From contig CALXOO010000003.1 of NCBI GenBank assembly GCA_944390045.1, positions 1 to 64,000 of the forward strand: DNA of 64,000 bases. The letters run 5' to 3'. Source of the stretch: an uncultured Spirochaetales bacterium. Its GTDB lineage: Bacteria > Spirochaetota > Spirochaetia > Sphaerochaetales > Sphaerochaetaceae. Position 1 is the stretch's first letter. Every line of letters starts with the position of its first letter. The notes under the pieces are model-generated. The model had not been told where the DNA came from. It did not search any database and saw only the letters and a list, made by a program, of their open reading frames with translations. A program made the translations under genes and the position numbers. Below, one piece after another: positions 1 to 64,000 of this stretch.

Positions 1-34
1 TACACTCTTTCCCTACACGACGCTCTTCCGATCT
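1..34. other. Illumina adapter contamination
   Basis: The first 34 bases match the 3' part of the Illumina TruSeq universal (read 1) adapter and include ACACGACGCTCTTCCGATCT. This is library-construction sequence, so genomic sequence starts at about base 35. Read on the minus strand it adds the false C-terminus D-R-K-S-V-V to the glutamine synthetase gene. Confidence 0.98.
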
Positions 35-1275
35 TGAGCAGCCTGTCTCGACTTGATTTCCAGGAATGTGTCCAGAAGCCCCTCGGGAAGGGTGCTGCGG
101 ACAAAGGTGCTGGAAGATGCGCGCCCGACAGCCTCACCCAGGCTCAGAGGCAGGCTCTCAAGAGTCCGCCTCGCCTCCTCGTCATAGGAGTTCTGGTCAT
201 AGCTTGCACACAGCTCCAGGCCATCCCTGATGCCTTCCATTCCCGCCGCGAGCAGCAGGGCGAAGGTGAAATAGGGATTGCAGGAGCAGTCCGGATTTCG
301 GACCTCCATCCGGCAGTCGTTTCCCTCAGCGCTTGGCACACGCACAAGGGAGGAGCGGTTCTGGCGGCTCCAGCTGATAAGCACCGGAGCCTCATTCCTG
401 CCCAGCCTGTCATAGGATCCGGGAAGGGGATTGGTGAAGACGCACAGTTCCCCTATCCTTCTCATTATGCCGGCCAGGAAGCTGCGTGCCTGATCCGTGA
501 AGCCGGAAAACTGGTTGATCCCGTCCCTGTACAGAGAAAGATTGACATGCAGTCCGCTGCCGCTTTCTCCCTTCAATGGCTTGGGAAGGAAGGATGCGAA
601 GAGTCCGTTCGCACCTGCTATTGCCTTTACCGCGGTCTTGAAGGAAAGGAAGTCATCAGCGGCGGCAAGCGGGCTTGAGGCGCGGAAATCGATCTCGTTC
701 TGACCGGGACCTGACTCATGGTGACTGCGCTCAGGCGTGATGTTCATCTCCTCCAGCGCGAAGCAGATGTCGCGCCTGACATTCTCTCCCCTGTCCAGCG
801 GTGCCATGTCGAAGTAGCCAGCCCTGTCGAAGGGTCTGACAGTCGGCCGCCCTCCCTGGTCCGTCTCGAAAAGGTAGAACTCACACTCCGGGCCGCACAG
901 GAAGCTGTAGCCGGCTGCCGCCCACTCATCCTCCAGCTGCCGCAGGAAGGTCCTTCCACAGCCCTCGAAGGGGCGTCCGTCCGGATAGGTTATCGTGCAG
1001 AAGAAGCGGGCAACGGACCTCTGGCTGGGTCTCCAGGGCAGAATTGAGAAAGTGTCCAGGTCCGGGTGCAGGAAGAGGTCAGACTCGTTGATCTTCCCGA
1101 AACCCTCAATCGATGACGCGTCAAATGAGATGCCGTGCTCAACAGCCGCATCCAGCTGGTCGGCCATGATCGCTATGTTCTTCTGCCCGCCCAGGATATC
1201 GCAGAAACTGAGGCGGATGAACTTCACCTCATAATCCTCCAGCAGGGCCTTGATCTGGCTCAAATTCCGACTCAT
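35..1275 (-). CDS. glnA: Glutamine synthetase type I, 3' end missing
   Basis: The enzyme makes glutamine from glutamate, ammonia and ATP in the cytoplasm. Visible family landmarks, in order, are an N-terminal beta-grasp region, GPECEFYLF and GQNEIDF with metal-binding glutamates, GSGLHVNLSL with the catalytic-region histidine, NRSSLVRVP, and EVRNPDCSCNPYF. I chose the start at 1275 because GGAGGAGAG sits just upstream; an upstream in-frame TTG lies inside the leader and is unlikely. About 413 genuine codons remain, and the last two dozen or so residues of a normal ~440-residue protein are missing because the contig ends in adapter. The apparent ending QDRKSVV is an artefact. The gene appears monocistronic and is preceded by a terminator-like hairpin, so attenuation is a plausible control. 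Confidence 0.93.
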
Positions 1276-1289
1276 CTCTCCTCCAAAAA

Positions 1290-1332
1290 GCAAAGGCGCG
1301 ACGACAGTGAATCCATGTCGTAGCGCCTTTGC
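1290..1332 (-). promoter_or_regulatory. Terminator-like hairpin in the glnA leader
   Basis: On the minus strand a 17-nt arm (1332-1316, GCAAAGGCGCTACGACA) pairs with 1306-1290 around a 9-nt loop, with a single mismatch. It is followed at once by five T residues and then by the glnA ribosome-binding site. A strong stem plus T-tract between promoter and start codon is the form of a transcription attenuator. Antitermination by ANTAR-type regulators of nitrogen genes is known in other bacteria, but no such regulator is visible here, so the mechanism is open. Confidence 0.7.
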
Positions 1333-1353
1333 CTCACACTTGATTTCGGCCTT

Positions 1354-1382
1354 ATTCTTCCAGCATCATTTTTCTTTGTCAA
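1354..1382 (-). promoter_or_regulatory. Candidate glnA promoter
   Basis: A perfect TTGACA (complement of 1377-1382) is separated by 17 nt from AAGAAT (complement of 1354-1359), which matches four of six bases of a sigma-70 -10 box. Transcription from here would start near 1347, so nearly the whole leader is the hairpin at 1290-1332. Confidence 0.6.
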
Positions 1383-1578
1383 GCTGAGACGGGCCCCCGG
1401 AGCGAAACTTTCAGAAAACACACAGAAAAAACCGGGCGCAGAATCCCAACCTTACGACCTGTAAGGCGGTTCCACAAAGTTGCGACCGGCTGTCTTTTCT
1501 GAGTTTCGTTTCATCTTTCAGGGGTGATGACCTTGCAATCTGGAGTGGTTCTCAACCTGCATGTTGATTCACCTGAAA

Positions 1579-2745
1579 TCAGATAATCTTCCCGTCCCAG
1601 AGCCAGTCAAGAAAGAAATTCCAGGGAAGTAATGTGATTCCATCATCTGTTGTCCGACAGATGCTGTCCCTGGAGACGATGATGTACTTCTTGAATATTC
1701 CCTCTTCCTTCAACGCCCTCAGTCCTCTGAGATCTTTCTTCTCATTCACAAGTTTCGTTGTCTTGGTCTCGATGGCAACTTCATCCCCGATAGCGAAGTC
1801 AACTTCAAATGAAGACTTACTTGTACGCCAGTACGATAACCTTTCCTTACGTTTATTGTAGTCGAGGTATGCTGAGAGCTCTTCAGCAATGTAAGTCTCA
1901 AACAGCTTGCCATACTCAGTCTGCGTATCGACAATATCTCCAAGTCCCAACAGGAAACGTACAAGACCGACATCGAAATAGTAGAACCGTTCAGTCTCAA
2001 CGGCCTTTCTTTTCTTTGTCTTTGTGTACGGAGGGATAGAGAACCCGATCATAGTGTCATAAAGAATACCGTACCATTCGGTTATCGATCCTCTGCTCAT
2101 CATCACATCACTTGCAATATTGGAGTAGTTGATCTCCTCAGCATTGGTGATGGCCGCAACTTCAAGGAAGCGTTCGAATTTTGGAAGCTGCCTGACCAGT
2201 CCTTCTCCGGCAATCTCTTCCTGGAGGTAGACATTGATATAGGCATCAAGCACATCATCAGGACTATCTGACAGAAATACGGAAGGAAGCAATCCATACT
2301 TCAGAATCCTGTCCAGTGTCGGCTTGAACTCTCTGATCTCAGGCCATACAAATGGGTGGAGATTCTTCTTTCCAGCCCGCCCTCCAAGGAGGTTCACTAC
2401 TTGTTCCTTGAGCCTTCTTGCACTTGAACCTGTGAGGAGGAACCTTATGTCTGTTTCCTCAATCAGCTGATGAATCTCATCCAGAAGTTCAGGTACTTTC
2501 TGAATCTCATCGATTATCACAAGGCCATCATGGATTCCTCTCGTCTCAATCTCATCACGGAGAACACCAGGATCTGCCTGACATCTCCTTCTTATCCTTG
2601 CATTGAGAAGTGACCATGAAAGTTTCACATCATCCTGGATCTGATTTGCTATCAGCGAGCTTTTCCCAGTCTGCCTTGGGCCGAAGAGAAAAAGGGACTT
2701 GCTCTTGAGCCTGGTCTGAATATCAATGATACGTTTTACATACAT
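1579..2745 (-). CDS. AAA_14/DUF4143 ATPase (first copy)
   Basis: A 388-residue member of the AAA_14 plus DUF4143 ATPases, a widespread family of unclear function often found in variable genome regions. The N-terminal half has Walker A FGPRQTGKSS (about residues 21-30), Walker B LVIIDEIQK, the sensor-like LLTGSSARRL, and the conserved LLGGRAGKKNLHPF. The C-terminal DUF4143 half carries FEVDF followed by VAIETKTT, a PD-(D/E)XK-like pattern with the acidic and ExK residues kept. It stands alone between oppositely organised housekeeping genes. It closely resembles the gene at 32068-33237 in length and motif order. The start at 2745 is supported by AGGTGAT about nine bases upstream. Confidence 0.85.
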   Translation of the reverse strand: MYVKRIIDIQTRLKSKSLFLFGPRQTGKSSLIANQIQDDVKLSWSLLNARIRRRCQADPGVLRDEIETRGIHDGLVIIDEIQKVPELLDEIHQLIEETDIRFLLTGSSARRLKEQVVNLLGGRAGKKNLHPFVWPEIREFKPTLDRILKYGLLPSVFLSDSPDDVLDAYINVYLQEEIAGEGLVRQLPKFERFLEVAAITNAEEINYSNIASDVMMSRGSITEWYGILYDTMIGFSIPPYTKTKKRKAVETERFYYFDVGLVRFLLGLGDIVDTQTEYGKLFETYIAEELSAYLDYNKRKERLSYWRTSKSSFEVDFAIGDEVAIETKTTKLVNEKKDLRGLRALKEEGIFKKYIIVSRDSICRTTDDGITLLPWNFFLDWLWDGKII

Positions 2746-2768
2746 GCCGATGTATCACCTCTACTGAC

Positions 2769-2816
2769 ATTATATTAGCATTTTCGACGTTTCTACTAGC
2801 GATTTTTCCAAAAATC
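2769..2816 (-). promoter_or_regulatory. Candidate promoter and palindrome upstream of ATPase 1
   Basis: TATAAT (complement of 2769-2774) lies about 25 bases upstream of the start codon. Further upstream is the 16-bp perfect palindrome GATTTTTCCAAAAATC core at 2801-2816. A clear -35 box is lacking. The palindrome could be an operator, but this is inference. Confidence 0.4.
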
Positions 2817-2957
2817 CGTCAGTGAGATTCGCAGTCCTTCCAGTGAATTGTCATGAACATATTTGGTTCTTTTCACCGGGATACCTCCTCAGGAAATGAT
2901 ACATGAGAAAAAGAATGCTGCATACAGAAATGATTGCGTAAGTACTCTGAAAAGTGT

Positions 2958-2984
2958 GGCCTTCTCCGGGCAGTGGAGAAAGCC
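2958..2984 (-). terminator. Possible terminator of the glycerate kinase gene
   Basis: GGCTTTCTCC and GGAGAAGGCC form a 10-bp stem (one G-U pair) with a 7-nt loop just after the glycerate kinase stop on the minus strand. The following T-tract is weak (ACACTTTT). Confidence 0.5.
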
Positions 2985-2992
2985 ATGATCCA

Positions 2993-4129
2993 TCAGTCCT
3001 GAGGCCCCAGGGCTGCGACTGTCCTGAGGACGGCTGTGAGGCAGCTGCACAGGTCATCCCTGCACCACGCCATCGCTTCAGGAGCGGGAAGTGCGTGTAT
3101 GTTCGTCGAGAAAACTGCACATAGTCCCAGAGCGTAATAATCCTCAGGCCTGCCTTCAACCGAACCGGCCAGGGCGATCGAGGGTATGCCGAGAGCCGAG
3201 GCCCGGGCCGCTACTCCGCCTACGGCCTTACCGCAGAATGACTGGCTGTCCAGCCGTCCCTCTCCGGTGATGACAAGGTCTGCGCCCTCTGCCCTCCTGT
3301 CGAAGTCAGTCAGCTTGAGAACAGTCTCGATTCCGCTTCTGAACACGGCGCGTGGAAGCAGGTAGAGGGCACCGCCCAGTCCTCCGGCAGCTCCGCCTGA
3401 GGGCAGATCACGCAGCCTGACGTCCAGCTTTTCCTCGACAAGAGTGGCGAATGACTCCATTTTCTCATCCAGTGAGCGCACCATGTCATCATCGGCGCCT
3501 TTCTGCCTTGCATAGACCTGTGCCGCTCCCTGTGGACCGCAGAACGGGCTTCTCACATCGCACAGCACGTCAACAGGAAGTCCTGCAAGCTTCCCGTCAA
3601 GACCAGACATGTCAATGTCTGCCACTCTGTCCAGACTCTCTCCTGTCGGGATGAATGATCTTCCGCTGCTGTCAAGAAAACGCACGCCGCAGGCGGCCAG
3701 GAAGCCACAGCCGGCATCATTTGTCGCGCTTCCCCCGAGTGTGATACAGATCCTGTCAGCCTCCCTTGAGGCGGCAAGCGCAAGCTGCCCCACCCCGTAG
3801 GTCGTTGTGCGGGAGGGATCAAGGCGTCCGCCGGTCTTCGACAGTCCGCAACACTGGGCCGACTCAACCACGGCAGTGCCGTCATCCAGAAGAAGGAAGG
3901 AAGCATCCACATCTTCCGTCCAGGGTCCTCTGGCGCGCAGTTGCACGCTCCGGCAGCGGCAGGCTGAGGCCAGTGCCTCAAGTGTCCCCTCCCCGCCGTC
4001 AGCCATCGGGATGCTCTCAACTGTGCACTGAGGCCAGATTTCCCTGATGACGCCTGCCATCAGGGAGCAGACCGTAAGCGAGGACATTGTTCCTTTGAAA
4101 GAATCCGGTGCGAGCACGATTTTCCTCAT
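2993..4129 (-). CDS. Glycerate kinase (GarK/GlxK family)
   Basis: A 378-residue glycerate kinase, which phosphorylates D-glycerate with ATP and feeds lower glycolysis. The N-terminus MRKIVLAPDSFKGTMSS is the hallmark of the family. It is followed by MADGGEGTLEAL, the glycine-rich LGGSATNDAGCGFLAA (nucleotide/substrate loop) and VITGEGRLDSQS near the C-terminus. The start at 4129 was preferred over a longer in-frame extension because the family N-terminus begins exactly here and GGGGGGAAG lies just upstream. It is a single gene, set off from the exporter operon by a terminator at 4143-4173. Whether the glycerate comes from sugar-acid breakdown cannot be told from the neighbours. Confidence 0.9.
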   Translation of the reverse strand: MRKIVLAPDSFKGTMSSLTVCSLMAGVIREIWPQCTVESIPMADGGEGTLEALASACRCRSVQLRARGPWTEDVDASFLLLDDGTAVVESAQCCGLSKTGGRLDPSRTTTYGVGQLALAASREADRICITLGGSATNDAGCGFLAACGVRFLDSSGRSFIPTGESLDRVADIDMSGLDGKLAGLPVDVLCDVRSPFCGPQGAAQVYARQKGADDDMVRSLDEKMESFATLVEEKLDVRLRDLPSGGAAGGLGGALYLLPRAVFRSGIETVLKLTDFDRRAEGADLVITGEGRLDSQSFCGKAVGGVAARASALGIPSIALAGSVEGRPEDYYALGLCAVFSTNIHALPAPEAMAWCRDDLCSCLTAVLRTVAALGPQD

Positions 4130-4142
4130 GTCTTCCCCCCAG

Positions 4143-4173
4143 AAAAAAGAATGCCTCCCGCAGCCGGGAGGCA
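4143..4173 (-). terminator. Intrinsic terminator of the ABC exporter operon
   Basis: A perfect 9-bp stem TGCCTCCCG/CGGGAGGCA (4152-4160 and 4165-4173) with a 4-nt loop is followed on the minus strand by ATTC and six T residues. It lies six bases after the exporter stop codon and just upstream of the glycerate kinase ribosome-binding site. Confidence 0.88.
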
Positions 4174-4178
4174 GACAG

Positions 4179-6080
4179 TCATTCGAGCTCGAAGGCTCCG
4201 GTATAGAGCTGGTAGTAGGTTCCCTTCTGGGCGATGAGCTCATCGTGGGTGCCGCGCTCTATTATCCTTCCGTGATCCAGGACCATGATGCAGTTGCTGT
4301 TACGCACTGTTGACAGTCTGTGGGCGATGACGAAGACCGTACGCCCTTCCATCAGCGCATCCATTCCGGCCTGGACCAGTGCCTCGGTATGGGTGTCAAT
4401 GCTGCTCGTGGCCTCATCCATGACAAGTACCGGGGGATCACAGACCGCAGCCCTGGCGATCGACAGCAACTGACGCTGTCCCTGGCTGAGTCCCTCTCCG
4501 TCATTCTCAATCATCGTGTTGTACCCGTCCGGCATCATCATGATGAAGTCATGGGCATTGGCCAGCTTGGCGGCGGCTATGACCTCATCATCTGTCGCGT
4601 CAAGCTTACCGAAGCGGATGTTCTCCATGATAGTCCCGGAGAAGAGATGGGTGTCCTGGAGGATCATTCCCAGAGAGTGGCGCAGGTCGTCCTTGCGGAT
4701 CTTGTTTATGTTGATGCCGTCAAAGCGGATCTTTCCATCCTGGATGTCATAGAAGCGGTTCAGGAGGTTTGTGATTGTGGTCTTTCCCGCACCCGTGGAG
4801 CCGACGAAGGCGATCTTCTGGCCGGGTTTCGCATAAAGCGTTATGTCATGGAGGACTATCTTGTCCTGGACATAGCCGAAGTCGACCTCGTGCATCTCGA
4901 TATCCCCGCGCACCGGAGTGTAGGTGACAGGAGAGCCGTCGGTATGAGGATGTCTCCAGGCCCACTGTCCCGTGCGCACCGGAGACTCCGTGAGCTGGCC
5001 ATTCTCATCAGTCGTGCTGTTCACCAGCGTGACATAGCCGTCATCAACCTCATTCTCACGGTCCAGGAACTCGAATATCCTCTCGGCACCGGCTAGGGCC
5101 TGCAGGACGAAGTTGGCCTGCTGGGAAATCTGGCTGATCGGATTGGCGAAGCTCCTTGAGAGCTGCAGGAAGGCGGCAAGCATGCCGACTGTATAGCCCG
5201 CGGCGAAGCCTCCTCCGAGAATGCAGATCGCGCTTCCGACAAAGACGAGGACAACGTACTGCAGGTTGCCGATGTTCATGGTGATTGGCCCCATGACATT
5301 CGAGTAGCCTCCGGCCTTTGTCATTGTGGCGCACAAGTCCTCATTGATGGCATCGAAGTCCTTCTCGCTCTCAGTCTCATGGCAGAAGACCTTGACTACC
5401 TTGCTTCCGTTGATCATCTCCTCTATGAAGCCGTTCACGCGGGCCAGGTTTGCCTGCTGGGCGACGAAGTTCCGTCCGGAGCGCTTGGCCACCTTTCCGG
5501 TCACATAGAACATGATGACGGTGGCAAGCACGACGACTATCGTCAGCTGCCAGCTGTTGGAGAGCATCGCCGAGAAGACCATGATGACTGTCAGCAGTGA
5601 GGACAGCACGCCCACCAGAGACTGGCTGATCATCTGCTGCAGGGTGTCTGCATCATTGGTGAAAAGGCTCATCGTGGCTCCATGCTGGGTCTGGTCGTAG
5701 TATGAGATCGGCAGATGCTCGAGCTTCTCGAACATCTTGTTCCTGATTCTCATCAGCGCGTCCTGCGCTATCGTGACCATGATCCTGGAGTAGACGAAGA
5801 CGCTGAGGACACCGATGGCCATCACTGCGGCCCACCGTACTATTGCCCGGGCAAGCTCACTGAAGTCAGTCATACTTCCGGTGATCATCGGTGTTATGTA
5901 GCTGTCGATGAGCGTCTCTATCATGTTGGACACGAAGACAGTGACTCCCGACGATATGACAATACAGATCAGGACAACCACCAGCTTGAGGCCGTTGCCC
6001 TTGAAGACCTCCCTGAAAAGGCGGGCGAAGGTCTTCTTTCCGTGCTTCACGGTTGAGCTTCCCGCCATTCTCCTATTCAT
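4179..6080 (-). CDS. ABC exporter subunit with canonical ATPase site
   Basis: A half-size ABC exporter with an N-terminal six-helix membrane domain (about residues 30-330) and a C-terminal nucleotide-binding domain. Seen motifs are Walker A GSTGAGKTT, signature LSQGQRQLLSIARA, Walker B VLVMDEATSSID with the catalytic glutamate, and the H-loop IAHRLSTV. A roughly 50-residue insert rich in polar residues (VNSTTDENGQLTESP) precedes the ATPase domain. The partner subunit upstream has a degenerate ATPase site, so the pair should form an asymmetric heterodimer like TM287/288 or BmrCD. The start is uncertain: ATG at 6080 overlaps the upstream stop, while ATG at 6068 is four codons downstream. It is the last gene of the marR operon. 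The substrate is unknown; drugs or lipids are possible. Confidence 0.9.
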   Translation of the reverse strand: MNRRMAGSSTVKHGKKTFARLFREVFKGNGLKLVVVLICIVISSGVTVFVSNMIETLIDSYITPMITGSMTDFSELARAIVRWAAVMAIGVLSVFVYSRIMVTIAQDALMRIRNKMFEKLEHLPISYYDQTQHGATMSLFTNDADTLQQMISQSLVGVLSSLLTVIMVFSAMLSNSWQLTIVVVLATVIMFYVTGKVAKRSGRNFVAQQANLARVNGFIEEMINGSKVVKVFCHETESEKDFDAINEDLCATMTKAGGYSNVMGPITMNIGNLQYVVLVFVGSAICILGGGFAAGYTVGMLAAFLQLSRSFANPISQISQQANFVLQALAGAERIFEFLDRENEVDDGYVTLVNSTTDENGQLTESPVRTGQWAWRHPHTDGSPVTYTPVRGDIEMHEVDFGYVQDKIVLHDITLYAKPGQKIAFVGSTGAGKTTITNLLNRFYDIQDGKIRFDGININKIRKDDLRHSLGMILQDTHLFSGTIMENIRFGKLDATDDEVIAAAKLANAHDFIMMMPDGYNTMIENDGEGLSQGQRQLLSIARAAVCDPPVLVMDEATSSIDTHTEALVQAGMDALMEGRTVFVIAHRLSTVRNSNCIMVLDHGRIIERGTHDELIAQKGTYYQLYTGAFELE

Positions 6081-7809
6081 CGGTCCTGGCATTGGCACCT
6101 CCCAGCTGGACACGCACCAGCGACTGGTAGACCTCGTTGCGGCTCATAAGCTCGTCGTGAGTTCCCATATCCTGAATTCTTCCGTTCTCCATGATGATGA
6201 TCTTGTCAGCATCAATGACCGAGTTGACGCGCTGCGAGATGATGATCTTGGTGGCACCCTTCACATCGTTTCTCAGCGCCTGCCTGATCTGGCTGTCAGT
6301 CGCGGTGTCGACAGCGCTCGTGCTGTCGTCGAAGATTATCACCTTGGGATCCTTCAGCAGGGCACGTGCTATGCACAGTCTCTGCTTCTGGCCTCCGGAG
6401 AAGTTGTTTCCCCCCTGCTCCACAACGCTGTCCAGACCATCCTTGGCGCTGAAGATGAAGTCGGCGTTCGCGATCTTCAGGGCACGGATCATCTCCTCGT
6501 CGCTGGCAGCCTTGTTGCCCCACTGCAGGTTACTCCTGACAGTGCCTGAGAAGAGAGTGTTCTTCTGCAGGACGACGGCGACGCGGTTCCTCAGCGCGAT
6601 GAGGTTGTACTCCCTGACATCATGATCTCCGACCCTGACGCTGCCGCTGGTGGCATCATACAGGCGTGCGATGAGTGAGACCAGGGAGCTCTTGCCGCTT
6701 CCTGTGGTACCGAGAATTCCGACCATCTGTCCCGCCTCAATCCTGAGGTTGATGTCCTTGAGGCAGAGGCTGTGTCCCTCTCCGCCATAGGAGAAGTCGA
6801 CATGATCGAACTCCACATCGCCGTTGGCGACTTCCTTCAGGCCCGGACCGTCAAGCTCCATGTCGGCCTTGGTGGAAAGCACTTCCGCGATGCGCTCGCC
6901 TGATGCGCGGGAGATCGACATCATGGTGATGATCATGGCGATCATGATCAGCGATGAGAGGATCTGCATCGTGTAGGTGAAGGTGCTCATCAGCTGTCCT
7001 GTGCCCATGCTTCCTCCCATGATGAGGTGGGCGCCGAACCAGCAGATGGCCAGCATGCACAGATAGGCGACCGACTGGACCATCGGGTTCATGAGGGCCA
7101 TCAGGCGCTGTGCCTTCACGAAGTCGTTGCGTATGCTTGCGCTGGACTCATTGAACTTCTCGATCTGGTGCTCCTCCCTGACATAGGCCTTGACTGTCCT
7201 GATGCCGGTGAGGTTCTCCTCGACGACGCGGTTCAGCTTGTCGTAGTTCCTGAACACGCGGTTGAAGATCGGATGGACGCGTCTCATCAGCAGGTACACT
7301 AGGAAGCCGATGACCGGGATGGCCACGGCAAAGATGGCCACGAGGGCACCTCCGGTGTTGGCGACCATTATGATCGCGAAGATGAACATCACCGGGGCCC
7401 TGAAGCAGATCCTGGTCATCATCTGGAAGGCCATCTGGACGTTCTGGACGTCCGTCGTCATCCTGGTGATGAGGCTGCTGGTCGAGAATGAGTCAATGTT
7501 CCTGAAGGAGAAATCCTGCAGGTGATAGAAGATGTCGTGCCGCAGGTTCTTCGCGAATCCGCTGGACGCCTTTGATGCCGTGAAGGCCCCGGCAACTCCG
7601 AAAGACAGCGAGAGTACGGCAGCAAGGACGATGATGATGCTCATCCTGACGATGTAGTCCATGTCCCCTGCGTAGACGCCGTTATCGATAATAAGGGCCA
7701 TGAGCATTGGTATCAACACTTCCATGGCCACTTCTCCGATCATCATCAACGGTGTCAGCAGAGCTGGTCTCTTGTACTCCCTAATACTTTTAGAAAGCAG
7801 TTTGATCAC
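6073..7809 (-). CDS. ABC exporter subunit with degenerate ATPase site
   Basis: A 578-residue half exporter: membrane domain (residues ~1-310) and nucleotide-binding domain. Walker A is GTTGSGKSS and the signature is [14 protein letters not shown]. Walker B reads VIIFDDSTSAVD, so the catalytic glutamate is replaced by aspartate. The H-loop reads ISQRVNSV, with glutamine in place of histidine. These two changes mark the non-hydrolysing site of heterodimeric exporters. The gene overlaps the upstream MarR gene by 20 bases and its 3' end overlaps the partner exporter, which indicates translational coupling. Confidence 0.92.
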   Translation of the reverse strand: MIKLLSKSIREYKRPALLTPLMMIGEVAMEVLIPMLMALIIDNGVYAGDMDYIVRMSIIIVLAAVLSLSFGVAGAFTASKASSGFAKNLRHDIFYHLQDFSFRNIDSFSTSSLITRMTTDVQNVQMAFQMMTRICFRAPVMFIFAIIMVANTGGALVAIFAVAIPVIGFLVYLLMRRVHPIFNRVFRNYDKLNRVVEENLTGIRTVKAYVREEHQIEKFNESSASIRNDFVKAQRLMALMNPMVQSVAYLCMLAICWFGAHLIMGGSMGTGQLMSTFTYTMQILSSLIMIAMIITMMSISRASGERIAEVLSTKADMELDGPGLKEVANGDVEFDHVDFSYGGEGHSLCLKDINLRIEAGQMVGILGTTGSGKSSLVSLIARLYDATSGSVRVGDHDVREYNLIALRNRVAVVLQKNTLFSGTVRSNLQWGNKAASDEEMIRALKIANADFIFSAKDGLDSVVEQGGNNFSGGQKQRLCIARALLKDPKVIIFDDSTSAVDTATDSQIRQALRNDVKGATKIIISQRVNSVIDADKIIIMENGRIQDMGTHDELMSRNEVYQSLVRVQLGGANARTDE

Positions 7810-8245
7810 TATTGATCTCCAGTTTTTTCCTCAGTTTCTTCACGATAAGGGAAAGGTTCTTCATATCCTGAGCGTCAAGTGCTTCGCCAACAAGCTTGTA
7901 GAACTTGGCGAGTTCGAGGCCCGAGCGTCTGGCCAGGCTCTTTCCGGAATCAGTCAGACAGACCTTCTTGAGTCTCTTGTCACCCTCGACCATCTCCCTG
8001 TAAAGGAGTCCGTTGGCCGTCATTGTGTCCACAAGCTGGGTAATCGCAGGACGGGAGAGATTGAACACCGGTTCAAGCTCCTTCTGCAGGACAGAATCGC
8101 CCTTCTTGGCCACAAAGAGCACGATCTTGACCTGTATCACACCATAACCGCAGGTTCTGGCAAGAATCTTCTCACACTCGCGCTGGAACGCGATACCCAT
8201 GTCCATTGCACTGTGCACCAGAGCTTCAGGATTTGCACCTCTCAT
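7790..8245 (-). CDS. MarR-family transcriptional regulator
   Basis: A 151-residue winged-helix regulator. The DNA-binding region spans about residues 45-105 (DSVLQKELEPVFNLSRPAITQLVDTM) and contains the wing segment REMVEGDKRLKKVCLT, with the D-x-R-x-x-K-x-V-x-L-T pattern of MarR proteins. It is the first gene of an operon with the two ABC exporter genes, so it probably represses its own operon and is released by a transported compound. The start at 8245 has GAGAGGAAA upstream. Confidence 0.9.
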   Translation of the reverse strand: MRGANPEALVHSAMDMGIAFQRECEKILARTCGYGVIQVKIVLFVAKKGDSVLQKELEPVFNLSRPAITQLVDTMTANGLLYREMVEGDKRLKKVCLTDSGKSLARRSGLELAKFYKLVGEALDAQDMKNLSLIVKKLRKKLEINSDQTAF

Positions 8246-8259
8246 AATGTTTCCTCTCC

Positions 8260-8287
8260 ATTATCTTGTGATATGAAAAGCTAACAA
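8260..8287 (-). promoter_or_regulatory. Candidate marR operon promoter
   Basis: TTGTTA (complement of 8282-8287) and GATAAT (complement of 8260-8265) are spaced by 16 bases, placing the transcript start near 8252, a few bases before the ribosome-binding site. No obvious MarR palindrome was picked out by eye. The rest of 8246-8412 shows repeated short CGGCATT words but no gene. Confidence 0.55.
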
Positions 8288-8412
8288 TATGAAAGATGAT
8301 TCGTCAACCGAAACTTATTTCAAAGACAGGCCCGAAGTGTGCCAAAACGGCATTTTCCCTCCACAGGCGGCATTAAACGGCCCTCCCGGCACACAGAAAG
8401 TGGGAAACGGCA

Positions 8413-8961
8413 TCAGGCATCCCGCCCCAGAAAGCCGGCCCATCTGGAGCTGTCATCCGGCTCCCGGCCCTTCCAGTACAGCAGCAGATCCTGGTATTCC
8501 CCTATCCTCCGGGCCGCGGCGCCGGCGCCATCCTTCAGCACAATCGCAGTCAGCTCATACACAGGATAGCCCAGGGCATGTCCTGCTGTGTGGACAACTG
8601 AGCAGGCCTGTCCGACGGCATGACAGAGCGCCCTGTCAGCCCTGTCATCCAGTTCCTTTGCCAGGGCATGGCAGTCCAGTATGCGCCGCTGGGCCTCCCT
8701 CATCCTCATCTCGCCGCGGGCCCAGGAGTAGGCAGCCTTCAGGGCCAGGTAAGGCCTTGACTCTCCCGGACAGCGCACCTCAAGCGTCCTGACAGTCTGT
8801 GCAGCCAGGTCAAGCGCCCAGAGGACAGCAGTGCGGTGGTCAGTATCAGCAAGCATGAGCGCCAGGGGCTGCAGACAGGCGGAGTTCTTCGAGAAGAGGA
8901 CCTGATTCTTTCTCTTCAGCCGTGCCGCGGCCTCTGTGGCGATGGCCTGTATGTCCTGCAT
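8413..8961 (-). CDS. Imm-5-like putative immunity protein
   Basis: A 182-residue soluble, alanine-rich helical protein. The segments AVLWALDLAAQTV, RPYLALKAAYSWARGEMRMREAQ and ACSVVHTAGHALGYPVYELTA resemble proteins annotated as 'putative immunity protein' or Imm-5-like domain. No toxin gene adjoins it: the neighbours are the marR promoter and the phosphate operon. It is probably a solitary gene of unknown role, and the immunity label only reflects family naming. GAGGGAGA upstream of 8961 supports the start. Confidence 0.6.
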   Translation of the reverse strand: MQDIQAIATEAAARLKRKNQVLFSKNSACLQPLALMLADTDHRTAVLWALDLAAQTVRTLEVRCPGESRPYLALKAAYSWARGEMRMREAQRRILDCHALAKELDDRADRALCHAVGQACSVVHTAGHALGYPVYELTAIVLKDGAGAAARRIGEYQDLLLYWKGREPDDSSRWAGFLGRDA

Positions 8962-9004
8962 GTTTCTGTCTCCCTCACGGGAAGTTTAATGCGGAAGGGA
9001 GAGA

Positions 9005-9028
9005 AGAAAAAGGAGGAGCATCGCCTCC
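9005..9028 (-). terminator. Terminator of the phosphate operon
   Basis: GGAGG and CCTCC (9024-9028 and 9012-9016) form a short GC stem with a 7-nt loop. On the minus strand it is followed by TTTTTCTTC, about 30 bases after the phoR stop. Confidence 0.7.
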
Positions 9029-9059
9029 CCCTCTTGTTTTCGTAGCCGGTGGGCTGACC

Positions 9060-10727
9060 TCAGCACAGGAGGTCTGCCGGGAAACTCACGGTAAAGGTCG
9101 TACCCAGGCCTTCACGGGAATCGACCTCAACCTGACCGCCGAGCACCATGGCGGCATGCTTGACTATCGAGAGACCGAGCCCGGTTCCGCCTGTTGAGCG
9201 GGAATGCGAGGTGTCAACCCGGTAGAAGCGCTCGAAGATGCGCGCAAGATGCTCAGAGGGAATTCCTATTCCGTCATCGGCGACCTTGAGCTCGACAGTG
9301 TCTGCATTCCTGTGGACGGAAATCCTGACATGACCGCCCTCCCTGTTGTAGCGGATCGCGTTGTCGCAGAGGTTGTAGATGATCTCATAGACCAGCCGCT
9401 GGACGCCGCTGATGCGCAGGTTGTCAACGTCTTTCTCAATGGTGACGGAACGCTCCCGTGCATTCTGTTCCAGAGCCTCGACAACACTGCCGGCGACCTC
9501 CTGGAAACTGACCTCCTCCCTGGGGAACTCCTTGGTCTCGTCAAGCTGACTCAGCCTGATGATGTCCTCGATGAGAGTCACCAGATGTTCGGCCTCGTTG
9601 TGGATCCGGCTGATGAACTGCATCTTGTCCGCTTCTTTGACGAGGTTGTTCATCAGCAGTTCGGATGAGGCGAGAATGGAATGGAGCGGAGTCTTGAGCT
9701 CATGACTCACATTCGCGCTGAATTCCTTCCTCATGCCCTCGCTGAGCACCTTCTCCGTCTCGTCGACGATCAGTATGCAGGTGCCCAGGACATGGGAATT
9801 GTCATCCTGGATCTGGTTGGCGATCAGGCGGTTGACAAAGCCGTTGCGCTCGAAGAAGTACTCACTCCTGCCCTTCTGCTTGACCTCCTCCATTGCCTTC
9901 GTGAACTGCGGGGAGCGCTCAAGGGTGAGGATGTTCCTCCCTATATTCGAACTGGATCCGCCGAAGAGCTTCATGGCAGAAGTGTTCATGCTGACCACAA
10001 GGTCTGAGCTGTTGAGGATGATCATTCCCTCGCGCATGTTGTTGGTTATCGCATCAAACTCCTTCTGGCGGGTCCTGATCGTGTCGATCTGTCCGGCGAT
10101 CTGCCTGTTCTGGTTGTCAATCCTGACCAGCAGCGGACTGAGCTCCTCGTAAGTGTCATTTTCCAGCGGATTGTCCAGGTCAAGATTGTTGAGCGGATTG
10201 ATGACACGCGCACTGATGCGTTTGGAGATGAACATGCACAGCACCAGCGCCAGCGCGAGGACGATGAGCATGTACGGGATCATGCCCAGCGTGATGCGCA
10301 GGACACTTGCCTGTGTGACGGACAGGCGGACGACAGAACCGTCGCTAATCCGCACTGCCGAGTACAGGGTCTCCAGGCTCAGCGTGTCTGACAGTCTTCT
10401 GGCCTGGCCGTGTCCCGCCGTGAGCGCTGTCACTATCTCGCTGCGGTCCAGGTGATTCTCCATCGTGCTCTCATCCGCGGCAGTGTCATAGATGACGCTT
10501 CCGTCACTGTCCACCCAGGTGATGCGGTAGACGCTGCTGTCATAGGTATCAAAATAGGACAGGCCCACCTCATCTATTGCCCTGGCGGTAAGCTCGGCCT
10601 GGGCCCTCAGGTTCTCGAACTCAACGTTTATGAAGTATGAGTTGAGGAAAAAGAGCGTCACGGCCAGACTGAACACCATCACGATGCAGCAGGCGAGCAG
10701 GACTGATCTGAATATTGTCTTGTTCAT
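9060..10727 (-). CDS. phoR: Phosphate-responsive sensor histidine kinase PhoR
   Basis: A 555-residue membrane histidine kinase. An N-terminal helix (about residues 7-28) is followed by an extracytoplasmic sensor segment, a second helix (ITLGMIPYMLIVLALALVL), a HAMP linker and a PAS domain. HisKA carries the phospho-acceptor in SANVSHELKTPLHS, and the ATPase domain has the N box NLCDNAIRYN, G1 VADDGIGIP and G2 GGTGLGLSIVKH. The start at 10727 follows the phoB stop closely with GAGGG upstream; a longer reading lacks family sequence. It is the last gene of the pst-pho operon and should phosphorylate PhoB when phosphate is scarce, with PstSCAB-PhoU as the signalling complex. Confidence 0.93.
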   Translation of the reverse strand: MNKTIFRSVLLACCIVMVFSLAVTLFFLNSYFINVEFENLRAQAELTARAIDEVGLSYFDTYDSSVYRITWVDSDGSVIYDTAADESTMENHLDRSEIVTALTAGHGQARRLSDTLSLETLYSAVRISDGSVVRLSVTQASVLRITLGMIPYMLIVLALALVLCMFISKRISARVINPLNNLDLDNPLENDTYEELSPLLVRIDNQNRQIAGQIDTIRTRQKEFDAITNNMREGMIILNSSDLVVSMNTSAMKLFGGSSSNIGRNILTLERSPQFTKAMEEVKQKGRSEYFFERNGFVNRLIANQIQDDNSHVLGTCILIVDETEKVLSEGMRKEFSANVSHELKTPLHSILASSELLMNNLVKEADKMQFISRIHNEAEHLVTLIEDIIRLSQLDETKEFPREEVSFQEVAGSVVEALEQNARERSVTIEKDVDNLRISGVQRLVYEIIYNLCDNAIRYNREGGHVRISVHRNADTVELKVADDGIGIPSEHLARIFERFYRVDTSHSRSTGGTGLGLSIVKHAAMVLGGQVEVDSREGLGTTFTVSFPADLLC

Positions 10728-10732
10728 GCAAA

Positions 10733-11398
10733 CTATCCCTCGATTCTGTATCCGACCCCGCGGACGGTCTCGATGTGCGCACCCTCGCTGCCCAGCTTCT
10801 GCCTCAGCGTCTTGACATGGGCATCCACAGTGCGTGTCTCGGTTCCTGCGTTCTGCATCCATATGCGGTCCAGCAGAGTCTCACGCGTGAAGACGATTCC
10901 AGGATTCTCCATCAGCAGCTGCAGCAGGTCGAACTCCTTGAGAGTCAGGGAGACCTTCTCGCCATGGACCATGACCACGTGCTCTGCCTTGTTAAGGGTG
11001 ATCTGTCCCAAGGAGAGCACTGGCACCTCCCTGTGTCCGCTGCGGCGCAGCACGGCCTTCACGCGGCTGACCATCTCCATCATGCCGAAAGGCTTGACAA
11101 GATAGTCGTCCGCACCGGCGTCAAGGCTTTCAACCTTGTCGTATTCGCTGCCCTTGGCCGTAGCCATGATGACCGGGATATCCCTCCACTCACGTCTTTC
11201 CTTGAGATGCATGAGGACAGAAAGTCCGCTCTCGCCCGGAAGCATGACATCAAGGATGATCAGGTCCGGAAGCGTGTCCTCCAGCGCCTTGTAGAGGGAT
11301 GCGGCATCGGCAAAGCCCCGGGCCTTGAAGCCGACGCTTGTCAGGGTGTAGATCTCTATCTCCCTGATGCTGTCATCATCTTCCACTGCGAAAATCAT
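10733..11398 (-). CDS. phoB: Response regulator PhoB
   Basis: A 221-residue OmpR/PhoB-type regulator. The receiver domain (1-120) has the acidic pair EDD, the phospho-accepting aspartate in LIILDVMLPGESG, and the lysine in DDYLVKPFGM. The C-terminal winged helix (about 130-220) contains LTLKEFDLLQLLMENPG and RTVDAHVKTLRQKLG, ending RGVGYRIEG. It lies between phoU and phoR and overlaps phoU by four bases. It presumably binds the TTTACA repeats upstream of pstS. Confidence 0.95.
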   Translation of the reverse strand: MIFAVEDDDSIREIEIYTLTSVGFKARGFADAASLYKALEDTLPDLIILDVMLPGESGLSVLMHLKERREWRDIPVIMATAKGSEYDKVESLDAGADDYLVKPFGMMEMVSRVKAVLRRSGHREVPVLSLGQITLNKAEHVVMVHGEKVSLTLKEFDLLQLLMENPGIVFTRETLLDRIWMQNAGTETRTVDAHVKTLRQKLGSEGAHIETVRGVGYRIEG

Positions 11399-12057
11399 GC
11401 GTTTTCCTCGTCCTTCCTGTGATGGCCGGTGATGGAGTACTCAACCCACTCGGCGACGTTGACCGCATGGTCTCCGATTCTCTCGAAGTACTTCGCGATC
11501 ATCAGTATGTCGCTGGCATACTCGCCATCGATGGTCTTCTTGTCGATCGCCTCGATGATTGACTTCTTGATGCTTATGAAGAGCTCGTCGACCACATCAT
11601 CGTACTTGATCACCGACTGGGCCAGTCTGATGTCCTGCTTGACGAAGGCGTCAATGGAATCGCGCACCATCTTCTTGGTCGCGGCACCCATCTTCTCGAT
11701 CAGGCTGTGCTCGTCAAGGTGATGCGAGGCCGTGTAGACGATCATCTCACCGATGTCATCCGCCTGGTCTCCGATCCTCTCGAGGTCTGTCACCATCTTG
11801 AGCGCGGCGCTGATCTGCCTCAGGTCGCTGGCGACGGGCTGCTGGTGTAGCAGCATCTTCATGCACAGACCGGTGATCTCGCTCTCTTTCTCGTCGATCT
11901 CGCGCTCACGTCTGGAGACGACCGGCGCAAGTGACTGGTCGTTGTTGAGCAGGGCATCGACGCAGGTGTCGATCGCGCTCTCGCACAGCCCTCCCATCTG
12001 AATGAGCTCATTGTTCAATTCGCTCAGCTGTTCCGTAAACTTGATTCTAGTCATCAA
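11395..12057 (-). CDS. phoU: Phosphate signalling protein PhoU
   Basis: A 220-residue all-helical PhoU with two repeats of the three-helix bundle. Each repeat carries the acidic metal-binding pattern ([14 protein letters not shown] near residue 50; [29 protein letters not shown] near 200). PhoU links the PstSCAB transporter to PhoR and keeps the regulon off when phosphate is plentiful. It overlaps pstB and phoB by four bases on either side. Confidence 0.95.
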
Positions 12058-12806
12058 CCAAACCTTCCTGTGATGTATTCCTCGGTCTTCTGCAGCTTGG
12101 GCTTGCTGAAGAGCTCCTCCGTGTCTCCCACCTCGATGAGCTCGCCCAGGAGGAAGAAGGCGGTCGTGTCGCTTATTCTCAGTGCCTGCTGCATATTGTG
12201 CGTGACAATGACAATAGTGTAATCCTTTTTCAGTTCTATTGCCAAATCTTCTATCTTGCTTGTTGAGATCGGATCCAGGGCGCTCGTGGGCTCATCCATC
12301 AGCAGGACCTTAGGCTCGACAGCCAGGGCGCGGGCTATGCACAGCCTCTGCTGCTGTCCGCCGGACAGACCGGTGGCATTCTTCTTCAGCCTGTCCTTGA
12401 CCTCGTCCCAGAGTGCCGCATTGCGCAGGCTCTTCTCGACGATCTCGTCAAGCTTTGCCCGGCTCTTGATGCCGTTGGTCCGGGGGCCGTAGGCGATGTT
12501 GTCATAGATGCTCATCAGGAAGGGGTTCGGCTTCTGGAAGACCATTCCGATATCACGCCGCAGTCCGTTGACATCCACCTTAGGTGAGAAGATGTTGTTT
12601 CCCTCATAGAGGACCTCACCCTCGATCCTCACTCCGTCAATGAGGTCGTTCATCCTGTTCAGCGTCCTGAGGTATGTGCTCTTTCCACAGCCGGAGGGGC
12701 CTATCAGGGCCGTTATGCTCTTCTCCTCGATATCGAGGTTTATGTTCTTCAGCGCCTGACTCTGTCCGTACCAGAGGTTCAGGTTGTGTGTCTCGAGTAT
12801 TTTCAC
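12054..12806 (-). CDS. pstB: Phosphate ABC transporter ATPase PstB
   Basis: A 250-residue ATPase with Walker [10 protein letters not shown], the PstB-typical [10 protein letters not shown], signature [16 protein letters not shown], Walker [13 protein letters not shown] and H-loop VTHNMQQA. It powers high-affinity phosphate import by PstSCA. ATGA-type overlaps with pstA and phoU indicate coupled translation. Confidence 0.96.
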
Positions 12807-13663
12807 TGTCCGTTTCTCCTTTCCATGAGATGTCCCATGAATGTGGTGGCGATGTTTATGAGTATGGTCAGGATCATCAGGATGGCTGCGATCGCATAGG
12901 CGACCTCGAACTCACCCTGCTCCTTGGCATAGACATAGAGGGCGACTGTCAGTGTGGCACCGCTGCTGCCAAGTCCTTCGAAGAAACCGTTGAGGTTGTG
13001 GGCAAAGCCTGTGGTGAACAGCAGGGCAGCACTCTCTCCGAGGATTCTTCCGACAGCCAGGATACAGCCTGTCACAATGCCGTTGATGCAGCTGGGCAGG
13101 ACAACCGTCCTGATGACGCGCCACTTTCCCGCACCGAGGGCGAAGGCTCCTTCCCTGTAGCCCTGGGGAACAGTCTTGAGCGCCTCCTGGGTCGTCCTGA
13201 GGATTGTAGGCAGATTCATGATCACAAGCGTCATACTGCCTGCCATCAGGCTGGTCTGCAGTCCGAAGAACTGGCAGAAGACGAGCATTCCGACCAGACC
13301 GTAGATGATTGAGGGAATGCCGGAAAGCGTCTCTGCGGCGAACTCGATCAGCTCGACCACCTTGCGGTTCTTGGCATACTCATTCAGGTAGATCGCCGCG
13401 CCCACTCCGATGGGAAGGACCATGACCAGGGTGGCCACAACGACATAGATCGTGTTCATGATATCAGGGAGAATGCCTATCGTGTGTCTCAGATAGCTGG
13501 GGCTCGTGCTCAGCAGGTCCCAGGTGATCTCCGGCAGTCCCCTGAACAGGACGTATATTAGCATGAAGGCGGTGAGGACGGTGACAAGGGCGATGGAAAT
13601 ATAGCACAGCGCCTTCATCACAGCGCACCAGACCCTTCTTCTGTTTGACAGTTGCTGGATCAT
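12803..13663 (-). CDS. pstA: Phosphate ABC transporter permease PstA
   Basis: A 286-residue inner-membrane permease with six predicted helices. It has the coupling-helix motif [21 protein letters not shown] near residue 170 and the PstA hallmark [18 protein letters not shown]. It pairs with PstC. It overlaps pstC and pstB by four bases. Confidence 0.95.
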
Positions 13664-14526
13664 TGTTCCTGACTCCTCTTCTTGATCAAAAGCAGCGTTG
13701 CGTTGATCAGCATGATGAAAAAGAAGAGCACGAGGGCTATAGAGAACAGCGCCTGGCGCTGAAGGCCGCTCGAATAGCTCATCTCACTTGCGACCGCCGT
13801 GGTGAGGAAGCGGACACTCTGGAACAGGCTGGGCATGTTGGCAACATTTCCGGCGACCATCATGACGGCCATTGCCTCTCCTATTGCTCTTCCGATTCCC
13901 AGGACAATTGCGGTGAAGATTCCGCTCTTTGCCGCAGGTACCGTGACCTTGAAATATGTCTCCGTGCTGGTCGCGCCGAGGGCCAGACTCGCCTCCTCAT
14001 ATTCCCTTGGCACTGCCTGAAGACTGGTCAGGGAGACGTTGATGACCGAAGGCAGGATCATGACGGCCAGAACGATTATTGCGGCCAGGAGGCTGGCTCC
14101 GTCAGGCACGTTGAAGATGTTCATGATGGCCGGTATCAGGATGAGCATGCCGACAAGACCGTAGACCACAGAGGGGATTCCCGCCAGGACTCCGATGCAG
14201 AGCTCCATGACGCGGCAGACCTTCCTGGGTGCCATTTTTGCCAGATATACCGCTGCGAAGAATCCAATTGGGACTCCGATGACGATAGCTCCCGCCGTAC
14301 CGTAGATGCTTGTGAGGATAAAGGGAAGAATTCCATACTCGGGCTCCGCTGCAGTGGAGGCCCAGCGTCTCCCGAAGAGGAAGTCCGCCAGGCCTATTTC
14401 CCTGATAGCCGGCAGGCCGGAGATCACCAGGTAGATCGTGATGACCAGTACCGAGCCTACCGCTATGAGTCCGAGGATCAGGAATATGAAGTGTATAGCG
14501 TCTTCTTTGGCTTTCTTTATGTTCAT
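13660..14526 (-). CDS. pstC: Phosphate ABC transporter permease PstC
   Basis: A 288-residue permease with multiple membrane helices. The motifs GVLAGIPSVVYGLVGM and EYEEASLALGATSTETYF (coupling helix) are typical of PstC. It follows pstS after 24 bases and overlaps pstA by four. Confidence 0.95.
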   Translation of the reverse strand: MNIKKAKEDAIHFIFLILGLIAVGSVLVITIYLVISGLPAIREIGLADFLFGRRWASTAAEPEYGILPFILTSIYGTAGAIVIGVPIGFFAAVYLAKMAPRKVCRVMELCIGVLAGIPSVVYGLVGMLILIPAIMNIFNVPDGASLLAAIIVLAVMILPSVINVSLTSLQAVPREYEEASLALGATSTETYFKVTVPAAKSGIFTAIVLGIGRAIGEAMAVMMVAGNVANMPSLFQSVRFLTTAVASEMSYSSGLQRQALFSIALVLFFFIMLINATLLLIKKRSQEQ

Positions 14527-14550
14527 TTTCCTGTCCTGAGGATGTCAGTC

Positions 14551-15360
14551 TTAGTTGAGTGGCACTGCACCGGCACCTGCGATGATCGGAGCAGCCTCGC
14601 TGCTGAGCGCGTAGTCGTAGAACATCTGGGCCGCGTCAGAGAGAGCCTCGCCGCTTCTTGTGGCCATGACGAAGGGCCTCTGGACCAGGTACTCACCGCT
14701 GAGGACTGTCTCCTCTGAGGGAAGGACACCGTTGACTGCGAGAGTCTTTGTGCTGTCGCTGACTGCGGAGAGAGAGGCATAGCCGATGGCGTTGGGGTTG
14801 GTGGAGACCGTGGTGATGACATCACCTGTGCTTGTCAGCTCCTGGCGGTACTGGCACAGATCCTCGGTTCCGGTGATGGACTCGAAGCCGTCCCTCGTTC
14901 CGCTTCCTGCCTCACGTCCGATCAGGACGATTGCACCGTCGTTTCCACCGACCTCGGACCAGTTGATGATCTTGCCTGTGTAGATGTCTGCAATCTGCTC
15001 GAGGGTCAGATCGGTGACAGGGTTGCTGTTGTTGACGATGATGGCGATTCCATCGAGGGCGAGAACGGTCTCTGTCAGGCCGGCAGCCTTCTCGTCGTCA
15101 TGCAGGGCGCGTGAGGAAAGTCCGATATCGCACCTGCCCTCCTGGACAGCCGTGATGCCGCTTCCGCTTCCTGTGGGATTGTATGTGACTGTGATTTCAG
15201 GATGCTCGATCATGAAGGCCTCGGCCAGAGAACCGATGACAGCCTCCATTGATGTGGATCCGTCTGTCGAAACATTCTGTGTTGACTCGCTGGCTCCGTT
15301 AGCGAAGGCGAAGCCTACTGCACAAAGTGCGACAAGGGCAATAGCCAAAATCTTTTTCAT
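14551..15360 (-). CDS. pstS: Periplasmic phosphate-binding protein PstS
   Basis: A 269-residue binding protein. The signal peptide MKKILAIALVALCAVGFAFANGASES ends in the A-N-G-x-x-E style and has no lipobox cysteine. The mature protein shows DGSTSMEAVIGSLAE and GREAGSGTRDGFE, both phosphate-contact loops of PstS, and STNPNAIGYASL. The start at 15360 is chosen by GGAGAAAG upstream and by the signal peptide; a longer frame adds only leader sequence. It is the first gene of the phosphate operon. Confidence 0.95.
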   Translation of the reverse strand: MKKILAIALVALCAVGFAFANGASESTQNVSTDGSTSMEAVIGSLAEAFMIEHPEITVTYNPTGSGSGITAVQEGRCDIGLSSRALHDDEKAAGLTETVLALDGIAIIVNNSNPVTDLTLEQIADIYTGKIINWSEVGGNDGAIVLIGREAGSGTRDGFESITGTEDLCQYRQELTSTGDVITTVSTNPNAIGYASLSAVSDSTKTLAVNGVLPSEETVLSGEYLVQRPFVMATRSGEALSDAAQMFYDYALSSEAAPIIAGAGAVPLN

Positions 15361-15425
15361 TTTTCTTTCTCCTGTAATCGGAAAGTGTTTTCCTTTGTTT
15401 GTTGGCCCCAAGGCTACAGAGCCTG

Positions 15426-15508
15426 TGTAAAATACAGGGAGGAAGTCTTGTAAAAGAAATGTAAAATCAATAATTTGTTCTATTAGAATAAGTTATTTGT
15501 TTTGTAAA
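15426..15508 (-). promoter_or_regulatory. Candidate PhoB-binding array upstream of pstS
   Basis: Four TTTACA words occur on the minus strand (complements of 15426-15431, 15449-15454, 15460-15465 and 15503-15508). Their spacings are 23, 11 and 43 bases, close to multiples of an 11-base period. PhoB/PhoP-type regulators are known to bind TTTACA-like direct repeats about one helical turn apart. The stretch lies 65-150 bases upstream of the pstS start. Confidence 0.65.
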
Positions 15509-15632
15509 GCCATTGTGAAACACTATGTCCCACAATTTCACATTATTTCATCACTCATTCATGTGCCCGGATGCCACTTGCTGCAAGGGAATTCGCATCC
15601 TTGTTCTGCCCATTCAGCACAGCTTACTGCCG

Positions 15633-15769
15633 GGCTCAGGCATTGCGGCCTGAGCCTGGAAAGCAGGGCAGCCGGCTGCCATCCTGATTGTTCCGCGAAC
15701 GGCCCCTGACTCAGAGAGACAGAAGTGGAGTCAGGCTGCTTCTCACACTTCAGCGCGTGAGAGGCAGCC
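15633..15769. repeat. Two hairpins in the pstS/enolase-superfamily gap
   Basis: Between the pst promoter and the neighbouring gene lie a perfect 9-bp inverted repeat GGCTCAGGC/GCCTGAGCC (15633-15656, 6-nt loop) and a 13-bp inverted repeat with one mismatch (15734-15746 with 15757-15769). The second straddles the stop codon of the enolase-superfamily gene. Neither has a T-tract, so they may stabilise or process mRNA 3' ends rather than act as intrinsic terminators. No gene is visible in 15509-15742. Confidence 0.6.
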
Positions 15770-16888
15770 TGCACTGAGCCTCTCCTCATCTAGGATCAGA
15801 CCGAAACCGCCGGTCTTAGGCTCATAAGTGACAGGGTTAGAGAGACTGTCCGTGTTGATGCTGACTATGCAGGACCTGAAGAAGCTGCTGTCCCTGGGCT
15901 TCTCAACCGCCTCAACCCAGCGTGCGCGGAAGACCATGGCGATCTGCTGCCATACAGTACAGGCAGGACCAATGAGGCTGTCGTCTCCTACCATGAGTTC
16001 TCCTCCGAAGGCCCTGATATGCCTCGCAAGCTCTATCGCATCAATGACAGAGCCGGCAGAGCCCGGATGAATGTTGAAAACCTTTCCCATTCCGCTTTGT
16101 ACAGTCGCAATGGCCCTGCGGCTGGGTCTGAGGATGTAATCAGGAATAAGGGAGAGAGGGTCCACCATTGACTGCAGCTCAGTCCACTGCTTTACAGAAA
16201 GGAAGGCAGGATCCTCGCAACCGTCCAGGCCCGCGTCATACAGCCGCCTTAGGGTCTGGCTGACTGCACAAATGTCGGCAGCCTCTCCTTCGCGGCCGTA
16301 GCCGGTGTTGACGTCACCAATAAGGAGGGTATCAGTGCGGCTGAGGACTGATCTGACAGACTCCACAATGGCAAGATCCAACCCTTCATCACCGAAAAGC
16401 TTCACTTTGACGATCTTTGACATCCCGCTGCCGGCGGCTTCCCGGGCCAGGGCACGGACATGTTCAGGATCATCGTCAAGTATGACAAAGACACCGTCCA
16501 CGTTCGCATAGTCATCGAAGCCGAAAAGCGACATGGCAGGACAGCCGAGCTCCTTTCCAGCCAGATCAATCAGGGCCATCTCGAGCATCTCTACATAGTG
16601 ACAGTCCCAGCTGTCCCTCTCAGTCCTCAGCCGTCTGATGGCCTGGCCTACAGTGAGACCCGTGAACACACGGCTGTGGGCCTTCCACTCATCCAGCGGG
16701 ATATCAGGAGTGTTGACACTGATGATGTTCTCTCCGTAGCCGGCGCAGTTACGGGTCCTGACAACGGCAAAGACATGCTGTCTGTTGCGCCAGACGCCAA
16801 AACTGAACTTCCTCATATCATCAACATTGACAAGGTAGAGGGTCACACCCTCAATCCGGCTCCCGACTGACATCAGCTTCTCATACAT
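15743..16888 (-). CDS. Enolase-superfamily (mandelate racemase/muconate cycloisomerase-like) enzyme
   Basis: A 381-residue member of the enolase superfamily, whose enzymes abstract a proton next to a carboxylate. The N-terminal capping domain (1-130) is followed by the barrel with the K-x-K base motif in IVKVKLF (about 180), the metal ligands GDVNTGY and EDP, and the late motifs NIHPGSAG and GDDSLIGPA. It most likely acts as a sugar-acid dehydratase or epimerase, but the substrate cannot be read from sequence. It overlaps the upstream sulfatase gene by eight bases, with GGAGG for its own start, so it belongs to the GH123-like/sulfatase operon. That suggests it processes an acidic product of glycan breakdown. 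Confidence 0.82.
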   Translation of the reverse strand: MYEKLMSVGSRIEGVTLYLVNVDDMRKFSFGVWRNRQHVFAVVRTRNCAGYGENIISVNTPDIPLDEWKAHSRVFTGLTVGQAIRRLRTERDSWDCHYVEMLEMALIDLAGKELGCPAMSLFGFDDYANVDGVFVILDDDPEHVRALAREAAGSGMSKIVKVKLFGDEGLDLAIVESVRSVLSRTDTLLIGDVNTGYGREGEAADICAVSQTLRRLYDAGLDGCEDPAFLSVKQWTELQSMVDPLSLIPDYILRPSRRAIATVQSGMGKVFNIHPGSAGSVIDAIELARHIRAFGGELMVGDDSLIGPACTVWQQIAMVFRARWVEAVEKPRDSSFFRSCIVSINTDSLSNPVTYEPKTGGFGLILDEERLSAGCLSRAEV

Positions 16889-18311
16889 TTCCAGCCTCCT
16901 TTAAATTGACCGCAAAGGGGTCCTTCTGCTGGCTTAGCCACCTCACGAGCAGCTCCTCTAGGCGCCTGCCCTCACTGCTTCCACGTGCCGCCATACCGGA
17001 AAGAGGGGCCAGCTGATAAGGATCCTCCAGGTTGTCGTAAAGTAGGAACTGCGGCTCTTTCTCTGTCAGATAGCCCACACTTGCCACGTAGGTGTACCGG
17101 CGGTCCCTCACGGCACGCCAGCCATACTCAAGAGGATTCAGGCCGGCCTCCCGGAAGGCCTTCACAAAGACCTCACGGCCCGGAACTGCAGCCACGAACG
17201 CATGTGAGCCCTCATCAGTCACCTGCTGTGTGATGTCACGGGACAGATCCCGCCCTTCCCAGGAGGACGGAACAGGAAGCCCCAGAAGGGACAGAAGGGT
17301 CACAGGCACGTCCTGACTGCCGAAGACTGAGCCGCACACACCCTTTCCAAGTCCCCCGCCTCCGATGATGAATGGTATTCCGATACTCTCCTCGTACCAC
17401 ACATGCTTCATGATCAGTCCGTGAGACGCCAGCATGTCGCCATGGTCAGCGGTGAGGACAACCAGCGTGTCATCAAGCAGTCCCTCTGCGCTGAGGTATT
17501 CCACCAGACGTCCGAACTGGGCATCAATGCCGGTAACTGAGGCAAAGTAGCCCTGATACAGGCGCCTCAGCCCGGCCTCATCCAGAGGATAGCGCTCGAG
17601 GGTGTGATGCATCGTCTCCGCAAGTTGCGAGATGTCGACATTCTTTCTGACATAGTCAAGGTCCTCATACGGCTTCCAGTATTCACCCGGGGCTGAATCG
17701 TATGGAGAGTGCGGCGGGTTCCAGGACAGATACAGGGCAAAGGGCCTGTTCCTGTCGCGTTTGGAGAGGAACTCAATTGCCTTGTCAGTCTCATGGACAG
17801 GCGACCAGCGGTTCACCCTGATCATATCTGGACTGTCCTCCCAGTAATGCGGCTGAAGATGTTTGTCATAGGCATTGTATGCATGCCAGAAGTCAAAACC
17901 ATGGCGCCCCTTTCCCGGAGGAGTGTATGCGTCCCAGCCGCCGGCACCGGAGCGCGGGCTGGGATCATGACTGATCTCAGGCTCATCAAGATGCCACTTT
18001 CCGATATACCCGGTCTGATAGCCGTGTTCATGGAGCACATCGGAAATACAGACAGTGTTCTCGTCCAGTCTCACGTCCACACCCGGCTTGCAGTTAGTGA
18101 ACACACCTGTCGAGAGCGGATAGAGACCGCTCAGCAGGCTTGCCCTGGCAGGTGAGCAGAGCGGGAATGACGACACGGTATCGGTGCATACCACAGCCTC
18201 TTTGCTGAAAGTGTCTATGTTCGGAGTATACACAGGATCATCGTGATACGGGCCGGCCGCACTGCGCCGCCACTGGTCAGCGAAGACAAAGACAAGGTTT
18301 CTGGGCTTCAT
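16881..18311 (-). CDS. Sulfatase (arylsulfatase family), no signal peptide
   Basis: A 476-residue type I sulfatase. The N-terminus NLVFVFADQWRR provides the first metal aspartate. The active-site C-S-P-A-R (about residues 52-56 in FPLCSPARASLLSG) is the cysteine type that must be converted to formylglycine by a maturation enzyme not present in this window. GYIGKWHLDEPE and LTADHGDMLASHG supply further metal and sulfate-binding residues. There is no signal peptide, so it should act in the cytoplasm on imported sulfated sugars. It overlaps both neighbours (4 and 8 bases). It is closely similar in motif order to the sulfatase at 56815-58179. Confidence 0.92.
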   Translation of the reverse strand: MKPRNLVFVFADQWRRSAAGPYHDDPVYTPNIDTFSKEAVVCTDTVSSFPLCSPARASLLSGLYPLSTGVFTNCKPGVDVRLDENTVCISDVLHEHGYQTGYIGKWHLDEPEISHDPSPRSGAGGWDAYTPPGKGRHGFDFWHAYNAYDKHLQPHYWEDSPDMIRVNRWSPVHETDKAIEFLSKRDRNRPFALYLSWNPPHSPYDSAPGEYWKPYEDLDYVRKNVDISQLAETMHHTLERYPLDEAGLRRLYQGYFASVTGIDAQFGRLVEYLSAEGLLDDTLVVLTADHGDMLASHGLIMKHVWYEESIGIPFIIGGGGLGKGVCGSVFGSQDVPVTLLSLLGLPVPSSWEGRDLSRDITQQVTDEGSHAFVAAVPGREVFVKAFREAGLNPLEYGWRAVRDRRYTYVASVGYLTEKEPQFLLYDNLEDPYQLAPLSGMAARGSSEGRRLEELLVRWLSQQKDPFAVNLKEAGNV

Positions 18312-19960
18312 GTCTCCTCCTCAAGGCAGCCGGCAACAGCGCATCTGAGCTGTCTGAAGAAACTGTTGCAGGTCGGGTAATGCTCAAAAGTCATGCGGTA
18401 GCCTGCCAGACGGTCCAGCAGTTCCACGGCCGCCTGTCTGCCATGTCTTTCCTCATAGCTGACAAGCAGGCGGTAGTCGCACAATCCGTCCATCTGCACT
18501 TCATTGCGGAGCGAGGAAAGCGGGCTGAAAGAAGGGCCTGGATAGACAAGGAAGGGATCTCCTGAGGCGAAGGAGAGTCCGGCATCAGTCGAGACGTAGG
18601 GATTGACGGCATGGGTTGACAGCTGGGTGAAATAGAAATTGAAGCCCCAGTGGAGGAAACCGGAAAAGCCGTACAGATACATCAGGGCGCCCATTATCCT
18701 GCACCGGGCAGATGGCAGTGCCATGAACCTGTTGGGAACAAGCTTCTTCTGACTGACGCAGTAATAGACCCATTTGCCGCGGCATTCCTCCAGTGTGAAG
18801 TCACACACGTGATCATCAGAGATCACCGGCAGCTGGGCTATGCCCCTTGTGTAGAATTCATGACTGCTCAGCGCATCGATGACCCTGCAGCCTCCGACCA
18901 GACTGTCAACAATTCTCTTGCACTTCGCATACTGCTCGATCTGGGCGCCCCTGGGTTCATCCGAGACGTGGAAGAAGACATGACTCTCGTCATAGCCATA
19001 AGAATCCAGCGCACTTATGAGTGCCGGTATGAAGGCTTTCAGAAAGCGGATGTATTCCTCATCCAGGGCCTCCACATTCCAGCCGAACCTGTTGTGCACG
19101 TGTCCGTTCTCATTGACTATGATCTTCGGACAGCACCTGGCTCCCCACTGGGTGAAAAGATGCGGCACCTCTATGTTCTCAATGCCCGCCCTGTGGCAGA
19201 GCGCGCACCATCTCTCCAGCCGGGAGAAGTTGAATGTATACCGTCCCTCGTACAGATAGATGTCAGCAAGCTGGACTGTCATGCGCTCACCACCCACCGC
19301 TGTGTCAAGCGGCGGCGTGAAGACCGGAGTCAGCACCGTGTTCACGGCACAGCGGTCATGTGCGTAGGCAAGCCACCTGGCAACAGTCTGCCAGTGCGCC
19401 TCGCTCCAGCAGTCGAATCCGTAGTATGAGATCAGGGAATCCTGATGGAACCACTGGGTGTGATAGAGGCCAAGCTCCCCGAGCCGGCAATCAGCGACAT
19501 GGATCTTCAGGCAGGAAGAAAAGAGAATCTCTCCGTCCTGGCTCCTCACTGTGAGGTCAAGATCATAAGCACCGCAGCAGGAATCGTGGCTTGAGACTGT
19601 GAAGAAGATGGACCCTGAAATGTCCGGTGCGGCCTTGAAGAGCCCGTCATCAAGCGGCTGCATGAGGTCAGGGGCCAGAAACGGAGTCCTCGAGATATAG
19701 CCGTCATCAACCTCTCCCCGGCATGGGAGCATGGCTGCCACAGGCAGGACTGTCTCTGTCCTGACTTCCAGCGGGCAGTCCACCTCCAGAGCACACAGCG
19801 CGCTCTCCGCTGCCGGGCCATGGAAGGACCAGGCGAGCTGGAACGTGAACCTGTCATTGCGCAGCATCTTAACCGTGGAGGGAAGCTCCTCCAGAGCAGA
19901 CATGCCGGTGTTCCAGAAGACTTTCTCAAGACTGTCGACAACTTTGAATTCCAAATTCAT
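18308..19960 (-). CDS. GH123-like (DUF4091) glycoside hydrolase
   Basis: A 550-residue protein matching the catalytic region once called DUF4091 and now assigned to glycoside hydrolase family 123, whose known members are beta-N-acetylgalactosaminidases. A beta-sandwich-like N-terminal part (about 1-170) precedes a barrel containing FFHVSDEPRG, where the adjacent Asp-Glu fits the substrate-assisted catalytic pair. The segments GFLHWGFNFY and DPFLVYPGP near the end are typical of the family. There is no signal peptide, which suggests cytoplasmic action. I chose ATG at 19960 over a GTG three codons upstream because AAGGTGG would otherwise overlap the start. It is first in an operon with a sulfatase and an enolase-superfamily enzyme. 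Confidence 0.75.
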   Translation of the reverse strand: MNLEFKVVDSLEKVFWNTGMSALEELPSTVKMLRNDRFTFQLAWSFHGPAAESALCALEVDCPLEVRTETVLPVAAMLPCRGEVDDGYISRTPFLAPDLMQPLDDGLFKAAPDISGSIFFTVSSHDSCCGAYDLDLTVRSQDGEILFSSCLKIHVADCRLGELGLYHTQWFHQDSLISYYGFDCWSEAHWQTVARWLAYAHDRCAVNTVLTPVFTPPLDTAVGGERMTVQLADIYLYEGRYTFNFSRLERWCALCHRAGIENIEVPHLFTQWGARCCPKIIVNENGHVHNRFGWNVEALDEEYIRFLKAFIPALISALDSYGYDESHVFFHVSDEPRGAQIEQYAKCKRIVDSLVGGCRVIDALSSHEFYTRGIAQLPVISDDHVCDFTLEECRGKWVYYCVSQKKLVPNRFMALPSARCRIMGALMYLYGFSGFLHWGFNFYFTQLSTHAVNPYVSTDAGLSFASGDPFLVYPGPSFSPLSSLRNEVQMDGLCDYRLLVSYEERHGRQAAVELLDRLAGYRMTFEHYPTCNSFFRQLRCAVAGCLEEET

Positions 19961-20270
19961 GACCACCACCTTTTTCTATCAGACAGTTAAGCTCCAATAC
20001 TTCAATCAGTAAAGGAAAAAGTGCTCATTCAGGCTTCATAAATCACAACTAAAACGATAATTCCGGTCAAGCAGATACATTAACATTATTAAAGATAATT
20101 ATTTGATTTATAATGTATTAACTATCAGAAAACCACAAAAGCTGCATTCATTTTCCGACACTTTTTCTTTCACAATTTAACAACTTGACTGATCGGACTT
20201 TGCATCTGATCCTGTCCTTGTCAGACGAACCGGTTCACATTAAAAGCTTTCACGAAAAAGGAGACGCAAA
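19961..20270. promoter_or_regulatory. AT-rich divergent control region of glycan island I
   Basis: This 310-base gap separates two divergent operons. A TTGAAG-N17-CTGATA pair close to 19980-20010 could serve the minus-strand operon. Around 20080-20120 is an AT-rich imperfect inverted repeat (TAACATTATT against AATGTATTA) with a TATAAT at 20109-20114. The plus-strand promoter candidate is listed separately. No gene was seen. Confidence 0.45.
20185..20217 (+). promoter_or_regulatory. Promoter candidate for the 20271 operon (shared motif)
   Basis: TTGACT (20185-20190), a 17-base spacer and GATCCTGTCC (20208-20217) lie about 55 bases upstream of the binding-protein start. The same -35 word, spacer length and 10-base downstream word occur upstream of the fucose-isomerase-like operon at 30913-30945. 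GATCCT is a poor -10 box, so an activator may be needed. Confidence 0.6.
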
Positions 20271-21875
20271 ATGAAAATCAGAAAACTCCCGTTGTGCATT
20301 CTGCTTGCACTTTCATGCGCCGCGATGCTGTTCGCCGGAGGCAGTCAGGAAAGTACGGCAGCGACAGTGACGGACAACCTCAACGCAGAGGGTCTGCCCA
20401 TTCTCAAGGAGAAGGAGACCTTCACGATCGCAGTCCAGCAGACAAGCGCCCTCAAGACCCCTGAGGAGAGACTCTGCGTCCAGATCGCCGAGGAAGAGAC
20501 AAACATCCATATCGAGTGGATGGAGATTCCCGCCTCAGCCTGGGAAGAGAAGATCAACATCATGGCAAGCACAGGAACGCTTCCTGATGCCATCATCGGA
20601 GAAGCATATCTTGACAGGAACTATGAGCTTTTCGCCCCGCTTGATGAGCTGATCGACCAGTATGCACCGCATGTGAAGGCCCGCCTTGAGGCGAGAGAGG
20701 ACTACCAGAGGGCACTCAAGATGCCTGACGGAAAGATCCATGCCCTTCCAAACGGCGATGAGTCAACACAGATCAGGATCCCGACCCATACCTGGATCAA
20801 CAAGGCCTGGCTGGACAAGCTCGGACTTAACATGCCGACCAACACTGACGAGCTGAGAGAAGTCCTCATGGCCTTCAAGACTCAGGATCCGAACGGAAAC
20901 GGAATCGCCGATGAAATCCCCTTCGCCTTCGAGACAGGCTGGAACTGGGCAACCTCCATCAAGAACTTCATCGGAGCATTCGGAGTAGTCGAGAACTCAG
21001 AGCATGTGTTCATGGACGGCAACACTGTTGTCATGTCAGCCCTGCAGCCTGAGTACTATGAGATGCTGAAGTACATGCATGGCCTTTATGAGGACGGACT
21101 GATCAACGATGACTGCTTCACGGTCTCAAGCGACCAGTTCAGCGCCCTCAGCGGCGGCAAGAACATTGTCGGAATGTTTGTTGGCTACAGGAACACTAAC
21201 TGCCTCGGACAGTCCAATCCTGGCGACTTCGTGGCCCTTCCTGTCATCTCCTCTCCGGTCAGCGAGGGTGTGGTCGGTGCCGTAATGCCGACAAGAGTCG
21301 GAGGCTTCGCCATCAGCGCGGACTGCAAGAACCCCGCAGCCCTGGTCAGATGGTACGACTATCTCAACAGCACTCTGGAGAACGCCCTGCTGTGGGGACG
21401 CGGAGAGAGAGGCTTTGTCTGGGAAATCCAGGAGGATGAGAACGGAAAGCACCCTGTCTTCATCTACAGGACAGAGGAAGAATACAAGGAAAAGGGCGGC
21501 TATCTGTCCAATGCCGAGTACCGTGCGGCTGAGTCATTTGCCGGAAACACACCGGCGGTCTGGTGGGGAGACTACGATGTCGACATCATCTACGAGGGCG
21601 ACTGGCCTGCAGACTCCAAGCTGGCTGCGGTCATCAGGGACCTTCCCTATGCCGTGTACGGCCTGCCGGTAGGCACCGCGACCGAGGAGAACTCGAACCG
21701 CCGCGCAATCCTGCTTGTCGATATCGAGAACTACCTGACCAAGTTCATGGCTGACTCGATCATCAACGGAATCGATGACGCGAAGTGGCAGGCCCATCTT
21801 GAGACTATGAAGGATCTCAAGGCGGACGAGTACGTGCAGCTCTGCCAGGAGTTCGTCAACTCACTTGACAGCTGA
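20271..21875 (+). CDS. Extracellular oligosaccharide-binding protein (LplA-like)
   Basis: A 534-residue ABC substrate-binding protein of the large LplA/CUT1 type. The signal peptide MKIRKLPLCILLALSCAAMLFAGGS lacks a lipobox cysteine at the likely cleavage point; a cysteine lies earlier inside the hydrophobic core. The calcium-loop-like DPNGNGIADEIPF occurs near residue 205 and is typical of this group. AAGGAG precedes the ATG. It heads an operon with two permeases, a sulfatase, GH43 and an AraC regulator. No ATPase gene is present, as is usual for systems that share one ATPase. The substrate is probably a sulfated oligosaccharide, by inference from the neighbours. Confidence 0.9.
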   Translation: MKIRKLPLCILLALSCAAMLFAGGSQESTAATVTDNLNAEGLPILKEKETFTIAVQQTSALKTPEERLCVQIAEEETNIHIEWMEIPASAWEEKINIMASTGTLPDAIIGEAYLDRNYELFAPLDELIDQYAPHVKARLEAREDYQRALKMPDGKIHALPNGDESTQIRIPTHTWINKAWLDKLGLNMPTNTDELREVLMAFKTQDPNGNGIADEIPFAFETGWNWATSIKNFIGAFGVVENSEHVFMDGNTVVMSALQPEYYEMLKYMHGLYEDGLINDDCFTVSSDQFSALSGGKNIVGMFVGYRNTNCLGQSNPGDFVALPVISSPVSEGVVGAVMPTRVGGFAISADCKNPAALVRWYDYLNSTLENALLWGRGERGFVWEIQEDENGKHPVFIYRTEEEYKEKGGYLSNAEYRAAESFAGNTPAVWWGDYDVDIIYEGDWPADSKLAAVIRDLPYAVYGLPVGTATEENSNRRAILLVDIENYLTKFMADSIINGIDDAKWQAHLETMKDLKADEYVQLCQEFVNSLDS

Positions 21876-21888
21876 TAAAACCACGACT

Positions 21889-21910
21889 GCGGCCCTGCAT
21901 GCGGGGCCGC
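21889..21910 (+). repeat. Stem-loop after the binding-protein gene
   Basis: GCGGCCC and GGGCCGC form a perfect 7-bp GC stem with an 8-nt loop between the binding-protein stop and the permease ribosome-binding site. There is no T-tract. Such hairpins commonly protect the abundant binding-protein mRNA segment. Confidence 0.65.
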
Positions 21911-21928
21911 ACCCCTCAGGAGGCGACA

Positions 21929-22858
21929 ATGACTAAACTGGAGCGACAGATCCGAAAGAAGAAGACCCTTTCCCTGATGAAGAAGAACTGGGTCCTGTAT
22001 GTATTCCTCGTGCCGATGCTGATCTATCTTATTGTGTTCAGCTACCTGCCCCTCTACGGCATCCAGATTGCATTCCGCAACTACAAGGTCACAAAGGGCA
22101 TCTGGGGCAGTCCCTGGGTCGGGCTTGAGCACTTCCGGACATTCTTCGACTCCTATCAGTTCTGGAACCTCCTGAAAAACACGCTCACTCTGAGCATCTA
22201 TTCGCTGATCGCGGGCTTTCCACTGCCGATCATCTTCGCCCTGCTCCTGCAGTACTGCATCTCGCCAAAGCTGAAGAAGACATCGCAGATGATCAGCTAC
22301 GCGCCCCACTTCATTTCAGTGGTCGTCTATTGTGGAATGATCACGATCTTCCTGGCCAACAACGGAATCGTGAACCAGATCCTGATGAAACTCGGCTTCG
22401 ACTCAGTGCACTTCCTGTCGGATCCGAAGCTTTTCAAGCACATTTATGTATGGTCCGGCGTCCTGCAGGGACTTGGCTGGGGCTCGATCATGTATATAGC
22501 AGTTCTGACAAACGTCAACCCGGAACTTCATGAGGCGGCGATAATCGACGGCGCCAGCAAGTTCCAGAGGATCAAGCACGTCGACATCCCGGCCATTGTC
22601 CCGACCATGGTCATCATGCTGATCACGAAGTGCGGAGAGATCATGGATGTCGGCTTTGAGAAAGTCCTGCTGCTGCAGAACAGCGTCAACCTTGACTACT
22701 CAGAGGTCATTTCCACCTATGTGTACAAGATAGGAATCCTGGGCGGTCAGTTCAGCTATTCAGCCGCCATCGGTCTTTTCAACAACATTATCAACCTGAT
22801 TCTCCTGGTGCTGGTCAACTGGATCGCGCGCAAGGTCAGCGACATCAGTCTCTGGTAG
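21929..22858 (+). CDS. Sugar ABC transporter permease (LplB/CUT1 type)
   Basis: A 309-residue membrane protein with six predicted helices. The family segments YLPLYGIQIAFRNYK and ELHEAAIIDGASKFQRIKHVDIPAI are present; the latter contains the EAA coupling motif. The start at 21929 follows AGGAGG; an upstream in-frame extension runs through the hairpin and is rejected. It pairs with the next permease. Confidence 0.92.
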   Translation: MTKLERQIRKKKTLSLMKKNWVLYVFLVPMLIYLIVFSYLPLYGIQIAFRNYKVTKGIWGSPWVGLEHFRTFFDSYQFWNLLKNTLTLSIYSLIAGFPLPIIFALLLQYCISPKLKKTSQMISYAPHFISVVVYCGMITIFLANNGIVNQILMKLGFDSVHFLSDPKLFKHIYVWSGVLQGLGWGSIMYIAVLTNVNPELHEAAIIDGASKFQRIKHVDIPAIVPTMVIMLITKCGEIMDVGFEKVLLLQNSVNLDYSEVISTYVYKIGILGGQFSYSAAIGLFNNIINLILLVLVNWIARKVSDISLW

Positions 22859-22868
22859 GGGGTGGGAA

Positions 22869-23759
22869 ATGAAAAAGAGAATGAAATTCAACTCCGACAC
22901 CGTCTTCGACATCGTAGTCGCCGTCATAATCCTGGCCGTGACCCTGATAATCCTCTATCCGCTGTACTTCGTCGTCATCGCATCAATCAGTGACCCAGCG
23001 ATGGTCGCAAGCGGCAATGTCATACTCCGTCCGAGAGGGATCAACTATGACGGATACTGGTACATCTTCCGGGACAACAGGATCATCTCAGGCTACCAGA
23101 ACACGATTATCTACGCACTCTTCGGAACAATCCTCGCCCTGCTGATAACCATACCGGCCGGCTATGCGCTCTCGCGCAAGGACCTGCCATTCAGGAACGC
23201 GCTGATGAAGATAACGCTCTTCACGAAGTTCTTCAGCGGAGGCCTGATTCCGACCTATCTCGTCGTGAACTCGATCCACCTGGTCAACACCCGTGCCATA
23301 ATCATCATTCTTGGCTCCTTCTCAGTGTTCAACCTCATCCTCTGCAGGACCTTTTTCGTGAACACGATGTCCGATGAGCTCAGGGAGGCGGCTGAGGTTG
23401 ACGGCTGTCCGACCTTCACCTTCTTCTGCCGCATCGTGCTTCCGCTCTCAGGCTCGATCATCGCCATCATGGTGCTGTACTACGCGGTAGCATACTGGAA
23501 CAGCTTCTTCAACGCGCTGATCTACCTGTCAGACGCTGACAAGTATCCGCTGCAGATGATCATGAGGGACATCCTGATCACAGGACAGGCACTCCAGGCC
23601 GATGTCTCCGATCCTGAGGCTTATGAGCAGATGCTGAGAATCGCCCAGTCCATCAAGTACGGCGTGATCATCGTCTCTTCCCTGCCGGTCCTGATCCTCT
23701 ACCCCTTCGTACAGAAGCACTTCGTAAAGGGCATCATGATCGGTTCACTGAAGGGCTGA
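22869..23759 (+). CDS. Sugar ABC transporter permease (LplC/CarB type)
   Basis: A 296-residue permease with six helices and the EAA loop ELREAAEVDGCPTFTFFCRI (about 170). The C-terminus YPFVQKHFVKGIMIGSLKG is typical of the second permease in LplABC systems. It forms the channel with the preceding protein. The start is ten bases after the upstream stop, with GGGGGTGG as binding site. Confidence 0.92.
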   Translation: MKKRMKFNSDTVFDIVVAVIILAVTLIILYPLYFVVIASISDPAMVASGNVILRPRGINYDGYWYIFRDNRIISGYQNTIIYALFGTILALLITIPAGYALSRKDLPFRNALMKITLFTKFFSGGLIPTYLVVNSIHLVNTRAIIIILGSFSVFNLILCRTFFVNTMSDELREAAEVDGCPTFTFFCRIVLPLSGSIIAIMVLYYAVAYWNSFFNALIYLSDADKYPLQMIMRDILITGQALQADVSDPEAYEQMLRIAQSIKYGVIIVSSLPVLILYPFVQKHFVKGIMIGSLKG

Positions 23760-23762
23760 TGA

Positions 23763-25115
23763 ATGAAGAACCTCGTCTTCATACTGACAGACCAGCTTTC
23801 CCGCTCTGTCCTCCCGCTCTACAGCAGCTGCAGCTATGGTTTTGACAACATCGCCAGACTCCAGAGCATGGGAACGAGCGCCCTGGCCTACCACACTCCA
23901 AGTGCGGTCTGCACTCCGAGCAGGGGCTGTGTGCTGACAGGGCTCACGCCATTCAGGCACGGCGCATACCGGAATGGTCTTCCGGTAGGTGCCGGCATCA
24001 CCGGCGCCGGTGCAGTCCTGAAGGCCTGCGGCTGCAGTGCCTCCTACATAGGCAAGTGGCACCTGGGCTGCGGCAGGAGCATGGGCGACAGCCTGAGGGA
24101 AGACAATCTGCTGGGCTTTGACTTCATCGGGCCGGAGACGGAGATGGCGCATGCCAAGTCTGTCTCGCCTGACGGAGCAGAACTCCATGCTGAAATACGG
24201 GACGGACTGGAATACACGACAGACTATCTCTGCCGCAGGGCGGTAGAGCATATCCGGTCCGTCTCATCCCCCTTCGCCCTCTTCATCAGCTTTCCGGATC
24301 CCCACCAGCCCTACCTTGCCGGAAGTCCGTACTGCAGTATGTACAGTCCATATAAGATGGAAGTCCCGGCATCCTTCTACCAGAAGGAAGTTCCTGACTG
24401 GGCAGAAGATGACGAGTGGGGCAGAAAGCACTACTTCCCGCCCGGAATGTTCGAGCGGACAGAGTACTTCCAGGCAGCGAAGGCACAGTATCTCGGGATG
24501 GTCAGATGTATTGATGCCGCACTGGGCAGAATACTGGATTCGCTTGAGGACAGGGGCCTGATGAAGGATACTGTCGTGGTCTTCACCTCGGACCACGGAG
24601 ACTATCTGGGACTTCACGGTCTCATGGAAAAGAACAACCTCTATGACGACGTCTACTCTCCCCCGCTGATCATTGCATCAGACGGACTTTCCGGCACCTG
24701 CACAAGTCCTGTCAGCGCGGAGGATCTCATGCATACGGTCTTCTCACTGATGGGTCTGGACAGCCAGATCTTCCCCGGAGAGGATCTCTCGCGCTGCTTC
24801 ACGGAGGGACTGTACAGATACAAGGATCTCTTCATCTATCCCAGCGATGTCCCGAGAGCCGGAATAATAACTGATGAATACAAACTCTGCTTCGTCGGCA
24901 CGAGCTACGATGGAAAGAGGGAGTTCAGGGACCACATACTCTTCGACAGGAAGAAGGACCCTGACGAGATGGACAACCTCTTCGGCAGGCCTGGCTATGA
25001 GGAGATCACTGCCAGACTGGCCGGGAAAATACTTGACAGGATGCAGCTGGAGAATGTGCCGGAGCGCCTGATACCGCGCGCTCTGGCCGGATATGCGGGG
25101 AGGGACAATGGTTGA
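23763..25115 (+). CDS. Sulfatase, no signal peptide
   Basis: A 450-residue cysteine-type sulfatase. NLVFILTDQLS gives the first metal aspartate and C-T-P-S-R (SAVCTPSRGCVLTG, about residues 50-60) the formylglycine site. SYIGKWHLGCG and FTSDHGDYLGLHG complete the active site. It starts directly at the catalytic domain, so it is probably cytoplasmic. It begins four bases after the permease stop and overlaps the GH43 gene by eight, indicating that desulfation follows uptake by the adjacent transporter. It is more distant from the sulfatases at 16881 and 56815 than those two are from each other. Confidence 0.92.
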   Translation: MKNLVFILTDQLSRSVLPLYSSCSYGFDNIARLQSMGTSALAYHTPSAVCTPSRGCVLTGLTPFRHGAYRNGLPVGAGITGAGAVLKACGCSASYIGKWHLGCGRSMGDSLREDNLLGFDFIGPETEMAHAKSVSPDGAELHAEIRDGLEYTTDYLCRRAVEHIRSVSSPFALFISFPDPHQPYLAGSPYCSMYSPYKMEVPASFYQKEVPDWAEDDEWGRKHYFPPGMFERTEYFQAAKAQYLGMVRCIDAALGRILDSLEDRGLMKDTVVVFTSDHGDYLGLHGLMEKNNLYDDVYSPPLIIASDGLSGTCTSPVSAEDLMHTVFSLMGLDSQIFPGEDLSRCFTEGLYRYKDLFIYPSDVPRAGIITDEYKLCFVGTSYDGKREFRDHILFDRKKDPDEMDNLFGRPGYEEITARLAGKILDRMQLENVPERLIPRALAGYAGRDNG

Positions 25116-25992
25116 GAGCTGGGAACCGGCAGCGGTGAATGATGAGAAAGTTCACGCACATGGCGGACAGATACTGCACGAAAACGGTTTCTGGTACTTC
25201 ATAGGTGAGGACAGGAGGGGCCGCAGCCGCGTGTCAATTTACAGGAGCAGGGATTTCATCAGCTGGGAAAGGCGCTATACCTTCACCCTGGATGCCGCAG
25301 TGGACAACTCATTTCCAGGGCGGGATACCACGCTTGAAGGCGGTGCCTGCGGCCGCTGCAACCTGGAAAGGCCGAAGATAATAAGATCCCGCAGAAGCGG
25401 ACGCTATGTGATGTGGATGCACTTCGAATACGAAAATGACTACCGCGAGGCACGCCTAGCCTCTGCCTGGGCGGACTCGATCGAAGGTCCGTACTTCTAC
25501 ACCGGCAGCTTCAGGCCGCTTGGGAACATGTCACGGGATCTGAATGTCTTCACAGATGATGACGGACAGGCCTACATCATCTCAACGACAGACGACAACA
25601 GGACACTGAATATCTACGCCCTGGATGATGATGCGATGTCGGTAAGGGAGAAAACGGCCTCGCTCTTTCCCTCCCGCTACCGTGAGGCTCCTGTCCTCTT
25701 CAAGAAGGACGGGCTGTATCACCTGATCACCTCCGGCTGCACCGGATGGAAGCCGAACCAGGGCATGTACAGCTGGTCCCACACTCTGTCAGAAGGCTGG
25801 AATGAACTCGTCCCGTTCGGGGATTCGACAACCTTTGACAGCCAGCCGGCCTCAGTCTTCGAGAAGGACGGAAAGCTCATGTACCTTGGAGACAGATGGG
25901 GCGGCGACAGGGAAAGCTACTTCAGGTCAACTTATGTTATACTACCCCTCAGACTTGAAGACGGAGTGATTGAGATTGGTGACGAGAAGTGA
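25108..25992 (+). CDS. GH43-type glycoside hydrolase
   Basis: A 294-residue five-bladed-propeller-type hydrolase. Recognised segments are NDEKVHAHGGQIL, LERPKIIRSRRSGRYVMWMHFE, LNVFTDDDGQAYI, YREAPVLFKKDGLYHLITSGCTGW and SQPASVF. The glutamate in REAP fits the general acid. The pattern resembles the GH43 subfamily containing exo-beta-1,3-galactanases more than the arabinanase/xylosidase group, but that assignment is tentative. There is no signal peptide. The start at 25108 has GGGGAGGGA upstream. It is coupled to the preceding sulfatase and overlaps the next gene's start. Confidence 0.75.
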   Translation: MVESWEPAAVNDEKVHAHGGQILHENGFWYFIGEDRRGRSRVSIYRSRDFISWERRYTFTLDAAVDNSFPGRDTTLEGGACGRCNLERPKIIRSRRSGRYVMWMHFEYENDYREARLASAWADSIEGPYFYTGSFRPLGNMSRDLNVFTDDDGQAYIISTTDDNRTLNIYALDDDAMSVREKTASLFPSRYREAPVLFKKDGLYHLITSGCTGWKPNQGMYSWSHTLSEGWNELVPFGDSTTFDSQPASVFEKDGKLMYLGDRWGGDRESYFRSTYVILPLRLEDGVIEIGDEK

Positions 25993-27934
25993 CAGGACAC
26001 GGCCGCAGCCGAAGAGAACGATAATCAGGGCGTATCTGATCATCGCAGTATTCGCCCTCGTGCTCACTGCGGTCATCCTGCTCAACAACTGGAAGAGCAC
26101 GGAAGAAAGCTTCCACTCCCGTGCCCTGCTCCTGTCACGGCGCCAGACTTCCTACTTCTCCCAGGTCCTGTACACCTGCCGCTTCATCGTGGACAAGGGA
26201 AGGACTGACAAGAAATATTCTGACTACTACGGGGACTTCGACATCACGAGCAAGCTGGAGATCATTGAGGAACTTGGCGAGATGAAGAAACTCAGCCCGT
26301 TCTATGAATACATCTTCTTCATAGACCAGCAGTCAGACCACATCTTCGGCAGCAACGGGGAATACGACCAGGAGTCTTTCCTGAGGCTTTTCACAGCTGG
26401 CGGAGAGGATGTCATACCGGCTCTGGGCAATACAACAGAAGACATTGTGATGTTCCGCACAGTCTTCCACTCCTCACCCTACACAATGATCCTCATGAAG
26501 GCGGACAAGAGGGCCGGCTCGATGTTCCTCTTCGTCCTGAACGAGGAGACACTGAAGCTCTGGATCGATCTGCCGGAGCAATACGATCTGATGACAGAAC
26601 AGATCTGCTACTCAGGCAGCAGTATCTTCAGCACCGGTGACAGTCCGGATGCGCACAGAAAGTCCTGGACCTTCACATCGAACAGCCTGGATTTTGTCTT
26701 CACGGTCCCTGTCATCGAAATTCTTTCCGATGCCGTGGTCAGTTCGCTGCCCTACCTCGCAGTACTCTATGTCGTCACCGGGATCTGCATGATCGGTGCT
26801 AGGGCCACCATCATGGCATGGAACAAGCCGATCGAGGAGGTGCTGACCCATATAGCACCTGAAGGACAGGACGGTAGCGGACTGCTCTCGATCATAGACG
26901 AGTTCGACTCACTCAGGCAGCTGAACCTGAGCTACAACCATGAGCGCCTGCTCTTCCGCCTGCTCTTCTCGAAGAATGACGGAGAGACGACCAAGTGTCT
27001 GGAAGAATGCCGGGAACACGGTCTTGATCTTTCAGGAGACTACTTCTTCTCCATAATCTGCCCGACGGAAAGTGACTTCATAATAGCAAAGGACCTCTTC
27101 GCACAGGACAGTGAGCTGTACAGGCTCTACATATCTGAGCACGAGATCGCCCTGGTGGCATCCGCCCGCACTGATCTGATAAGCCTCCAGAACAGGCTGA
27201 AGGGTCTGACTCAGAAGGCGCCGAACACCGCGGTAAGCGAGATCACCGACAAGGCACAGCTCATCCCGAAGTGTTTCTCACTGGCCGAGCAGCAGCTGCT
27301 CGAGACTAGAGCACAGGGGCACTCAGAATACCCGAATGAGGAGATGAAGACGCTGAAGATGGCAGTCGACATGAAGTCCAGGGAGAGGATCGCGATCAGC
27401 CTGAGGCAGCTCATGATCATCTGTCAGAACAGTGACCGGCGGCTCAGGGCCACGGTGCTCTATGATGTGTGCAACATGCTCGCAGACGGAAGGGAGAAAG
27501 AGGAGCTGATTGACAACCGTCTGAATGCTGACTGGCTCGAACTCTTTGCCCAGAAACTCTATTCAAGGACATTGCGGGAAATCGACACACAGCCAGCAGA
27601 GAACGCACTGGAGAGGAACATAAGCAGCATCGAGTCCTATATCAAGGAACACTGCACACAGAAGAACTATTCGATCAAGGCGCTCGCCTTCGCCTTCAAC
27701 ATGTCCTACACGAATCTGTGCCACTACTACAAGGCGAACACAGGCACGACAATCGCGGACTTCACGGAGAAGTACAAGATCAACAATGCGGTGAAGCTCC
27801 TGAAGTCCGGAATGAAGATCTACGATGTTGCGGACAGGCTTGGCTACAACTCCACGCAGACCTTCTCCCGGGTCTTCAGGAAATACAAGGGGATGCTGCC
27901 GAAGGACTACATCAAGTCAGCGACCAGGACTTAA
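25979..27934 (+). CDS. Membrane-bound AraC-family regulator with extracytoplasmic sensor
   Basis: An approximately 650-residue regulator. A membrane helix (AYLIIAVFALVLTAVILL) is followed by about 210 extracytoplasmic residues of Cache-like size, a second helix (LPYLAVLYVVTGICMIGA), a cytoplasmic linker and a C-terminal AraC double helix-turn-helix. The latter spans YSIKALAFAFNMSYTNLCHYY and MKIYDVADRLGYNSTQTFSRVF. Such proteins accompany LplABC transporters and usually activate them on sensing an external ligand. The start codon is uncertain: GTG at 25979 or TTG at 25970/25976, all overlapping the GH43 gene. The stop codon overlaps the stop of the convergent xylulokinase-like gene. Confidence 0.88.
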   Translation: MTRSDRTRPQPKRTIIRAYLIIAVFALVLTAVILLNNWKSTEESFHSRALLLSRRQTSYFSQVLYTCRFIVDKGRTDKKYSDYYGDFDITSKLEIIEELGEMKKLSPFYEYIFFIDQQSDHIFGSNGEYDQESFLRLFTAGGEDVIPALGNTTEDIVMFRTVFHSSPYTMILMKADKRAGSMFLFVLNEETLKLWIDLPEQYDLMTEQICYSGSSIFSTGDSPDAHRKSWTFTSNSLDFVFTVPVIEILSDAVVSSLPYLAVLYVVTGICMIGARATIMAWNKPIEEVLTHIAPEGQDGSGLLSIIDEFDSLRQLNLSYNHERLLFRLLFSKNDGETTKCLEECREHGLDLSGDYFFSIICPTESDFIIAKDLFAQDSELYRLYISEHEIALVASARTDLISLQNRLKGLTQKAPNTAVSEITDKAQLIPKCFSLAEQQLLETRAQGHSEYPNEEMKTLKMAVDMKSRERIAISLRQLMIICQNSDRRLRATVLYDVCNMLADGREKEELIDNRLNADWLELFAQKLYSRTLREIDTQPAENALERNISSIESYIKEHCTQKNYSIKALAFAFNMSYTNLCHYYKANTGTTIADFTEKYKINNAVKLLKSGMKIYDVADRLGYNSTQTFSRVFRKYKGMLPKDYIKSATRT

Positions 27935-29400
27935 GTAAAGACAGGCCTGAAGAAGGCCACATGCTCCAGCCACTTCCTGTAGCACTTCTGGTACAGGTCA
28001 TGGCTTGCGGCATCAGGCACAGCCCTTCCTTCAGGGCTGAAGGCCACATGCCCGCCAGTCACATCACCGATGTCTCCACCTGTTGCGCACCACAGGCCGT
28101 GGAGCACGGCTCCGAAGGCGGCGGCCTCCTCCTGCGCGGGGATCCGCACCGGGTATCCGGTGACATCGCTGACAAGCTGTCTCCAGAACGGGCTCTTCGC
28201 TCCGCCTCCGGTGAGGGTGAGGCGTCTGACTGCAATGCCTTTTTCACAGAAGGCCTCAAGCCCCATCAGAAAGCCGTATGTGACCCCTTCAAGCGTACAG
28301 CGCAGCATATTCGCCTCAGTAAGGTTCCAGGGTCTCATGCCCAGCAGGACGCCTTCTCCGTCCGGATAGTCAGGCACCCGCTCACCGTTGAGGAATGGCA
28401 GCATGAAAAGGCCCCCGGAGCCAGGAGAGGAAGAGGAAAGCAGGTCCTCCATTCCGGCATGATCAAGGCCGAACAGTCTCATCACCGCCGTGCTTGCCAC
28501 AGTGCAGTTCATAGTGCACAGCAGAGGAAGCCAGCCTCCAGTTGAAGAGCAGAAGGCTGCAAAGCGTCCCTCAGCATCACAGGCAGGTCTGCTGCTTGTG
28601 GTGAACAGGGTACCGGACGTGCCCAGGCTGATCGTGACATCGCCGTCACTGACAGAGCCTGTGCCTATCGCGCTCATCATGTTGTCCCCGCCGCCGGAAG
28701 CCACAAGGCAGGACTCCGGCAGGCCGAGATCACGGGAAGCCTCAGGGCAGATGTTCCCGATGATTCCAGGAGACTGAGAGACAGGCGGAAGGAGGGAGGA
28801 CAGGCCGGGAGCGACAGCCCCGGCGGCTGCGTCATCCCACTGCCCAGTGAAGATGTTCAGCAGTCCGGTTCCGGAGGCATCCCCTCTTTCCATGACGTAC
28901 TTTCCGCTGAGGTACCAGTTCAGATAATCATGAGGAAGCAGCACATGGGCCAGTCTGTCATACACATCCGGATGATGCCTGTACAGCCACCTGATCTTGC
29001 CTGCGGTATAGCCGGGAAGCACAGGGTTCCCCAGGCGGGAGACGACTGCGTCCCTGCCCCCGCACTTCTGCTCAATCTCACGGCATTCGGCCGCTGTGGA
29101 GGTGTCGCACCACAGCTTGACGTTCCACAGCACCCCGCCTTTCTCATCGACAGGGACAAAGCCGTGTTGCTGCCCTGAAACGGAGACGACCTGTACTGAT
29201 GATCTGAGGTCCGGGTCTATGCGTTCCATGCAGGCACGAAGGGCACGTATCCACCACTGCGCCTTCTGCTCCCGCACTCCTCCATCCCCGCTGATCAGCT
29301 CCAGCGGCTGCGACTGTGCCGCCAGAGTGCGGTGAGCCAGGCTGTCGTATATCAGGACCTTGAGGCTCTGGGTGCCAAGGTCAATGCCGAGGCAGATCAT
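27931..29400 (-). CDS. Xylulokinase-like FGGY sugar kinase
   Basis: A 489-residue FGGY kinase. The N-terminus CLGIDLGTQSLKVLIYD has the phosphate-1 loop, SGQQHGFVPVD the substrate region, TISLGTSGTLF the phosphate-2 loop, and LTGGGAKSPFWRQLVSDVTG the adenosine motif. It most resembles xylulokinases. With the isomerase upstream (4-base overlap) it would phosphorylate a ketose such as fuculose, xylulose or ribulose; the exact sugar is open. Its stop codon shares three bases with that of the convergent regulator gene. Confidence 0.85.
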   Translation of the reverse strand: MICLGIDLGTQSLKVLIYDSLAHRTLAAQSQPLELISGDGGVREQKAQWWIRALRACMERIDPDLRSSVQVVSVSGQQHGFVPVDEKGGVLWNVKLWCDTSTAAECREIEQKCGGRDAVVSRLGNPVLPGYTAGKIRWLYRHHPDVYDRLAHVLLPHDYLNWYLSGKYVMERGDASGTGLLNIFTGQWDDAAAGAVAPGLSSLLPPVSQSPGIIGNICPEASRDLGLPESCLVASGGGDNMMSAIGTGSVSDGDVTISLGTSGTLFTTSSRPACDAEGRFAAFCSSTGGWLPLLCTMNCTVASTAVMRLFGLDHAGMEDLLSSSSPGSGGLFMLPFLNGERVPDYPDGEGVLLGMRPWNLTEANMLRCTLEGVTYGFLMGLEAFCEKGIAVRRLTLTGGGAKSPFWRQLVSDVTGYPVRIPAQEEAAAFGAVLHGLWCATGGDIGDVTGGHVAFSPEGRAVPDAASHDLYQKCYRKWLEHVAFFRPVFT

Positions 29401-30890
29401 GACTCATCTCCGAACGGGCACTCTCCGGGGTACAGGCTGTTCTGGGGCCTGTTGTAGGAGATATCGGTGACTCCGAGATAATTCAGCACGCAATACAGTG
29501 TCCGCCCGATGCTCGCGAATGCGACGGCCCCGTGATGCGGGAAATGCTTCTCAATCAGGACATGGCGGTAGAAGCGTCCCATCTGGGGTATGGCGAACAG
29601 GCCGATTCCGCCGAATGACCGGGTCGCCACAGGAAGAACCTCTCCCTGGCAGACATAGGCCTGCAGGCTGGTGTCAGCATTGGAATGGAGGCGGAAGAAG
29701 GTGATCTTGCCTGCGGCTATGTCTCCTTCCAGTGTCCCGCGCGTGAAATCAGGATCGGCGCCTCCTTCAAGCAGGCGGTTCTGGATCATCTGGTACTTCA
29801 CAGCGCCCTTCGAGAGACGACAGAGCGGAGTATTGCCGCAGTGGAAGCCCATGAAGACATCATGCAGGGAGTAAGGAAACCTGCCCTTTATTGCTTCCTC
29901 ATACATATCTGCAGGCACAGTGTTGTTGATATCCAGCAGAGTCACGCTCTCCTGTGTTATGCAGGTGGCGATATACTCGGACAGGGCACCGTAGATGTCG
30001 ACCTCGCAGGCTACCGGGATTCCTCTGGAGGCCAGGCGGCTGTTCACATAACATGGTTCGAAGCCGAACTCCTTCGGGAAGGCAGGCCAGCACTTGTTCG
30101 CAAAGGCCACATAGGAGCGGGAGCCGCAGTGTCCGGCGGCCCAGTCAAGAAGCGTCAGCTCATACTGGGCCATCCGTTCCAGCAGGTCAGGATATGTGTT
30201 CCCCTGCCCCAGCTCGGCGCTCATCTCCTCCATGACTGCTGGAATTCTGGCATCGCCCTTATGCTCACGGAATGAAACGAGGAGATCAAGTTCGCTGTTC
30301 TCCTCAATCTCGACTCCAAGATCGTAGAGGGCCTTTATAGGGGCATTGCAGGCAAAGAAATCCTGCGGCCTCGGTCCGAATGTTATGATCTTCAGGTCTC
30401 CGATTCCGAGTATGGCCCTGGCGACCGGGATGAAGTCACGGATCATCGCAGCGCAGTCCCGCGCGTCTCCGACAGGATACTCAGGAATATAGGCAGGAAT
30501 CTGTCTCAGGCCGAGATTGTATGAGCAGTTGAGCATCCCGCAGTAGGCATCTCCCCTTCCCCCCATGAGGTTGTCGCCTCTCTCCTCGGCTGCGGCGATA
30601 TACATCGCGGGGCCGGCGAAATACTGTGCGAGTACCGTCTCAGGCGTTTCAGGACCGAAATTGCCCAGATAGACCACCAGCGCATTGCAGCCGGCACTCT
30701 CAATCTCTTCCAGCGCCTTCAAGGCATCCTGCTCATTCTCGACGACTGTCCCCGCCTCGAATATGTCGATCCCGAGCGCCCTGCACTCCTGATACACTCT
30801 GCGCCTTCTCTCCTGCGAAATCGAGACGACGAAACAGTCACGGCTCACAGCCACAAGACCCAGCTTGACAATTGGTATGTTGCTTAACAT
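29397..30890 (-). CDS. L-fucose/L-arabinose isomerase-family protein
   Basis: A 497-residue protein of the fucose/arabinose isomerase fold family, which interconverts aldoses and ketoses using a divalent metal. Relevant segments are GGRGDAYCGM, ITFGPRPQDFFA, ELDLLVSFREHKGD, EVDIYGALSEYI and FMGFHCGNTPLC, in the order seen in FucI-like proteins. The family also contains members of unproven substrate. GGAG precedes the start at 30890. It leads an operon with the kinase, and the GH95 fucosidase at 59591 makes fucose a reasonable substrate. Confidence 0.78.
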   Translation of the reverse strand: MLSNIPIVKLGLVAVSRDCFVVSISQERRRRVYQECRALGIDIFEAGTVVENEQDALKALEEIESAGCNALVVYLGNFGPETPETVLAQYFAGPAMYIAAAEERGDNLMGGRGDAYCGMLNCSYNLGLRQIPAYIPEYPVGDARDCAAMIRDFIPVARAILGIGDLKIITFGPRPQDFFACNAPIKALYDLGVEIEENSELDLLVSFREHKGDARIPAVMEEMSAELGQGNTYPDLLERMAQYELTLLDWAAGHCGSRSYVAFANKCWPAFPKEFGFEPCYVNSRLASRGIPVACEVDIYGALSEYIATCITQESVTLLDINNTVPADMYEEAIKGRFPYSLHDVFMGFHCGNTPLCRLSKGAVKYQMIQNRLLEGGADPDFTRGTLEGDIAAGKITFFRLHSNADTSLQAYVCQGEVLPVATRSFGGIGLFAIPQMGRFYRHVLIEKHFPHHGAVAFASIGRTLYCVLNYLGVTDISYNRPQNSLYPGECPFGDES

Positions 30891-30912
30891 GTTTTCTCCT
30901 TTTTTCTCTTAT

Positions 30913-30945
30913 GGACAGGATCATGCTCATTGGATTGGAAGTCAA
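30913..30945 (-). promoter_or_regulatory. Promoter candidate for the isomerase-kinase operon (shared motif)
   Basis: On the minus strand TTGACT (complement of 30940-30945), a 17-base spacer and GATCCTGTCC (complement of 30913-30922) precede the isomerase start by about 25 bases. The arrangement is identical to that at 20185-20217. Confidence 0.6.
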
Positions 30946-31067
30946 GAAAAATTATCTTGATCTGCTCCGTCCGCAACCCGTACAGACACTGCCCGCAGGG
31001 GAGAAAAAGGATGAGTTACTGCCTGCGGATGAACAGGCGGTCCGCATCCGGATCTGTGACCGAGGCT

Positions 31068-31514
31068 TCAGCAATGGCTGGCTTCCTGATCCTGTGCGTT
31101 CCTGAAGATCCTGCGGAAAAGAAAGCGGACAAGAGGCCCGCAGAACATGATCTGCCAGAAGAAAGCCATCGGGAAATTCTTCGCCACAGTCGTAAGCCAG
31201 GATGGTATGAAATCCATGAGAGCCGGCTTGTGGAATATGAGTGTGGCCCAGAAACTCATGATGGGACACATCATCGATACTGTCACAGCTGCCCTGAATG
31301 TAGTTCTCACAATCGCGTCAGAATCTTTATCCGTATTGCGCGCCGTGATTCTGGCGGTTATCGGGTCTGCGATGAAGAATGACATGATGAAACACAGAGG
31401 CATCATGAACACCATTTCATGAATGGCTCTTCCCATTGCAGTCCAGGAAAGTCTTCCGTCCATGAGCCCCTGATTGTAGAACTCCATTGTCGCAACCATG
31501 AAGACAACCATCAT
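31068..31514 (-). CDS. DUF2798-like membrane protein, start unclear
   Basis: The 148 residues from ATG 31514 contain four predicted helices and resemble two tandem DUF2798 units (repeated helix-F-F segments MPLCFIMSFFIADPI and FPMAFFWQIMFCGPLV). Homology clearly extends upstream: the frame reads GKRTQNIVFTLMM before the ATG. That upstream part has no ATG, GTG or TTG before an in-frame TGA at 31559, although GAGGTGAT sits at the expected ribosome-binding position. The original start may have mutated, or a rare start codon (ATC) is used. Function is unknown. Confidence 0.55.
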   Translation of the reverse strand: MMVVFMVATMEFYNQGLMDGRLSWTAMGRAIHEMVFMMPLCFIMSFFIADPITARITARNTDKDSDAIVRTTFRAAVTVSMMCPIMSFWATLIFHKPALMDFIPSWLTTVAKNFPMAFFWQIMFCGPLVRFLFRRIFRNAQDQEASHC

Positions 31515-31556
31515 CAGGGTAAAGACAATATTCTGAGTCCTTTTCCCGATATCACC

Positions 31557-31922
31557 TCATTTCTGCATATCAGAAGTTGCCAGCATTTCGCGTATGATGC
31601 CGGGAATGTCACAGGCGCTGCAGCCAAGAGCACATCCCATCTCAGAATTGAACAATGACTCAGCCTGTCTGAATAATTCCGCCTCTGTGATTCTGGCTAT
31701 TGGCTTCCCCTTCACGACTGTGTCTTCGTTGTTCTGCCAAATTTCCATGATGACAGGTAGCAGCTCATCAGGACGGCCGGAAAGTATCGCTTCCTTGTAC
31801 CTGACTGTCCTCTGCCTATCCTTTACCTTGCTGATTCTGATGGCAGGGATGCTTCTGATAACCGACCATGAGGAGGGTATGACAGCTGAAGAAGGCAAAA
31901 AAATGATAGTCCCTGCATATTC
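31557..31922 (-). pseudogene. CarD/TRCF-type regulator remnant (5' part lost)
   Basis: The open frame reads EYAGTIIFLPSSAV, then IRSIPAIRISKVKDRQRTV, RYKEAILSGRPDELLPVI and, near the end, FNSEMGCALGCSACDIPGII. The spacing and character match the C-terminal helical half of CarD/TRCF-like RNA polymerase-binding proteins plus the last strand of their N-terminal domain. Upstream of 31922 the frame stays open to 32000 but gives unrelated sequence, and no N-terminal Tudor-like domain is found. Probably a 5'-truncated relic. Its stop codon abuts the DUF2798 gene in the same frame. Confidence 0.42.
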
Positions 31923-32067
31923 ATGGCTTACAGATCGGGGCAGCCGGGACTGACGCAGCTTTCGCAGATGTGCCGCAAAGAAGGGGAAGAGTCCGACTTA
32001 ATGCATCGCCTGCCCTCTTCACGAATGGAAGGAATCATCCGATTCGTCATCACGCGCACCTGCCGCA

Positions 32068-33237
32068 TTATTCTGCGATACGGACAATCTCATTATTCCA
32101 CAGCTTGTCCAGAAACACCTTCCACGGCATTATCCTGATTCCGTCCTCAGTTGTACGCTCAAAGAGCTCCCGGCATACGATGATGTAATCCTTCACTGCA
32201 TTCTCATCCCTGAATGCCCTGATCCCCCTGAGTTCCCTGTTCGAAATGTTCTTCGAGGTCTTCACTTCGATAGCAACTTTGTTCTCAACTACAAAGTCGA
32301 CCTCATAACCTTCACGGGTCCGCCAGAAGTAAAGCTCATCGTCTGTCATCCTATAGTCGATATATGCCTTAAGTTCCATAAAGATGTAGTTCTCGAACAT
32401 CTTGCCGTATTCGGTCATTGTCTCTGACGGGACAGGCATTCTCGCGGCGGCTCTTGCGACTCCGACATCAAAAAAATAGAATTTTGAGGTGTTTACAGGG
32501 ATTCTCTTTGAGCCTTTCCTGTATGGCCTGAGATAGTAGCCGATGAAGGTGTCGACAAGTATCTGATACCAACCTTTGATTGTATCAGCAGACATGCCTA
32601 TGTCCCTTGATGCATTCGTGTAATTCACCAGCTCTGTGTTTTCAGAGGCTGCGAATGTCAGGAAGTTGCTGAAGACTCCGAGATCTCGCCTCTCTCCTTC
32701 TGCTGCGATTTCATTATCAAGATAGCCCCTGACATAATTCCTGAGTTGGGTCTGATATGATTTTGCAGTGAATGCCTTCGGAAGCATTCCGGTTGCAAAG
32801 ATACAGTCAAGATCCGGGTTTCTGTCTCTGATCTCCTTCCATACAAGAGGATGCATCGGCACGATTCCTGCTCTTCCTCCAAGAAGATTGCTTCCACTCC
32901 TTTTGAGTTTCCTTGCACTGGATCCAGTGAGAAGGAAATGAATATCACTATGCGTCATGATGTGCTGGATATCCAGAAGAACCGGAGGAAAGAGTTGCAC
33001 CTCATCGACAATGACGAGGCCTTCAGTCCTGCCGTTCAGCATGGATCTCAGAAGAACGGGATTACGGCGGAATGCATCAAGAGTATCTCCATCAAGGAAA
33101 GTAATTGAGAGAATAGCCTTCTTCTGCAACTCATTCTCTATATATGCTGTTTTCCCAGTCATCCTGGGACCAAAGAGGAAAAGCGAGCTTTCCTCAAGCA
33201 GCCTCCCGATCTCCAGTGCTCTTCTGATGTATTCCAT
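32068..33237 (-). CDS. AAA_14/DUF4143 ATPase (second copy)
   Basis: A 389-residue homologue of the ATPase at 1579-2745. It shows Walker A FGPRMTGKTAY, Walker B LVIVDEVQLF, LLTGSSARKLKRSGSNLLGGRAG, and a C-terminal YEVDF followed by VAIEVKTSK, the PD-(D/E)XK-like residues of DUF4143. It lies in a patch of gene relics and has no partner gene. The start at 33237 is the one matching the paralogue's N-terminus. Confidence 0.85.
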   Translation of the reverse strand: MEYIRRALEIGRLLEESSLFLFGPRMTGKTAYIENELQKKAILSITFLDGDTLDAFRRNPVLLRSMLNGRTEGLVIVDEVQLFPPVLLDIQHIMTHSDIHFLLTGSSARKLKRSGSNLLGGRAGIVPMHPLVWKEIRDRNPDLDCIFATGMLPKAFTAKSYQTQLRNYVRGYLDNEIAAEGERRDLGVFSNFLTFAASENTELVNYTNASRDIGMSADTIKGWYQILVDTFIGYYLRPYRKGSKRIPVNTSKFYFFDVGVARAAARMPVPSETMTEYGKMFENYIFMELKAYIDYRMTDDELYFWRTREGYEVDFVVENKVAIEVKTSKNISNRELRGIRAFRDENAVKDYIIVCRELFERTTEDGIRIMPWKVFLDKLWNNEIVRIAE

Positions 33238-33250
33238 ACTGCTACCTTCT

Positions 33251-33277
33251 TTCGGAATTATATCTAAAAATTCCGAA
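33251..33277 (-). promoter_or_regulatory. Inverted repeat around the -10 region of ATPase 2
   Basis: Perfect 9-bp arms TTCGGAATT and AATTCCGAA are separated by nine bases. On the minus strand the right part contains TATAATTCC, so the repeat covers the probable -10 box (TATAAT) about 20 bases before the start codon. This suggests an operator, possibly for autoregulation. Confidence 0.45.
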
Positions 33278-33484
33278 TCATACCAGGAATTTTTTGGTAT
33301 TTTTCCGTACGCCGGCTGAAATTCGGAGTCCTTTTTACTAAAGCTTCTGGATACAAGCAGAAGATAAGGTATACACGGCTCTTAATAGCTCGCTGCTATT
33401 GAATACATCTGATCCAAAATACAAACTGTTATATCATATGCACATTTCAAGATATTTCTAATTAATCCAAGCAAAGGAGGGATA

Positions 33485-34531
33485 ATGATGAAAACAGAAA
33501 TCTTCCCCAGCATGAACAAATACCTTCAGCACATAAGATGCAACGACACGGAGTTATGTCGTGTTATTCGTGAAATCGACAGCATGATGAGCTTTATAAG
33601 GTATCTTCCAGTAAAGGCTTTCATTTTCGATAGAGACGGAGATGGAATAAAGCCAGATAATATTTATTTTTACAAGACTTACATGGAAGATGGCTGCTTG
33701 AACTTTTTTGTCCCGAGAGAAGGAACGTCAAAAATCTATAAGCGCGATGCAAGACTGCACGCCAACGAACTCAAGACATGGAGATAACATATACTGCTCA
33801 GAAAGGTAAGAGATACCGCTCTCGATATTGAGCATGACTTACTCTATGATTCTGAAACAAATCGCACCGAGAACTGCTACGGAATTATGACATGCTTTAA
33901 TGTCCTTACGGATATGAATGGGATCATTAAATCTGGAACAAATCGAGGCAAGCTCAGCCGCTGCATCACGATTGATGCAGGAGGGACAGGAGAAGACCTT
34001 GCTTCTATCCTTATCATGGTTCCTGATGCAGAATACGGCCTTACTCGTCTCCTTCCTGTAAGCGGTACTGATTGCACCAGCTTTGTGCAAGTGCAGATGG
34101 GTCACACTGACCTTAACGAAGAGTGGCTCCGTGAGTTTGTTACACCCGATGGCCAGTCTGGCAGCACTGAGTATACGACTGATCGGGTTGAGGTTGTGTA
34201 TGGTGTAGGAATGCTTTCAAGAGGCGCTTGCATCAGAATCGCAAACATTGACTGGAGCAATCCAAGCAAGACAAACATGATAAAGGTCAGAGATGCGTAC
34301 AGGAGAGCTGTAGCTGCAATTGACATTAAGATCAAAAACAAGCCGAAGCTTGCTGTCATGAACCCTGAAGTCAGGATCTGTCTCGCCGATTTACTTGACA
34401 AAGAGGGGCTGAAGACCCCGATCCATATTGCAGGAGGCAACAACATTCAAACGACTGAAGATGTTCTCCTTCCATGAATGAATATCGTTGAGTGCGACTC
34501 CATGACCACAGCAGAAGATCAGATAAAATAA
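33485..34531 (+). pseudogene. Phage structural (capsid-type) protein with two in-frame stops
   Basis: One reading frame runs from ATG 33485 (after AAAGGAGG) to TAA 34531. It is broken by TAA at 33785-33787 and TGA at 34475-34477 with no frame change. Joined together it would encode about 348 residues, a normal size for a phage coat protein. The middle contains GGTGEDLASILIMVPDAEYG, RVEVVYGVGMLSRGACIRIANID and KLAVMNPEVRICLADLLD. These recall a family of phage major structural proteins with a receding 'RIANID' strand and a late 'NR/NPxVR' segment. No other phage gene lies nearby, so this is a solitary relic. Confidence 0.55.
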
Positions 34532-34729
34532 GAAATTACGAATAATCTTAAAGTATACCATTCATGTTTTATCTGTTTTCGCAGATCCTTTTTCTTTCTA
34601 AAAAAAAAGGATGAGAGATAATTTCCAGAACTCACTCTGTCAACTGCTGAGGTGATGTTTCTGAATACGGCATATGAAATAACACCTTTTTGGTATGTTG
34701 AGCTCATCAGAAATGACAGGGACAAGGGA

Positions 34730-34765
34730 AACCCTTCAAGTCTCTTTGGCGCGACTTGAAGGGTT
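34730..34765 (-). terminator. Terminator-like hairpin after the TRAP operon
   Basis: Perfect 13-bp arms AACCCTTCAAGTC and GACTTGAAGGGTT enclose a 10-nt loop, 45 bases beyond the last gene of the minus-strand operon. The T-tract is short. The remaining sequence in 34532-34809 shows no gene. Confidence 0.6.
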
Positions 34766-34809
34766 AATCACATGTGGACAATTATTTGCAGGGAACAAAG
34801 GAAAAGAAG

Positions 34810-36015
34810 TCAGCGAAGCACTGTGTCAGCAATTCTTCGGAACTCGTCATCAGTGACCAGACCTTTCTTGCTGATCCCAAGGGCCTTCACCTGATCAAGA
34901 ATTTCGTGCACCTGTTCCCCTGAAGCGGACAGGCCCATCTGGTCCAGCTTGTACTCAACAGACAGTTTTCCACTTTTCTTTCCCAAAACCACTTCTGCTT
35001 TCTTGCCAAAATATGACGGGTCGGTTGCGAACATTGCTAATGGTTTGTTGACCACAAGATCAACGCCTATTCCAGATTCCCTGACATAATTTCGACTGCC
35101 AGAAAAAGGCTTATTGTGTGCAATTTCAACTCCAGAAAGATTGCTCACAAGCACACATAGTTCTGCCAGTGCACTCAAATCATATTTCTTATCGCAGCCC
35201 ATGAGAATCTGAAGATTAAGAATCAGCTCTTCAAGCGCAGCATTTCCTGTTCTCTCTCCAAGGCCATTGACACACGCATGTACTGCATCACAGCCATTAG
35301 CCACTGCAGCAAGCTCAGTTGCCACAGCCATGCCGAAATCGTTGTGAGTATGAACTTCAACAGGAAGCCCTCCTGTCATCTGCTTCATTTTCCTCACAAG
35401 AAATCCGATTGCAGCAGGTGTTGCACATCCCATAGTATCTACAATGCCGATAGACGTAGGCGGAGCATTATCCATGATGCCTTTCACAAGGCTGCATAAA
35501 TCGTCATAGTCCGCACGCGTCGTATCATACGGGAAATACAGGACTTTCAGTCCCTGGCTTTTCGCATACTCAATGCAGTCCACGCTTTTTTCCAGAACAT
35601 CTTTCCATGTCCAGTGGAACTGATACTCCAGCTTCGGTCTGCCAATCGGCACTTCGACAACAACTCCCTTTGCCCCTGAATCCCGGGCCATGTCTACATC
35701 CTTGCGCATGGCCCTGGCAAAAGTATAAATCTCTGCATCTGGAAGCCGCCGCGCTATCTTGCAAATTGCATCGTAGTCCATCTGCGATACAGCAGGCATT
35801 CCTGCTTCAATCCGTCTTATTCCGACTTCATACAGCTTTTCAGCAATCTGGAGTTTATCATCTACGGAGAATACAACTCCAGGCGTCTGCTCTCCATCAC
35901 GCAGTGTTGCGTCATGAATCGTGATTTCCCTTTTCGCGATGGATTCGTCAAAGACTCCTTCCATAAAGTCATATGGACTAACCCACCAAGCGCCTTCCTT
36001 GTAATAACTGCTCAT
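34810..36015 (-). CDS. DRE-TIM metallolyase (homocitrate/isopropylmalate synthase-like)
   Basis: A 401-residue HMGL-like DRE-TIM enzyme, a superfamily that makes or breaks C-C bonds next to a keto group. The first strand carries DATLRDGEQTPGV (catalytic Asp-Arg and Glu). VEVHTHNDFGMAVA supplies the two metal histidines, and GLGERTGNAALEEL the conserved glycine-rich loop. At 401 residues it lacks the long regulatory domain of leucine-pathway LeuA, so it resembles homocitrate/re-citrate synthase-like or HMG-CoA lyase-like enzymes. It is the last gene of the TRAP-DUF6282 operon, 82 bases after the regulator. A role in degrading the TRAP substrate is more likely than leucine synthesis, but this is inference. 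Confidence 0.85.
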   Translation of the reverse strand: MSSYYKEGAWWVSPYDFMEGVFDESIAKREITIHDATLRDGEQTPGVVFSVDDKLQIAEKLYEVGIRRIEAGMPAVSQMDYDAICKIARRLPDAEIYTFARAMRKDVDMARDSGAKGVVVEVPIGRPKLEYQFHWTWKDVLEKSVDCIEYAKSQGLKVLYFPYDTTRADYDDLCSLVKGIMDNAPPTSIGIVDTMGCATPAAIGFLVRKMKQMTGGLPVEVHTHNDFGMAVATELAAVANGCDAVHACVNGLGERTGNAALEELILNLQILMGCDKKYDLSALAELCVLVSNLSGVEIAHNKPFSGSRNYVRESGIGVDLVVNKPLAMFATDPSYFGKKAEVVLGKKSGKLSVEYKLDQMGLSASGEQVHEILDQVKALGISKKGLVTDDEFRRIADTVLR

Positions 36016-36097
36016 TTAATTTCCTCTAACCGCAAGGCAATAAATGTGTGACAATCACCTGCCCCGGGAAAGAAGATATATGTCCTTGCGCCCAATG

Positions 36098-36730
36098 CTA
36101 GATGGAATTTATCAAGTTCATTCCGGCCCTTAGCTTATGATTCCTGACGTACAGTTCCAGTTCATCATATTCCTTCTGCTGAAGCAGCTCGATTATCCGT
36201 TCGTGTTCACGGACAGATTCATCCCTGTTGACAGAGGAAACCTTGAATACAGTGCGAGTGATTCTCCACTTATTCCACAGGCTTACAATCATAGTGTACA
36301 GCTCATGGTTCGGTATGCACTCATACATTTTGAGATGAAACTGCATGTTCAGATCACTGAGCTCATCGCCATGGACCTCAGAAAGATTCCGCATACTGTC
36401 ATTGATTTTCTCAAGATCTCTGACCGTATCCTCTGTGATATAGTCTATGCTTAACCGGGATGCATACCCCTCGAGCACGCTTTTTATCTGGAAGATCGAA
36501 GTCAGAGTATTCTTGTCGAAACAGTCAATGACAGCTCCTGCATTGGCATATATCTTCAAATACCCTTCGCTCTCAAGCCTTCTGATAGCCTCTCTGACCG
36601 GAATTTCACTGATGTTCAGAGTACGTGCGATATGACTTATTACGAGTCTGTCACCCTGCTTGTATTTCCCCTGGATTATCCAGCTAAGTAGCTGCTCATA
36701 AACTATATCGACTTTGCTCTTGTACATCAT
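36098..36730 (-). CDS. GntR-family (FCD) transcriptional regulator
   Basis: A 210-residue FadR-subfamily regulator. The N-terminal winged helix spans YEQLLSWIIQGKYKQGDRLVISHIARTLNISEIPVREAIRRLESEGYL in outline (about residues 10-60). The helical FCD ligand domain follows, with metal-type residues in DLNMQFHLKMYECIPNHELY. I chose ATG 36730, preceded by GGGGGTG; the longer frame runs into the cupin gene. It is encoded inside the operon it probably controls, through the palindrome in the dctP promoter. Confidence 0.9.
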   Translation of the reverse strand: MMYKSKVDIVYEQLLSWIIQGKYKQGDRLVISHIARTLNISEIPVREAIRRLESEGYLKIYANAGAVIDCFDKNTLTSIFQIKSVLEGYASRLSIDYITEDTVRDLEKINDSMRNLSEVHGDELSDLNMQFHLKMYECIPNHELYTMIVSLWNKWRITRTVFKVSSVNRDESVREHERIIELLQQKEYDELELYVRNHKLRAGMNLINSI

Positions 36731-36752
36731 GTTCACCCCCGGCCAGTTGTGG

Positions 36753-37124
36753 TCAATCTGAAAGGAACGGCTTGTCCGGAACGCTTTCCACTCTATCTGG
36801 TCGTTTTGGCCAGAATATGTCAAGGGCGTACACAGGATCATTCCCAATCACTTCTATGTAGTGCTCTGCATTGCTGGGAATGCTCATAACACAGCCACCC
36901 GTCAGGTGATATGCAACACCGTCAACATAGAAGTTACACTCGCCGGTGAAAATCATGGCAATCTGTTCATACTCATGCCTGTGAGGGCGTTTCTCATGGC
37001 CCGGCCATATTTGGCCAAGCTGTAAGGTCATATTATTTCCTTGAAAGCATTTGCCACAGATTTTCTCTCTCGACTTCTTCCATTCACAATCTTTCCAATC
37101 AACAATATGTGGAATTTTAGCCAT
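36753..37124 (-). CDS. Single-domain cupin protein
   Basis: A 123-residue cupin. The metal-binding pattern is visible as HEKRPHRHEYEQ in motif 1, followed by GECNFYVDG and by motif 2 IPSNAEHYIEV. Such proteins bind small carboxylates or act as isomerases, hydrolases or metal-dependent accessory enzymes; the role here is not known. The start at 37124 has GGAG seven bases upstream. It lies between the DUF6282 hydrolase and the GntR regulator in the TRAP operon. Confidence 0.85.
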   Translation of the reverse strand: MAKIPHIVDWKDCEWKKSREKICGKCFQGNNMTLQLGQIWPGHEKRPHRHEYEQIAMIFTGECNFYVDGVAYHLTGGCVMSIPSNAEHYIEVIGNDPVYALDIFWPKRPDRVESVPDKPFLSD

Positions 37125-37138
37125 TATTTTTCTCCATT

Positions 37139-38038
37139 TCAAAGGTTGATAAGCCTTCGCGGCGTGTCTTTTGCCATCATTTCGATCTTATCCATAGGAA
37201 TTCCCTCATCCAGCAGTACAGAAAGAAAGCTGTACAGCGTCTCCACTGGGTTTGGGCTGCCTTTCTGGCCACTGTCAGAATCAATTACAACCTTCTCAAT
37301 TGGAAGGTTGCTCAAATAGTCATGAACCCATTTCAACGGAATATTCGGACTACGCGGACTGTCAGTGACTTTCTCGAAAATTGCACCGTTAATCTCTATG
37401 AATGCACCTTTCTCCGCCCATCTGCAGGTATCTTCCAGTGTGGCTCCAATTATGAAATGCGGGTGATTGACCAGGATCTTTTTCAAACCGCAGCCAACAG
37501 CGAGGTCGATTACCTTATCTATCTCACTAGGACTCAGATGACCTGTAGCAAGAACAACATCCGGAAATCGTGAAAGGTACTCAATAACTGCCCGGACATC
37601 ATTTTTAAGCTCTCCATCCTCGCCGACCACCGTCAAAGCTGTCTCTTGAACTCTCACGTTTCCGGCTCCCACAAACCGGCCCTTATGCCGGTTAATGTGG
37701 TTTGCAGCAGAAAGAGTAGGCAGCCAGATTATTTTGGCTCCCATTGCGACAGCCACATCAACGGTATTCAGATTGAATGCCCCAGTTGCGTTGTTCAGGC
37801 AGACTCCTCCGAAAATCCTTGTAGTCCTCCCCTCTTCCCCATATAGCGTATCCAGAATCTTCGTCTCCATCATTGTTGGAAAGTAATGATCCTTGATGAC
37901 AATGGCAGAATACCCAGCAGCTGAAGCCAGTTCATACATTTGCCGTGCATCGACAGATCGTTCTGCGACAGATGGGCCGGCATGCACGTGAATATCAACA
38001 ACCCCATTCATTAGATCTTTCATTTCAATTCTTTTCAT
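37139..38038 (-). CDS. DUF6282-family metal-dependent hydrolase
   Basis: A 299-residue amidohydrolase-like barrel protein. The N-terminal GVVDIHVHAGPSVAERS has the His-x-His metal motif, and the following DARQMYELASAAGYSAIVIKDHY is characteristic of the DUF6282 group. Later ATGHLSP and VNHPHF hold further histidines, and IDSDSGQKGSP an acidic ligand. It may open a ring, amide or lactone of the TRAP substrate. The start at 38038 follows GGAGG. It is tightly spaced between dctM and the cupin gene. Confidence 0.8.
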   Translation of the reverse strand: MKRIEMKDLMNGVVDIHVHAGPSVAERSVDARQMYELASAAGYSAIVIKDHYFPTMMETKILDTLYGEEGRTTRIFGGVCLNNATGAFNLNTVDVAVAMGAKIIWLPTLSAANHINRHKGRFVGAGNVRVQETALTVVGEDGELKNDVRAVIEYLSRFPDVVLATGHLSPSEIDKVIDLAVGCGLKKILVNHPHFIIGATLEDTCRWAEKGAFIEINGAIFEKVTDSPRSPNIPLKWVHDYLSNLPIEKVVIDSDSGQKGSPNPVETLYSFLSVLLDEGIPMDKIEMMAKDTPRRLINL

Positions 38039-38049
38039 CCCACACCTCC

Positions 38050-39330
38050 TCACACAGCCAGCAGATTGGGTAGGAACAGAACTACATCCGGCAGATAAGC
38101 CAGGATAAAGGTCACGATGAAAGCAACAACACAGAATGGCAGGACCGATTTACTCAACCGTCCAAGCGACACCTTGGATATGTTCGACGTTACGAACAGC
38201 ACCTGCCCCACAGGAGGCGTTATGAATCCGATCGTCAGTGTAATGCAGAAGATTACTCCCCAATGGACAGGATCAACGCCACATGCAAGCGCGATAGGGG
38301 CCATAACTGGCGTGAATATCAACATTGAACTTGTTATATCCAGAACACATCCTGCAGCAACAAGAACCATGAGGAACATAAATATGATCACACTGGGATT
38401 ACTCGTCACAGCAAAAATCAAGGACATAGCCTTCCCTGGGATATCATCAACTGCCATTGTCCAGCCCAGAATGTTTCCAAGGGAAATGACAAAGTAAATG
38501 CTTCCTGCTGAAAGACCTGCTCTGAAGATGATACCTGGCAGCTTCTTTATATCCAATGTCTTGTAGAAGAAACCGGCAAGAATCGCTGCTATAACCGCAA
38601 CAGCACCTGACTCCGTGGTAGTGAAGATTCCACCCATTATTCCGCCAATTATGATCACAGGAATCATCAAAGCAGGAATTGCTTTTACAAAACTTTTCAG
38701 CAGCCGTTTGATGTCGAATTCACCCTTTGCCTCGGGGAAATCCTTCATATGCCTTGACTGATAGAAAATCAAGGCTGAATAACCCAAAGCGATACATAGA
38801 CCAGGTATTACTCCAGCCATGAAGAGTCCCTTAATCGAGACATCGGCACTTGCCGCATAGACAACAAAAATGACTGAGGGCGGAATAATCGGTCCAAGGA
38901 CTGAGGCAGCAGAAATTAAGGCTCCACTGTACTCCTCATTGTACCCATCCTTCTTCATCTCCGGCAGCAGAATGGAACACAGAATACTTGCGACAGCCTG
39001 TGCCGCTCCGATGATTGCAGAAAGAATTGCAGATATAATGACGGAAGTATACGCCAGGCCTCCCTTCTTATGGCCTACAAGATCTCTGGCTGCATCCATC
39101 AGCTTGGTAGTCACACCGCCAACATTCATTATCTCACCTGCAACAATGAAGAATGGAATACAGGTAAGAGAAATGTTGTCTATTCCAGCAAACAGACGCT
39201 GCGGAATGATGTTGAAAAAGGACGGATTACCCATCGAGAAAAGATGTGCAAGCCCCATAAAGCCCAGTACAAATGCCAGAGGAAAGCCCAAAAGCAACGT
39301 TACCAGGAATACACCAGCTACTAATAGCAT
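38050..39330 (-). CDS. dctM: TRAP transporter large permease DctM
   Basis: A 426-residue membrane protein with about twelve helices, the large subunit of tripartite ATP-independent periplasmic transporters. IPFFIVAGEIM, GPIIPPSVIFVVYA and TIGFITPPVGQVLFV, with the repeated G-x-x-x-P-P pattern, are typical. It imports organic acids with a sodium gradient together with DctQ and DctP. It starts four bases after dctQ ends. Confidence 0.95.
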   Translation of the reverse strand: MLLVAGVFLVTLLLGFPLAFVLGFMGLAHLFSMGNPSFFNIIPQRLFAGIDNISLTCIPFFIVAGEIMNVGGVTTKLMDAARDLVGHKKGGLAYTSVIISAILSAIIGAAQAVASILCSILLPEMKKDGYNEEYSGALISAASVLGPIIPPSVIFVVYAASADVSIKGLFMAGVIPGLCIALGYSALIFYQSRHMKDFPEAKGEFDIKRLLKSFVKAIPALMIPVIIIGGIMGGIFTTTESGAVAVIAAILAGFFYKTLDIKKLPGIIFRAGLSAGSIYFVISLGNILGWTMAVDDIPGKAMSLIFAVTSNPSVIIFMFLMVLVAAGCVLDITSSMLIFTPVMAPIALACGVDPVHWGVIFCITLTIGFITPPVGQVLFVTSNISKVSLGRLSKSVLPFCVVAFIVTFILAYLPDVVLFLPNLLAV

Positions 39331-39333
39331 TTG

Positions 39334-39834
39334 TCAATCCTCCACTTCATCTCCATTCCTTGAAAGAATGGTCACAATATTCTCTATGCCAAACAGAACC
39401 ATCAGGAAAAATCCGATCGGGATCGCAGCATAAACAACAGGCATTGGCAGATTCAGTCCAGCAGAAGTCTGACGAGCGATTGAAGGCAGCCCTACAACCT
39501 GTACACCTTTGATACCCATATAAAGAGAGAAGCCGATTACACCAAGATCTATTACAAGTGAAATAATTTTTCTTGCTTTTGGCGATGATATCTTCTTCGT
39601 CACAAGGTCGAAACAAGCAAGGCCTTTCTCTCTGAACGCAGCAGCCCCGCCAATAAATCCCACATAAACGAAGAGGTATCGCATCAGTTCCTCAGACCAG
39701 ACAAATGACTTGCCAAACAGATAGCGCCGTATCACCTCAACAAACGTAAGGATGATGGCAAATCCCAGAATCGCAGCTAGCGCATACCGGACGGCTATGT
39801 ATATTGCATCCAGAACCTTCTTTATGTACTTCAT
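39334..39834 (-). CDS. dctQ: TRAP transporter small permease DctQ
   Basis: A 166-residue four-helix protein. The family pattern RRYLFGKSFVWSEELMRYLFVYVGFIGGAAAFREKG is visible in outline from about residue 31, with the conserved W-S-E-E and G-A-A. It forms the membrane complex with DctM. Spacing to both neighbours is three bases. Confidence 0.94.
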   Translation of the reverse strand: MKYIKKVLDAIYIAVRYALAAILGFAIILTFVEVIRRYLFGKSFVWSEELMRYLFVYVGFIGGAAAFREKGLACFDLVTKKISSPKARKIISLVIDLGVIGFSLYMGIKGVQVVGLPSIARQTSAGLNLPMPVVYAAIPIGFFLMVLFGIENIVTILSRNGDEVED

Positions 39835-39837
39835 TTC

Positions 39838-40872
39838 TCACTCCATAGTCGCCTTAAGCTCCTGAGCTTTGTCGATGAATGCGGCCATCAGAGGATCCAT
39901 CTCTCTGTATTCGTCATAAAGCGGAGCCATGAGCTTTTCAAAGGCCTCCACATCTTCAACCTCATTGAAGACCATCCCTTCTGAGAGAGCCAGATCATAT
40001 GCTTCCTGATCTTCTAATGGCAGCCATTCTGAGAATAGCTTATCCTTTGCCTCTTCACAGGCCTGAAGTATGGCATCCTGATATTCGACAGGCAGGCTGT
40101 TCCACACATTACGATTAAAGACATAGATGCTGGCATAGGGGTACAGGCCAATGAACGACATGTAATCCGCAACCTCGAACAGGCTCATTGATTTGACAGA
40201 CATGAGGTTGATTTCAAGACCATCAACAATGTGATTCTGCATCGCTGTATACACTTCGGAGTATGCAAGCGGGTTCGCGTTTGCCCCGCAGGCCTGCATG
40301 GCCTTAATCAGCATATTGCTCTGTGCCGTTCTTATTATCATTCCTTTTAGGTCATCTGGTGTGTTGATCGGATGTCCATTCGTTGCGAAATGACGCATGC
40401 CGTTCTCCCCCACCCCAACAATCTTGACACCAAGCTCCTGGCCTACCGCTTCTGCAAGATCCCAGAATTCATCAGATTCAAACATAGCATTCTCAAGCTC
40501 ATAGCTGTTGATAAGAAATGGCAGCTGGACTACATCAAGAAGTGAAGTGTAATTTGAGAAAATGCTCATCGATATGGCGACAAATGGAACAGTGCCGTCC
40601 ATACACTGCTGCAACAATGCTGCATCCTGCCCGAGCTTTGACTGATCATAAAGATCAATTGTGAGTGCACCGTCAGTCAGTTCTCCAACGCGCTGGACAA
40701 TAAATGGTCCACTCTGGCCAGTATGCGTATTCGGATTTCCCATTGATCCCATTGTTATGGTCATTGGTTCTCCTGCACTAACAGCCTGCATGCCTCCTTC
40801 AGCAGTGCCATTAGCAAAAATGAAAGACAGTCCTGTAGCAAGGACAACAAGAATTGAAATCAGCCTCTTCAT
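39838..40872 (-). CDS. dctP: TRAP transporter substrate-binding protein DctP
   Basis: A 344-residue periplasmic binding protein. The signal peptide MKRLISILVVLATGLSFIFANG ends in A-N-G without a lipobox cysteine. DALLQQCMDGTVPFVAIS, KGMIIRTAQSNM with the substrate-carboxylate arginine, and EVYTAMQNHIVDGLEIN are classic DctP segments. AGGAGGG precedes the start. It is first in the operon, and the substrate is an unknown organic acid. Confidence 0.94.
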   Translation of the reverse strand: MKRLISILVVLATGLSFIFANGTAEGGMQAVSAGEPMTITMGSMGNPNTHTGQSGPFIVQRVGELTDGALTIDLYDQSKLGQDAALLQQCMDGTVPFVAISMSIFSNYTSLLDVVQLPFLINSYELENAMFESDEFWDLAEAVGQELGVKIVGVGENGMRHFATNGHPINTPDDLKGMIIRTAQSNMLIKAMQACGANANPLAYSEVYTAMQNHIVDGLEINLMSVKSMSLFEVADYMSFIGLYPYASIYVFNRNVWNSLPVEYQDAILQACEEAKDKLFSEWLPLEDQEAYDLALSEGMVFNEVEDVEAFEKLMAPLYDEYREMDPLMAAFIDKAQELKATME

Positions 40873-40902
40873 ACCAGGCCCTCCTTTTTTCCTTTTTCAT
40901 AT

Positions 40903-40930
40903 ATCATATATCATATATGATCGCTGTCAA
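40903..40930 (-). promoter_or_regulatory. dctP promoter with internal palindromic operator
   Basis: TTGACA (complement of 40925-40930) and TATGAT (complement of 40903-40908) have a 16-base spacer. The perfect palindrome ATCATATATGAT (40910-40921) sits within that spacer, and further TCATATAT half-sites run through the -10 box. This is where a GntR/FCD repressor would bind. Confidence 0.75.
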
Positions 40931-41015
40931 TCTTAAAGTTTTGATGCTCTGTGTTGCTGGGTTGAGTGTTTTGATATTATTTTTCAGACAAATTCAAAGG
41001 GAAGGAGGTATTGCC

Positions 41016-41210
41016 ATGGCGACAGAATCATTCAGCAGGACATTTACTGTGAACCCAGACTGGGGCATCAAGAACCTTGAGAAAGCTATCGACAACGGAT
41101 CTCCTGCTGTGAAGAGGCTGAGTACTCCAGAAGCCAAAGCTAAATTCAAAGAGGCAACTACGATGACGCCTGAAAGAGCTGCAAGACTTAAGGCGAGGTA
41201 TGGTGAATGA
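41016..41210 (+). CDS. Putative antitoxin of a GNAT toxin pair
   Basis: A 64-residue protein beginning MATESFSRTFTVNPDWGI and ending in a basic tail (MTPERAARLKARYGE). GGAGG lies ahead of ATG 41016. Its stop overlaps the next start (ATGA), as is common for toxin-antitoxin pairs. I do not recognise the fold. The antitoxin call rests on size, layout and the downstream GNAT-like N-terminus. Confidence 0.5.
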   Translation: MATESFSRTFTVNPDWGIKNLEKAIDNGSPAVKRLSTPEAKAKFKEATTMTPERAARLKARYGE

Positions 41211-41464
41211 GACTGGAGTGTACAGAGCTCCGTGAGTTCATGGATCTCGTAGGAGAGGATAAGGCTTTGCAGGCTTTATCCTCTTTTTCGGTGAAGAGAA
41301 ATCCGGATGTTGAGAACTTCATCCGTACCAATGCAGTCGCTTATGAAAAGAGTGACAATGCCAGAACCTATCTTGTGACAAATGAGAATGACGATATTCT
41401 CAGAATCAGCTATAGCCGCTCAGTAGGTCGGCAGCGTCTCATAGCCTGCTGTCTCATAGCTTGA
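41207..41464 (+). pseudogene. GNAT toxin, truncated
   Basis: After the start, FSVKRNPDVENFIRTNAVAYEKSDNARTYLVTNENDDIL follows the N-terminal pattern of GNAT acetyltransferase toxins (in outline: F-x-x-x-x-N-x-D-V-E-x-F, then T-Y-L-V). The acetyl-CoA-binding part is missing. From about 41400 the frame runs into the complement of the GH20 gene and stops at 41464 after 85 residues, against the ~160 expected. Confidence 0.55.
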
Positions 41465-43411
41465 GAACGAAGAGTCATACATATACCCCCTGCTCACCGC
41501 CTCACGCTGTGTCTCAAGCCAGGATCTCAAATATACAAGCCTACTTGTCACAGATGCGAAGTACGACAAGGAAATCTCAATCTCACTGTCACGGGCGATT
41601 GATCTCCAGATGTCACAGAAGTCAAGCTGGAGACGCGCGAACCTGCGGATCATCAGGCGGACCTCATCCTCAAGGTAAACGAAATCCTCAACAGCCAGTT
41701 TCCCGCTCTCTACACTGCGGATTACCCTGTGCGAGAGATCAAGCTTGTCCACAAGCAGCCTGAATGCATCCCTCACATAGCTGAACTCCCGCTTCAGGAT
41801 GCTGTCTGACAGCCTGCAGATCAGCTCCCCGCTGTCTGCAGCGACACGCTCAATCGCACGGCATGTGGAATCAGGTATTGAAAAGTAAGGACGCAGCGGA
41901 TGATGGGCATGAGGCTCAAGAACAGGCGTCACACCCTCCGGCAGATCAAGATTATAGGCCTCAAGTCCGACAGGAGGCACAGGCCCCCTGACAGCCCTGC
42001 CGAAGACCGGCTCGTCAAAGAGGGCCATAACACACTCACTGCGGTTCTTGGACCAGAGCGGAGGCAGTCTGTAAAGCGATGCGAAAAGATGCATCAGACT
42101 GGAATAGACGGGTTCACCGAGTGTGAAATCCACTATTCTGTCAGCAGCCTCCTGCGTTGTCTTGCGCCCGGTCCAGGCGACAAGCCCGGCAAAGATATAA
42201 CCGTATAGGGCGAAACCGGACATCGCATAACCGCCGTGATCATTCCAGTCAGTGTAGAGCATGCCCTCACAGCCGGCTTCTATTGACTCAGTCAGCAGGT
42301 TCTGGACATTCGTGATCATGCCGTCAAAGCGCGGAAAAAGGGAATTCCACTGGCCCGAACCGGGACAGGCCCAGAAATGACAGCCATGTTCCCTGAAAAC
42401 GGCAGGTGATCCATAGAAAGGCTTGGGATCATAAATCCAGTCAAGATAGACAATGTCATCCGGCATTGAGGCAAGCAGCTCGGGATGCTTGAGCACTATG
42501 TCGCCGAAGACCATGATTTTCTTCGAATACTTTCCAGCCAGTTCATGAAGCCGTTTGAGATGGCCCATATAGACCTCCCCTGCCGTGGACCCGGAACAGC
42601 TGCAGCTCTTTCCGCTTCCGATATCATATGTCTCATCGGAGCAGACATTGAAAAGTGGGTCATCAAACAGCGGCATGAACTCGCCATACAGCTCGTCCAG
42701 AAAGACATAAGTCCTCTCATCAGAGGGGGACAGTGTCCAGAAAAGATCACTCTCCCTGAGGCTGGAAAGCCCCCTGCGCGTCAGAATCCTGTTGCAGTGG
42801 CCGAAGGACTGCAGGTTGCCCTGCAGGCGTATGCACCTCCTGCTGCAGTACTCTTTCAGCTCAAGTATCTCATCACGTGTATAAGGATCACTGCCCTCCC
42901 AGATCTCCCTGTGATTCTGGAAGGCGAAAGTATGCTCGATATAGAGCTGGAAGACATTGAAGCGGGCAAGCGCGATCACATCCACGATACGCTTCAGCTC
43001 ATCAAGTGTGTAGGTCTTTCCCCTGGAGACATCAAGCATGAGGCCTCTGTTCGGCAGAACAGGCCAGTCCTCAATCCGGCAGCATCGCTTATTGTCCTCT
43101 CCCAGCAGAAGCGAAAGAGTCACAAGCGAGTGGCACAGTCCGCTGAAATCATTGGCACTTATTCCGATGAAACCGTTCCAGGCTTCTATCACATAGGCCT
43201 CATCAATCCTAGGACACTCAGGCAGCCTGCCCTGTCCCAGGCAGGCGGAATAGCCTTCACGCTCCTCGACACGCACAGCAAGGTGCTCAGGCAGCAGGCG
43301 CAGGAACACATCCTCAACCTGGCAGCTGAGAACCAGCTCTCCGCCGCTGAATGCAAAAGACTCATCACTGTATTCGATGCTGCGCACAAAGGCCCCGGTA
43401 ATCATTTTCAT
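41420..43411 (-). CDS. GH20-like beta-N-acetylhexosaminidase, intracellular (a)
   Basis: A 663-residue protein with an N-terminal non-catalytic domain, then NRGLMLDVSRGKTYTLDEL and FNVFQLYIEHTF, the entry of the GH20 barrel. FNVCSDETYDIGSG carries the Asp-Glu pair used for substrate-assisted cleavage of HexNAc. GMLYTDWNDHGGY provides a later substrate-contact tryptophan. No signal peptide is present. AGGAGG precedes the start. It is the last gene of the ROK-transporter operon, and the neighbouring GH20 shares its plan, so the two may act on different linkages of the same imported glycan. Confidence 0.82.
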   Translation of the reverse strand: MKMITGAFVRSIEYSDESFAFSGGELVLSCQVEDVFLRLLPEHLAVRVEEREGYSACLGQGRLPECPRIDEAYVIEAWNGFIGISANDFSGLCHSLVTLSLLLGEDNKRCCRIEDWPVLPNRGLMLDVSRGKTYTLDELKRIVDVIALARFNVFQLYIEHTFAFQNHREIWEGSDPYTRDEILELKEYCSRRCIRLQGNLQSFGHCNRILTRRGLSSLRESDLFWTLSPSDERTYVFLDELYGEFMPLFDDPLFNVCSDETYDIGSGKSCSCSGSTAGEVYMGHLKRLHELAGKYSKKIMVFGDIVLKHPELLASMPDDIVYLDWIYDPKPFYGSPAVFREHGCHFWACPGSGQWNSLFPRFDGMITNVQNLLTESIEAGCEGMLYTDWNDHGGYAMSGFALYGYIFAGLVAWTGRKTTQEAADRIVDFTLGEPVYSSLMHLFASLYRLPPLWSKNRSECVMALFDEPVFGRAVRGPVPPVGLEAYNLDLPEGVTPVLEPHAHHPLRPYFSIPDSTCRAIERVAADSGELICRLSDSILKREFSYVRDAFRLLVDKLDLSHRVIRSVESGKLAVEDFVYLEDEVRLMIRRFARLQLDFCDIWRSIARDSEIEISLSYFASVTSRLVYLRSWLETQREAVSRGYMYDSSFSSYETAGYETLPTY

Positions 43412-43417
43412 AACCTC

Positions 43418-45376
43418 CTATTGCCAGGGATAGGCCCTGTCCCACATATTTCTGAAATCCGCTGTCCAGAGGGTCCCGTAGTCATCGGCGCCATGATAAT
43501 CGTCCAGGCACGGAGTCTTTCCGGCGAGCAGCGCCTCCCTCTGCCCGGCAAGGAAAATGGCTGCCTTCGACAGCTGGACAGACGCCTTGTCAAAGAGGAA
43601 CAGAGTCGATTCCATGCCATCACTTCTGGCCCTCTCGAGCCAGAGTGACGTGAAATCATTTCTTATCAGCGTGAAATCGCGGTAGAGCCGCTTGATCCCG
43701 ATGATATGGTCAAGCAGTCCGGCACTGTCCAGGCTGCCCGCATTGAAATCACTGATGATCCGCCAGGACAGCAGCCCCTTGCGGCCTGTGTACTCACTCA
43801 TCCTGGCAGCAAGCATGACCTCCCTGCGGAAGACATCTCCGGCGATCTGCGGCCAGAAAGAGGAAAGCCGGCTGTCGCTCTCAAGACAGTGCATGGCCTG
43901 CTGCCCCTTTTCCATGAGCCAACGGAATGCCGGTGCCTCAAGCTTCGGATACTTTTCGTTTCCTGTCAGGGAAAGGCCCTTCAGCATGTCATCAAAGAAG
44001 GCATAAATGGACATCGTCTTGAATCCAGTCTGCATTCCGGGTGCAAGATTGGAATCCATAAGCAGTCTGAATGCACACGACAGTCCGGGATCAGGAAAGA
44101 GCAGGCTGCACGCCTCCAGCCAGAACTCGTCGCTGTTGTCACTGCGGTGAATGTTCCAGGCGCATTCGGCCGCATACAGATAGGCGAACAGAGACAGACC
44201 ATAGGGCTGATAGTGCCCGTAATCGCCCCAGTCCGTGATCATGTAGCCCGTTGCGCCACTGTCAAAAGCATCAACGGCATAGCCTCTGATATTAACGAGG
44301 CTGTTGTACACACGTGGAAAGATGGAATTCCAGCTGGATGTCCCGCAGGCCGCCCAGTGATCAAGGGCTGAGTCCTTGAAGGCCAGTATGCTCGGATATG
44401 AGTCGGCAGGGTTGTAGTTCCAGTCAATTACAGTCACATCATCAGGCAGGCTGACTGCCAGATCCGGGTATTTCAGGAAAATGTCACCCCACAGCTGTAT
44501 CCGCTGCGCACCGTGCTTTCTCGCAAGATCTGCGACTTTCACAAGATATGAGAGGAATACCTTCCCCTTGCCCTCTTTCTCCACAAGATCACGGCTCAGA
44601 CCGCTTCCGAGGTCATAGGCCTCATCCATGTTGATGTTGACAGTCCTGGAAGAATACCAGGGCAGCACTTGTGCGAATTCCCTGTCTAGGAAGTCCAGCA
44701 CTCCGTCGCAGCAGGCACTGAATGAGAACAGGCTGTCATTCTCCGCCAGATCTGAGTAGGCACCGAACCTCAGGACACCGTGCATATGGCTGAATGTCTG
44801 GATATTGGGCTGGAGCTCGACAAAGCGCTCTCTGGCATACTGGTCGAGTTCCCTGATCTCTTCCTCTCCGTAGGCACCATACAGAGAGCCTACCAGCGGA
44901 CTTCCGGCCAGTCTGTGCCTGTCCTCCATGTACAGCTGCAGCACATTGAGACAGACTGAGGACATGAAATCCACCAGAGTCTTGAGATAGGCGATTGAGG
45001 GCAGTTTGCCCCTTGAGACATCCAGCATGAGAGCCCTGCTGGCAAAGGCCGGAGACGCTTCTATCAGTCCAGTGTGAAGTTGGCCGCAGAAAAGGAGCTG
45101 TCGGAGCTGCTCAAGGGCACAGTGAAGGCCTCTGACATCTGGAGCAGAAGCCCTGACCAGGGTCTTCCGGATCTCAAGTCTGTAGGCCTCAGCACTCCCG
45201 CTGAACGGAAGGCTGGAAACAGCCAGTTCCAGAGGCAGGCCGCACTCATCCACCGGAAGCTGTTCCAGAGTGTGTACCAGACAGGCGAATACCTGACTGT
45301 CGCAAGGTTTCAAGCTGAAGGCGGAGACGTCCAGACGCTCACCCCTCCGCTTCCAGTTTGGCATGGGGATACTCAT
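43418..45376 (-). CDS. GH20-like beta-N-acetylhexosaminidase, intracellular (b)
   Basis: A 652-residue homologue of the following gene. SRALMLDVSRGKLPSIAYLK and LNVLQLYMEDRH open the barrel. VNINMDEAYDLGSG holds the catalytic Asp-Glu and GYMITDWGDYGHY a late aromatic contact. It lacks a signal peptide. The start at 45376 follows GAGGTGATT; a longer frame passes through the hairpin at 45391-45413. It ends six bases before the next start. Confidence 0.82.
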   Translation of the reverse strand: MSIPMPNWKRRGERLDVSAFSLKPCDSQVFACLVHTLEQLPVDECGLPLELAVSSLPFSGSAEAYRLEIRKTLVRASAPDVRGLHCALEQLRQLLFCGQLHTGLIEASPAFASRALMLDVSRGKLPSIAYLKTLVDFMSSVCLNVLQLYMEDRHRLAGSPLVGSLYGAYGEEEIRELDQYARERFVELQPNIQTFSHMHGVLRFGAYSDLAENDSLFSFSACCDGVLDFLDREFAQVLPWYSSRTVNINMDEAYDLGSGLSRDLVEKEGKGKVFLSYLVKVADLARKHGAQRIQLWGDIFLKYPDLAVSLPDDVTVIDWNYNPADSYPSILAFKDSALDHWAACGTSSWNSIFPRVYNSLVNIRGYAVDAFDSGATGYMITDWGDYGHYQPYGLSLFAYLYAAECAWNIHRSDNSDEFWLEACSLLFPDPGLSCAFRLLMDSNLAPGMQTGFKTMSIYAFFDDMLKGLSLTGNEKYPKLEAPAFRWLMEKGQQAMHCLESDSRLSSFWPQIAGDVFRREVMLAARMSEYTGRKGLLSWRIISDFNAGSLDSAGLLDHIIGIKRLYRDFTLIRNDFTSLWLERARSDGMESTLFLFDKASVQLSKAAIFLAGQREALLAGKTPCLDDYHGADDYGTLWTADFRNMWDRAYPWQ

Positions 45377-45390
45377 AATCACCTCAGAAT

Positions 45391-45413
45391 CCGCCGGCCA
45401 GGGCGGCCGGCGG
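45391..45413 (-). repeat. Stem-loop between binding-protein and GH20 genes
   Basis: A perfect 9-bp stem CCGCCGGCC/GGCCGGCGG with a 5-nt loop lies just after the binding-protein stop. It lacks a T-tract, so it probably protects the upstream mRNA rather than ending transcription fully. Confidence 0.7.
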
Positions 45414-45423
45414 AGCGAAAACA

Positions 45424-47151
45424 TCAAAGCGGTCTGATTTCACCGTTGAGAAGCTTGATCACGACGAAGCTGTCATCGCCCGGAGAGTTCTGGTAGACAC
45501 CTTCATCACCTGTCCATTCGGTCCTCAGTCCATTTGAGGAAAGGTTCTGGGACCACTTGGTGTAAAGCGGCAGATAGGGAACAGTATCATTGAGAGTGAC
45601 AACCAGTTTCTCGATACTCTCCTTCTGTGCCTCTTCATCCCAGCCCTCTGTGGACGAGTAGATCAGCTGCTCAAGATCCACAGTACCGTAGTCCTCCGTC
45701 TCCTGAACCATCGGATAGCCGAGGCCGTGTGAGGCGTTGACATTGCTCATCAGCAGCGGAGTCTCGAAAGCGAACATCGGGTGCGGCTGTGCTGTTCCGA
45801 AGAAGGACAGTGCCATCTGGAAATTACCCTCGTTTATGTTTGTCTGCCTCTGGGACTCCTCGATTCCGATGAAGGTGGTCCTGATTCCGAAGTTCGTCAG
45901 CTGGATCGCGATCTCACTGGCAGCAGCCGAGGCATCTGACCAGGAAGCGGGGCACTGCAGCTCAAGTGTGAACTGTTTTCCATCAGGCATGTACCACTGG
46001 CCGTCCTGTCTGTAGAAACCTTCACCCTCGAGAAGTGCCGCAGCCTTGTCATAGTCGACCGCATAGCTGTCCAGCAGCGAAGTGTCAACCCAGGCCTCGG
46101 TCATCGAGTCTCCAAGTCCGCTGACATATTTCGTGCCTCTTGTGACACCTGGAAGCGCGAGCTGCCCCACCCTGTCTCTGTCGATCACATAGCAGATGGC
46201 CTGGCGGACCGCGACATTGTCAAGCGGCTCATGCGCACAGTTGAAGTACAGTGCGATGCCGTCCATTCCCTGAATCTGTATCGTCTGATAGCCAAGGCCC
46301 TTGAAGGTCTCGATTGACGAGGAGGGGAACTGGTGTGTCAGGTAGTCGATCTGCCTGTTGAGCACAAGCGGCGTCAGGTCAGGCACGTCTCCGTTGTAGA
46401 CAATGATCTTGTCGAACTGGACAGTGTCGGCCAGGAAGGAATTGGGATTCTTCGGCAGCTCAACATAGGACTGGCTGACAAGTGCCGGATCAAGGTAATA
46501 TGGTCCTGTAGCATTCACGTAGTCGGGGCGGAAGGTGTTGAACTCGGAAACAAGGGCGGAATACTCGGCAGAGTCAGTGCCAAGTCCGCTTGAGAAGATA
46601 TCATCCGCCCTGTCTGCGTAGCTTCCATAGGTCTTGTAGTCAACAATCGGCTTCCTGAGAATGTAGCGGTGAAGCATTGTGGTGGGCTTGGAAATCGTGA
46701 ACTCGACTGTCAGGTCATCAACAACCTTCACGCCGCTGATATAGTTCCATACAGGGTTGCCGACCAGTCTGTAGATCATGAATGTCGTCCAGACATCCTT
46801 TGCAGTAAGGTCGTCACCGCTCAGCCATTTCACATTGTCCCTCAGATGGACAGTATAGACAGAACCGTCATCACTGATCTGCCAGTCAGTGGCCAGCAGC
46901 GGGTTGTATTCTCCCGTGGATGCGTCATAAGTCGCAAGCGGAAGCTGATGGATCTCCCTCCAGTACTTCAGTTCGATCGCGTTGGAGACGAACATGTTGA
47001 AGTGTCCGGTAGGAACGGTCGAATAAGGCCAGCCGCCGGCAAACACGCTCTGACCGGCAGCGGCCCCGGCAGTGCTCTCACCGGCTCCGCCTGCAGAGAC
47101 CGCAGACAGGACCATAAGGACCAGAAGAATGGACACAATAGCTTTTCTCAT
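45424..47151 (-). CDS. Family 5 (peptide/oligosaccharide) binding protein
   Basis: A 575-residue SBP_bac_5-type protein. The signal peptide MRKAIVSILLVLMVLSAVSAGGAGES has no lipobox cysteine. The mature part has YNPLLATDWQISDDGSVYTVHLRDNVKWLSGDDLTAKDV in outline, the usual family core, and later AVRQAICYVIDRDRVGQ. Although named for peptides, this family also binds chito-oligosaccharides, and here two GH20 genes follow. Its ribosome-binding site lies inside the end of the small membrane gene directly upstream. Confidence 0.92.
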   Translation of the reverse strand: MRKAIVSILLVLMVLSAVSAGGAGESTAGAAAGQSVFAGGWPYSTVPTGHFNMFVSNAIELKYWREIHQLPLATYDASTGEYNPLLATDWQISDDGSVYTVHLRDNVKWLSGDDLTAKDVWTTFMIYRLVGNPVWNYISGVKVVDDLTVEFTISKPTTMLHRYILRKPIVDYKTYGSYADRADDIFSSGLGTDSAEYSALVSEFNTFRPDYVNATGPYYLDPALVSQSYVELPKNPNSFLADTVQFDKIIVYNGDVPDLTPLVLNRQIDYLTHQFPSSSIETFKGLGYQTIQIQGMDGIALYFNCAHEPLDNVAVRQAICYVIDRDRVGQLALPGVTRGTKYVSGLGDSMTEAWVDTSLLDSYAVDYDKAAALLEGEGFYRQDGQWYMPDGKQFTLELQCPASWSDASAAASEIAIQLTNFGIRTTFIGIEESQRQTNINEGNFQMALSFFGTAQPHPMFAFETPLLMSNVNASHGLGYPMVQETEDYGTVDLEQLIYSSTEGWDEEAQKESIEKLVVTLNDTVPYLPLYTKWSQNLSSNGLRTEWTGDEGVYQNSPGDDSFVVIKLLNGEIRPL

Positions 47152-47340
47152 CTATTTCCTCCTTTTGTTTATGCAATGCCATGCGGCACCGCTTATTGTC
47201 AGAATGAGGCCGATGACAATGTTGATCACCGACAGGATGCGGCCCTGAGACCCTTCCGGGTTTGCCGTAAGCGTGAAGGCCGACAGGACAAGCATCACCA
47301 GGCCGAATGCGGCCACGAAGGAAGCGAAGCGGCCTAGCAT
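47152..47340 (-). CDS. Small two-helix membrane protein in the transporter operon
   Basis: A 62-residue protein with two hydrophobic helices (FASFVAAFGLVMLVLSAF and ILSVINIVIGLILTISGA) and a basic tail KRRK. It begins directly after the OppF stop and ends directly before the binding-protein start, with both junctions coupled. I do not recognise a family. It could be a transporter accessory protein or simply a spacer gene. Confidence 0.6.
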   Translation of the reverse strand: MLGRFASFVAAFGLVMLVLSAFTLTANPEGSQGRILSVINIVIGLILTISGAAWHCINKRRK

Positions 47341-48324
47341 CTATTCCTCTTCTCCATTGTAAAGAAGACAGGAGACGCGCCTGCCGTCTTTCAGACGAAC
47401 GAGTCCGGGATGCTCCACATCGCACAGCCCCTTCCTGCACTGGGGGCATCTCGGATGCAGAGGACAGCCGGACGGGATATTGGCAAATGACGGGATATCG
47501 ACACCAAGCAGCTCATAGCGTTCCTCAGCGGTCTGCTCAAGTATTCCCGTGTTCCCGCGGGCAGCGGTCAGGATCGCCTTGGTGTATGGATGTCTGGGTG
47601 ATGACACAAGCAGGGAGGTGTCCCCCTCCTCAACTACCTGTCCCAGGTACATGATCATCATCTTCTTGCCTGCGGCGAAGTATTTTCCAAGCGCCAGATC
47701 GTGGGTGATGAAGAAATAAGCACAGCCAAGCCGATCCTGGATATCCTTCAGAGTCGACAGCAGACTTATGCGCAGCGAGGTGTCGATCATGCTCGTAGCC
47801 TCATCAACTACGATGAAGTCAGGATCAAGCGCCAGAATGCGGGCTATGGACACCCTCTGGCGCTGGCCGCCGGACAGAAAGGCGGGATACTTGTCCATGA
47901 AGTCATCCACGGGAACGAGGCCCACAAGCTCGAGCAGCCGCGATACCTCCGCATAGAGCTCACCGGTCTTTCTCATTCCCTTGTGGCGCCGGAGAGGATT
48001 CGCGATCATGTCGAAGACCATCATTGACGGATTGAGTGACTCGTACGGATTCTGGTGAATCATCTGCACACGTGTCCTGAACCGGTTCCAGTCTGCTCCC
48101 CTGAGCTGAGACACCTCTTTCCCCTCAAAGAGATAGCTTCCGCCTGAATACGTACTCAGCCCGGCAAGAATCTTGCCCAGCGTGGTCTTTCCGCAGCCGG
48201 ACTCTCCGACGACGCAGATTGTCTGACCTCTGTCAATGGTGAGGTCAACCGACCTCAGGACCTTCGTCCTGTTCCTGGCGGAGCCGAACTCCTTTTCTAT
48301 ACCCTTAAGCTCAATCAATGGCAT
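47341..48324 (-). CDS. Oligopeptide/oligosaccharide ABC ATPase (OppF/DppF type)
   Basis: A 327-residue ATPase with Walker A GESGCGKTTLGK, signature FLSGGQRQRVSIARIL, Walker B FIVVDEATSMID and H-loop ITHDLALG. The C-terminal oligo_HPY cysteine segment is present in CPLHPRCPQCRKGLCD. I chose ATG 48324 after GAGGAG; the longer frame overlaps OppD. It works with the OppD-type ATPase upstream. Confidence 0.93.
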   Translation of the reverse strand: MPLIELKGIEKEFGSARNRTKVLRSVDLTIDRGQTICVVGESGCGKTTLGKILAGLSTYSGGSYLFEGKEVSQLRGADWNRFRTRVQMIHQNPYESLNPSMMVFDMIANPLRRHKGMRKTGELYAEVSRLLELVGLVPVDDFMDKYPAFLSGGQRQRVSIARILALDPDFIVVDEATSMIDTSLRISLLSTLKDIQDRLGCAYFFITHDLALGKYFAAGKKMMIMYLGQVVEEGDTSLLVSSPRHPYTKAILTAARGNTGILEQTAEERYELLGVDIPSFANIPSGCPLHPRCPQCRKGLCDVEHPGLVRLKDGRRVSCLLYNGEEE

Positions 48325-49309
48325 TTTTCTCCTCCACAGGATGGAAACAGGCCCAGGCTCTGCCGCCGCAGGACTCTGATTCAGGCTCCTGCCTGCCGCA
48401 TCTCTCATCAGCTCGTCCGCATCGCGGTGCAAAGAGGCATCCGGCAGGAGGGGCAACCAGGTCCGGCGTCGTACCGGGAATTGAGTAAAGCTCATCAGAA
48501 GGCGTGCTCAGACGGGGGATCGCCCGCAGGAGCCCGTCACTGTAGGGATGGCGTGGCGAGAGGAAGAAATCCCTCACGGGAGCACTCTCCACGACTTTTC
48601 CCGCATACATCGTGACGACACGGTCCGCGAGTTCTGAGACGATTGACAGATCATGAGTTATGAAGACCATGGAAAAGCCGAAAGTGCGTCTCATGTCATT
48701 CAGCAGACGGAGTATCTTCTCCTGAGTGATCAGGTCAAGCGCTGTGGTCGGCTCATCAAGAATCAGGAGACGGGGCTCCAGTATCATGGTCAGGGCAAGC
48801 AGTGTCCTCTGTTTCATCCCTCCGGAAAGCTCATGCGGATAGGAATACAGTATCTTGTCAGGGTCAAGCATCACCATCTTCAGCAGCTCCCTGGACCTGC
48901 TGAGTATCCACTCATCATTCTTTGACGGGTCATGGGCCTTCACCGTGTCAACAAAAGTCGTGAATATCCTGCGCACTGGATTGAATGAGCTCTGTGAGGC
49001 CTGGAACATCATGACGACATCCTTCCACAGCAGAAGCCTCTTCTCATTGCGGGCCAGCGCATACATGTCTACGACATCCCCGTCTGATTTCCGGTACAGT
49101 GCGCGCCCCGAGTCAATCCGGGCAGCCAGAGGCAGAATTCCGACCACTGAAGTCGCGAGCGTGGTCTTTCCGCAGCCAGACTCCCCGATCAGGGCGACCG
49201 ACTCCCCTTCCATTACATCCAGTGAGGCATGACTGACCGCATGCAGGCTTCCTCGTTTGGTCCTGTAGGAAATCGAGACATCGTCAAAACGAAGTATCCA
49301 GTTATCCAT
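48311..49309 (-). CDS. Oligopeptide/oligosaccharide ABC ATPase (OppD/DppD type)
   Basis: A 332-residue ATPase: Walker A GESGCGKTTLAT, signature ELSGGMKQRTLLALTM, Walker B LLILDEPTTALD, H-loop ITHDLSIV, and the C-terminal cysteine cluster CLFAPRCGRADERC. It overlaps the OppF-type gene by 14 bases. Confidence 0.94.
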   Translation of the reverse strand: MDNWILRFDDVSISYRTKRGSLHAVSHASLDVMEGESVALIGESGCGKTTLATSVVGILPLAARIDSGRALYRKSDGDVVDMYALARNEKRLLLWKDVVMMFQASQSSFNPVRRIFTTFVDTVKAHDPSKNDEWILSRSRELLKMVMLDPDKILYSYPHELSGGMKQRTLLALTMILEPRLLILDEPTTALDLITQEKILRLLNDMRRTFGFSMVFITHDLSIVSELADRVVTMYAGKVVESAPVRDFFLSPRHPYSDGLLRAIPRLSTPSDELYSIPGTTPDLVAPPAGCLFAPRCGRADERCGRQEPESESCGGRAWACFHPVEEKNAID

Positions 49310-49318
49310 ATCCGCCTC

Positions 49319-50206
49319 CTACTTCCTCAGTGACGGGTTGAAAACGTCTTCCAGGGCCTTGCCGATCCAAACCAGGGAAAGGATAAGAAGGCAAATCATT
49401 ACAGTGGGTGCAAGCAGATAGAGTATTGTCCTGGGGTTGTAGATCACACCCTGTGTCCAGGCGAGATTGATCATCACGCCCCAGTTCTGCTCAAGCGGCA
49501 GAAGGCCGAGGAAGACCAGACCGACTTGCGAGTAAATCGTGCTTCTCATCAGCAGAGTGAAGTTGACAGCAAGAAAGCCCATCATATTGGGAAGGATCTC
49601 CTTGATGACAATGTGCCCCAGAGACAGCCCCTGCATGAAGGCGACTTCTATATAGTCCCTCTCCTTCAGTGACAGGACCTCAGAGCGCACTGTCCTGAAT
49701 ATTCCTGCCCAGGACAGTATGGCCAGCACGAGGGCCAGTGTGGTGTTGTTGAGCGTGAAGAATGCAGAGAATACAACCAGCAGCGGGAAACGTGGAATCG
49801 AGAGCCACACGTCTGCCAGGAAAAGCATGATCTCATCGAACCTGCCGCCCACGACAGCAGAAAAGGCCCCGATAAGGACGCCGATGAGCATTCCCAGGAC
49901 AGCCGTGACGAATGACAGGACAAGCAGCTCACGTCCGCCATTGGCGATCTGGCACCAGATATCACGTCCCAGATGGTCAGTGCCCAGAATATGCTGTGCG
50001 GACGGCCCCTGCAGAATGCTTGACGGGTCTGACTCAACATCAACCGGAAACACTGCCGGAGAAATGACCGACAGCACGACGATCACAGCCAGGATGACAA
50101 AGCCGATCATACCTACCCTGTCGTGGCTTATCGCATACCATATCTGGCGGAAGAACCTCTGCGCCCTTCCGGAAGACGACAGCGTCCTGTAAACTTTCTC
50201 AGCCAT
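49319..50206 (-). CDS. ABC permease (DppC/OppC type)
   Basis: A 295-residue permease. The N-terminal helix (VGMIGFVILAVIVVLSVISP) is followed by HILGTDHLGRDIWCQIANGGR, the DppC hallmark, and by the coupling-helix segment KERDYIEVAFMQGLSLGHIVIKEILPN. It overlaps dppB by eight bases. Confidence 0.94.
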   Translation of the reverse strand: MAEKVYRTLSSSGRAQRFFRQIWYAISHDRVGMIGFVILAVIVVLSVISPAVFPVDVESDPSSILQGPSAQHILGTDHLGRDIWCQIANGGRELLVLSFVTAVLGMLIGVLIGAFSAVVGGRFDEIMLFLADVWLSIPRFPLLVVFSAFFTLNNTTLALVLAILSWAGIFRTVRSEVLSLKERDYIEVAFMQGLSLGHIVIKEILPNMMGFLAVNFTLLMRSTIYSQVGLVFLGLLPLEQNWGVMINLAWTQGVIYNPRTILYLLAPTVMICLLILSLVWIGKALEDVFNPSLRK

Positions 50207-51236
50207 TTTCCCTCACCTTCTTCTTCAGCTTGATCCTGGGATCAAGGACAACATAGAGGATCTCGGCGAGAAAGTTGCAAAGCACTATTGCCGAGGTCAT
50301 TATCAGGAAGATCCCCTGCATCAGCGGGTAGTCCCTTCCGTTTGTTGCGTTCAGCAGTTCCAGTCCGATTCCCTGATAGACGAACAACTGTTCGATGATC
50401 AGAGAGCCGCCGATTATGAAGCCCAGCCGCATCGCGAACTCGGTCACGATAGGGAGCATGGCATTGCGGCCGACGTAGTTGACCAGTATCGTTGACTGGC
50501 GCAGGCCCCTGACCTTCGCAATCTGCACATAATCCGTGTTCAGAGTGCTTGTCGTACTGCCTTTCATAAGAAGGATCCAGATTCCTAGCTGCGAGAACAT
50601 GTACGTGAGAATCGGAAGCAGCCCGTGCAGCAGCACGTCAAGAATGAAGCCGGCATTCCAGCCGGGAGTAACGAACATTGAGTAATTGCCCCGCAGCGAA
50701 GTTATAGGGATGATCGTATGGCCCATGCCGTATGTGAAGACGCCGAAAATGAGAAGGAGGAAAATCGCAATGAGGAAGTCAGGAATCGCACTGAGAAAAG
50801 ACGCGAAGCCTGAGACTACCGGTTCATACCATCTGTCTCTCTTCATCGCCATCAGCGCGCCGACCGAAATGCCTATGATGAACGACAGGAGCAGTCCCAT
50901 TCCGACCGTGAACAGTGTCCAGGGCAGCCGTGCCGCTATGATGCTCATCACATCTACGCCTGGGGACAGCAGGGACTGGCCGAAATCGAAATTGGCCACA
51001 TCTGACAGGAAGCTCAGATACTGTTTCCAGATCGGTTCGTCAAGCTCCATTGAGAAGAGAGACTGGGCCCTGAGGGTTGCCTCCTCATATCCGATTCCAT
51101 ATACGACCATCTGCTCTTCGATGTAGCGGTCAACAGGATTCGACGGCATCATGCGGATCAGCACGAAGATAAGTGTGGTGACCACCCAGATGGTGAAAAG
51201 CATTTTCAGCAGCTTCTTGACAAGATAGGCTACCAT
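50199..51236 (-). CDS. ABC permease (DppB/OppB type)
   Basis: A 345-residue permease. The N-terminal LLKMLFTIWVVTTLIFVLIRMMP and the coupling segment NTDYVQIAKVRGLRQSTILVNYVGRNAMLPIVT are characteristic. It overlaps the ROK gene by seven bases and forms the channel with the DppC-type protein. Confidence 0.94.
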   Translation of the reverse strand: MVAYLVKKLLKMLFTIWVVTTLIFVLIRMMPSNPVDRYIEEQMVVYGIGYEEATLRAQSLFSMELDEPIWKQYLSFLSDVANFDFGQSLLSPGVDVMSIIAARLPWTLFTVGMGLLLSFIIGISVGALMAMKRDRWYEPVVSGFASFLSAIPDFLIAIFLLLIFGVFTYGMGHTIIPITSLRGNYSMFVTPGWNAGFILDVLLHGLLPILTYMFSQLGIWILLMKGSTTSTLNTDYVQIAKVRGLRQSTILVNYVGRNAMLPIVTEFAMRLGFIIGGSLIIEQLFVYQGIGLELLNATNGRDYPLMQGIFLIMTSAIVLCNFLAEILYVVLDPRIKLKKKVRENG

Positions 51237-52273
51237 CTCCTTTCGATACCTCCTATTATCTCCCTGACAAATGAATCGATTGCCTTAAGTGCAGCCCCTC
51301 TTGCCGGAGCGTTGAAGTGGGCCTCTGTCTTTACCTCGACATCGCATGGCAGGTTGGAAAGTATGTTTTTAAGACGCTCTGCAAGATGGCTGTCAGCATC
51401 ACAGAGGGCACTGCCGCAGATGATCAGTCTTGCAGGATTCATCAGATAGCAGACCATCTTCATGTGATTGGACAGCCTGCCCAGTGTATCCTCCAGCTTG
51501 TCAGCCGACAGGTCTCTCTCATCCTTGAGGAAGGAGCCGTCCTCGTAATACTCGCCTGCACAGCCGTCGCTTCCCCTGAAGAGCTGCCCGTTCACCATCA
51601 GGCCGAGTCCGATGCCGAATGGCCTGGTGTTCAGGACATAGGTGACTGAAGTCTCATCACCCAATCTGTCTTCGAACTGGTAGCACAGTGCGGCACAGTT
51701 TGCATCATTTTCCACTATCACCTCATATCCGGGGAACCCTTTGCGGATGTTGTCAACGAAACTGAGGAAATTCCAGTGAGTCTGCCTGCCAGGCGACGGA
51801 TACCTGTTTCCGGATTCCAGCCGGCCGTCATTGTGTATTATTCCCTTGACGGCAATCCCGACTTTTCTCACCTGCGGGTGGTTCTTCAGCTGGATCGAGA
51901 TGCAGCTGATCAGTGTATCCTCCAGCATGCTGTCATCTTCAATCGGATGGCGCTCGCATTCGATCATTCTCCCGTCAAGCCCGTAAATCGACATCTCGAT
52001 GGCGTCATCTATCAGGTAGATTCCCAGAAAGCATGCCGCTGAGTTGTCAAGCCCGATGACAACTCCCGGCTTTCCGACCTTTTTCTCTCCGGCAGGAAGC
52101 CCCTCATGCTCACAGATCAAATTGAATGAGCGCAGATCATTGACCAGATATGAAACGGTGGATGCCTGGAGAGCGCAGCAGCTCTTGAGCTCCGACTGCG
52201 TCATCGGTCCTCCCAGCTGTAAAGCCTCCACTACTCTGAACAGATTCTGTTTCCTCTCATGTTGCTTGTTCAT
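51230..52273 (-). CDS. ROK-family transcriptional regulator
   Basis: A 347-residue NagC/XylR-like ROK protein. The N-terminal winged helix (about residues 10-65: GGPMTQSELKSCCALQASTVSYLVNDL) precedes the ROK sugar-binding half, with VENDANCAALCYQFE and GIGLGLMVNGQLFRGSDGCAGE. The usual zinc-binding cysteine cluster of ROK proteins is not evident. It is first in the DppBCDF-GH20 operon and probably responds to an amino sugar or its oligomer. Confidence 0.9.
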   Translation of the reverse strand: MNKQHERKQNLFRVVEALQLGGPMTQSELKSCCALQASTVSYLVNDLRSFNLICEHEGLPAGEKKVGKPGVVIGLDNSAACFLGIYLIDDAIEMSIYGLDGRMIECERHPIEDDSMLEDTLISCISIQLKNHPQVRKVGIAVKGIIHNDGRLESGNRYPSPGRQTHWNFLSFVDNIRKGFPGYEVIVENDANCAALCYQFEDRLGDETSVTYVLNTRPFGIGLGLMVNGQLFRGSDGCAGEYYEDGSFLKDERDLSADKLEDTLGRLSNHMKMVCYLMNPARLIICGSALCDADSHLAERLKNILSNLPCDVEVKTEAHFNAPARGAALKAIDSFVREIIGGIERRW

Positions 52274-52304
52274 GCGCTGTCCTTTAATTCAATCAAACTA
52301 TGAA

Positions 52305-52337
52305 CAAATTATTTGCTCTATATTTTCCATCTGTCAA
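52305..52337 (-). promoter_or_regulatory. Promoter and possible ROK operator
   Basis: TTGACA (complement of 52332-52337) is 17 bases from AAATAA (complement of 52309-52314). The -10 region overlaps the odd-centred palindrome CAAATTATTTG at 52305-52315, a plausible operator for the ROK regulator that follows. Confidence 0.55.
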
Positions 52338-52423
52338 CTTCCACATTATTGAGAATTCAGGAATGAAATTGTTCAAGATTTTCCTCATTACTCAGCAGGA
52401 GCTCTCCATCAGACAGGAGAGAA

Positions 52424-52576
52424 GTCATTTCAGCTATCATATCGGAGCATCTTAAGCACATATTCTGCTACATAGCGCCGAAGTATAAGATCACGCTCTC
52501 GGAATGGAACCATGACAAAAACCATGTGCATATCCTTTTTAAGGCTGAGCCTGACAGTGAGCTGACGAGGTTGTGA
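52424..52576 (+). mobile_element. IS200/IS605-type transposase fragment
   Basis: Fifty codons read LKHIFCYIAPKYKITLSEW then NHDKNHVHILFKAEPDSEL and stop. The His-hydrophobic-His motif (HVH) with its upstream acidic segment is the metal site of Y1-type HUH transposases. The N-terminus, the tyrosine helix and the rest are absent, so this is a decayed copy. Sequence in 52338-52423 and 52577-52739 gave no further confident gene. Confidence 0.5.
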
Positions 52577-52739
52577 ATCTGACAATCCACTATACTATGC
52601 GTAAGTTAAGTTTCATGATGGCCCTGTCATCGTCGTGAAAGAGACAGGCATCAGAAGCTCCAAGCTGAAACCTGGATCCGGCGCCCGAATGCGGTGGAGA
52701 ATCTTGCAAATACGCGAATCCTGTACAAAGAATAGTAGT

Positions 52740-53141
52740 ATGCTACCAGAGAACATCAAACACCTAGAGATGATAGAAAACGTCATCACCAGACTGTCTA
52801 ACATTCAGACCACGCTCAAGGGATGGCTTGTCACTCTCCTTGTCGCATTCATGACACTGTCAAAGACACTCGGAGGTGTCCACACCCCGGACAAGAAGAT
52901 TGTCATCAGTGCAATACTTATCTTCTGGTATCTGGATTCCACATACCTGTACAAAGAGCTCATGTTCCGGGAGCTTTATGAGGAAGTGAGGAAAAAGCCG
53001 GATGAACCAAGTGACTTTGCAATGAAAATCAACTATCCCAGGTCAACCAGATTTGCCCGGCGTGCCAGGGCTGCATTCAAGCCCTTCATGATTACCTTCT
53101 ATATCGCTGTTGCCCTGCTGTGCCTGCTTTTCTTCCTGTGA
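52740..53141 (+). CDS. Small membrane protein (HLxMIxxVIxR...KGW type)
   Basis: A 133-residue protein. MLPENIKHLEMIENVITRL leads to LKGWLVTLLVAFMTLSKTL, then a second helix (IVISAILIFWYLDSTYL), a charged ELMFRELYEEVRKKPDE, and a C-terminal helix (FMITFYIAVALLCLLFFL). The pattern resembles a recurring but uncharacterised group of two- or three-helix proteins found in accessory DNA. Some related small membrane families act as effectors in defence systems, but no partner is visible here. The ATG at 52740 begins at the family motif; a longer frame starts in relic sequence. Confidence 0.6.
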   Translation: MLPENIKHLEMIENVITRLSNIQTTLKGWLVTLLVAFMTLSKTLGGVHTPDKKIVISAILIFWYLDSTYLYKELMFRELYEEVRKKPDEPSDFAMKINYPRSTRFARRARAAFKPFMITFYIAVALLCLLFFL

Positions 53142-53295
53142 GGAGAATCTCAGGAGGAGCCAGCGCCACACAGCCTAATATCGGTGACATGAAGGAAAGT
53201 CGCTCATGACGCAATCAAATAGCTGAAGGGCCTCCTCATAGAAGGAAGAAAAGGAGTAAGCTGATCCTGGAAAATCTCAACTTCGAGGACTTTGC

Positions 53296-53829
53296 ATGAT
53301 AATCGGACTCAGACGCGGAACAGTTAAACTTGTTGAACATCAGGAAGGATGGAAGGAAGCAGGAACAAAATGCATCGAACTGCTGTCTTCCATACTGGGA
53401 GAGAGTGCTGTTGCGATAGAGCATGTGGGCAGTACGGCAATACCCGGGATTCATGCAAAACCAATTATCGATATCGTCGTGGGAGTGTGTTCGCTTGATG
53501 ATGCAATGAAATACAAAGATGAGCTGGCATTTCATAAGATCATCTTCCTTGGAGAAGACAACCCCGGACAGCTTCTTTTTATCATTGGAGATGACGATAT
53601 CAGAACGCATCACATCCACTTCGTCCCCTGAGCTGGAGAAGCATGGCAGAATTACATAGACTTCAGGGATTATCTTTGTTCAAATCCAGAAGCAGCAAAG
53701 GCTTATGATGAGCTGAAACTGAGACTATCAAGTATGTATTCAGGCGACCGGAAAACATACACAGCGTCAAAAGCTTCGCTCATAAATAATACCATAGCAG
53801 AAGCAGGAAAGAGAGCTGTATTACGCTAA
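53296..53829 (+). pseudogene. GrpB-family (UPF0157) nucleotidyltransferase-fold gene with an in-frame stop
   Basis: The first 111 codons encode the GrpB/UPF0157 core: VEHQEGWKEAG, AIEHVGSTAIPGIHAKPIIDI with the nucleotidyltransferase-like GST and D-x-D region, and HHIHFVP. TGA at 53629-53631 interrupts the frame. Reading on without a shift gives EAWQNYIDFRDYLCSNPEAAK and DELKLRLSSMYSGDRKTYT, the expected C-terminal helices, to TAA 53829. One nonsense change (or a base-calling error) explains the break. Confidence 0.75.
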
Positions 53830-54063
53830 TTCTTTTCTGCAACCGGTAAAGAACTTCTTAGGCTCACCCGAAAAGTCCAGATAGATAATGCTTTTTTTTC
53901 ATACCTTAATTGGTATTTTTTTTTCGCTTCTCATCATTGACTAGTGGTTATCGTTTGCTCTGTTCAGGAATGAGCCTGTGATGCTTCCTGACCTAATTGA
54001 TTCCAAGTACAGGCGGCATCCCATCAGGGCAATATTGTGCAAGCGGCAACAGTTCACTCACAG

Positions 54064-55365
54064 TCATCCTTCAGTAGTTTTCTCGTCAAGGAGGAACTCC
54101 TGTATTCCGATGAAAAGTATCCCCTTCTCATCATACCAGGGAATGATATCATCTTTTACAACGACGATTTTCTTAAAGGAATCCCCAACCCTGTTCAGGG
54201 AATTCGTCTCTTGCATTCTTTTTGCCTCATCATCTACGCAGAGAGCAGACTGGATGTAGTAGCGTATGTCACCCTTGTTTGCGACGAAGTCAATCTCTAG
54301 CTGTGTACGGATCTTCTTGCCCGCTTCGTCTTGTGTGTTGTATTCGACTACACCCACATCAACATCAAAGCCTCTAGATATAAGTTCATTGTAGATGATG
54401 TTCTCCATAATATGGTTCTCTTCCTGCTGTCTGAAATTCAGCCTTGCATTGCGAAGTCCGACATCGGAGAAATAGTATTTAAGTGGTGTCTCTATATATT
54501 TCTTCCCCTTGATATCATAACGGCAGGCCTTGGACAGAATGAAAGCATCTATGAAGCAATCAAGATATCTGCTGATTGTGTTAGCATTAACCTGCACATG
54601 TCGGACACTCCGGAAAGTATTTGAAAGCTTTGTCGGGTTTGTGAGCGACCCGACGGAGGATGATATGATGTTCAGGAGATCCTCAAGGATGGATCTGTCA
54701 TTCAGTATGCGGTTCCGCTCCAGGACATCCTTGAGATATACATTCTCAAAAAGATCTTTGAGATACTTACTTTTATCCTCATGGCTCTTCAGATATAGCA
54801 CATATGGCATTCCTCCATATGTGAGATACTCTCTCCACGTAAACCTTTTGTCTCCGTCAAAAGCGTCATGGAATTCCCTGTAAGAGAGAGGCTGTACGTG
54901 TATTTCATCACCGCGTCCTCTGAATTCTGTCAATATGTCGGAAGAGAGCATGTGCGAATTGCTTCCAGTGACATAGAGATCAACATTCTTCAACTTCATC
55001 AGCCCGAGCAGCACATCTATAAACCCGATTTTTGCATCCTTGTCATCAAGATAGGGATTCTGAATATCCTTAACAAACTGAATCTCATCAAGAAGCACAT
55101 AGAATCTCCTGCTCTTATCAGAGACCTTGTCTCGTATGTATGCATCAAGCTCAAGAGGATTACGGTATCTTGCGTTTGCAGCTTCATCCAGAGCAAGCCC
55201 AATAATGTTCTCATCTGCAATTCCGACTGAGTGCAAATATGAATGATAAAGCACAAAAAGCAGGAAAGACTTGCCGCACCTTCTGATGCCGGTAATCACT
55301 TTGACCATTCCGTTGTCTTTCTTTGCAATAAGCTTATCAAGATAATGTCTGCGTTCGATAATCAT
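54064..55365 (-). CDS. AAA_14/DUF4143 ATPase (third copy, different subtype)
   Basis: A 433-residue ATPase starting MIIERRHYLDKLIAKKDNG. It has Walker A GIRRCGKSFLL, Walker B FYVLLDEIQFV, YVTGSNSHMLSSDILTEFRGR and PLSYREF. In the C-terminal DUF4143 part LEIDFV keeps the acidic residue, but the ExK element is replaced by YYIQSA, so the nuclease-like site seems lost. The start at 55365 follows GAGGAG. It differs from the 1579 and 32068 genes in its N-terminal motifs. Its promoter region is related to the long repeats around the toxin-antitoxin pair next door. Confidence 0.85.
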   Translation of the reverse strand: MIIERRHYLDKLIAKKDNGMVKVITGIRRCGKSFLLFVLYHSYLHSVGIADENIIGLALDEAANARYRNPLELDAYIRDKVSDKSRRFYVLLDEIQFVKDIQNPYLDDKDAKIGFIDVLLGLMKLKNVDLYVTGSNSHMLSSDILTEFRGRGDEIHVQPLSYREFHDAFDGDKRFTWREYLTYGGMPYVLYLKSHEDKSKYLKDLFENVYLKDVLERNRILNDRSILEDLLNIISSSVGSLTNPTKLSNTFRSVRHVQVNANTISRYLDCFIDAFILSKACRYDIKGKKYIETPLKYYFSDVGLRNARLNFRQQEENHIMENIIYNELISRGFDVDVGVVEYNTQDEAGKKIRTQLEIDFVANKGDIRYYIQSALCVDDEAKRMQETNSLNRVGDSFKKIVVVKDDIIPWYDEKGILFIGIQEFLLDEKTTEG

Positions 55366-55386
55366 TTTGCAGCTCCTCAACAAGTA

Positions 55387-55460
55387 AAGTATTTTTGTGT
55401 CTATCCGCAATTTTAGTTCGAGTAAATTATAGCATACCATCCCATAAGTGCAAGGTTGCT
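55387..55460. repeat. Long repeat, copy 1 (divergent; ATPase 3 promoter)
   Basis: This copy shares GTATTTTTGTGT, CCGCAATTTTAGTTCGAGT and GTGCAAG, in order, with copies 2 and 3 but covers only about 75 bases. On the minus strand it contains TTGCAC (55453-55448), a 16-base spacer and TATAAT (55431-55426), a good promoter for the ATPase gene. Confidence 0.7.
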
Positions 55461-55606
55461 AAACTATTTAATCAGCTATCTGTATTTTGTAATTCGACTA
55501 CCTGTTTGGTTCAACAAGAATGCTTTCACCGCTTCCTAAAAGAATAGTAAACCGCAGTCAGCGGGTAAGCAGACTGACAAAATGGAGAACATTCATATAA
55601 GCAAAT

Positions 55607-55750
55607 GCTGATGGAAACAGTCAGGTTTGACCTGAAGGATTGACATAAATAACGTATTTTTGTGTTAATCCGCAATTTTAGTTCGAGTTAATTGTGACAT
55701 ATCTTGAAGTGCAAGGCAGCCAATTCCTTTGAAAGTCTGGCATCATTCTG
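55607..55750. repeat. Long direct repeat, copy 2 (left flank of dinJ-yafQ)
   Basis: About 145 bases aligning with 56539-56690 at high identity. Shared blocks include AACGTATTTTTG, TTTTAGTTCGAGTTAATTGT, GACATATCTTGAA and GCAAGGCAGCCAATTCCTTT. It begins near a palindrome TCAGGTTTGACCTGA (55621-55635). The rest of the 55461-55952 gap holds no gene that I can support. Confidence 0.85.
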
Positions 55751-55952
55751 CTTCACCAAACAAATTTCCAAGTCCGCCCCTCCGCCTCATTGAGGGGAAT
55801 AAAGCATCAGCATCACCTTTGGGCAGATCATCCTTTCTCCATTCCTCTCCATCTTTCGCTCAACTTAGACAATATGAGGATTGAGACTCCTAGAGGTAAA
55901 GGTTGAATTCAGCATGCTATTGTATTACTATATACATACGGAGAATATGTAA

Positions 55953-56216
55953 ATGATGAACACAGTATCTTTTAAAATTGACAGATCCGACAAGGAGCAA
56001 GCTCAGGAGCTGTTCGAATCCATGGGACTATCCTTTTCTGGAGCTATGAACCTCTTCATAAAGGCCTGCATAAACACACATGGAATACCTTTTGAAATAA
56101 AAGCGCCATCATACGAACAGGTTCTGAGAAACCGCCTGAAAGAGGCGGAGGACCCTGAAAATCTCAGTCCCAGATTCAAGGATGTTGACAGCATGATGGA
56201 GTCTCTCGATGCTTGA
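55953..56216 (+). CDS. dinJ: Antitoxin of the RelB/DinJ family
   Basis: An 87-residue ribbon-helix-helix antitoxin. NTVSFKIDRSDKEQAQELFESMGLSFSGAMNLFIKACI is the DinJ N-terminal DNA-binding unit in outline, followed by a flexible toxin-wrapping tail. GGAGAATATG precedes the start. It overlaps the toxin gene by eight bases. It should neutralise YafQ and repress the operon together with it. Confidence 0.9.
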   Translation: MMNTVSFKIDRSDKEQAQELFESMGLSFSGAMNLFIKACINTHGIPFEIKAPSYEQVLRNRLKEAEDPENLSPRFKDVDSMMESLDA

Positions 56217-56484
56217 GATCCGGTACCTTAATTCATTCAGGAAGGATTACAAAAGGGCAAAGAAACGTGGCTGCGACATGTCAAAACTAGCAGATGTCAT
56301 CCGGATGCTCTCGGCCCGGACTCCCCTTCCTGCACGATTCCAGGACCATCAGTTAAAAGGAAAGGAATTCAAAGGATGCCGGGAATGCCACATAGAACCC
56401 GACTGGCTCCTTGTGTACAGAGTGATTGACGATGAGCTTATCCTTGAGCTCCTCTACACCGGCACTCATAGTGATCTTTTCTGA
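56209..56484 (+). CDS. yafQ: YafQ/RelE-family mRNA interferase toxin
   Basis: A 91-residue ribosome-dependent endoribonuclease. DHQLKGKEFKGCRECHIEPDWLLVYRV retains the residues used by YafQ (two histidines, Asp-Trp and the arginine), and the C-terminus GTHSDLF keeps the terminal His and Phe. The full active-site set suggests that the toxin is functional. Together with dinJ it is enclosed by two direct repeats. Confidence 0.92.
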   Translation: MLEIRYLNSFRKDYKRAKKRGCDMSKLADVIRMLSARTPLPARFQDHQLKGKEFKGCRECHIEPDWLLVYRVIDDELILELLYTGTHSDLF

Positions 56485-56538
56485 CAAGATTCCCTGTCTC
56501 AGCCCCAGCATTCCGCTGGGTTTTCTTCATAAGTAACC

Positions 56539-56690
56539 GCTGAAGGAAAAAGTCAGGTTTGCCCTGAAGGAGGAACAAAAATAACGTATTTTTGAGGCAT
56601 TCCGCAGTTTTAGTTCGAGTTAATTGTGACATATCTTGAAATGCAAGGCAGCCAATTCCTTTGAAAACCTGACATCATCCTGGATCTGAC
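56539..56690. repeat. Long direct repeat, copy 3 (right flank of dinJ-yafQ)
   Basis: This is the counterpart of copy 2 in the same orientation, about 55 bases after the yafQ stop. The palindrome of copy 2 is degenerate here (TCAGGTTTGCCCTGA). Sequence in 56691-56814 shows only a weak ACTGG-type hairpin near 56770-56800. Confidence 0.85.
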
Positions 56691-56814
56691 CGTTTTACCT
56701 ATACTTTTCCCTTTCTGCCCCTGACAAACAAGAGATGCACGGAGACAGCTGATCCAAAAATGACAGCATTACTGGGAACCGGTCAGCAGCAGCTTCCAGT
56801 TCCGTGCCTTTGAG

Positions 56815-58179
56815 TCAGAGCAGGAAAGGATCATTCAGCTCAGCACTTGTCTTGCGGATGAGGTCATCATAATATGCGGCTTTTTCATCATCAGGAGACA
56901 GTTCCTTTCCATTAAGCTGATAAGGATCCGATGCGCTGTCGAAAAGGAATCTCCGCCTCACAGCTCCAGGCACTGTCCCGTTATCCACAACATAGGTATA
57001 CCGCTGTGTCCGGATGCCTCTCCATCCGAAACATTTGCGGTCCATGCCGCGGGACGAATACGCCTTTGCCTGTTCCGGTATGCCGGGAATCATTGAAAGA
57101 TAACAATATTCCCTGGAAGCACCTTTATTTCCTGAAAGGATGTTCGTGAGATTGAAACCTTCACAGGTTGCAGGCACCTCGATGCCAAGAATGCCGAGAA
57201 TGGTAGGCATCTGATCCTCACTGGCTATAACGGCATCGCTTGCGCTGCCTTTCTCAAAACAGTCAGCTTTTATTACCAGTGGTATTCTGATGGACTCATC
57301 CCACCAGTAGTTTTTGCCGTAAAGTCCATGCGAGCCCATGCAGTCGCCATGATCTGAAGAGAGCACAACAACTGTATCATCATACAGACCCTCAGTCTTC
57401 AGGAAATCAATGATCCTTCCGAACTGACAGTCAAGTCCCTCAACTGCGGCGAAGTACTCCCTCATGTTTTTGAGGAAGACCTCATCCTTCCGCATCTCCT
57501 TTGGTACGTTTTCCCTTATCTTCCTGTCCCTCATGCTCACCATTCCAGACGGGATGGTGTCATAAGGAGGGTGAGGCGGATTCCAGGAGATGAACAGAGA
57601 GAACGGCTGATCCTTGTTCTTTCTTTCAGACAGCCACTGGAGGGCAATGTCCGTATCATGCTGTGCGGACCACTTGTCCACCTGAATCTGTCTTTCGTCA
57701 TCATGCCAGTAATGAGGGTGAAGATGATCATTCATGGCACCGTATGAGTACCAGAAGTCAATATGATGTCTTCTTTCTCCGGGTGGAGTGTAGGCATCCC
57801 ACTCCTGCGCCCCGGAGTGCGGCACAGGAGAATAATTCTGTTCACTTTCATCCAGATGCCACTTGCCGACATATGCAGTCTCGTATCCGGCATCATGCAG
57901 CACATCATGTATGGTGATCTCATCAGGACTTAAACATATCTTCTCATTGAGCCCAGTCTTGCAGTTTGTCCACATCCCGCATGACAGAGGGTGTTTCCCG
58001 GTCATGAGAGCGGCCCTGTGCGGAGAGCACAGCGGGTAACTGCTGACCGCACCTGTGCAGACCAGGCTGTCAGATGCGAATGAATCCATAAATGGTGTGC
58101 ACACATCATCTTCCCTGCTGCATCCCATGGCATGGAATCTCCACTGATCAGCAAAGACATAAACAAGATTCTTTCTCAT
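56815..58179 (-). CDS. Sulfatase, no signal peptide (paralogue of 16881 gene)
   Basis: A 454-residue cysteine-type sulfatase. NLVYVFADQWRF begins the domain, and YPLCSPHRAALMTG gives the formylglycine motif C-S-P-H-R. YVGKWHLDESE and LSSDHGDCMGSHG complete the metal site. It follows the 16881 protein closely along its length (TNCKTG, GWDAYTPPG-like EWDAYTPPG, ISWNPPHPPYD), so both may remove the same kind of sulfate. There is no signal peptide. It is last in the GH95 operon and overlaps the preceding sulfatase by four bases. Confidence 0.93.
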   Translation of the reverse strand: MRKNLVYVFADQWRFHAMGCSREDDVCTPFMDSFASDSLVCTGAVSSYPLCSPHRAALMTGKHPLSCGMWTNCKTGLNEKICLSPDEITIHDVLHDAGYETAYVGKWHLDESEQNYSPVPHSGAQEWDAYTPPGERRHHIDFWYSYGAMNDHLHPHYWHDDERQIQVDKWSAQHDTDIALQWLSERKNKDQPFSLFISWNPPHPPYDTIPSGMVSMRDRKIRENVPKEMRKDEVFLKNMREYFAAVEGLDCQFGRIIDFLKTEGLYDDTVVVLSSDHGDCMGSHGLYGKNYWWDESIRIPLVIKADCFEKGSASDAVIASEDQMPTILGILGIEVPATCEGFNLTNILSGNKGASREYCYLSMIPGIPEQAKAYSSRGMDRKCFGWRGIRTQRYTYVVDNGTVPGAVRRRFLFDSASDPYQLNGKELSPDDEKAAYYDDLIRKTSAELNDPFLL

Positions 58180-59591
58180 TTCTCATCACCCTCCAGTGGC
58201 TCAAAGCGCAGATCGCGTCCGGGAGGCAATTCCTTCGGCCAGCGGATATTACCTATTTCCCTCACCTTCTCTGACAGCAGGCGCCTGAGCAGAAGCTCTG
58301 TCATTTCTCTTTTGACAGAAGCGCAGGACTCATCATCGAAAAGATTCTCTGTCTCATTCTGATCCTTTTCCAAATCGAACAGCTGGGGCTTGTCATCACT
58401 GTAAAAAGACAGCTTGTACTTTCCTTTCCTCACCATGGCTCCGGGCCCGAAGCTGGTCGGAATGAACGGAGCCTTCAGCTTCAGCCCTTCCACAGGGCTT
58501 CTGACTGTCGCGCTTCCGCCGCCGGCCTCGCACAGTATGGAGTCCTTGCAGAAAGCTTTTCCCTGCATGATACAGGAATACATTGACTTGCCCACCATGC
58601 TTGCCGGGACCGGACAATTAAACGCCTCAAGAATAGTGGGAGCTATGTCCACTTCTTCTGCCAGCCCGCTCTGGACATACCCTGTCTTCTCCATTCCGGG
58701 AATCCTGATGATGAAGGGGATACGCGTAAGACAGTCGTAGAAAACAGGTATTTTATGCGTCATGCCATAGGAGCCGAGGAGCTCACCGTGATCACTCATG
58801 AAAACGAATACAGTGTCATCCCACAGCCCCTTTTCCCTGACAGATCTGACAATTCTCCCCAGACAGTCATCAACATAGCGGATCTGCCCCATGTATGTGG
58901 CAATGGCATTCTTCATGTCAGATTCACTGCAGATATCCATTTCCGAATGAGCACGCCACACGCTGCAGCGCCGGGGCTGCCCACCGCGGTCGAAATAAGT
59001 GGCAGGAAGCTCGATGTCAGACCTGTCAAACATTGAGTAATAAGGCTCCGGGCAGGTATAGGCAGGATGAGGATCCTGATAGTTGACCATCAGAAGAAAC
59101 GGATCATCCGTTCTGTGTATGAAGTCTACAGCCTCATCCGTAAGTCTTCCGCTGATGTTATATGCATTGTCCTTTTCCATCTCAAAAGACGAGAATGAGT
59201 GCACATAAGACGGATGGCCGTCATAGTTTCCAAGACAGATCTCATCCAGCTCATCCCACACCTCACCCAGCCTGCGTATTGTGAACATGTGGTTCTTGCC
59301 GAACATTGCAGTACGCAGACCTGCTTTTTTCAATTCCATCACCAGGTTCGGGACATCAGGGGATATTGTGGAACCATAGTTCCTGTGCCCATGTTCTCCC
59401 ACATACGTTGATGTGACAAGGCTGATCCGGCTCGGGCCGCACAGCGGACTGGCACAGTACATTGATGAGAAACTCACGCCTTCAGAGGCAAGCGCATCAA
59501 TGTTGTGCGTATGGATCCTGCTGTTCCCGTAACAGCCAAGGTAGTCAGCCCTGAGCTGGTCTGCTACTACTAGTACAAGATTGTGTGGCAT
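58176..59591 (-). CDS. Sulfatase, no signal peptide (second subtype)
   Basis: A 471-residue sulfatase. NLVLVVADQLRADYLGCYG opens the domain, SPLCGPSRISLVTS gives the C-G-P-S-R maturation site, and FGKNHMF and FMSDHGELLGSYG follow. The subtype differs from its neighbour, which suggests another sulfate position or sugar. Its ATG overlaps the GH95 stop by one base (TGATG), so translation is coupled. Confidence 0.93.
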   Translation of the reverse strand: MPHNLVLVVADQLRADYLGCYGNSRIHTHNIDALASEGVSFSSMYCASPLCGPSRISLVTSTYVGEHGHRNYGSTISPDVPNLVMELKKAGLRTAMFGKNHMFTIRRLGEVWDELDEICLGNYDGHPSYVHSFSSFEMEKDNAYNISGRLTDEAVDFIHRTDDPFLLMVNYQDPHPAYTCPEPYYSMFDRSDIELPATYFDRGGQPRRCSVWRAHSEMDICSESDMKNAIATYMGQIRYVDDCLGRIVRSVREKGLWDDTVFVFMSDHGELLGSYGMTHKIPVFYDCLTRIPFIIRIPGMEKTGYVQSGLAEEVDIAPTILEAFNCPVPASMVGKSMYSCIMQGKAFCKDSILCEAGGGSATVRSPVEGLKLKAPFIPTSFGPGAMVRKGKYKLSFYSDDKPQLFDLEKDQNETENLFDDESCASVKREMTELLLRRLLSEKVREIGNIRWPKELPPGRDLRFEPLEGDEK

Positions 59592-61849
59592 CAGAATTCA
59601 AAAAGCTGCTCGCTTCCCTCCTCTCCCGTTATCTCCTTTCTCCAGTCAGGTGTGCTGACAGAGAGCCTGCCGCTGTAACCGACAACGACACGAAGCCTCC
59701 TGATGGCATGATTCCTGAATTCGAATGAGATCCTGTGGCCTCCGGGAATCCTGATGTTCTCGAGTTTTCCGTTTTCCCAGGCCTCGGGACAGGCGGGAAG
59801 CAGGACAAGCTCATCATCAACATACTGCATCAGAGCTTCAAGGAAGGCCGCCGTTCCACCGAGGTTTCCGTCAATCTGGAATATCATCGGAGGATGTGCA
59901 GCAGATTCCTCAAACAGATCAGGATCATCACCTCTCTTCTTTTTCCCCGGGTGGAAATCAGGATGAAGATCCAGCATCGTGGTGCTGGACAGATTCCCTA
60001 CAAGATTCCGGAAGCGCATATCCACGCCTTCTGTGTCCCTGAAACGTGCACAGAGGCAGGCTCCCCATGCACAGCTCCAGCCGGTATATCCGCTATCATG
60101 AGCAAAACGATAGTCAAGGGATGCTCTGGATGCATCAAACTGAGCCCTGTTGCTGCCGGGAGTGAATATTGCTGCAGGATATACGCCATAAAGATGCGAG
60201 AAGTGCCTGTGGCCCGGCTCAATTTCAACACGGCTGTCATTATCCCACTCCACAAGCCGTCCGTCAGAACCGATGGCAAAAGGCGGAAGGTGGTCCGCTA
60301 TCTGCTTCCATTTTTCCACACAGTCACTGTCAAGACCCAGAATCCGGGCGCTTTCACAGGCGATTGAAAGTGCCTTGAAGCAGATCTGGACATCCATCGC
60401 AGAGGACTTGCAGATGGTCACGGGGAAATAGCCTCCACCCGCAAAGCGGTTTTCAGGCGACTGGCTCGGCATTATCTGTGCCGTGCCGTTCTCATCAAAC
60501 TCGATATAGTCCTCATAGAAGAGAGCGACTTCCTTGAAGAACGGATAAGCATAGTCTCTAAGATATTCCTTATCCCCTGTGTACAGATACTGCTGCCAGA
60601 AATGCAGCATCAGCCAGCCCGCCGCACCTGTCCAGACAGCATAGTTATAGGCTTCTGGCGTTATTCTTCTCCACAGATCTGAGTTCAGCAGCATCACGGC
60701 ACCGCGGCAGCCGTAAAGCCGCCTGGCCGCCTCCCTTGCGGCAGGAAGGAGCGAGAGCACATAATCGGTCATCTGTCTCGTGTAGTCATCAAGGGAAAGT
60801 GCTCCCGTGAACCAGTAGTTCATCTGCAGGTTCACATTCAGATGATAGTCACTGTTCCATTTGGGCGATGTGCTGTGATTCCATTTCCCCTGCAGATTCA
60901 GCGGAAGCCTCGCCAGATGAGAGCCGGAAACCATAAGATAAACGCCGAACCTTGCATACAGTGAAATCAGTGCAGGATCAGCACCTCCTTCCCTGAGCCT
61001 CTCAAGTCTCCTGTTGACAGACAGCCTTTCTGTTTCCTGAGTATGCTCATCACTTAATTCCATTGTCCACTGGCCCATGATCCTGCTGAAGGCTTTCTGG
61101 TGCTCTGCCAGCATCAGGTCAAAGTCAGAGGAAACGGCCGGATGGAACGGCTCCCCATAATAATCACTTATTATATCGGCAATCAGTGTAAAATAAGTGG
61201 CGTTTACAAAGTCTATGCCGTTGTCTGATGCACGTACACAGCCATCTGTCCTGAAGACAGCAGAAAGGCGGAAACTCACTCCCATGTGGCTTTCGATGGC
61301 ATAGGTGAACCCGGTTTCCCCGAAATGCGCCGTGGCCTGCGCATCTTCCGCATCCTCTCTATCAAGGCTCAGGGAAAAATCAGTCGGCCTGTCAAACCTG
61401 TACTCAAGGGCAAAGCAGTTATCAGTTATGGAACAGAATGTCCTCAGAACTGAATGCTCCCTGCTGCTTGATGCATACCCCTTGGATATGTCAAGGAATC
61501 TGCCTCGAAGTCTTCCTGGAAGAGTCACGACAATATCACAGGCCGGCTGGAATGAATCTATTCTCCTGTCAAGCGGGGATATTCCACCGTTTCCTCCGAA
61601 TGCAAGCGCACTGAGGGCGGTGGCCTTGAAAATCCTGTCCTCTTTCAGGTACTGGCGCACATATGGCAGGAAGTGTGCGGTGTCCTCGCACTCTCTGTCC
61701 TTATACTTTCCAGACCATATGGCCTCATGATTGAGAGAAAAAATGTCTTTTTCCCCATCTTCCCACAGCATGCAGGCAAGCCTGCCGTTTCCTGTCGGCA
61801 ATCCGTTTTCCCACGACTCTGAAGGCACATCGTAATTAAGAATATCCAT
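59591..61849 (-). CDS. GH95 alpha-L-fucosidase/galactosidase family enzyme
   Basis: A 752-residue GH95 protein. The N-terminal beta domain (WENGLPTGNGRLACMLW, NHEAIWSG) precedes the (alpha/alpha)6 barrel. YHLNVNLQMNYW supplies the two asparagines that activate water, PSQSPENRF the general-acid glutamate, and QIDGNLGGTAAFLEAL the late aspartate. All four known GH95 catalytic residues therefore appear present. No signal peptide is seen, so it should act on imported fucosylated oligosaccharide. AGGAAA lies ahead of the start. It follows a binding-protein gene and a terminator-like hairpin. Confidence 0.93.
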   Translation of the reverse strand: MDILNYDVPSESWENGLPTGNGRLACMLWEDGEKDIFSLNHEAIWSGKYKDRECEDTAHFLPYVRQYLKEDRIFKATALSALAFGGNGGISPLDRRIDSFQPACDIVVTLPGRLRGRFLDISKGYASSSREHSVLRTFCSITDNCFALEYRFDRPTDFSLSLDREDAEDAQATAHFGETGFTYAIESHMGVSFRLSAVFRTDGCVRASDNGIDFVNATYFTLIADIISDYYGEPFHPAVSSDFDLMLAEHQKAFSRIMGQWTMELSDEHTQETERLSVNRRLERLREGGADPALISLYARFGVYLMVSGSHLARLPLNLQGKWNHSTSPKWNSDYHLNVNLQMNYWFTGALSLDDYTRQMTDYVLSLLPAAREAARRLYGCRGAVMLLNSDLWRRITPEAYNYAVWTGAAGWLMLHFWQQYLYTGDKEYLRDYAYPFFKEVALFYEDYIEFDENGTAQIMPSQSPENRFAGGGYFPVTICKSSAMDVQICFKALSIACESARILGLDSDCVEKWKQIADHLPPFAIGSDGRLVEWDNDSRVEIEPGHRHFSHLYGVYPAAIFTPGSNRAQFDASRASLDYRFAHDSGYTGWSCAWGACLCARFRDTEGVDMRFRNLVGNLSSTTMLDLHPDFHPGKKKRGDDPDLFEESAAHPPMIFQIDGNLGGTAAFLEALMQYVDDELVLLPACPEAWENGKLENIRIPGGHRISFEFRNHAIRRLRVVVGYSGRLSVSTPDWRKEITGEEGSEQLFEF

Positions 61850-61914
61850 AGGTTTTCCTTTTTTAAAACATTCACAGAACAGAACCGGTACTGATACTGC
61901 TTTGTCAGTGCTCT

Positions 61915-61944
61915 AAAAAGGAGGGGTGAGAGAATCACCCCTCC
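61915..61944 (-). terminator. Partial terminator between binding protein and GH95
   Basis: A perfect 10-bp stem GGAGGGGTGA/TCACCCCTCC with a 5-nt loop is followed by five T residues on the minus strand, 17 bases after the binding-protein stop. Placed inside an apparent operon, it would raise binding-protein mRNA over the downstream enzymes. Confidence 0.85.
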
Positions 61945-61960
61945 ACAACGCTTTAGAAAA

Positions 61961-63553
61961 TCAGTTTTCACCAAGCCAGATCTCATAGGCGATCTGGTTG
62001 ATTTCGATAGCCCTTTCAATTCCGCGATCGTACAGCTCCTGAACGAACTCATCGTAATCTTCATCGATATCTGAAGTGCCGAGCATCCAGGACTGGAACT
62101 TCTCATCAACGTACGGGCGGATGCTGCTCATGATCTTCTGGTACTCAGCCTCAAGCTCTGGCGGATACTTCAGGATCAGCGCGCCATCAAGATAAGGCGG
62201 AAGATTCTCCGGATACCATTCATGGTGTGCCTCATAAAGCTCATTGGCCTGCTTGCCGGCTTCAGTCATGAAGGCATACTCGTATTCCGCATACTGAAGC
62301 ATACCGATCCTGTACTGGATGCCGCATGTCCTCAGGTACTCGAGAGGACCGAGCTCACTGTTCATGACCTTATCCGTGTACTGGACATTTCCATTCTCAT
62401 CATAGACGAATGTCTCACCCTCAACACCGAAGTTCATGAGCTCTGCGCCCTCTTCCGTGAACATGTAGTCAAAGAACTTGATCACTGTCACAGGATCCTC
62501 ACACTGGCTTGAAATACCCCAGCCGACACTCGGAGTCCTGGCGACACGCTCGGTGACATTTCCGTTCTGATCCGCAGGAGGTGCGATGGCAAGCATCTTG
62601 AAGCCGGGGATTTCCTCTGCCAGGGAGTCATTGTAGTTTCCGGCAGAGACCCAGTCATGCGTACAGCCGCCAAGATTGCTGGAAAGCAGGAGGTCGCGTC
62701 CCTTTGCGCCGCGGGTGAAGATTTCCGGATCGATGAGACCTTCCTTGTACCACTTCGCCAGGTTCTTCACGGCATACACGAAGTTGTCCTCAAGCGGCTC
62801 GAAAGTCATCTGCCCGTCACGGGGATAGAATTCAGTCGAGCTGTCCCACAGATAGAGGTACTCGTCAGGCATCTTGTCTCCGGCCCTGTCGAAGAGAGGA
62901 ATCTCGTCCTTGATCCCGTTTCCATTGGGATCTTCATTTCTGAATGCAGTGAGCACGTCATACAGCTCATCAACTGTTGTGGGGACCTCAAGTCCGAGCT
63001 TGTCGAGCCAGTCCTCACGGATCCACCAGTACTCAGCACTGACAAGCTCCTGGCTCTTCGGAATCATGTAGATGTTTCCGTCAAGGCTGTAGCAGTAGCC
63101 GGCGAAAGCAGGGTTCTCTTCCATGTAGGCCTTGATGTGAGGAGCATACTGGTCAATGAGATCGTTAAGGGGAATCAGGCCACCGTCACGGCCAAGCTGC
63201 TCAAGAACCGCCGTATCCTTATAGCCGATGATGTCAGCAAGCTCTCCGGAGCTGAGCATGAGGTTGTATGCCTCTTCCTCATTTGAGTTTGACTGAGGAA
63301 TAATGCCCTCAAGATAGACATTTGTCCTCCTTCCCGCCTCCTGCCAGACAAGCCAGTCAGAGTCGAACGGCATGTTGTTCATTGTCAGGAAGATTGTGAA
63401 CGTTGTCGGTTCAGCCACAATCTGGGAACCTGTCAGCTCAGCAGCTGTACTGCCCGAAGAGGACGCGGCTTCTGTCGTCTCCCCGGAGCCGCCCGCCATA
63501 AGCGGGAAAGCGATGGCAAACAATGAAAGCAGAACAATCAGAGTTTTCTTCAT
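61961..63553 (-). CDS. Extracellular oligosaccharide-binding protein (LplA-like)
   Basis: A 530-residue binding protein related to the one at 20271. The signal peptide MKKTLIVLLSLFAIAFPLMAGGSGET lacks a lipobox cysteine. DPNGNGIKDEIPLF matches the calcium-loop-like motif of its paralogue. It follows a CarB-type permease gene after about 20 bases and precedes GH95 and two sulfatases. The likely ligand is a fucosylated, sulfated oligosaccharide. Confidence 0.9.
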   Translation of the reverse strand: MKKTLIVLLSLFAIAFPLMAGGSGETTEAASSSGSTAAELTGSQIVAEPTTFTIFLTMNNMPFDSDWLVWQEAGRRTNVYLEGIIPQSNSNEEEAYNLMLSSGELADIIGYKDTAVLEQLGRDGGLIPLNDLIDQYAPHIKAYMEENPAFAGYCYSLDGNIYMIPKSQELVSAEYWWIREDWLDKLGLEVPTTVDELYDVLTAFRNEDPNGNGIKDEIPLFDRAGDKMPDEYLYLWDSSTEFYPRDGQMTFEPLEDNFVYAVKNLAKWYKEGLIDPEIFTRGAKGRDLLLSSNLGGCTHDWVSAGNYNDSLAEEIPGFKMLAIAPPADQNGNVTERVARTPSVGWGISSQCEDPVTVIKFFDYMFTEEGAELMNFGVEGETFVYDENGNVQYTDKVMNSELGPLEYLRTCGIQYRIGMLQYAEYEYAFMTEAGKQANELYEAHHEWYPENLPPYLDGALILKYPPELEAEYQKIMSSIRPYVDEKFQSWMLGTSDIDEDYDEFVQELYDRGIERAIEINQIAYEIWLGEN

Positions 63554-63574
63554 ATTTTTCTCCTTTTTTTTGAT

Positions 63575-64000
63575 TTATCCTTTCACAGCACCGATCGTGA
63601 GACCGGACTTGAAGTATTTCTGAATGAACGGATATGCAACCATCATCGGAATGATTGAAATGATTATGATTGCATATATGACAGTAGTCGGCGAGTACAG
63701 CGAGGCCTGAGTCACAATTGCCGCATCCATCGCATTCGCACTCTGGTCAACAATGTACTTCTTGAGCAGCACCTGGAGGGGCATCTTGGAATCTTCTGTC
63801 AGCAGGTTCATGGCCCAGAAGTAACTGTTCCAGCGGCCTACCGCATAAAACAGTCCGACCGTCGCCAGGGCAGGCTTCGACAGCGGCATATACACCTGCA
63901 GGAATATTCTTATGTTACTTGCCCCGTCCATGAAGGCTGCCTCCTCCAGGGATTCCGGAACCTGCTCGAAGAAGCTCTTCAGGATGATCATGTTGTACGT
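63575..64000 (-). CDS. Sugar ABC permease (LplC/CarB type), truncated by the window end
   Basis: The visible 141 codons are the C-terminal half of a CUT1 permease. They contain the EAA loop SLEEAAFMDGASNIRIFLQVYMPLSKP in outline, FYAVGRWNSYFWAMNL, and the end YPFIQKYFKSGLTIGAVKG. The frame is open through base 64000, so the N-terminal part and probably the partner permease lie beyond the window. Confidence 0.92.
   Translation of the reverse strand, partial: TYNMIILKSFFEQVPESLEEAAFMDGASNIRIFLQVYMPLSKPALATVGLFYAVGRWNSYFWAMNLLTEDSKMPLQVLLKKYIVDQSANAMDAAIVTQASLYSPTTVIYAIIIISIIPMMVAYPFIQKYFKSGLTIGAVKG

Follow-up and report, generated by a model that had tools for sequence, protein, structure and literature searches.

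2-Isopropylmalate, homocitrate and methylthioalkylmalate synthases share a common barrel, the motifs LRDGEQ, HTHND and GLGERxGN, their metal ligands and a substrate arginine. In MAMS, Arg89 and Gln93 help to place the acyl-CoA, and activity was not detectable in the H388A, H388D and H388E variants (PMC11532901). The same barrel is found in DRE-TIM lyases such as 4-hydroxy-2-oxovalerate aldolase (DmpG) and HMG-CoA lyase. The anaerobic phloroglucinol cluster of Clostridium scatologenes resembles the pathway proposed below in concept: a compound is taken up, its ring is opened by hydrolysis and a C-C bond is cleaved. Its dihydrophloroglucinol cyclohydrolase belongs to the 'cyclase' family (PMC10470551). 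Finally, both Bacillota and Proteobacteria have loci (L030, L032, L036, L060, L101 and others) that join a DUF6282 protein to an HpcH/HpaI aldolase, a cupin, a TRAP or TTT importer and a GntR or IclR regulator. Here, we compare these systems with a spirochete operon that has DUF6282, cupin, importer and regulator in common with the latter loci but carries an HMGL-like DRE-TIM enzyme where they have the HpcH/HpaI aldolase.

Results

The window (the whole stretch of DNA analyzed, 64 kb) contains a seven-gene operon on the minus strand (40872-34810) with the order dctP-dctQ-dctM-DUF6282-cupin-gntR-HMGL, which lies behind a single strong promoter-like site overlapped by an operator. Its features are:

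40930-40903, minus strand: promoter-like site TTGACA-N16-TATGAT, directly 5' of dctP (consensus scan, 11 of 12 positions matching)
40919-40898, minus strand: operator CATATATGATATATGATATATG, a 22-bp repeat overlapping the promoter-like site, with the same 22-mer in locus L155
40898-40930, minus strand: promoter-like site and operator together (consensus scan and sequence)
39838-40872, minus strand: dctP, TRAP solute-binding protein (PF03480, 9.8e-63)
39334-39834, minus strand: dctQ, TRAP small permease (PF04290, 4.4e-31)
38050-39330, minus strand: dctM, TRAP large permease (PF06808, 6.7e-97)
37139-38053, minus strand: DUF6282 protein, predicted amidohydrolase-superfamily-like metal hydrolase (PF19799, 7.6e-61)
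36753-37142, minus strand: small KdgF-like cupin (PF07883, Cupin_2)
36098-36730, minus strand: GntR/FCD regulator (PF00392 and PF07729, GntR and FCD)
34810-36015, minus strand: HMGL-like DRE-TIM enzyme of the 'WVSP' branch (PF00682 and PF22617, HMGL-like and HCS_D2)

All seven gene products score well above the Pfam cut-offs, in agreement with the families and borders given in an earlier, sequence-only reading of this region, which had miscounted the genes as eight. The tight spacing that it described is borne out by intergenic distances of +3, +3, -4, -4, +22 and +82 nt (from dctP to HMGL). The listed TTG start of gntR at 36847 would overlap the cupin gene, and the start is likely the ATG at 36730. 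The operon forms a low-G+C island that is absent from congeners, with a synteny break at 41.4 kb.

The DctPQM-type TRAP transporter is complete, with Pfam and NCBIfam matches for DctP, DctQ and DctM. The nearest solved chains to DctP are 4x8r, 4p1l and 4pf8, and DctM is 51-53% identical to the DctM proteins adjoining DUF6282 in three other loci (L030, L033 and L035). The cupin possesses the conserved residues H54, H56, E59/Q60 and H94 and matches KdgF (5fq0) weakly (E 0.0085).

The synthases are the nearest relatives of the HMGL protein by both sequence and fold. Its AF2 model matches synthase folds with Z scores of 32-38 (6ktq, Z 38.1) and DRE-TIM lyase folds with scores of about 30-33; identity to DmpG and HMG-CoA lyase is only about 17-26%, and the likeness concerns the fold and, as proposed below, the cleavage chemistry. 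The LRDGEQ, HTHND and GLGERTGN motifs are retained, and the residue map assigns R39, D40, H222 and H224 to the metal site and substrate arginine of Claisen-type DRE-TIM enzymes (R89, D90, H288 and H290 of 6E1J), with Q43 and T194 also preserved. However, the acetyl-CoA-activating triad of the synthases (E227, Y399 and H388 in MAMS numbering) is replaced by Y163, M328 and G317, respectively, and the protein falls below every curated NCBIfam synthase cut-off (the highest-scoring model, TIGR02090, gives 344.7 bits where 484.75 are required). These cut-offs and residue losses rule out simple orthology to LeuA, CimA or NifV. The replacements extend throughout the WVSP branch, a monophyletic group of 19 sequences (support 99/98) marked by an N-terminal W-(V/I/T)-S motif: Glu227 and His388 are gone in 19 of 19 members and Tyr399 in all but one, with the Arg, Asp, Gln, Thr and both metal-binding His residues retained. 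Judged by its sequence, the protein is not a standard isopropylmalate/homocitrate synthase, although it has kept the metal/2-oxo-acid site.

The residues needed for Claisen condensation are thus gone, which favors cleavage over condensation and narrows the earlier suggestion that the enzyme might do either. It could still be a Claisen condenser (citramalate-, homocitrate- or Re-citrate-synthase-like) that employs a different base, such that the imported precursor would yield a 2-oxo acid for reaction with acetyl-CoA. The proximity to the synthases, the intact motifs and the retention of the residues corresponding to the acyl-CoA-placing Arg89 and Gln93 of MAMS speak for this scenario, but we consider it rather unlikely given the branch-wide replacement of the catalytic triad, the subthreshold synthase scores, the two further HMGL proteins of LeuA/CimA size encoded in the same genome (contig C33) and the catabolic-looking gene contexts, in which members adjoin importers, 2-hydroxyacid dehydrogenases, hydrolases and cupins. 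It should be borne in mind that enzymes can recruit a substitute base, so that a missing His388 is no proof of lyase activity. The orthologs in Spirochaetota have ThDP enzyme, aminotransferase, ASADH and aspartokinase genes as neighbors, from which no clear pathway emerges, and relatives on plasmids are all less than 60% identical (best matches 31-38%).

For the DUF6282 protein, a PDB sequence search returned nothing significant, so that its fold assignment rests on the AF2 model (pLDDT 92.6). This model predicts a distorted TIM barrel of the amidohydrolase type, with Z scores of about 18-20 to amidohydrolase folds, including dipeptidase 3 (VIA; Z 20.2, rmsd 3.5, 268 residues) and dihydroorotase 1xrf (Z 19.9). 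The metal-site signature of the superfamily (HxH, His, His, Asp) is intact in the sequence: H22, H24, H172, H197 and D260 are invariant in 29 sequences, and K54 is invariant as well. This HxH...K...H...H...D pattern and the predicted fold are common to dipeptidases, dihydroorotase, isoaspartyl dipeptidase and PTE-like and LigI-type lactonases, whereas sequence identity is only about 10-16% and PF19799 stands as a separate Pfam family of unknown function. The hydrolase assignment made from sequence therefore gains support from a predicted metal-hydrolase fold. Our search for papers on DUF6282, PF19799 or such clusters, which covered mostly non-subscription literature, found no relevant paper, assigned pathway or characterized member, in keeping with the earlier statement that no assigned pathway was known.

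DUF6282 recurs next to organic-acid importers, KdgF-like cupins and HpcH/HpaI aldolases. Among 94 clustered DUF6282 loci, 48 contain TRAP or TTT parts, 46 an HpcH aldolase, 19 a cupin and 15 a BKACE protein. An HMGL homolog is present in only one of these 94 loci, the spirochete operon itself, with L140 and L155 (see below) as additional cases.

In L030 and other loci, DUF6282 adjoins BKACE, CoA-transferase and thiolase genes, partner families of the C. scatologenes phloroglucinol cluster (PMC10470551), which raises the idea that DUF6282, like dihydrophloroglucinol cyclohydrolase, hydrolyzes a C-C bond to open the ring of a cyclic beta-diketone and feeds a retro-Claisen pathway for reduced phenolics. 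We regard this as improbable, since the known cyclohydrolase represents another family, DUF6282 loci mostly contain HpcH rather than BKACE, and the spirochete operon is devoid of BKACE, CoA-transferase, thiolase and reductase genes. Indeed, Pfam detected none of the phloroglucinol-type signature ('cyclase'-family cyclohydrolase, BKACE, reductase) among its seven genes.

Two Bacillota genomes harbor GntR-TAXI-DUF6282-TRAP-HMGL operons (L140 and L155). Their HMGL proteins are 51% and 50% identical to the spirochete protein, and their GntR regulators 47% and 42%, compared with at most 32% for any other GntR in the loci compared. In L155, gntR is preceded by the identical operator 22-mer, and a version differing at one base occurs in both L140 and L155. 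Given these related regulators and the same operator, the DUF6282-HMGL-GntR linkage is conserved outside the source genome, although the two loci share one class and hence provide hardly more evidence than a single lineage would. The proposal of a coherent operon for an importer, a hydrolase and a DRE-TIM enzyme is strengthened by the recurrence of the DUF6282-HMGL-GntR-TRAP set with this operator; what varies is the gene order and the transporter subtype, and the cupin is absent from both Bacillota operons.

When genomes sampled from the two phyla (785 in all) were surveyed with at most one mismatch allowed, the operator was present in three, one among 387 Spirochaetota and two among 398 Bacillota, and in each of them it lies at an HMGL cluster; within the 64-kb window, no match is expected by chance. 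Control patterns obtained by reading the operator backwards also match in a few genomes, so that the claim rests on its position at HMGL clusters and not on rarity alone. Little weight is given to a one-mismatch site inside the HMGL cluster of genome G747, because no related GntR is found near it.

This linkage also bears on whether the HMGL gene is transcribed separately and serves some other purpose, merely located downstream of a TRAP-DUF6282-cupin-GntR operon. Although the widest gap (82 nt) lies directly 5' of HMGL, and the other clustered DUF6282 loci lack a homolog, such an arrangement is improbable: L140 and L155 unite HMGL and DUF6282 in one operon, where the regulator is related and the operator shared, and each of the two genes is rare on its own, making repeated adjacency by chance very unlikely.

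Discussion

Our results are consistent with a horizontally acquired, GntR-controlled catabolic operon acting in the order importer, DUF6282, cupin and WVSP-branch lyase, a model to which we give roughly even chances. DctPQM would import an organic acid, most likely a sugar-acid-like compound (a polyhydroxy or oxo carboxylate), a substrate class that we favor weakly. The DUF6282 protein may then hydrolyze the imported acid in a metal-dependent, amidohydrolase-type reaction (lactone or ring opening), and the KdgF-like cupin could isomerize or tautomerize the product. The resulting 2-oxo acid would undergo CoA-independent retro-aldol cleavage (or decarboxylation) by the WVSP-branch enzyme, which would make use of the retained divalent-metal/Arg site and fill the slot of the HpcH/HpaI aldolase in many DUF6282 loci. 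Binding of a ligand from the pathway may lift GntR off its operator, which lies over the -10 box.

Somewhat more tentatively, it is tempting to speculate that the WVSP branch represents a CoA-independent lyase that was derived from the homocitrate/isopropylmalate-synthase fold through loss of the acetyl-CoA-activating residues and that, together with DUF6282, defines a new operator-marked organic-acid pathway that Spirochaetota and Bacillota share through horizontal transfer.

Two unassigned groups, the DUF6282 and WVSP-branch HMGL-like proteins, thereby gain a common, testable pathway context, with the conserved operator and DctP offering direct routes to the substrate. Moreover, proteins encoded in importer operons may be something other than synthases even where automatic annotation would name them 2-isopropylmalate or homocitrate synthase.

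Layout and genomic setting of the operon

The gene families and borders assigned by the sequence-only reading were right, with Pfam matches for dctP, dctQ, dctM, the DUF6282 gene, a cupin gene, a GntR/FCD regulator gene and the HMGL-like DRE-TIM enzyme gene (HMGL below), whereas its count of eight genes has to be reduced to seven. From dctP to HMGL, these genes follow each other at intervals of +3, +3, -4, -4, +22 and +82 nt. The operon and its surroundings comprise the following features:

40930-40903, promoter-like TTGACA-N16-TATGAT, immediately upstream of dctP
40872-34810, minus strand, dctP, dctQ, dctM, DUF6282 gene, cupin, GntR/FCD, HMGL
32068-33237, AAA_14/DUF4143 ATPase, within the low-G+C stretch of the operon
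40854-41464, plus strand, small ORFs in the interval from the operon promoter to the GH20 genes, by eye antitoxin-like with a short, possibly truncated partner
41420-50206, tandem pair of GH20-like genes, then importer-like genes, with synteny to congener G391 at 58-88% identity that ends on the operon side

The operon region has a G+C content of ~45%, compared with ~55% in the surrounding sequence, and the synteny with G391, which spans the genes from 41.4 kb rightward, stops where the G+C content drops. The simplest reading is that the operon region was acquired horizontally.

DUF6282 as a predicted metal-dependent hydrolase

Our literature search found no paper naming the DUF6282 family, and a sequence search retrieved no solved relative. 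Its confident AF2 model (pLDDT 92.6) matches barrels of the amidohydrolase superfamily, including renal-type dipeptidases, dihydroorotase, isoaspartyl dipeptidase and PTE homologues (Z ~19-20) as well as a probable 2-pyrone-4,6-dicarboxylate hydrolase (Z 18.5), and H22, H24, K54, H172, H197 and D260 are invariant across 29 sequences. The prediction of a metal-dependent hydrolase is well supported.

Among 393 sampled Spirochaetota, only five other genomes carry a DUF6282 gene above the cut-off, all ~25-28% identical, and none was found in six congeners. A scan of the collection yielded 544 relatives, with 79 loci kept; the nearest (36-46%) lie mostly in Bacillota, plus one Hadesarchaea genome. 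The sequence-only reading proposed a survey of the co-occurrence of DUF6282 with TRAP and DRE-TIM genes. Of the 94 clustered loci, 48 have a TRAP or tripartite tricarboxylate transporter (TTT) part nearby, and an HMGL homologue was absent from these loci outside the window. The neighbourhoods also contain an HpcH/HpaI aldolase (46/94), the same cupin as in the window (19/94) or BKACE (15/94). Window-like DctPQM-DUF6282-cupin sets occur in four loci from other genomes (L030, L033, L035 and L038), and the L030 HpcH protein is closest to 2-dehydro-3-deoxyglucarate/galactarate aldolases.

The distant Spirochaetota DUF6282 genes have PIG-L, RraA-type aldolase, TRAP-TAXI or TTT, and GntR neighbours. 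One such clade (L015, L016, L017 and L018) clusters with PIG-L- and RraA-family proteins, families that count GalB, the hydratase of the gallate pathway, and CHA aldolase among their members, hinting at a possible OMA/CHA-like pathway. A ~300-residue protein without a Pfam match recurs in 27 of the 94 loci (e.g., L025 6981-7898 and L063 8085-8993), and no PDB match was found for its L025 copy. In Fusobacterium vincentii (L028 7980-11932), DUF6282 is followed by genes that by eye resemble those for a membrane transporter, GntR and isocitrate/isopropylmalate dehydrogenase.

A DRE-TIM branch lacking synthase residues

The window HMGL scores under all NCBIfam synthase cut-offs and, when aligned to solved synthases, lacks the FxHx(S/A)G(I/V)H...TYE signature. 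Relative to methylthioalkylmalate synthase 6E1J, it keeps Arg89, Asp90, Gln93, Thr257, His288 and His290 and has Tyr at Glu227, Gly at His388 and Met at Tyr399. In methylthioalkylmalate synthase, His388 is the most likely candidate for the general base, and the activity of the H388A, H388D and H388E mutants is not detectable (PMC11532901). An N-terminal W-(V/I/T)-S motif is common to 18 homologues from Spirochaetota and Bacillota, all of which lack the synthase Glu and His, with the Tyr kept in one (L150). In an IQ-TREE analysis of 32 rows, a branch supported at 99/98 separates these homologues and the window protein from the rest. In fold comparisons, the model matches synthases best (Z 38), followed by 4-hydroxy-2-oxovalerate aldolases (Z ~32.5) and HMG-CoA lyases (Z ~31). 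Because the acetyl-CoA-activating residues are lost while the 2-oxo-acid/metal site is intact, the residue pattern makes cleavage, whether by a retro-aldol step or by decarboxylation, more probable than condensation.

Branch members were detected in 4 of 296 Spirochaetota genomes, the window's included (E up to 1e-75), and in 13 of 348 Bacillota genomes (E up to 1e-85), Bacillota here denoting the phylum to which L032, a Sporomusaceae locus, belongs. Their neighbourhoods look catabolic, containing TRAP/TTT importers, SerA-like 2-hydroxyacid dehydrogenases, creatininase-family hydrolases, small cupins, SucCD-like ligases, SDRs and one GD_AH dehydratase. The closest Spirochaetota orthologues (58-60%; L121 1-10570, L122 9176-19011 and L123 10362-19802) lie without DUF6282 beside a TAXI-TRAP importer, GntR, an acetolactate-synthase-like ThDP enzyme, and ASADH-like and short aspartokinase-like genes, with an additional aminotransferase gene in L121.

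A related regulator and a recurring operator

GntR-TAXI-DUF6282-TRAP-HMGL operons are present in L140 (genome G651) and L155 (G755), both from one Bacillota class. Their products are 51% and 50% (HMGL), 29% and 32% (DUF6282) and 47% and 42% (GntR) identical to those of the window, respectively, with every other GntR among the fetched loci at ≤32%. The window promoter is overlapped by the 22-mer CATATATGATATATGATATATG; L155 has an identical copy upstream of gntR, and a version differing at a single base is present in both L140 and L155. The site is unique in the window genome at ≤2 mismatches; at ≤1 mismatch, it was found in 1 of 387 sampled Spirochaetota genomes (the window's own) and 2 of 398 sampled Bacillota genomes (G651 and G747). 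The G747 site (L163 4069-4090, one mismatch) lies inside that genome's own HMGL cluster, in which a creatininase-family gene replaces DUF6282; no GntR related to the window's was seen near it. Reversed control patterns match a few unrelated genomes, and the weight of the operator therefore rests on its position. The operon of the window therefore has the look of a mosaic, combining the transporter-DUF6282-cupin part of HpcH-type Bacillota operons with the GntR-operator-HMGL part of HMGL-type Bacillota operons. This make-up supports the idea that HMGL may occupy the aldolase slot.

Proposed pathway

Each individual family of the operon is known by fold, and the literature searched contained no description of the gene combination, the residue-stripped DRE-TIM branch or the operator-marked module. 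The window DctP has 4x8r, 4p1l and 4pf8 as its nearest solved DctP chains, presumably determined with uronates, and the cupin retains its metal residues and shows weak similarity to KdgF. Three weak hints, namely these nearest chains, the KdgF-like cupin and the HpcH aldolases of sugar-acid type that occupy the homologous slot, make us lean towards a sugar-acid-like substrate. DctPQM would import this compound, DUF6282 would hydrolyse it, the cupin would isomerise the product and HMGL would cleave the resulting 2-oxo acid, with GntR repressing at the -10 box until a pathway ligand lifts repression. We give an even chance to this overall reading, in which a TRAP-fed, GntR-controlled operon may couple DUF6282 hydrolysis to cupin isomerisation and DRE-TIM cleavage.
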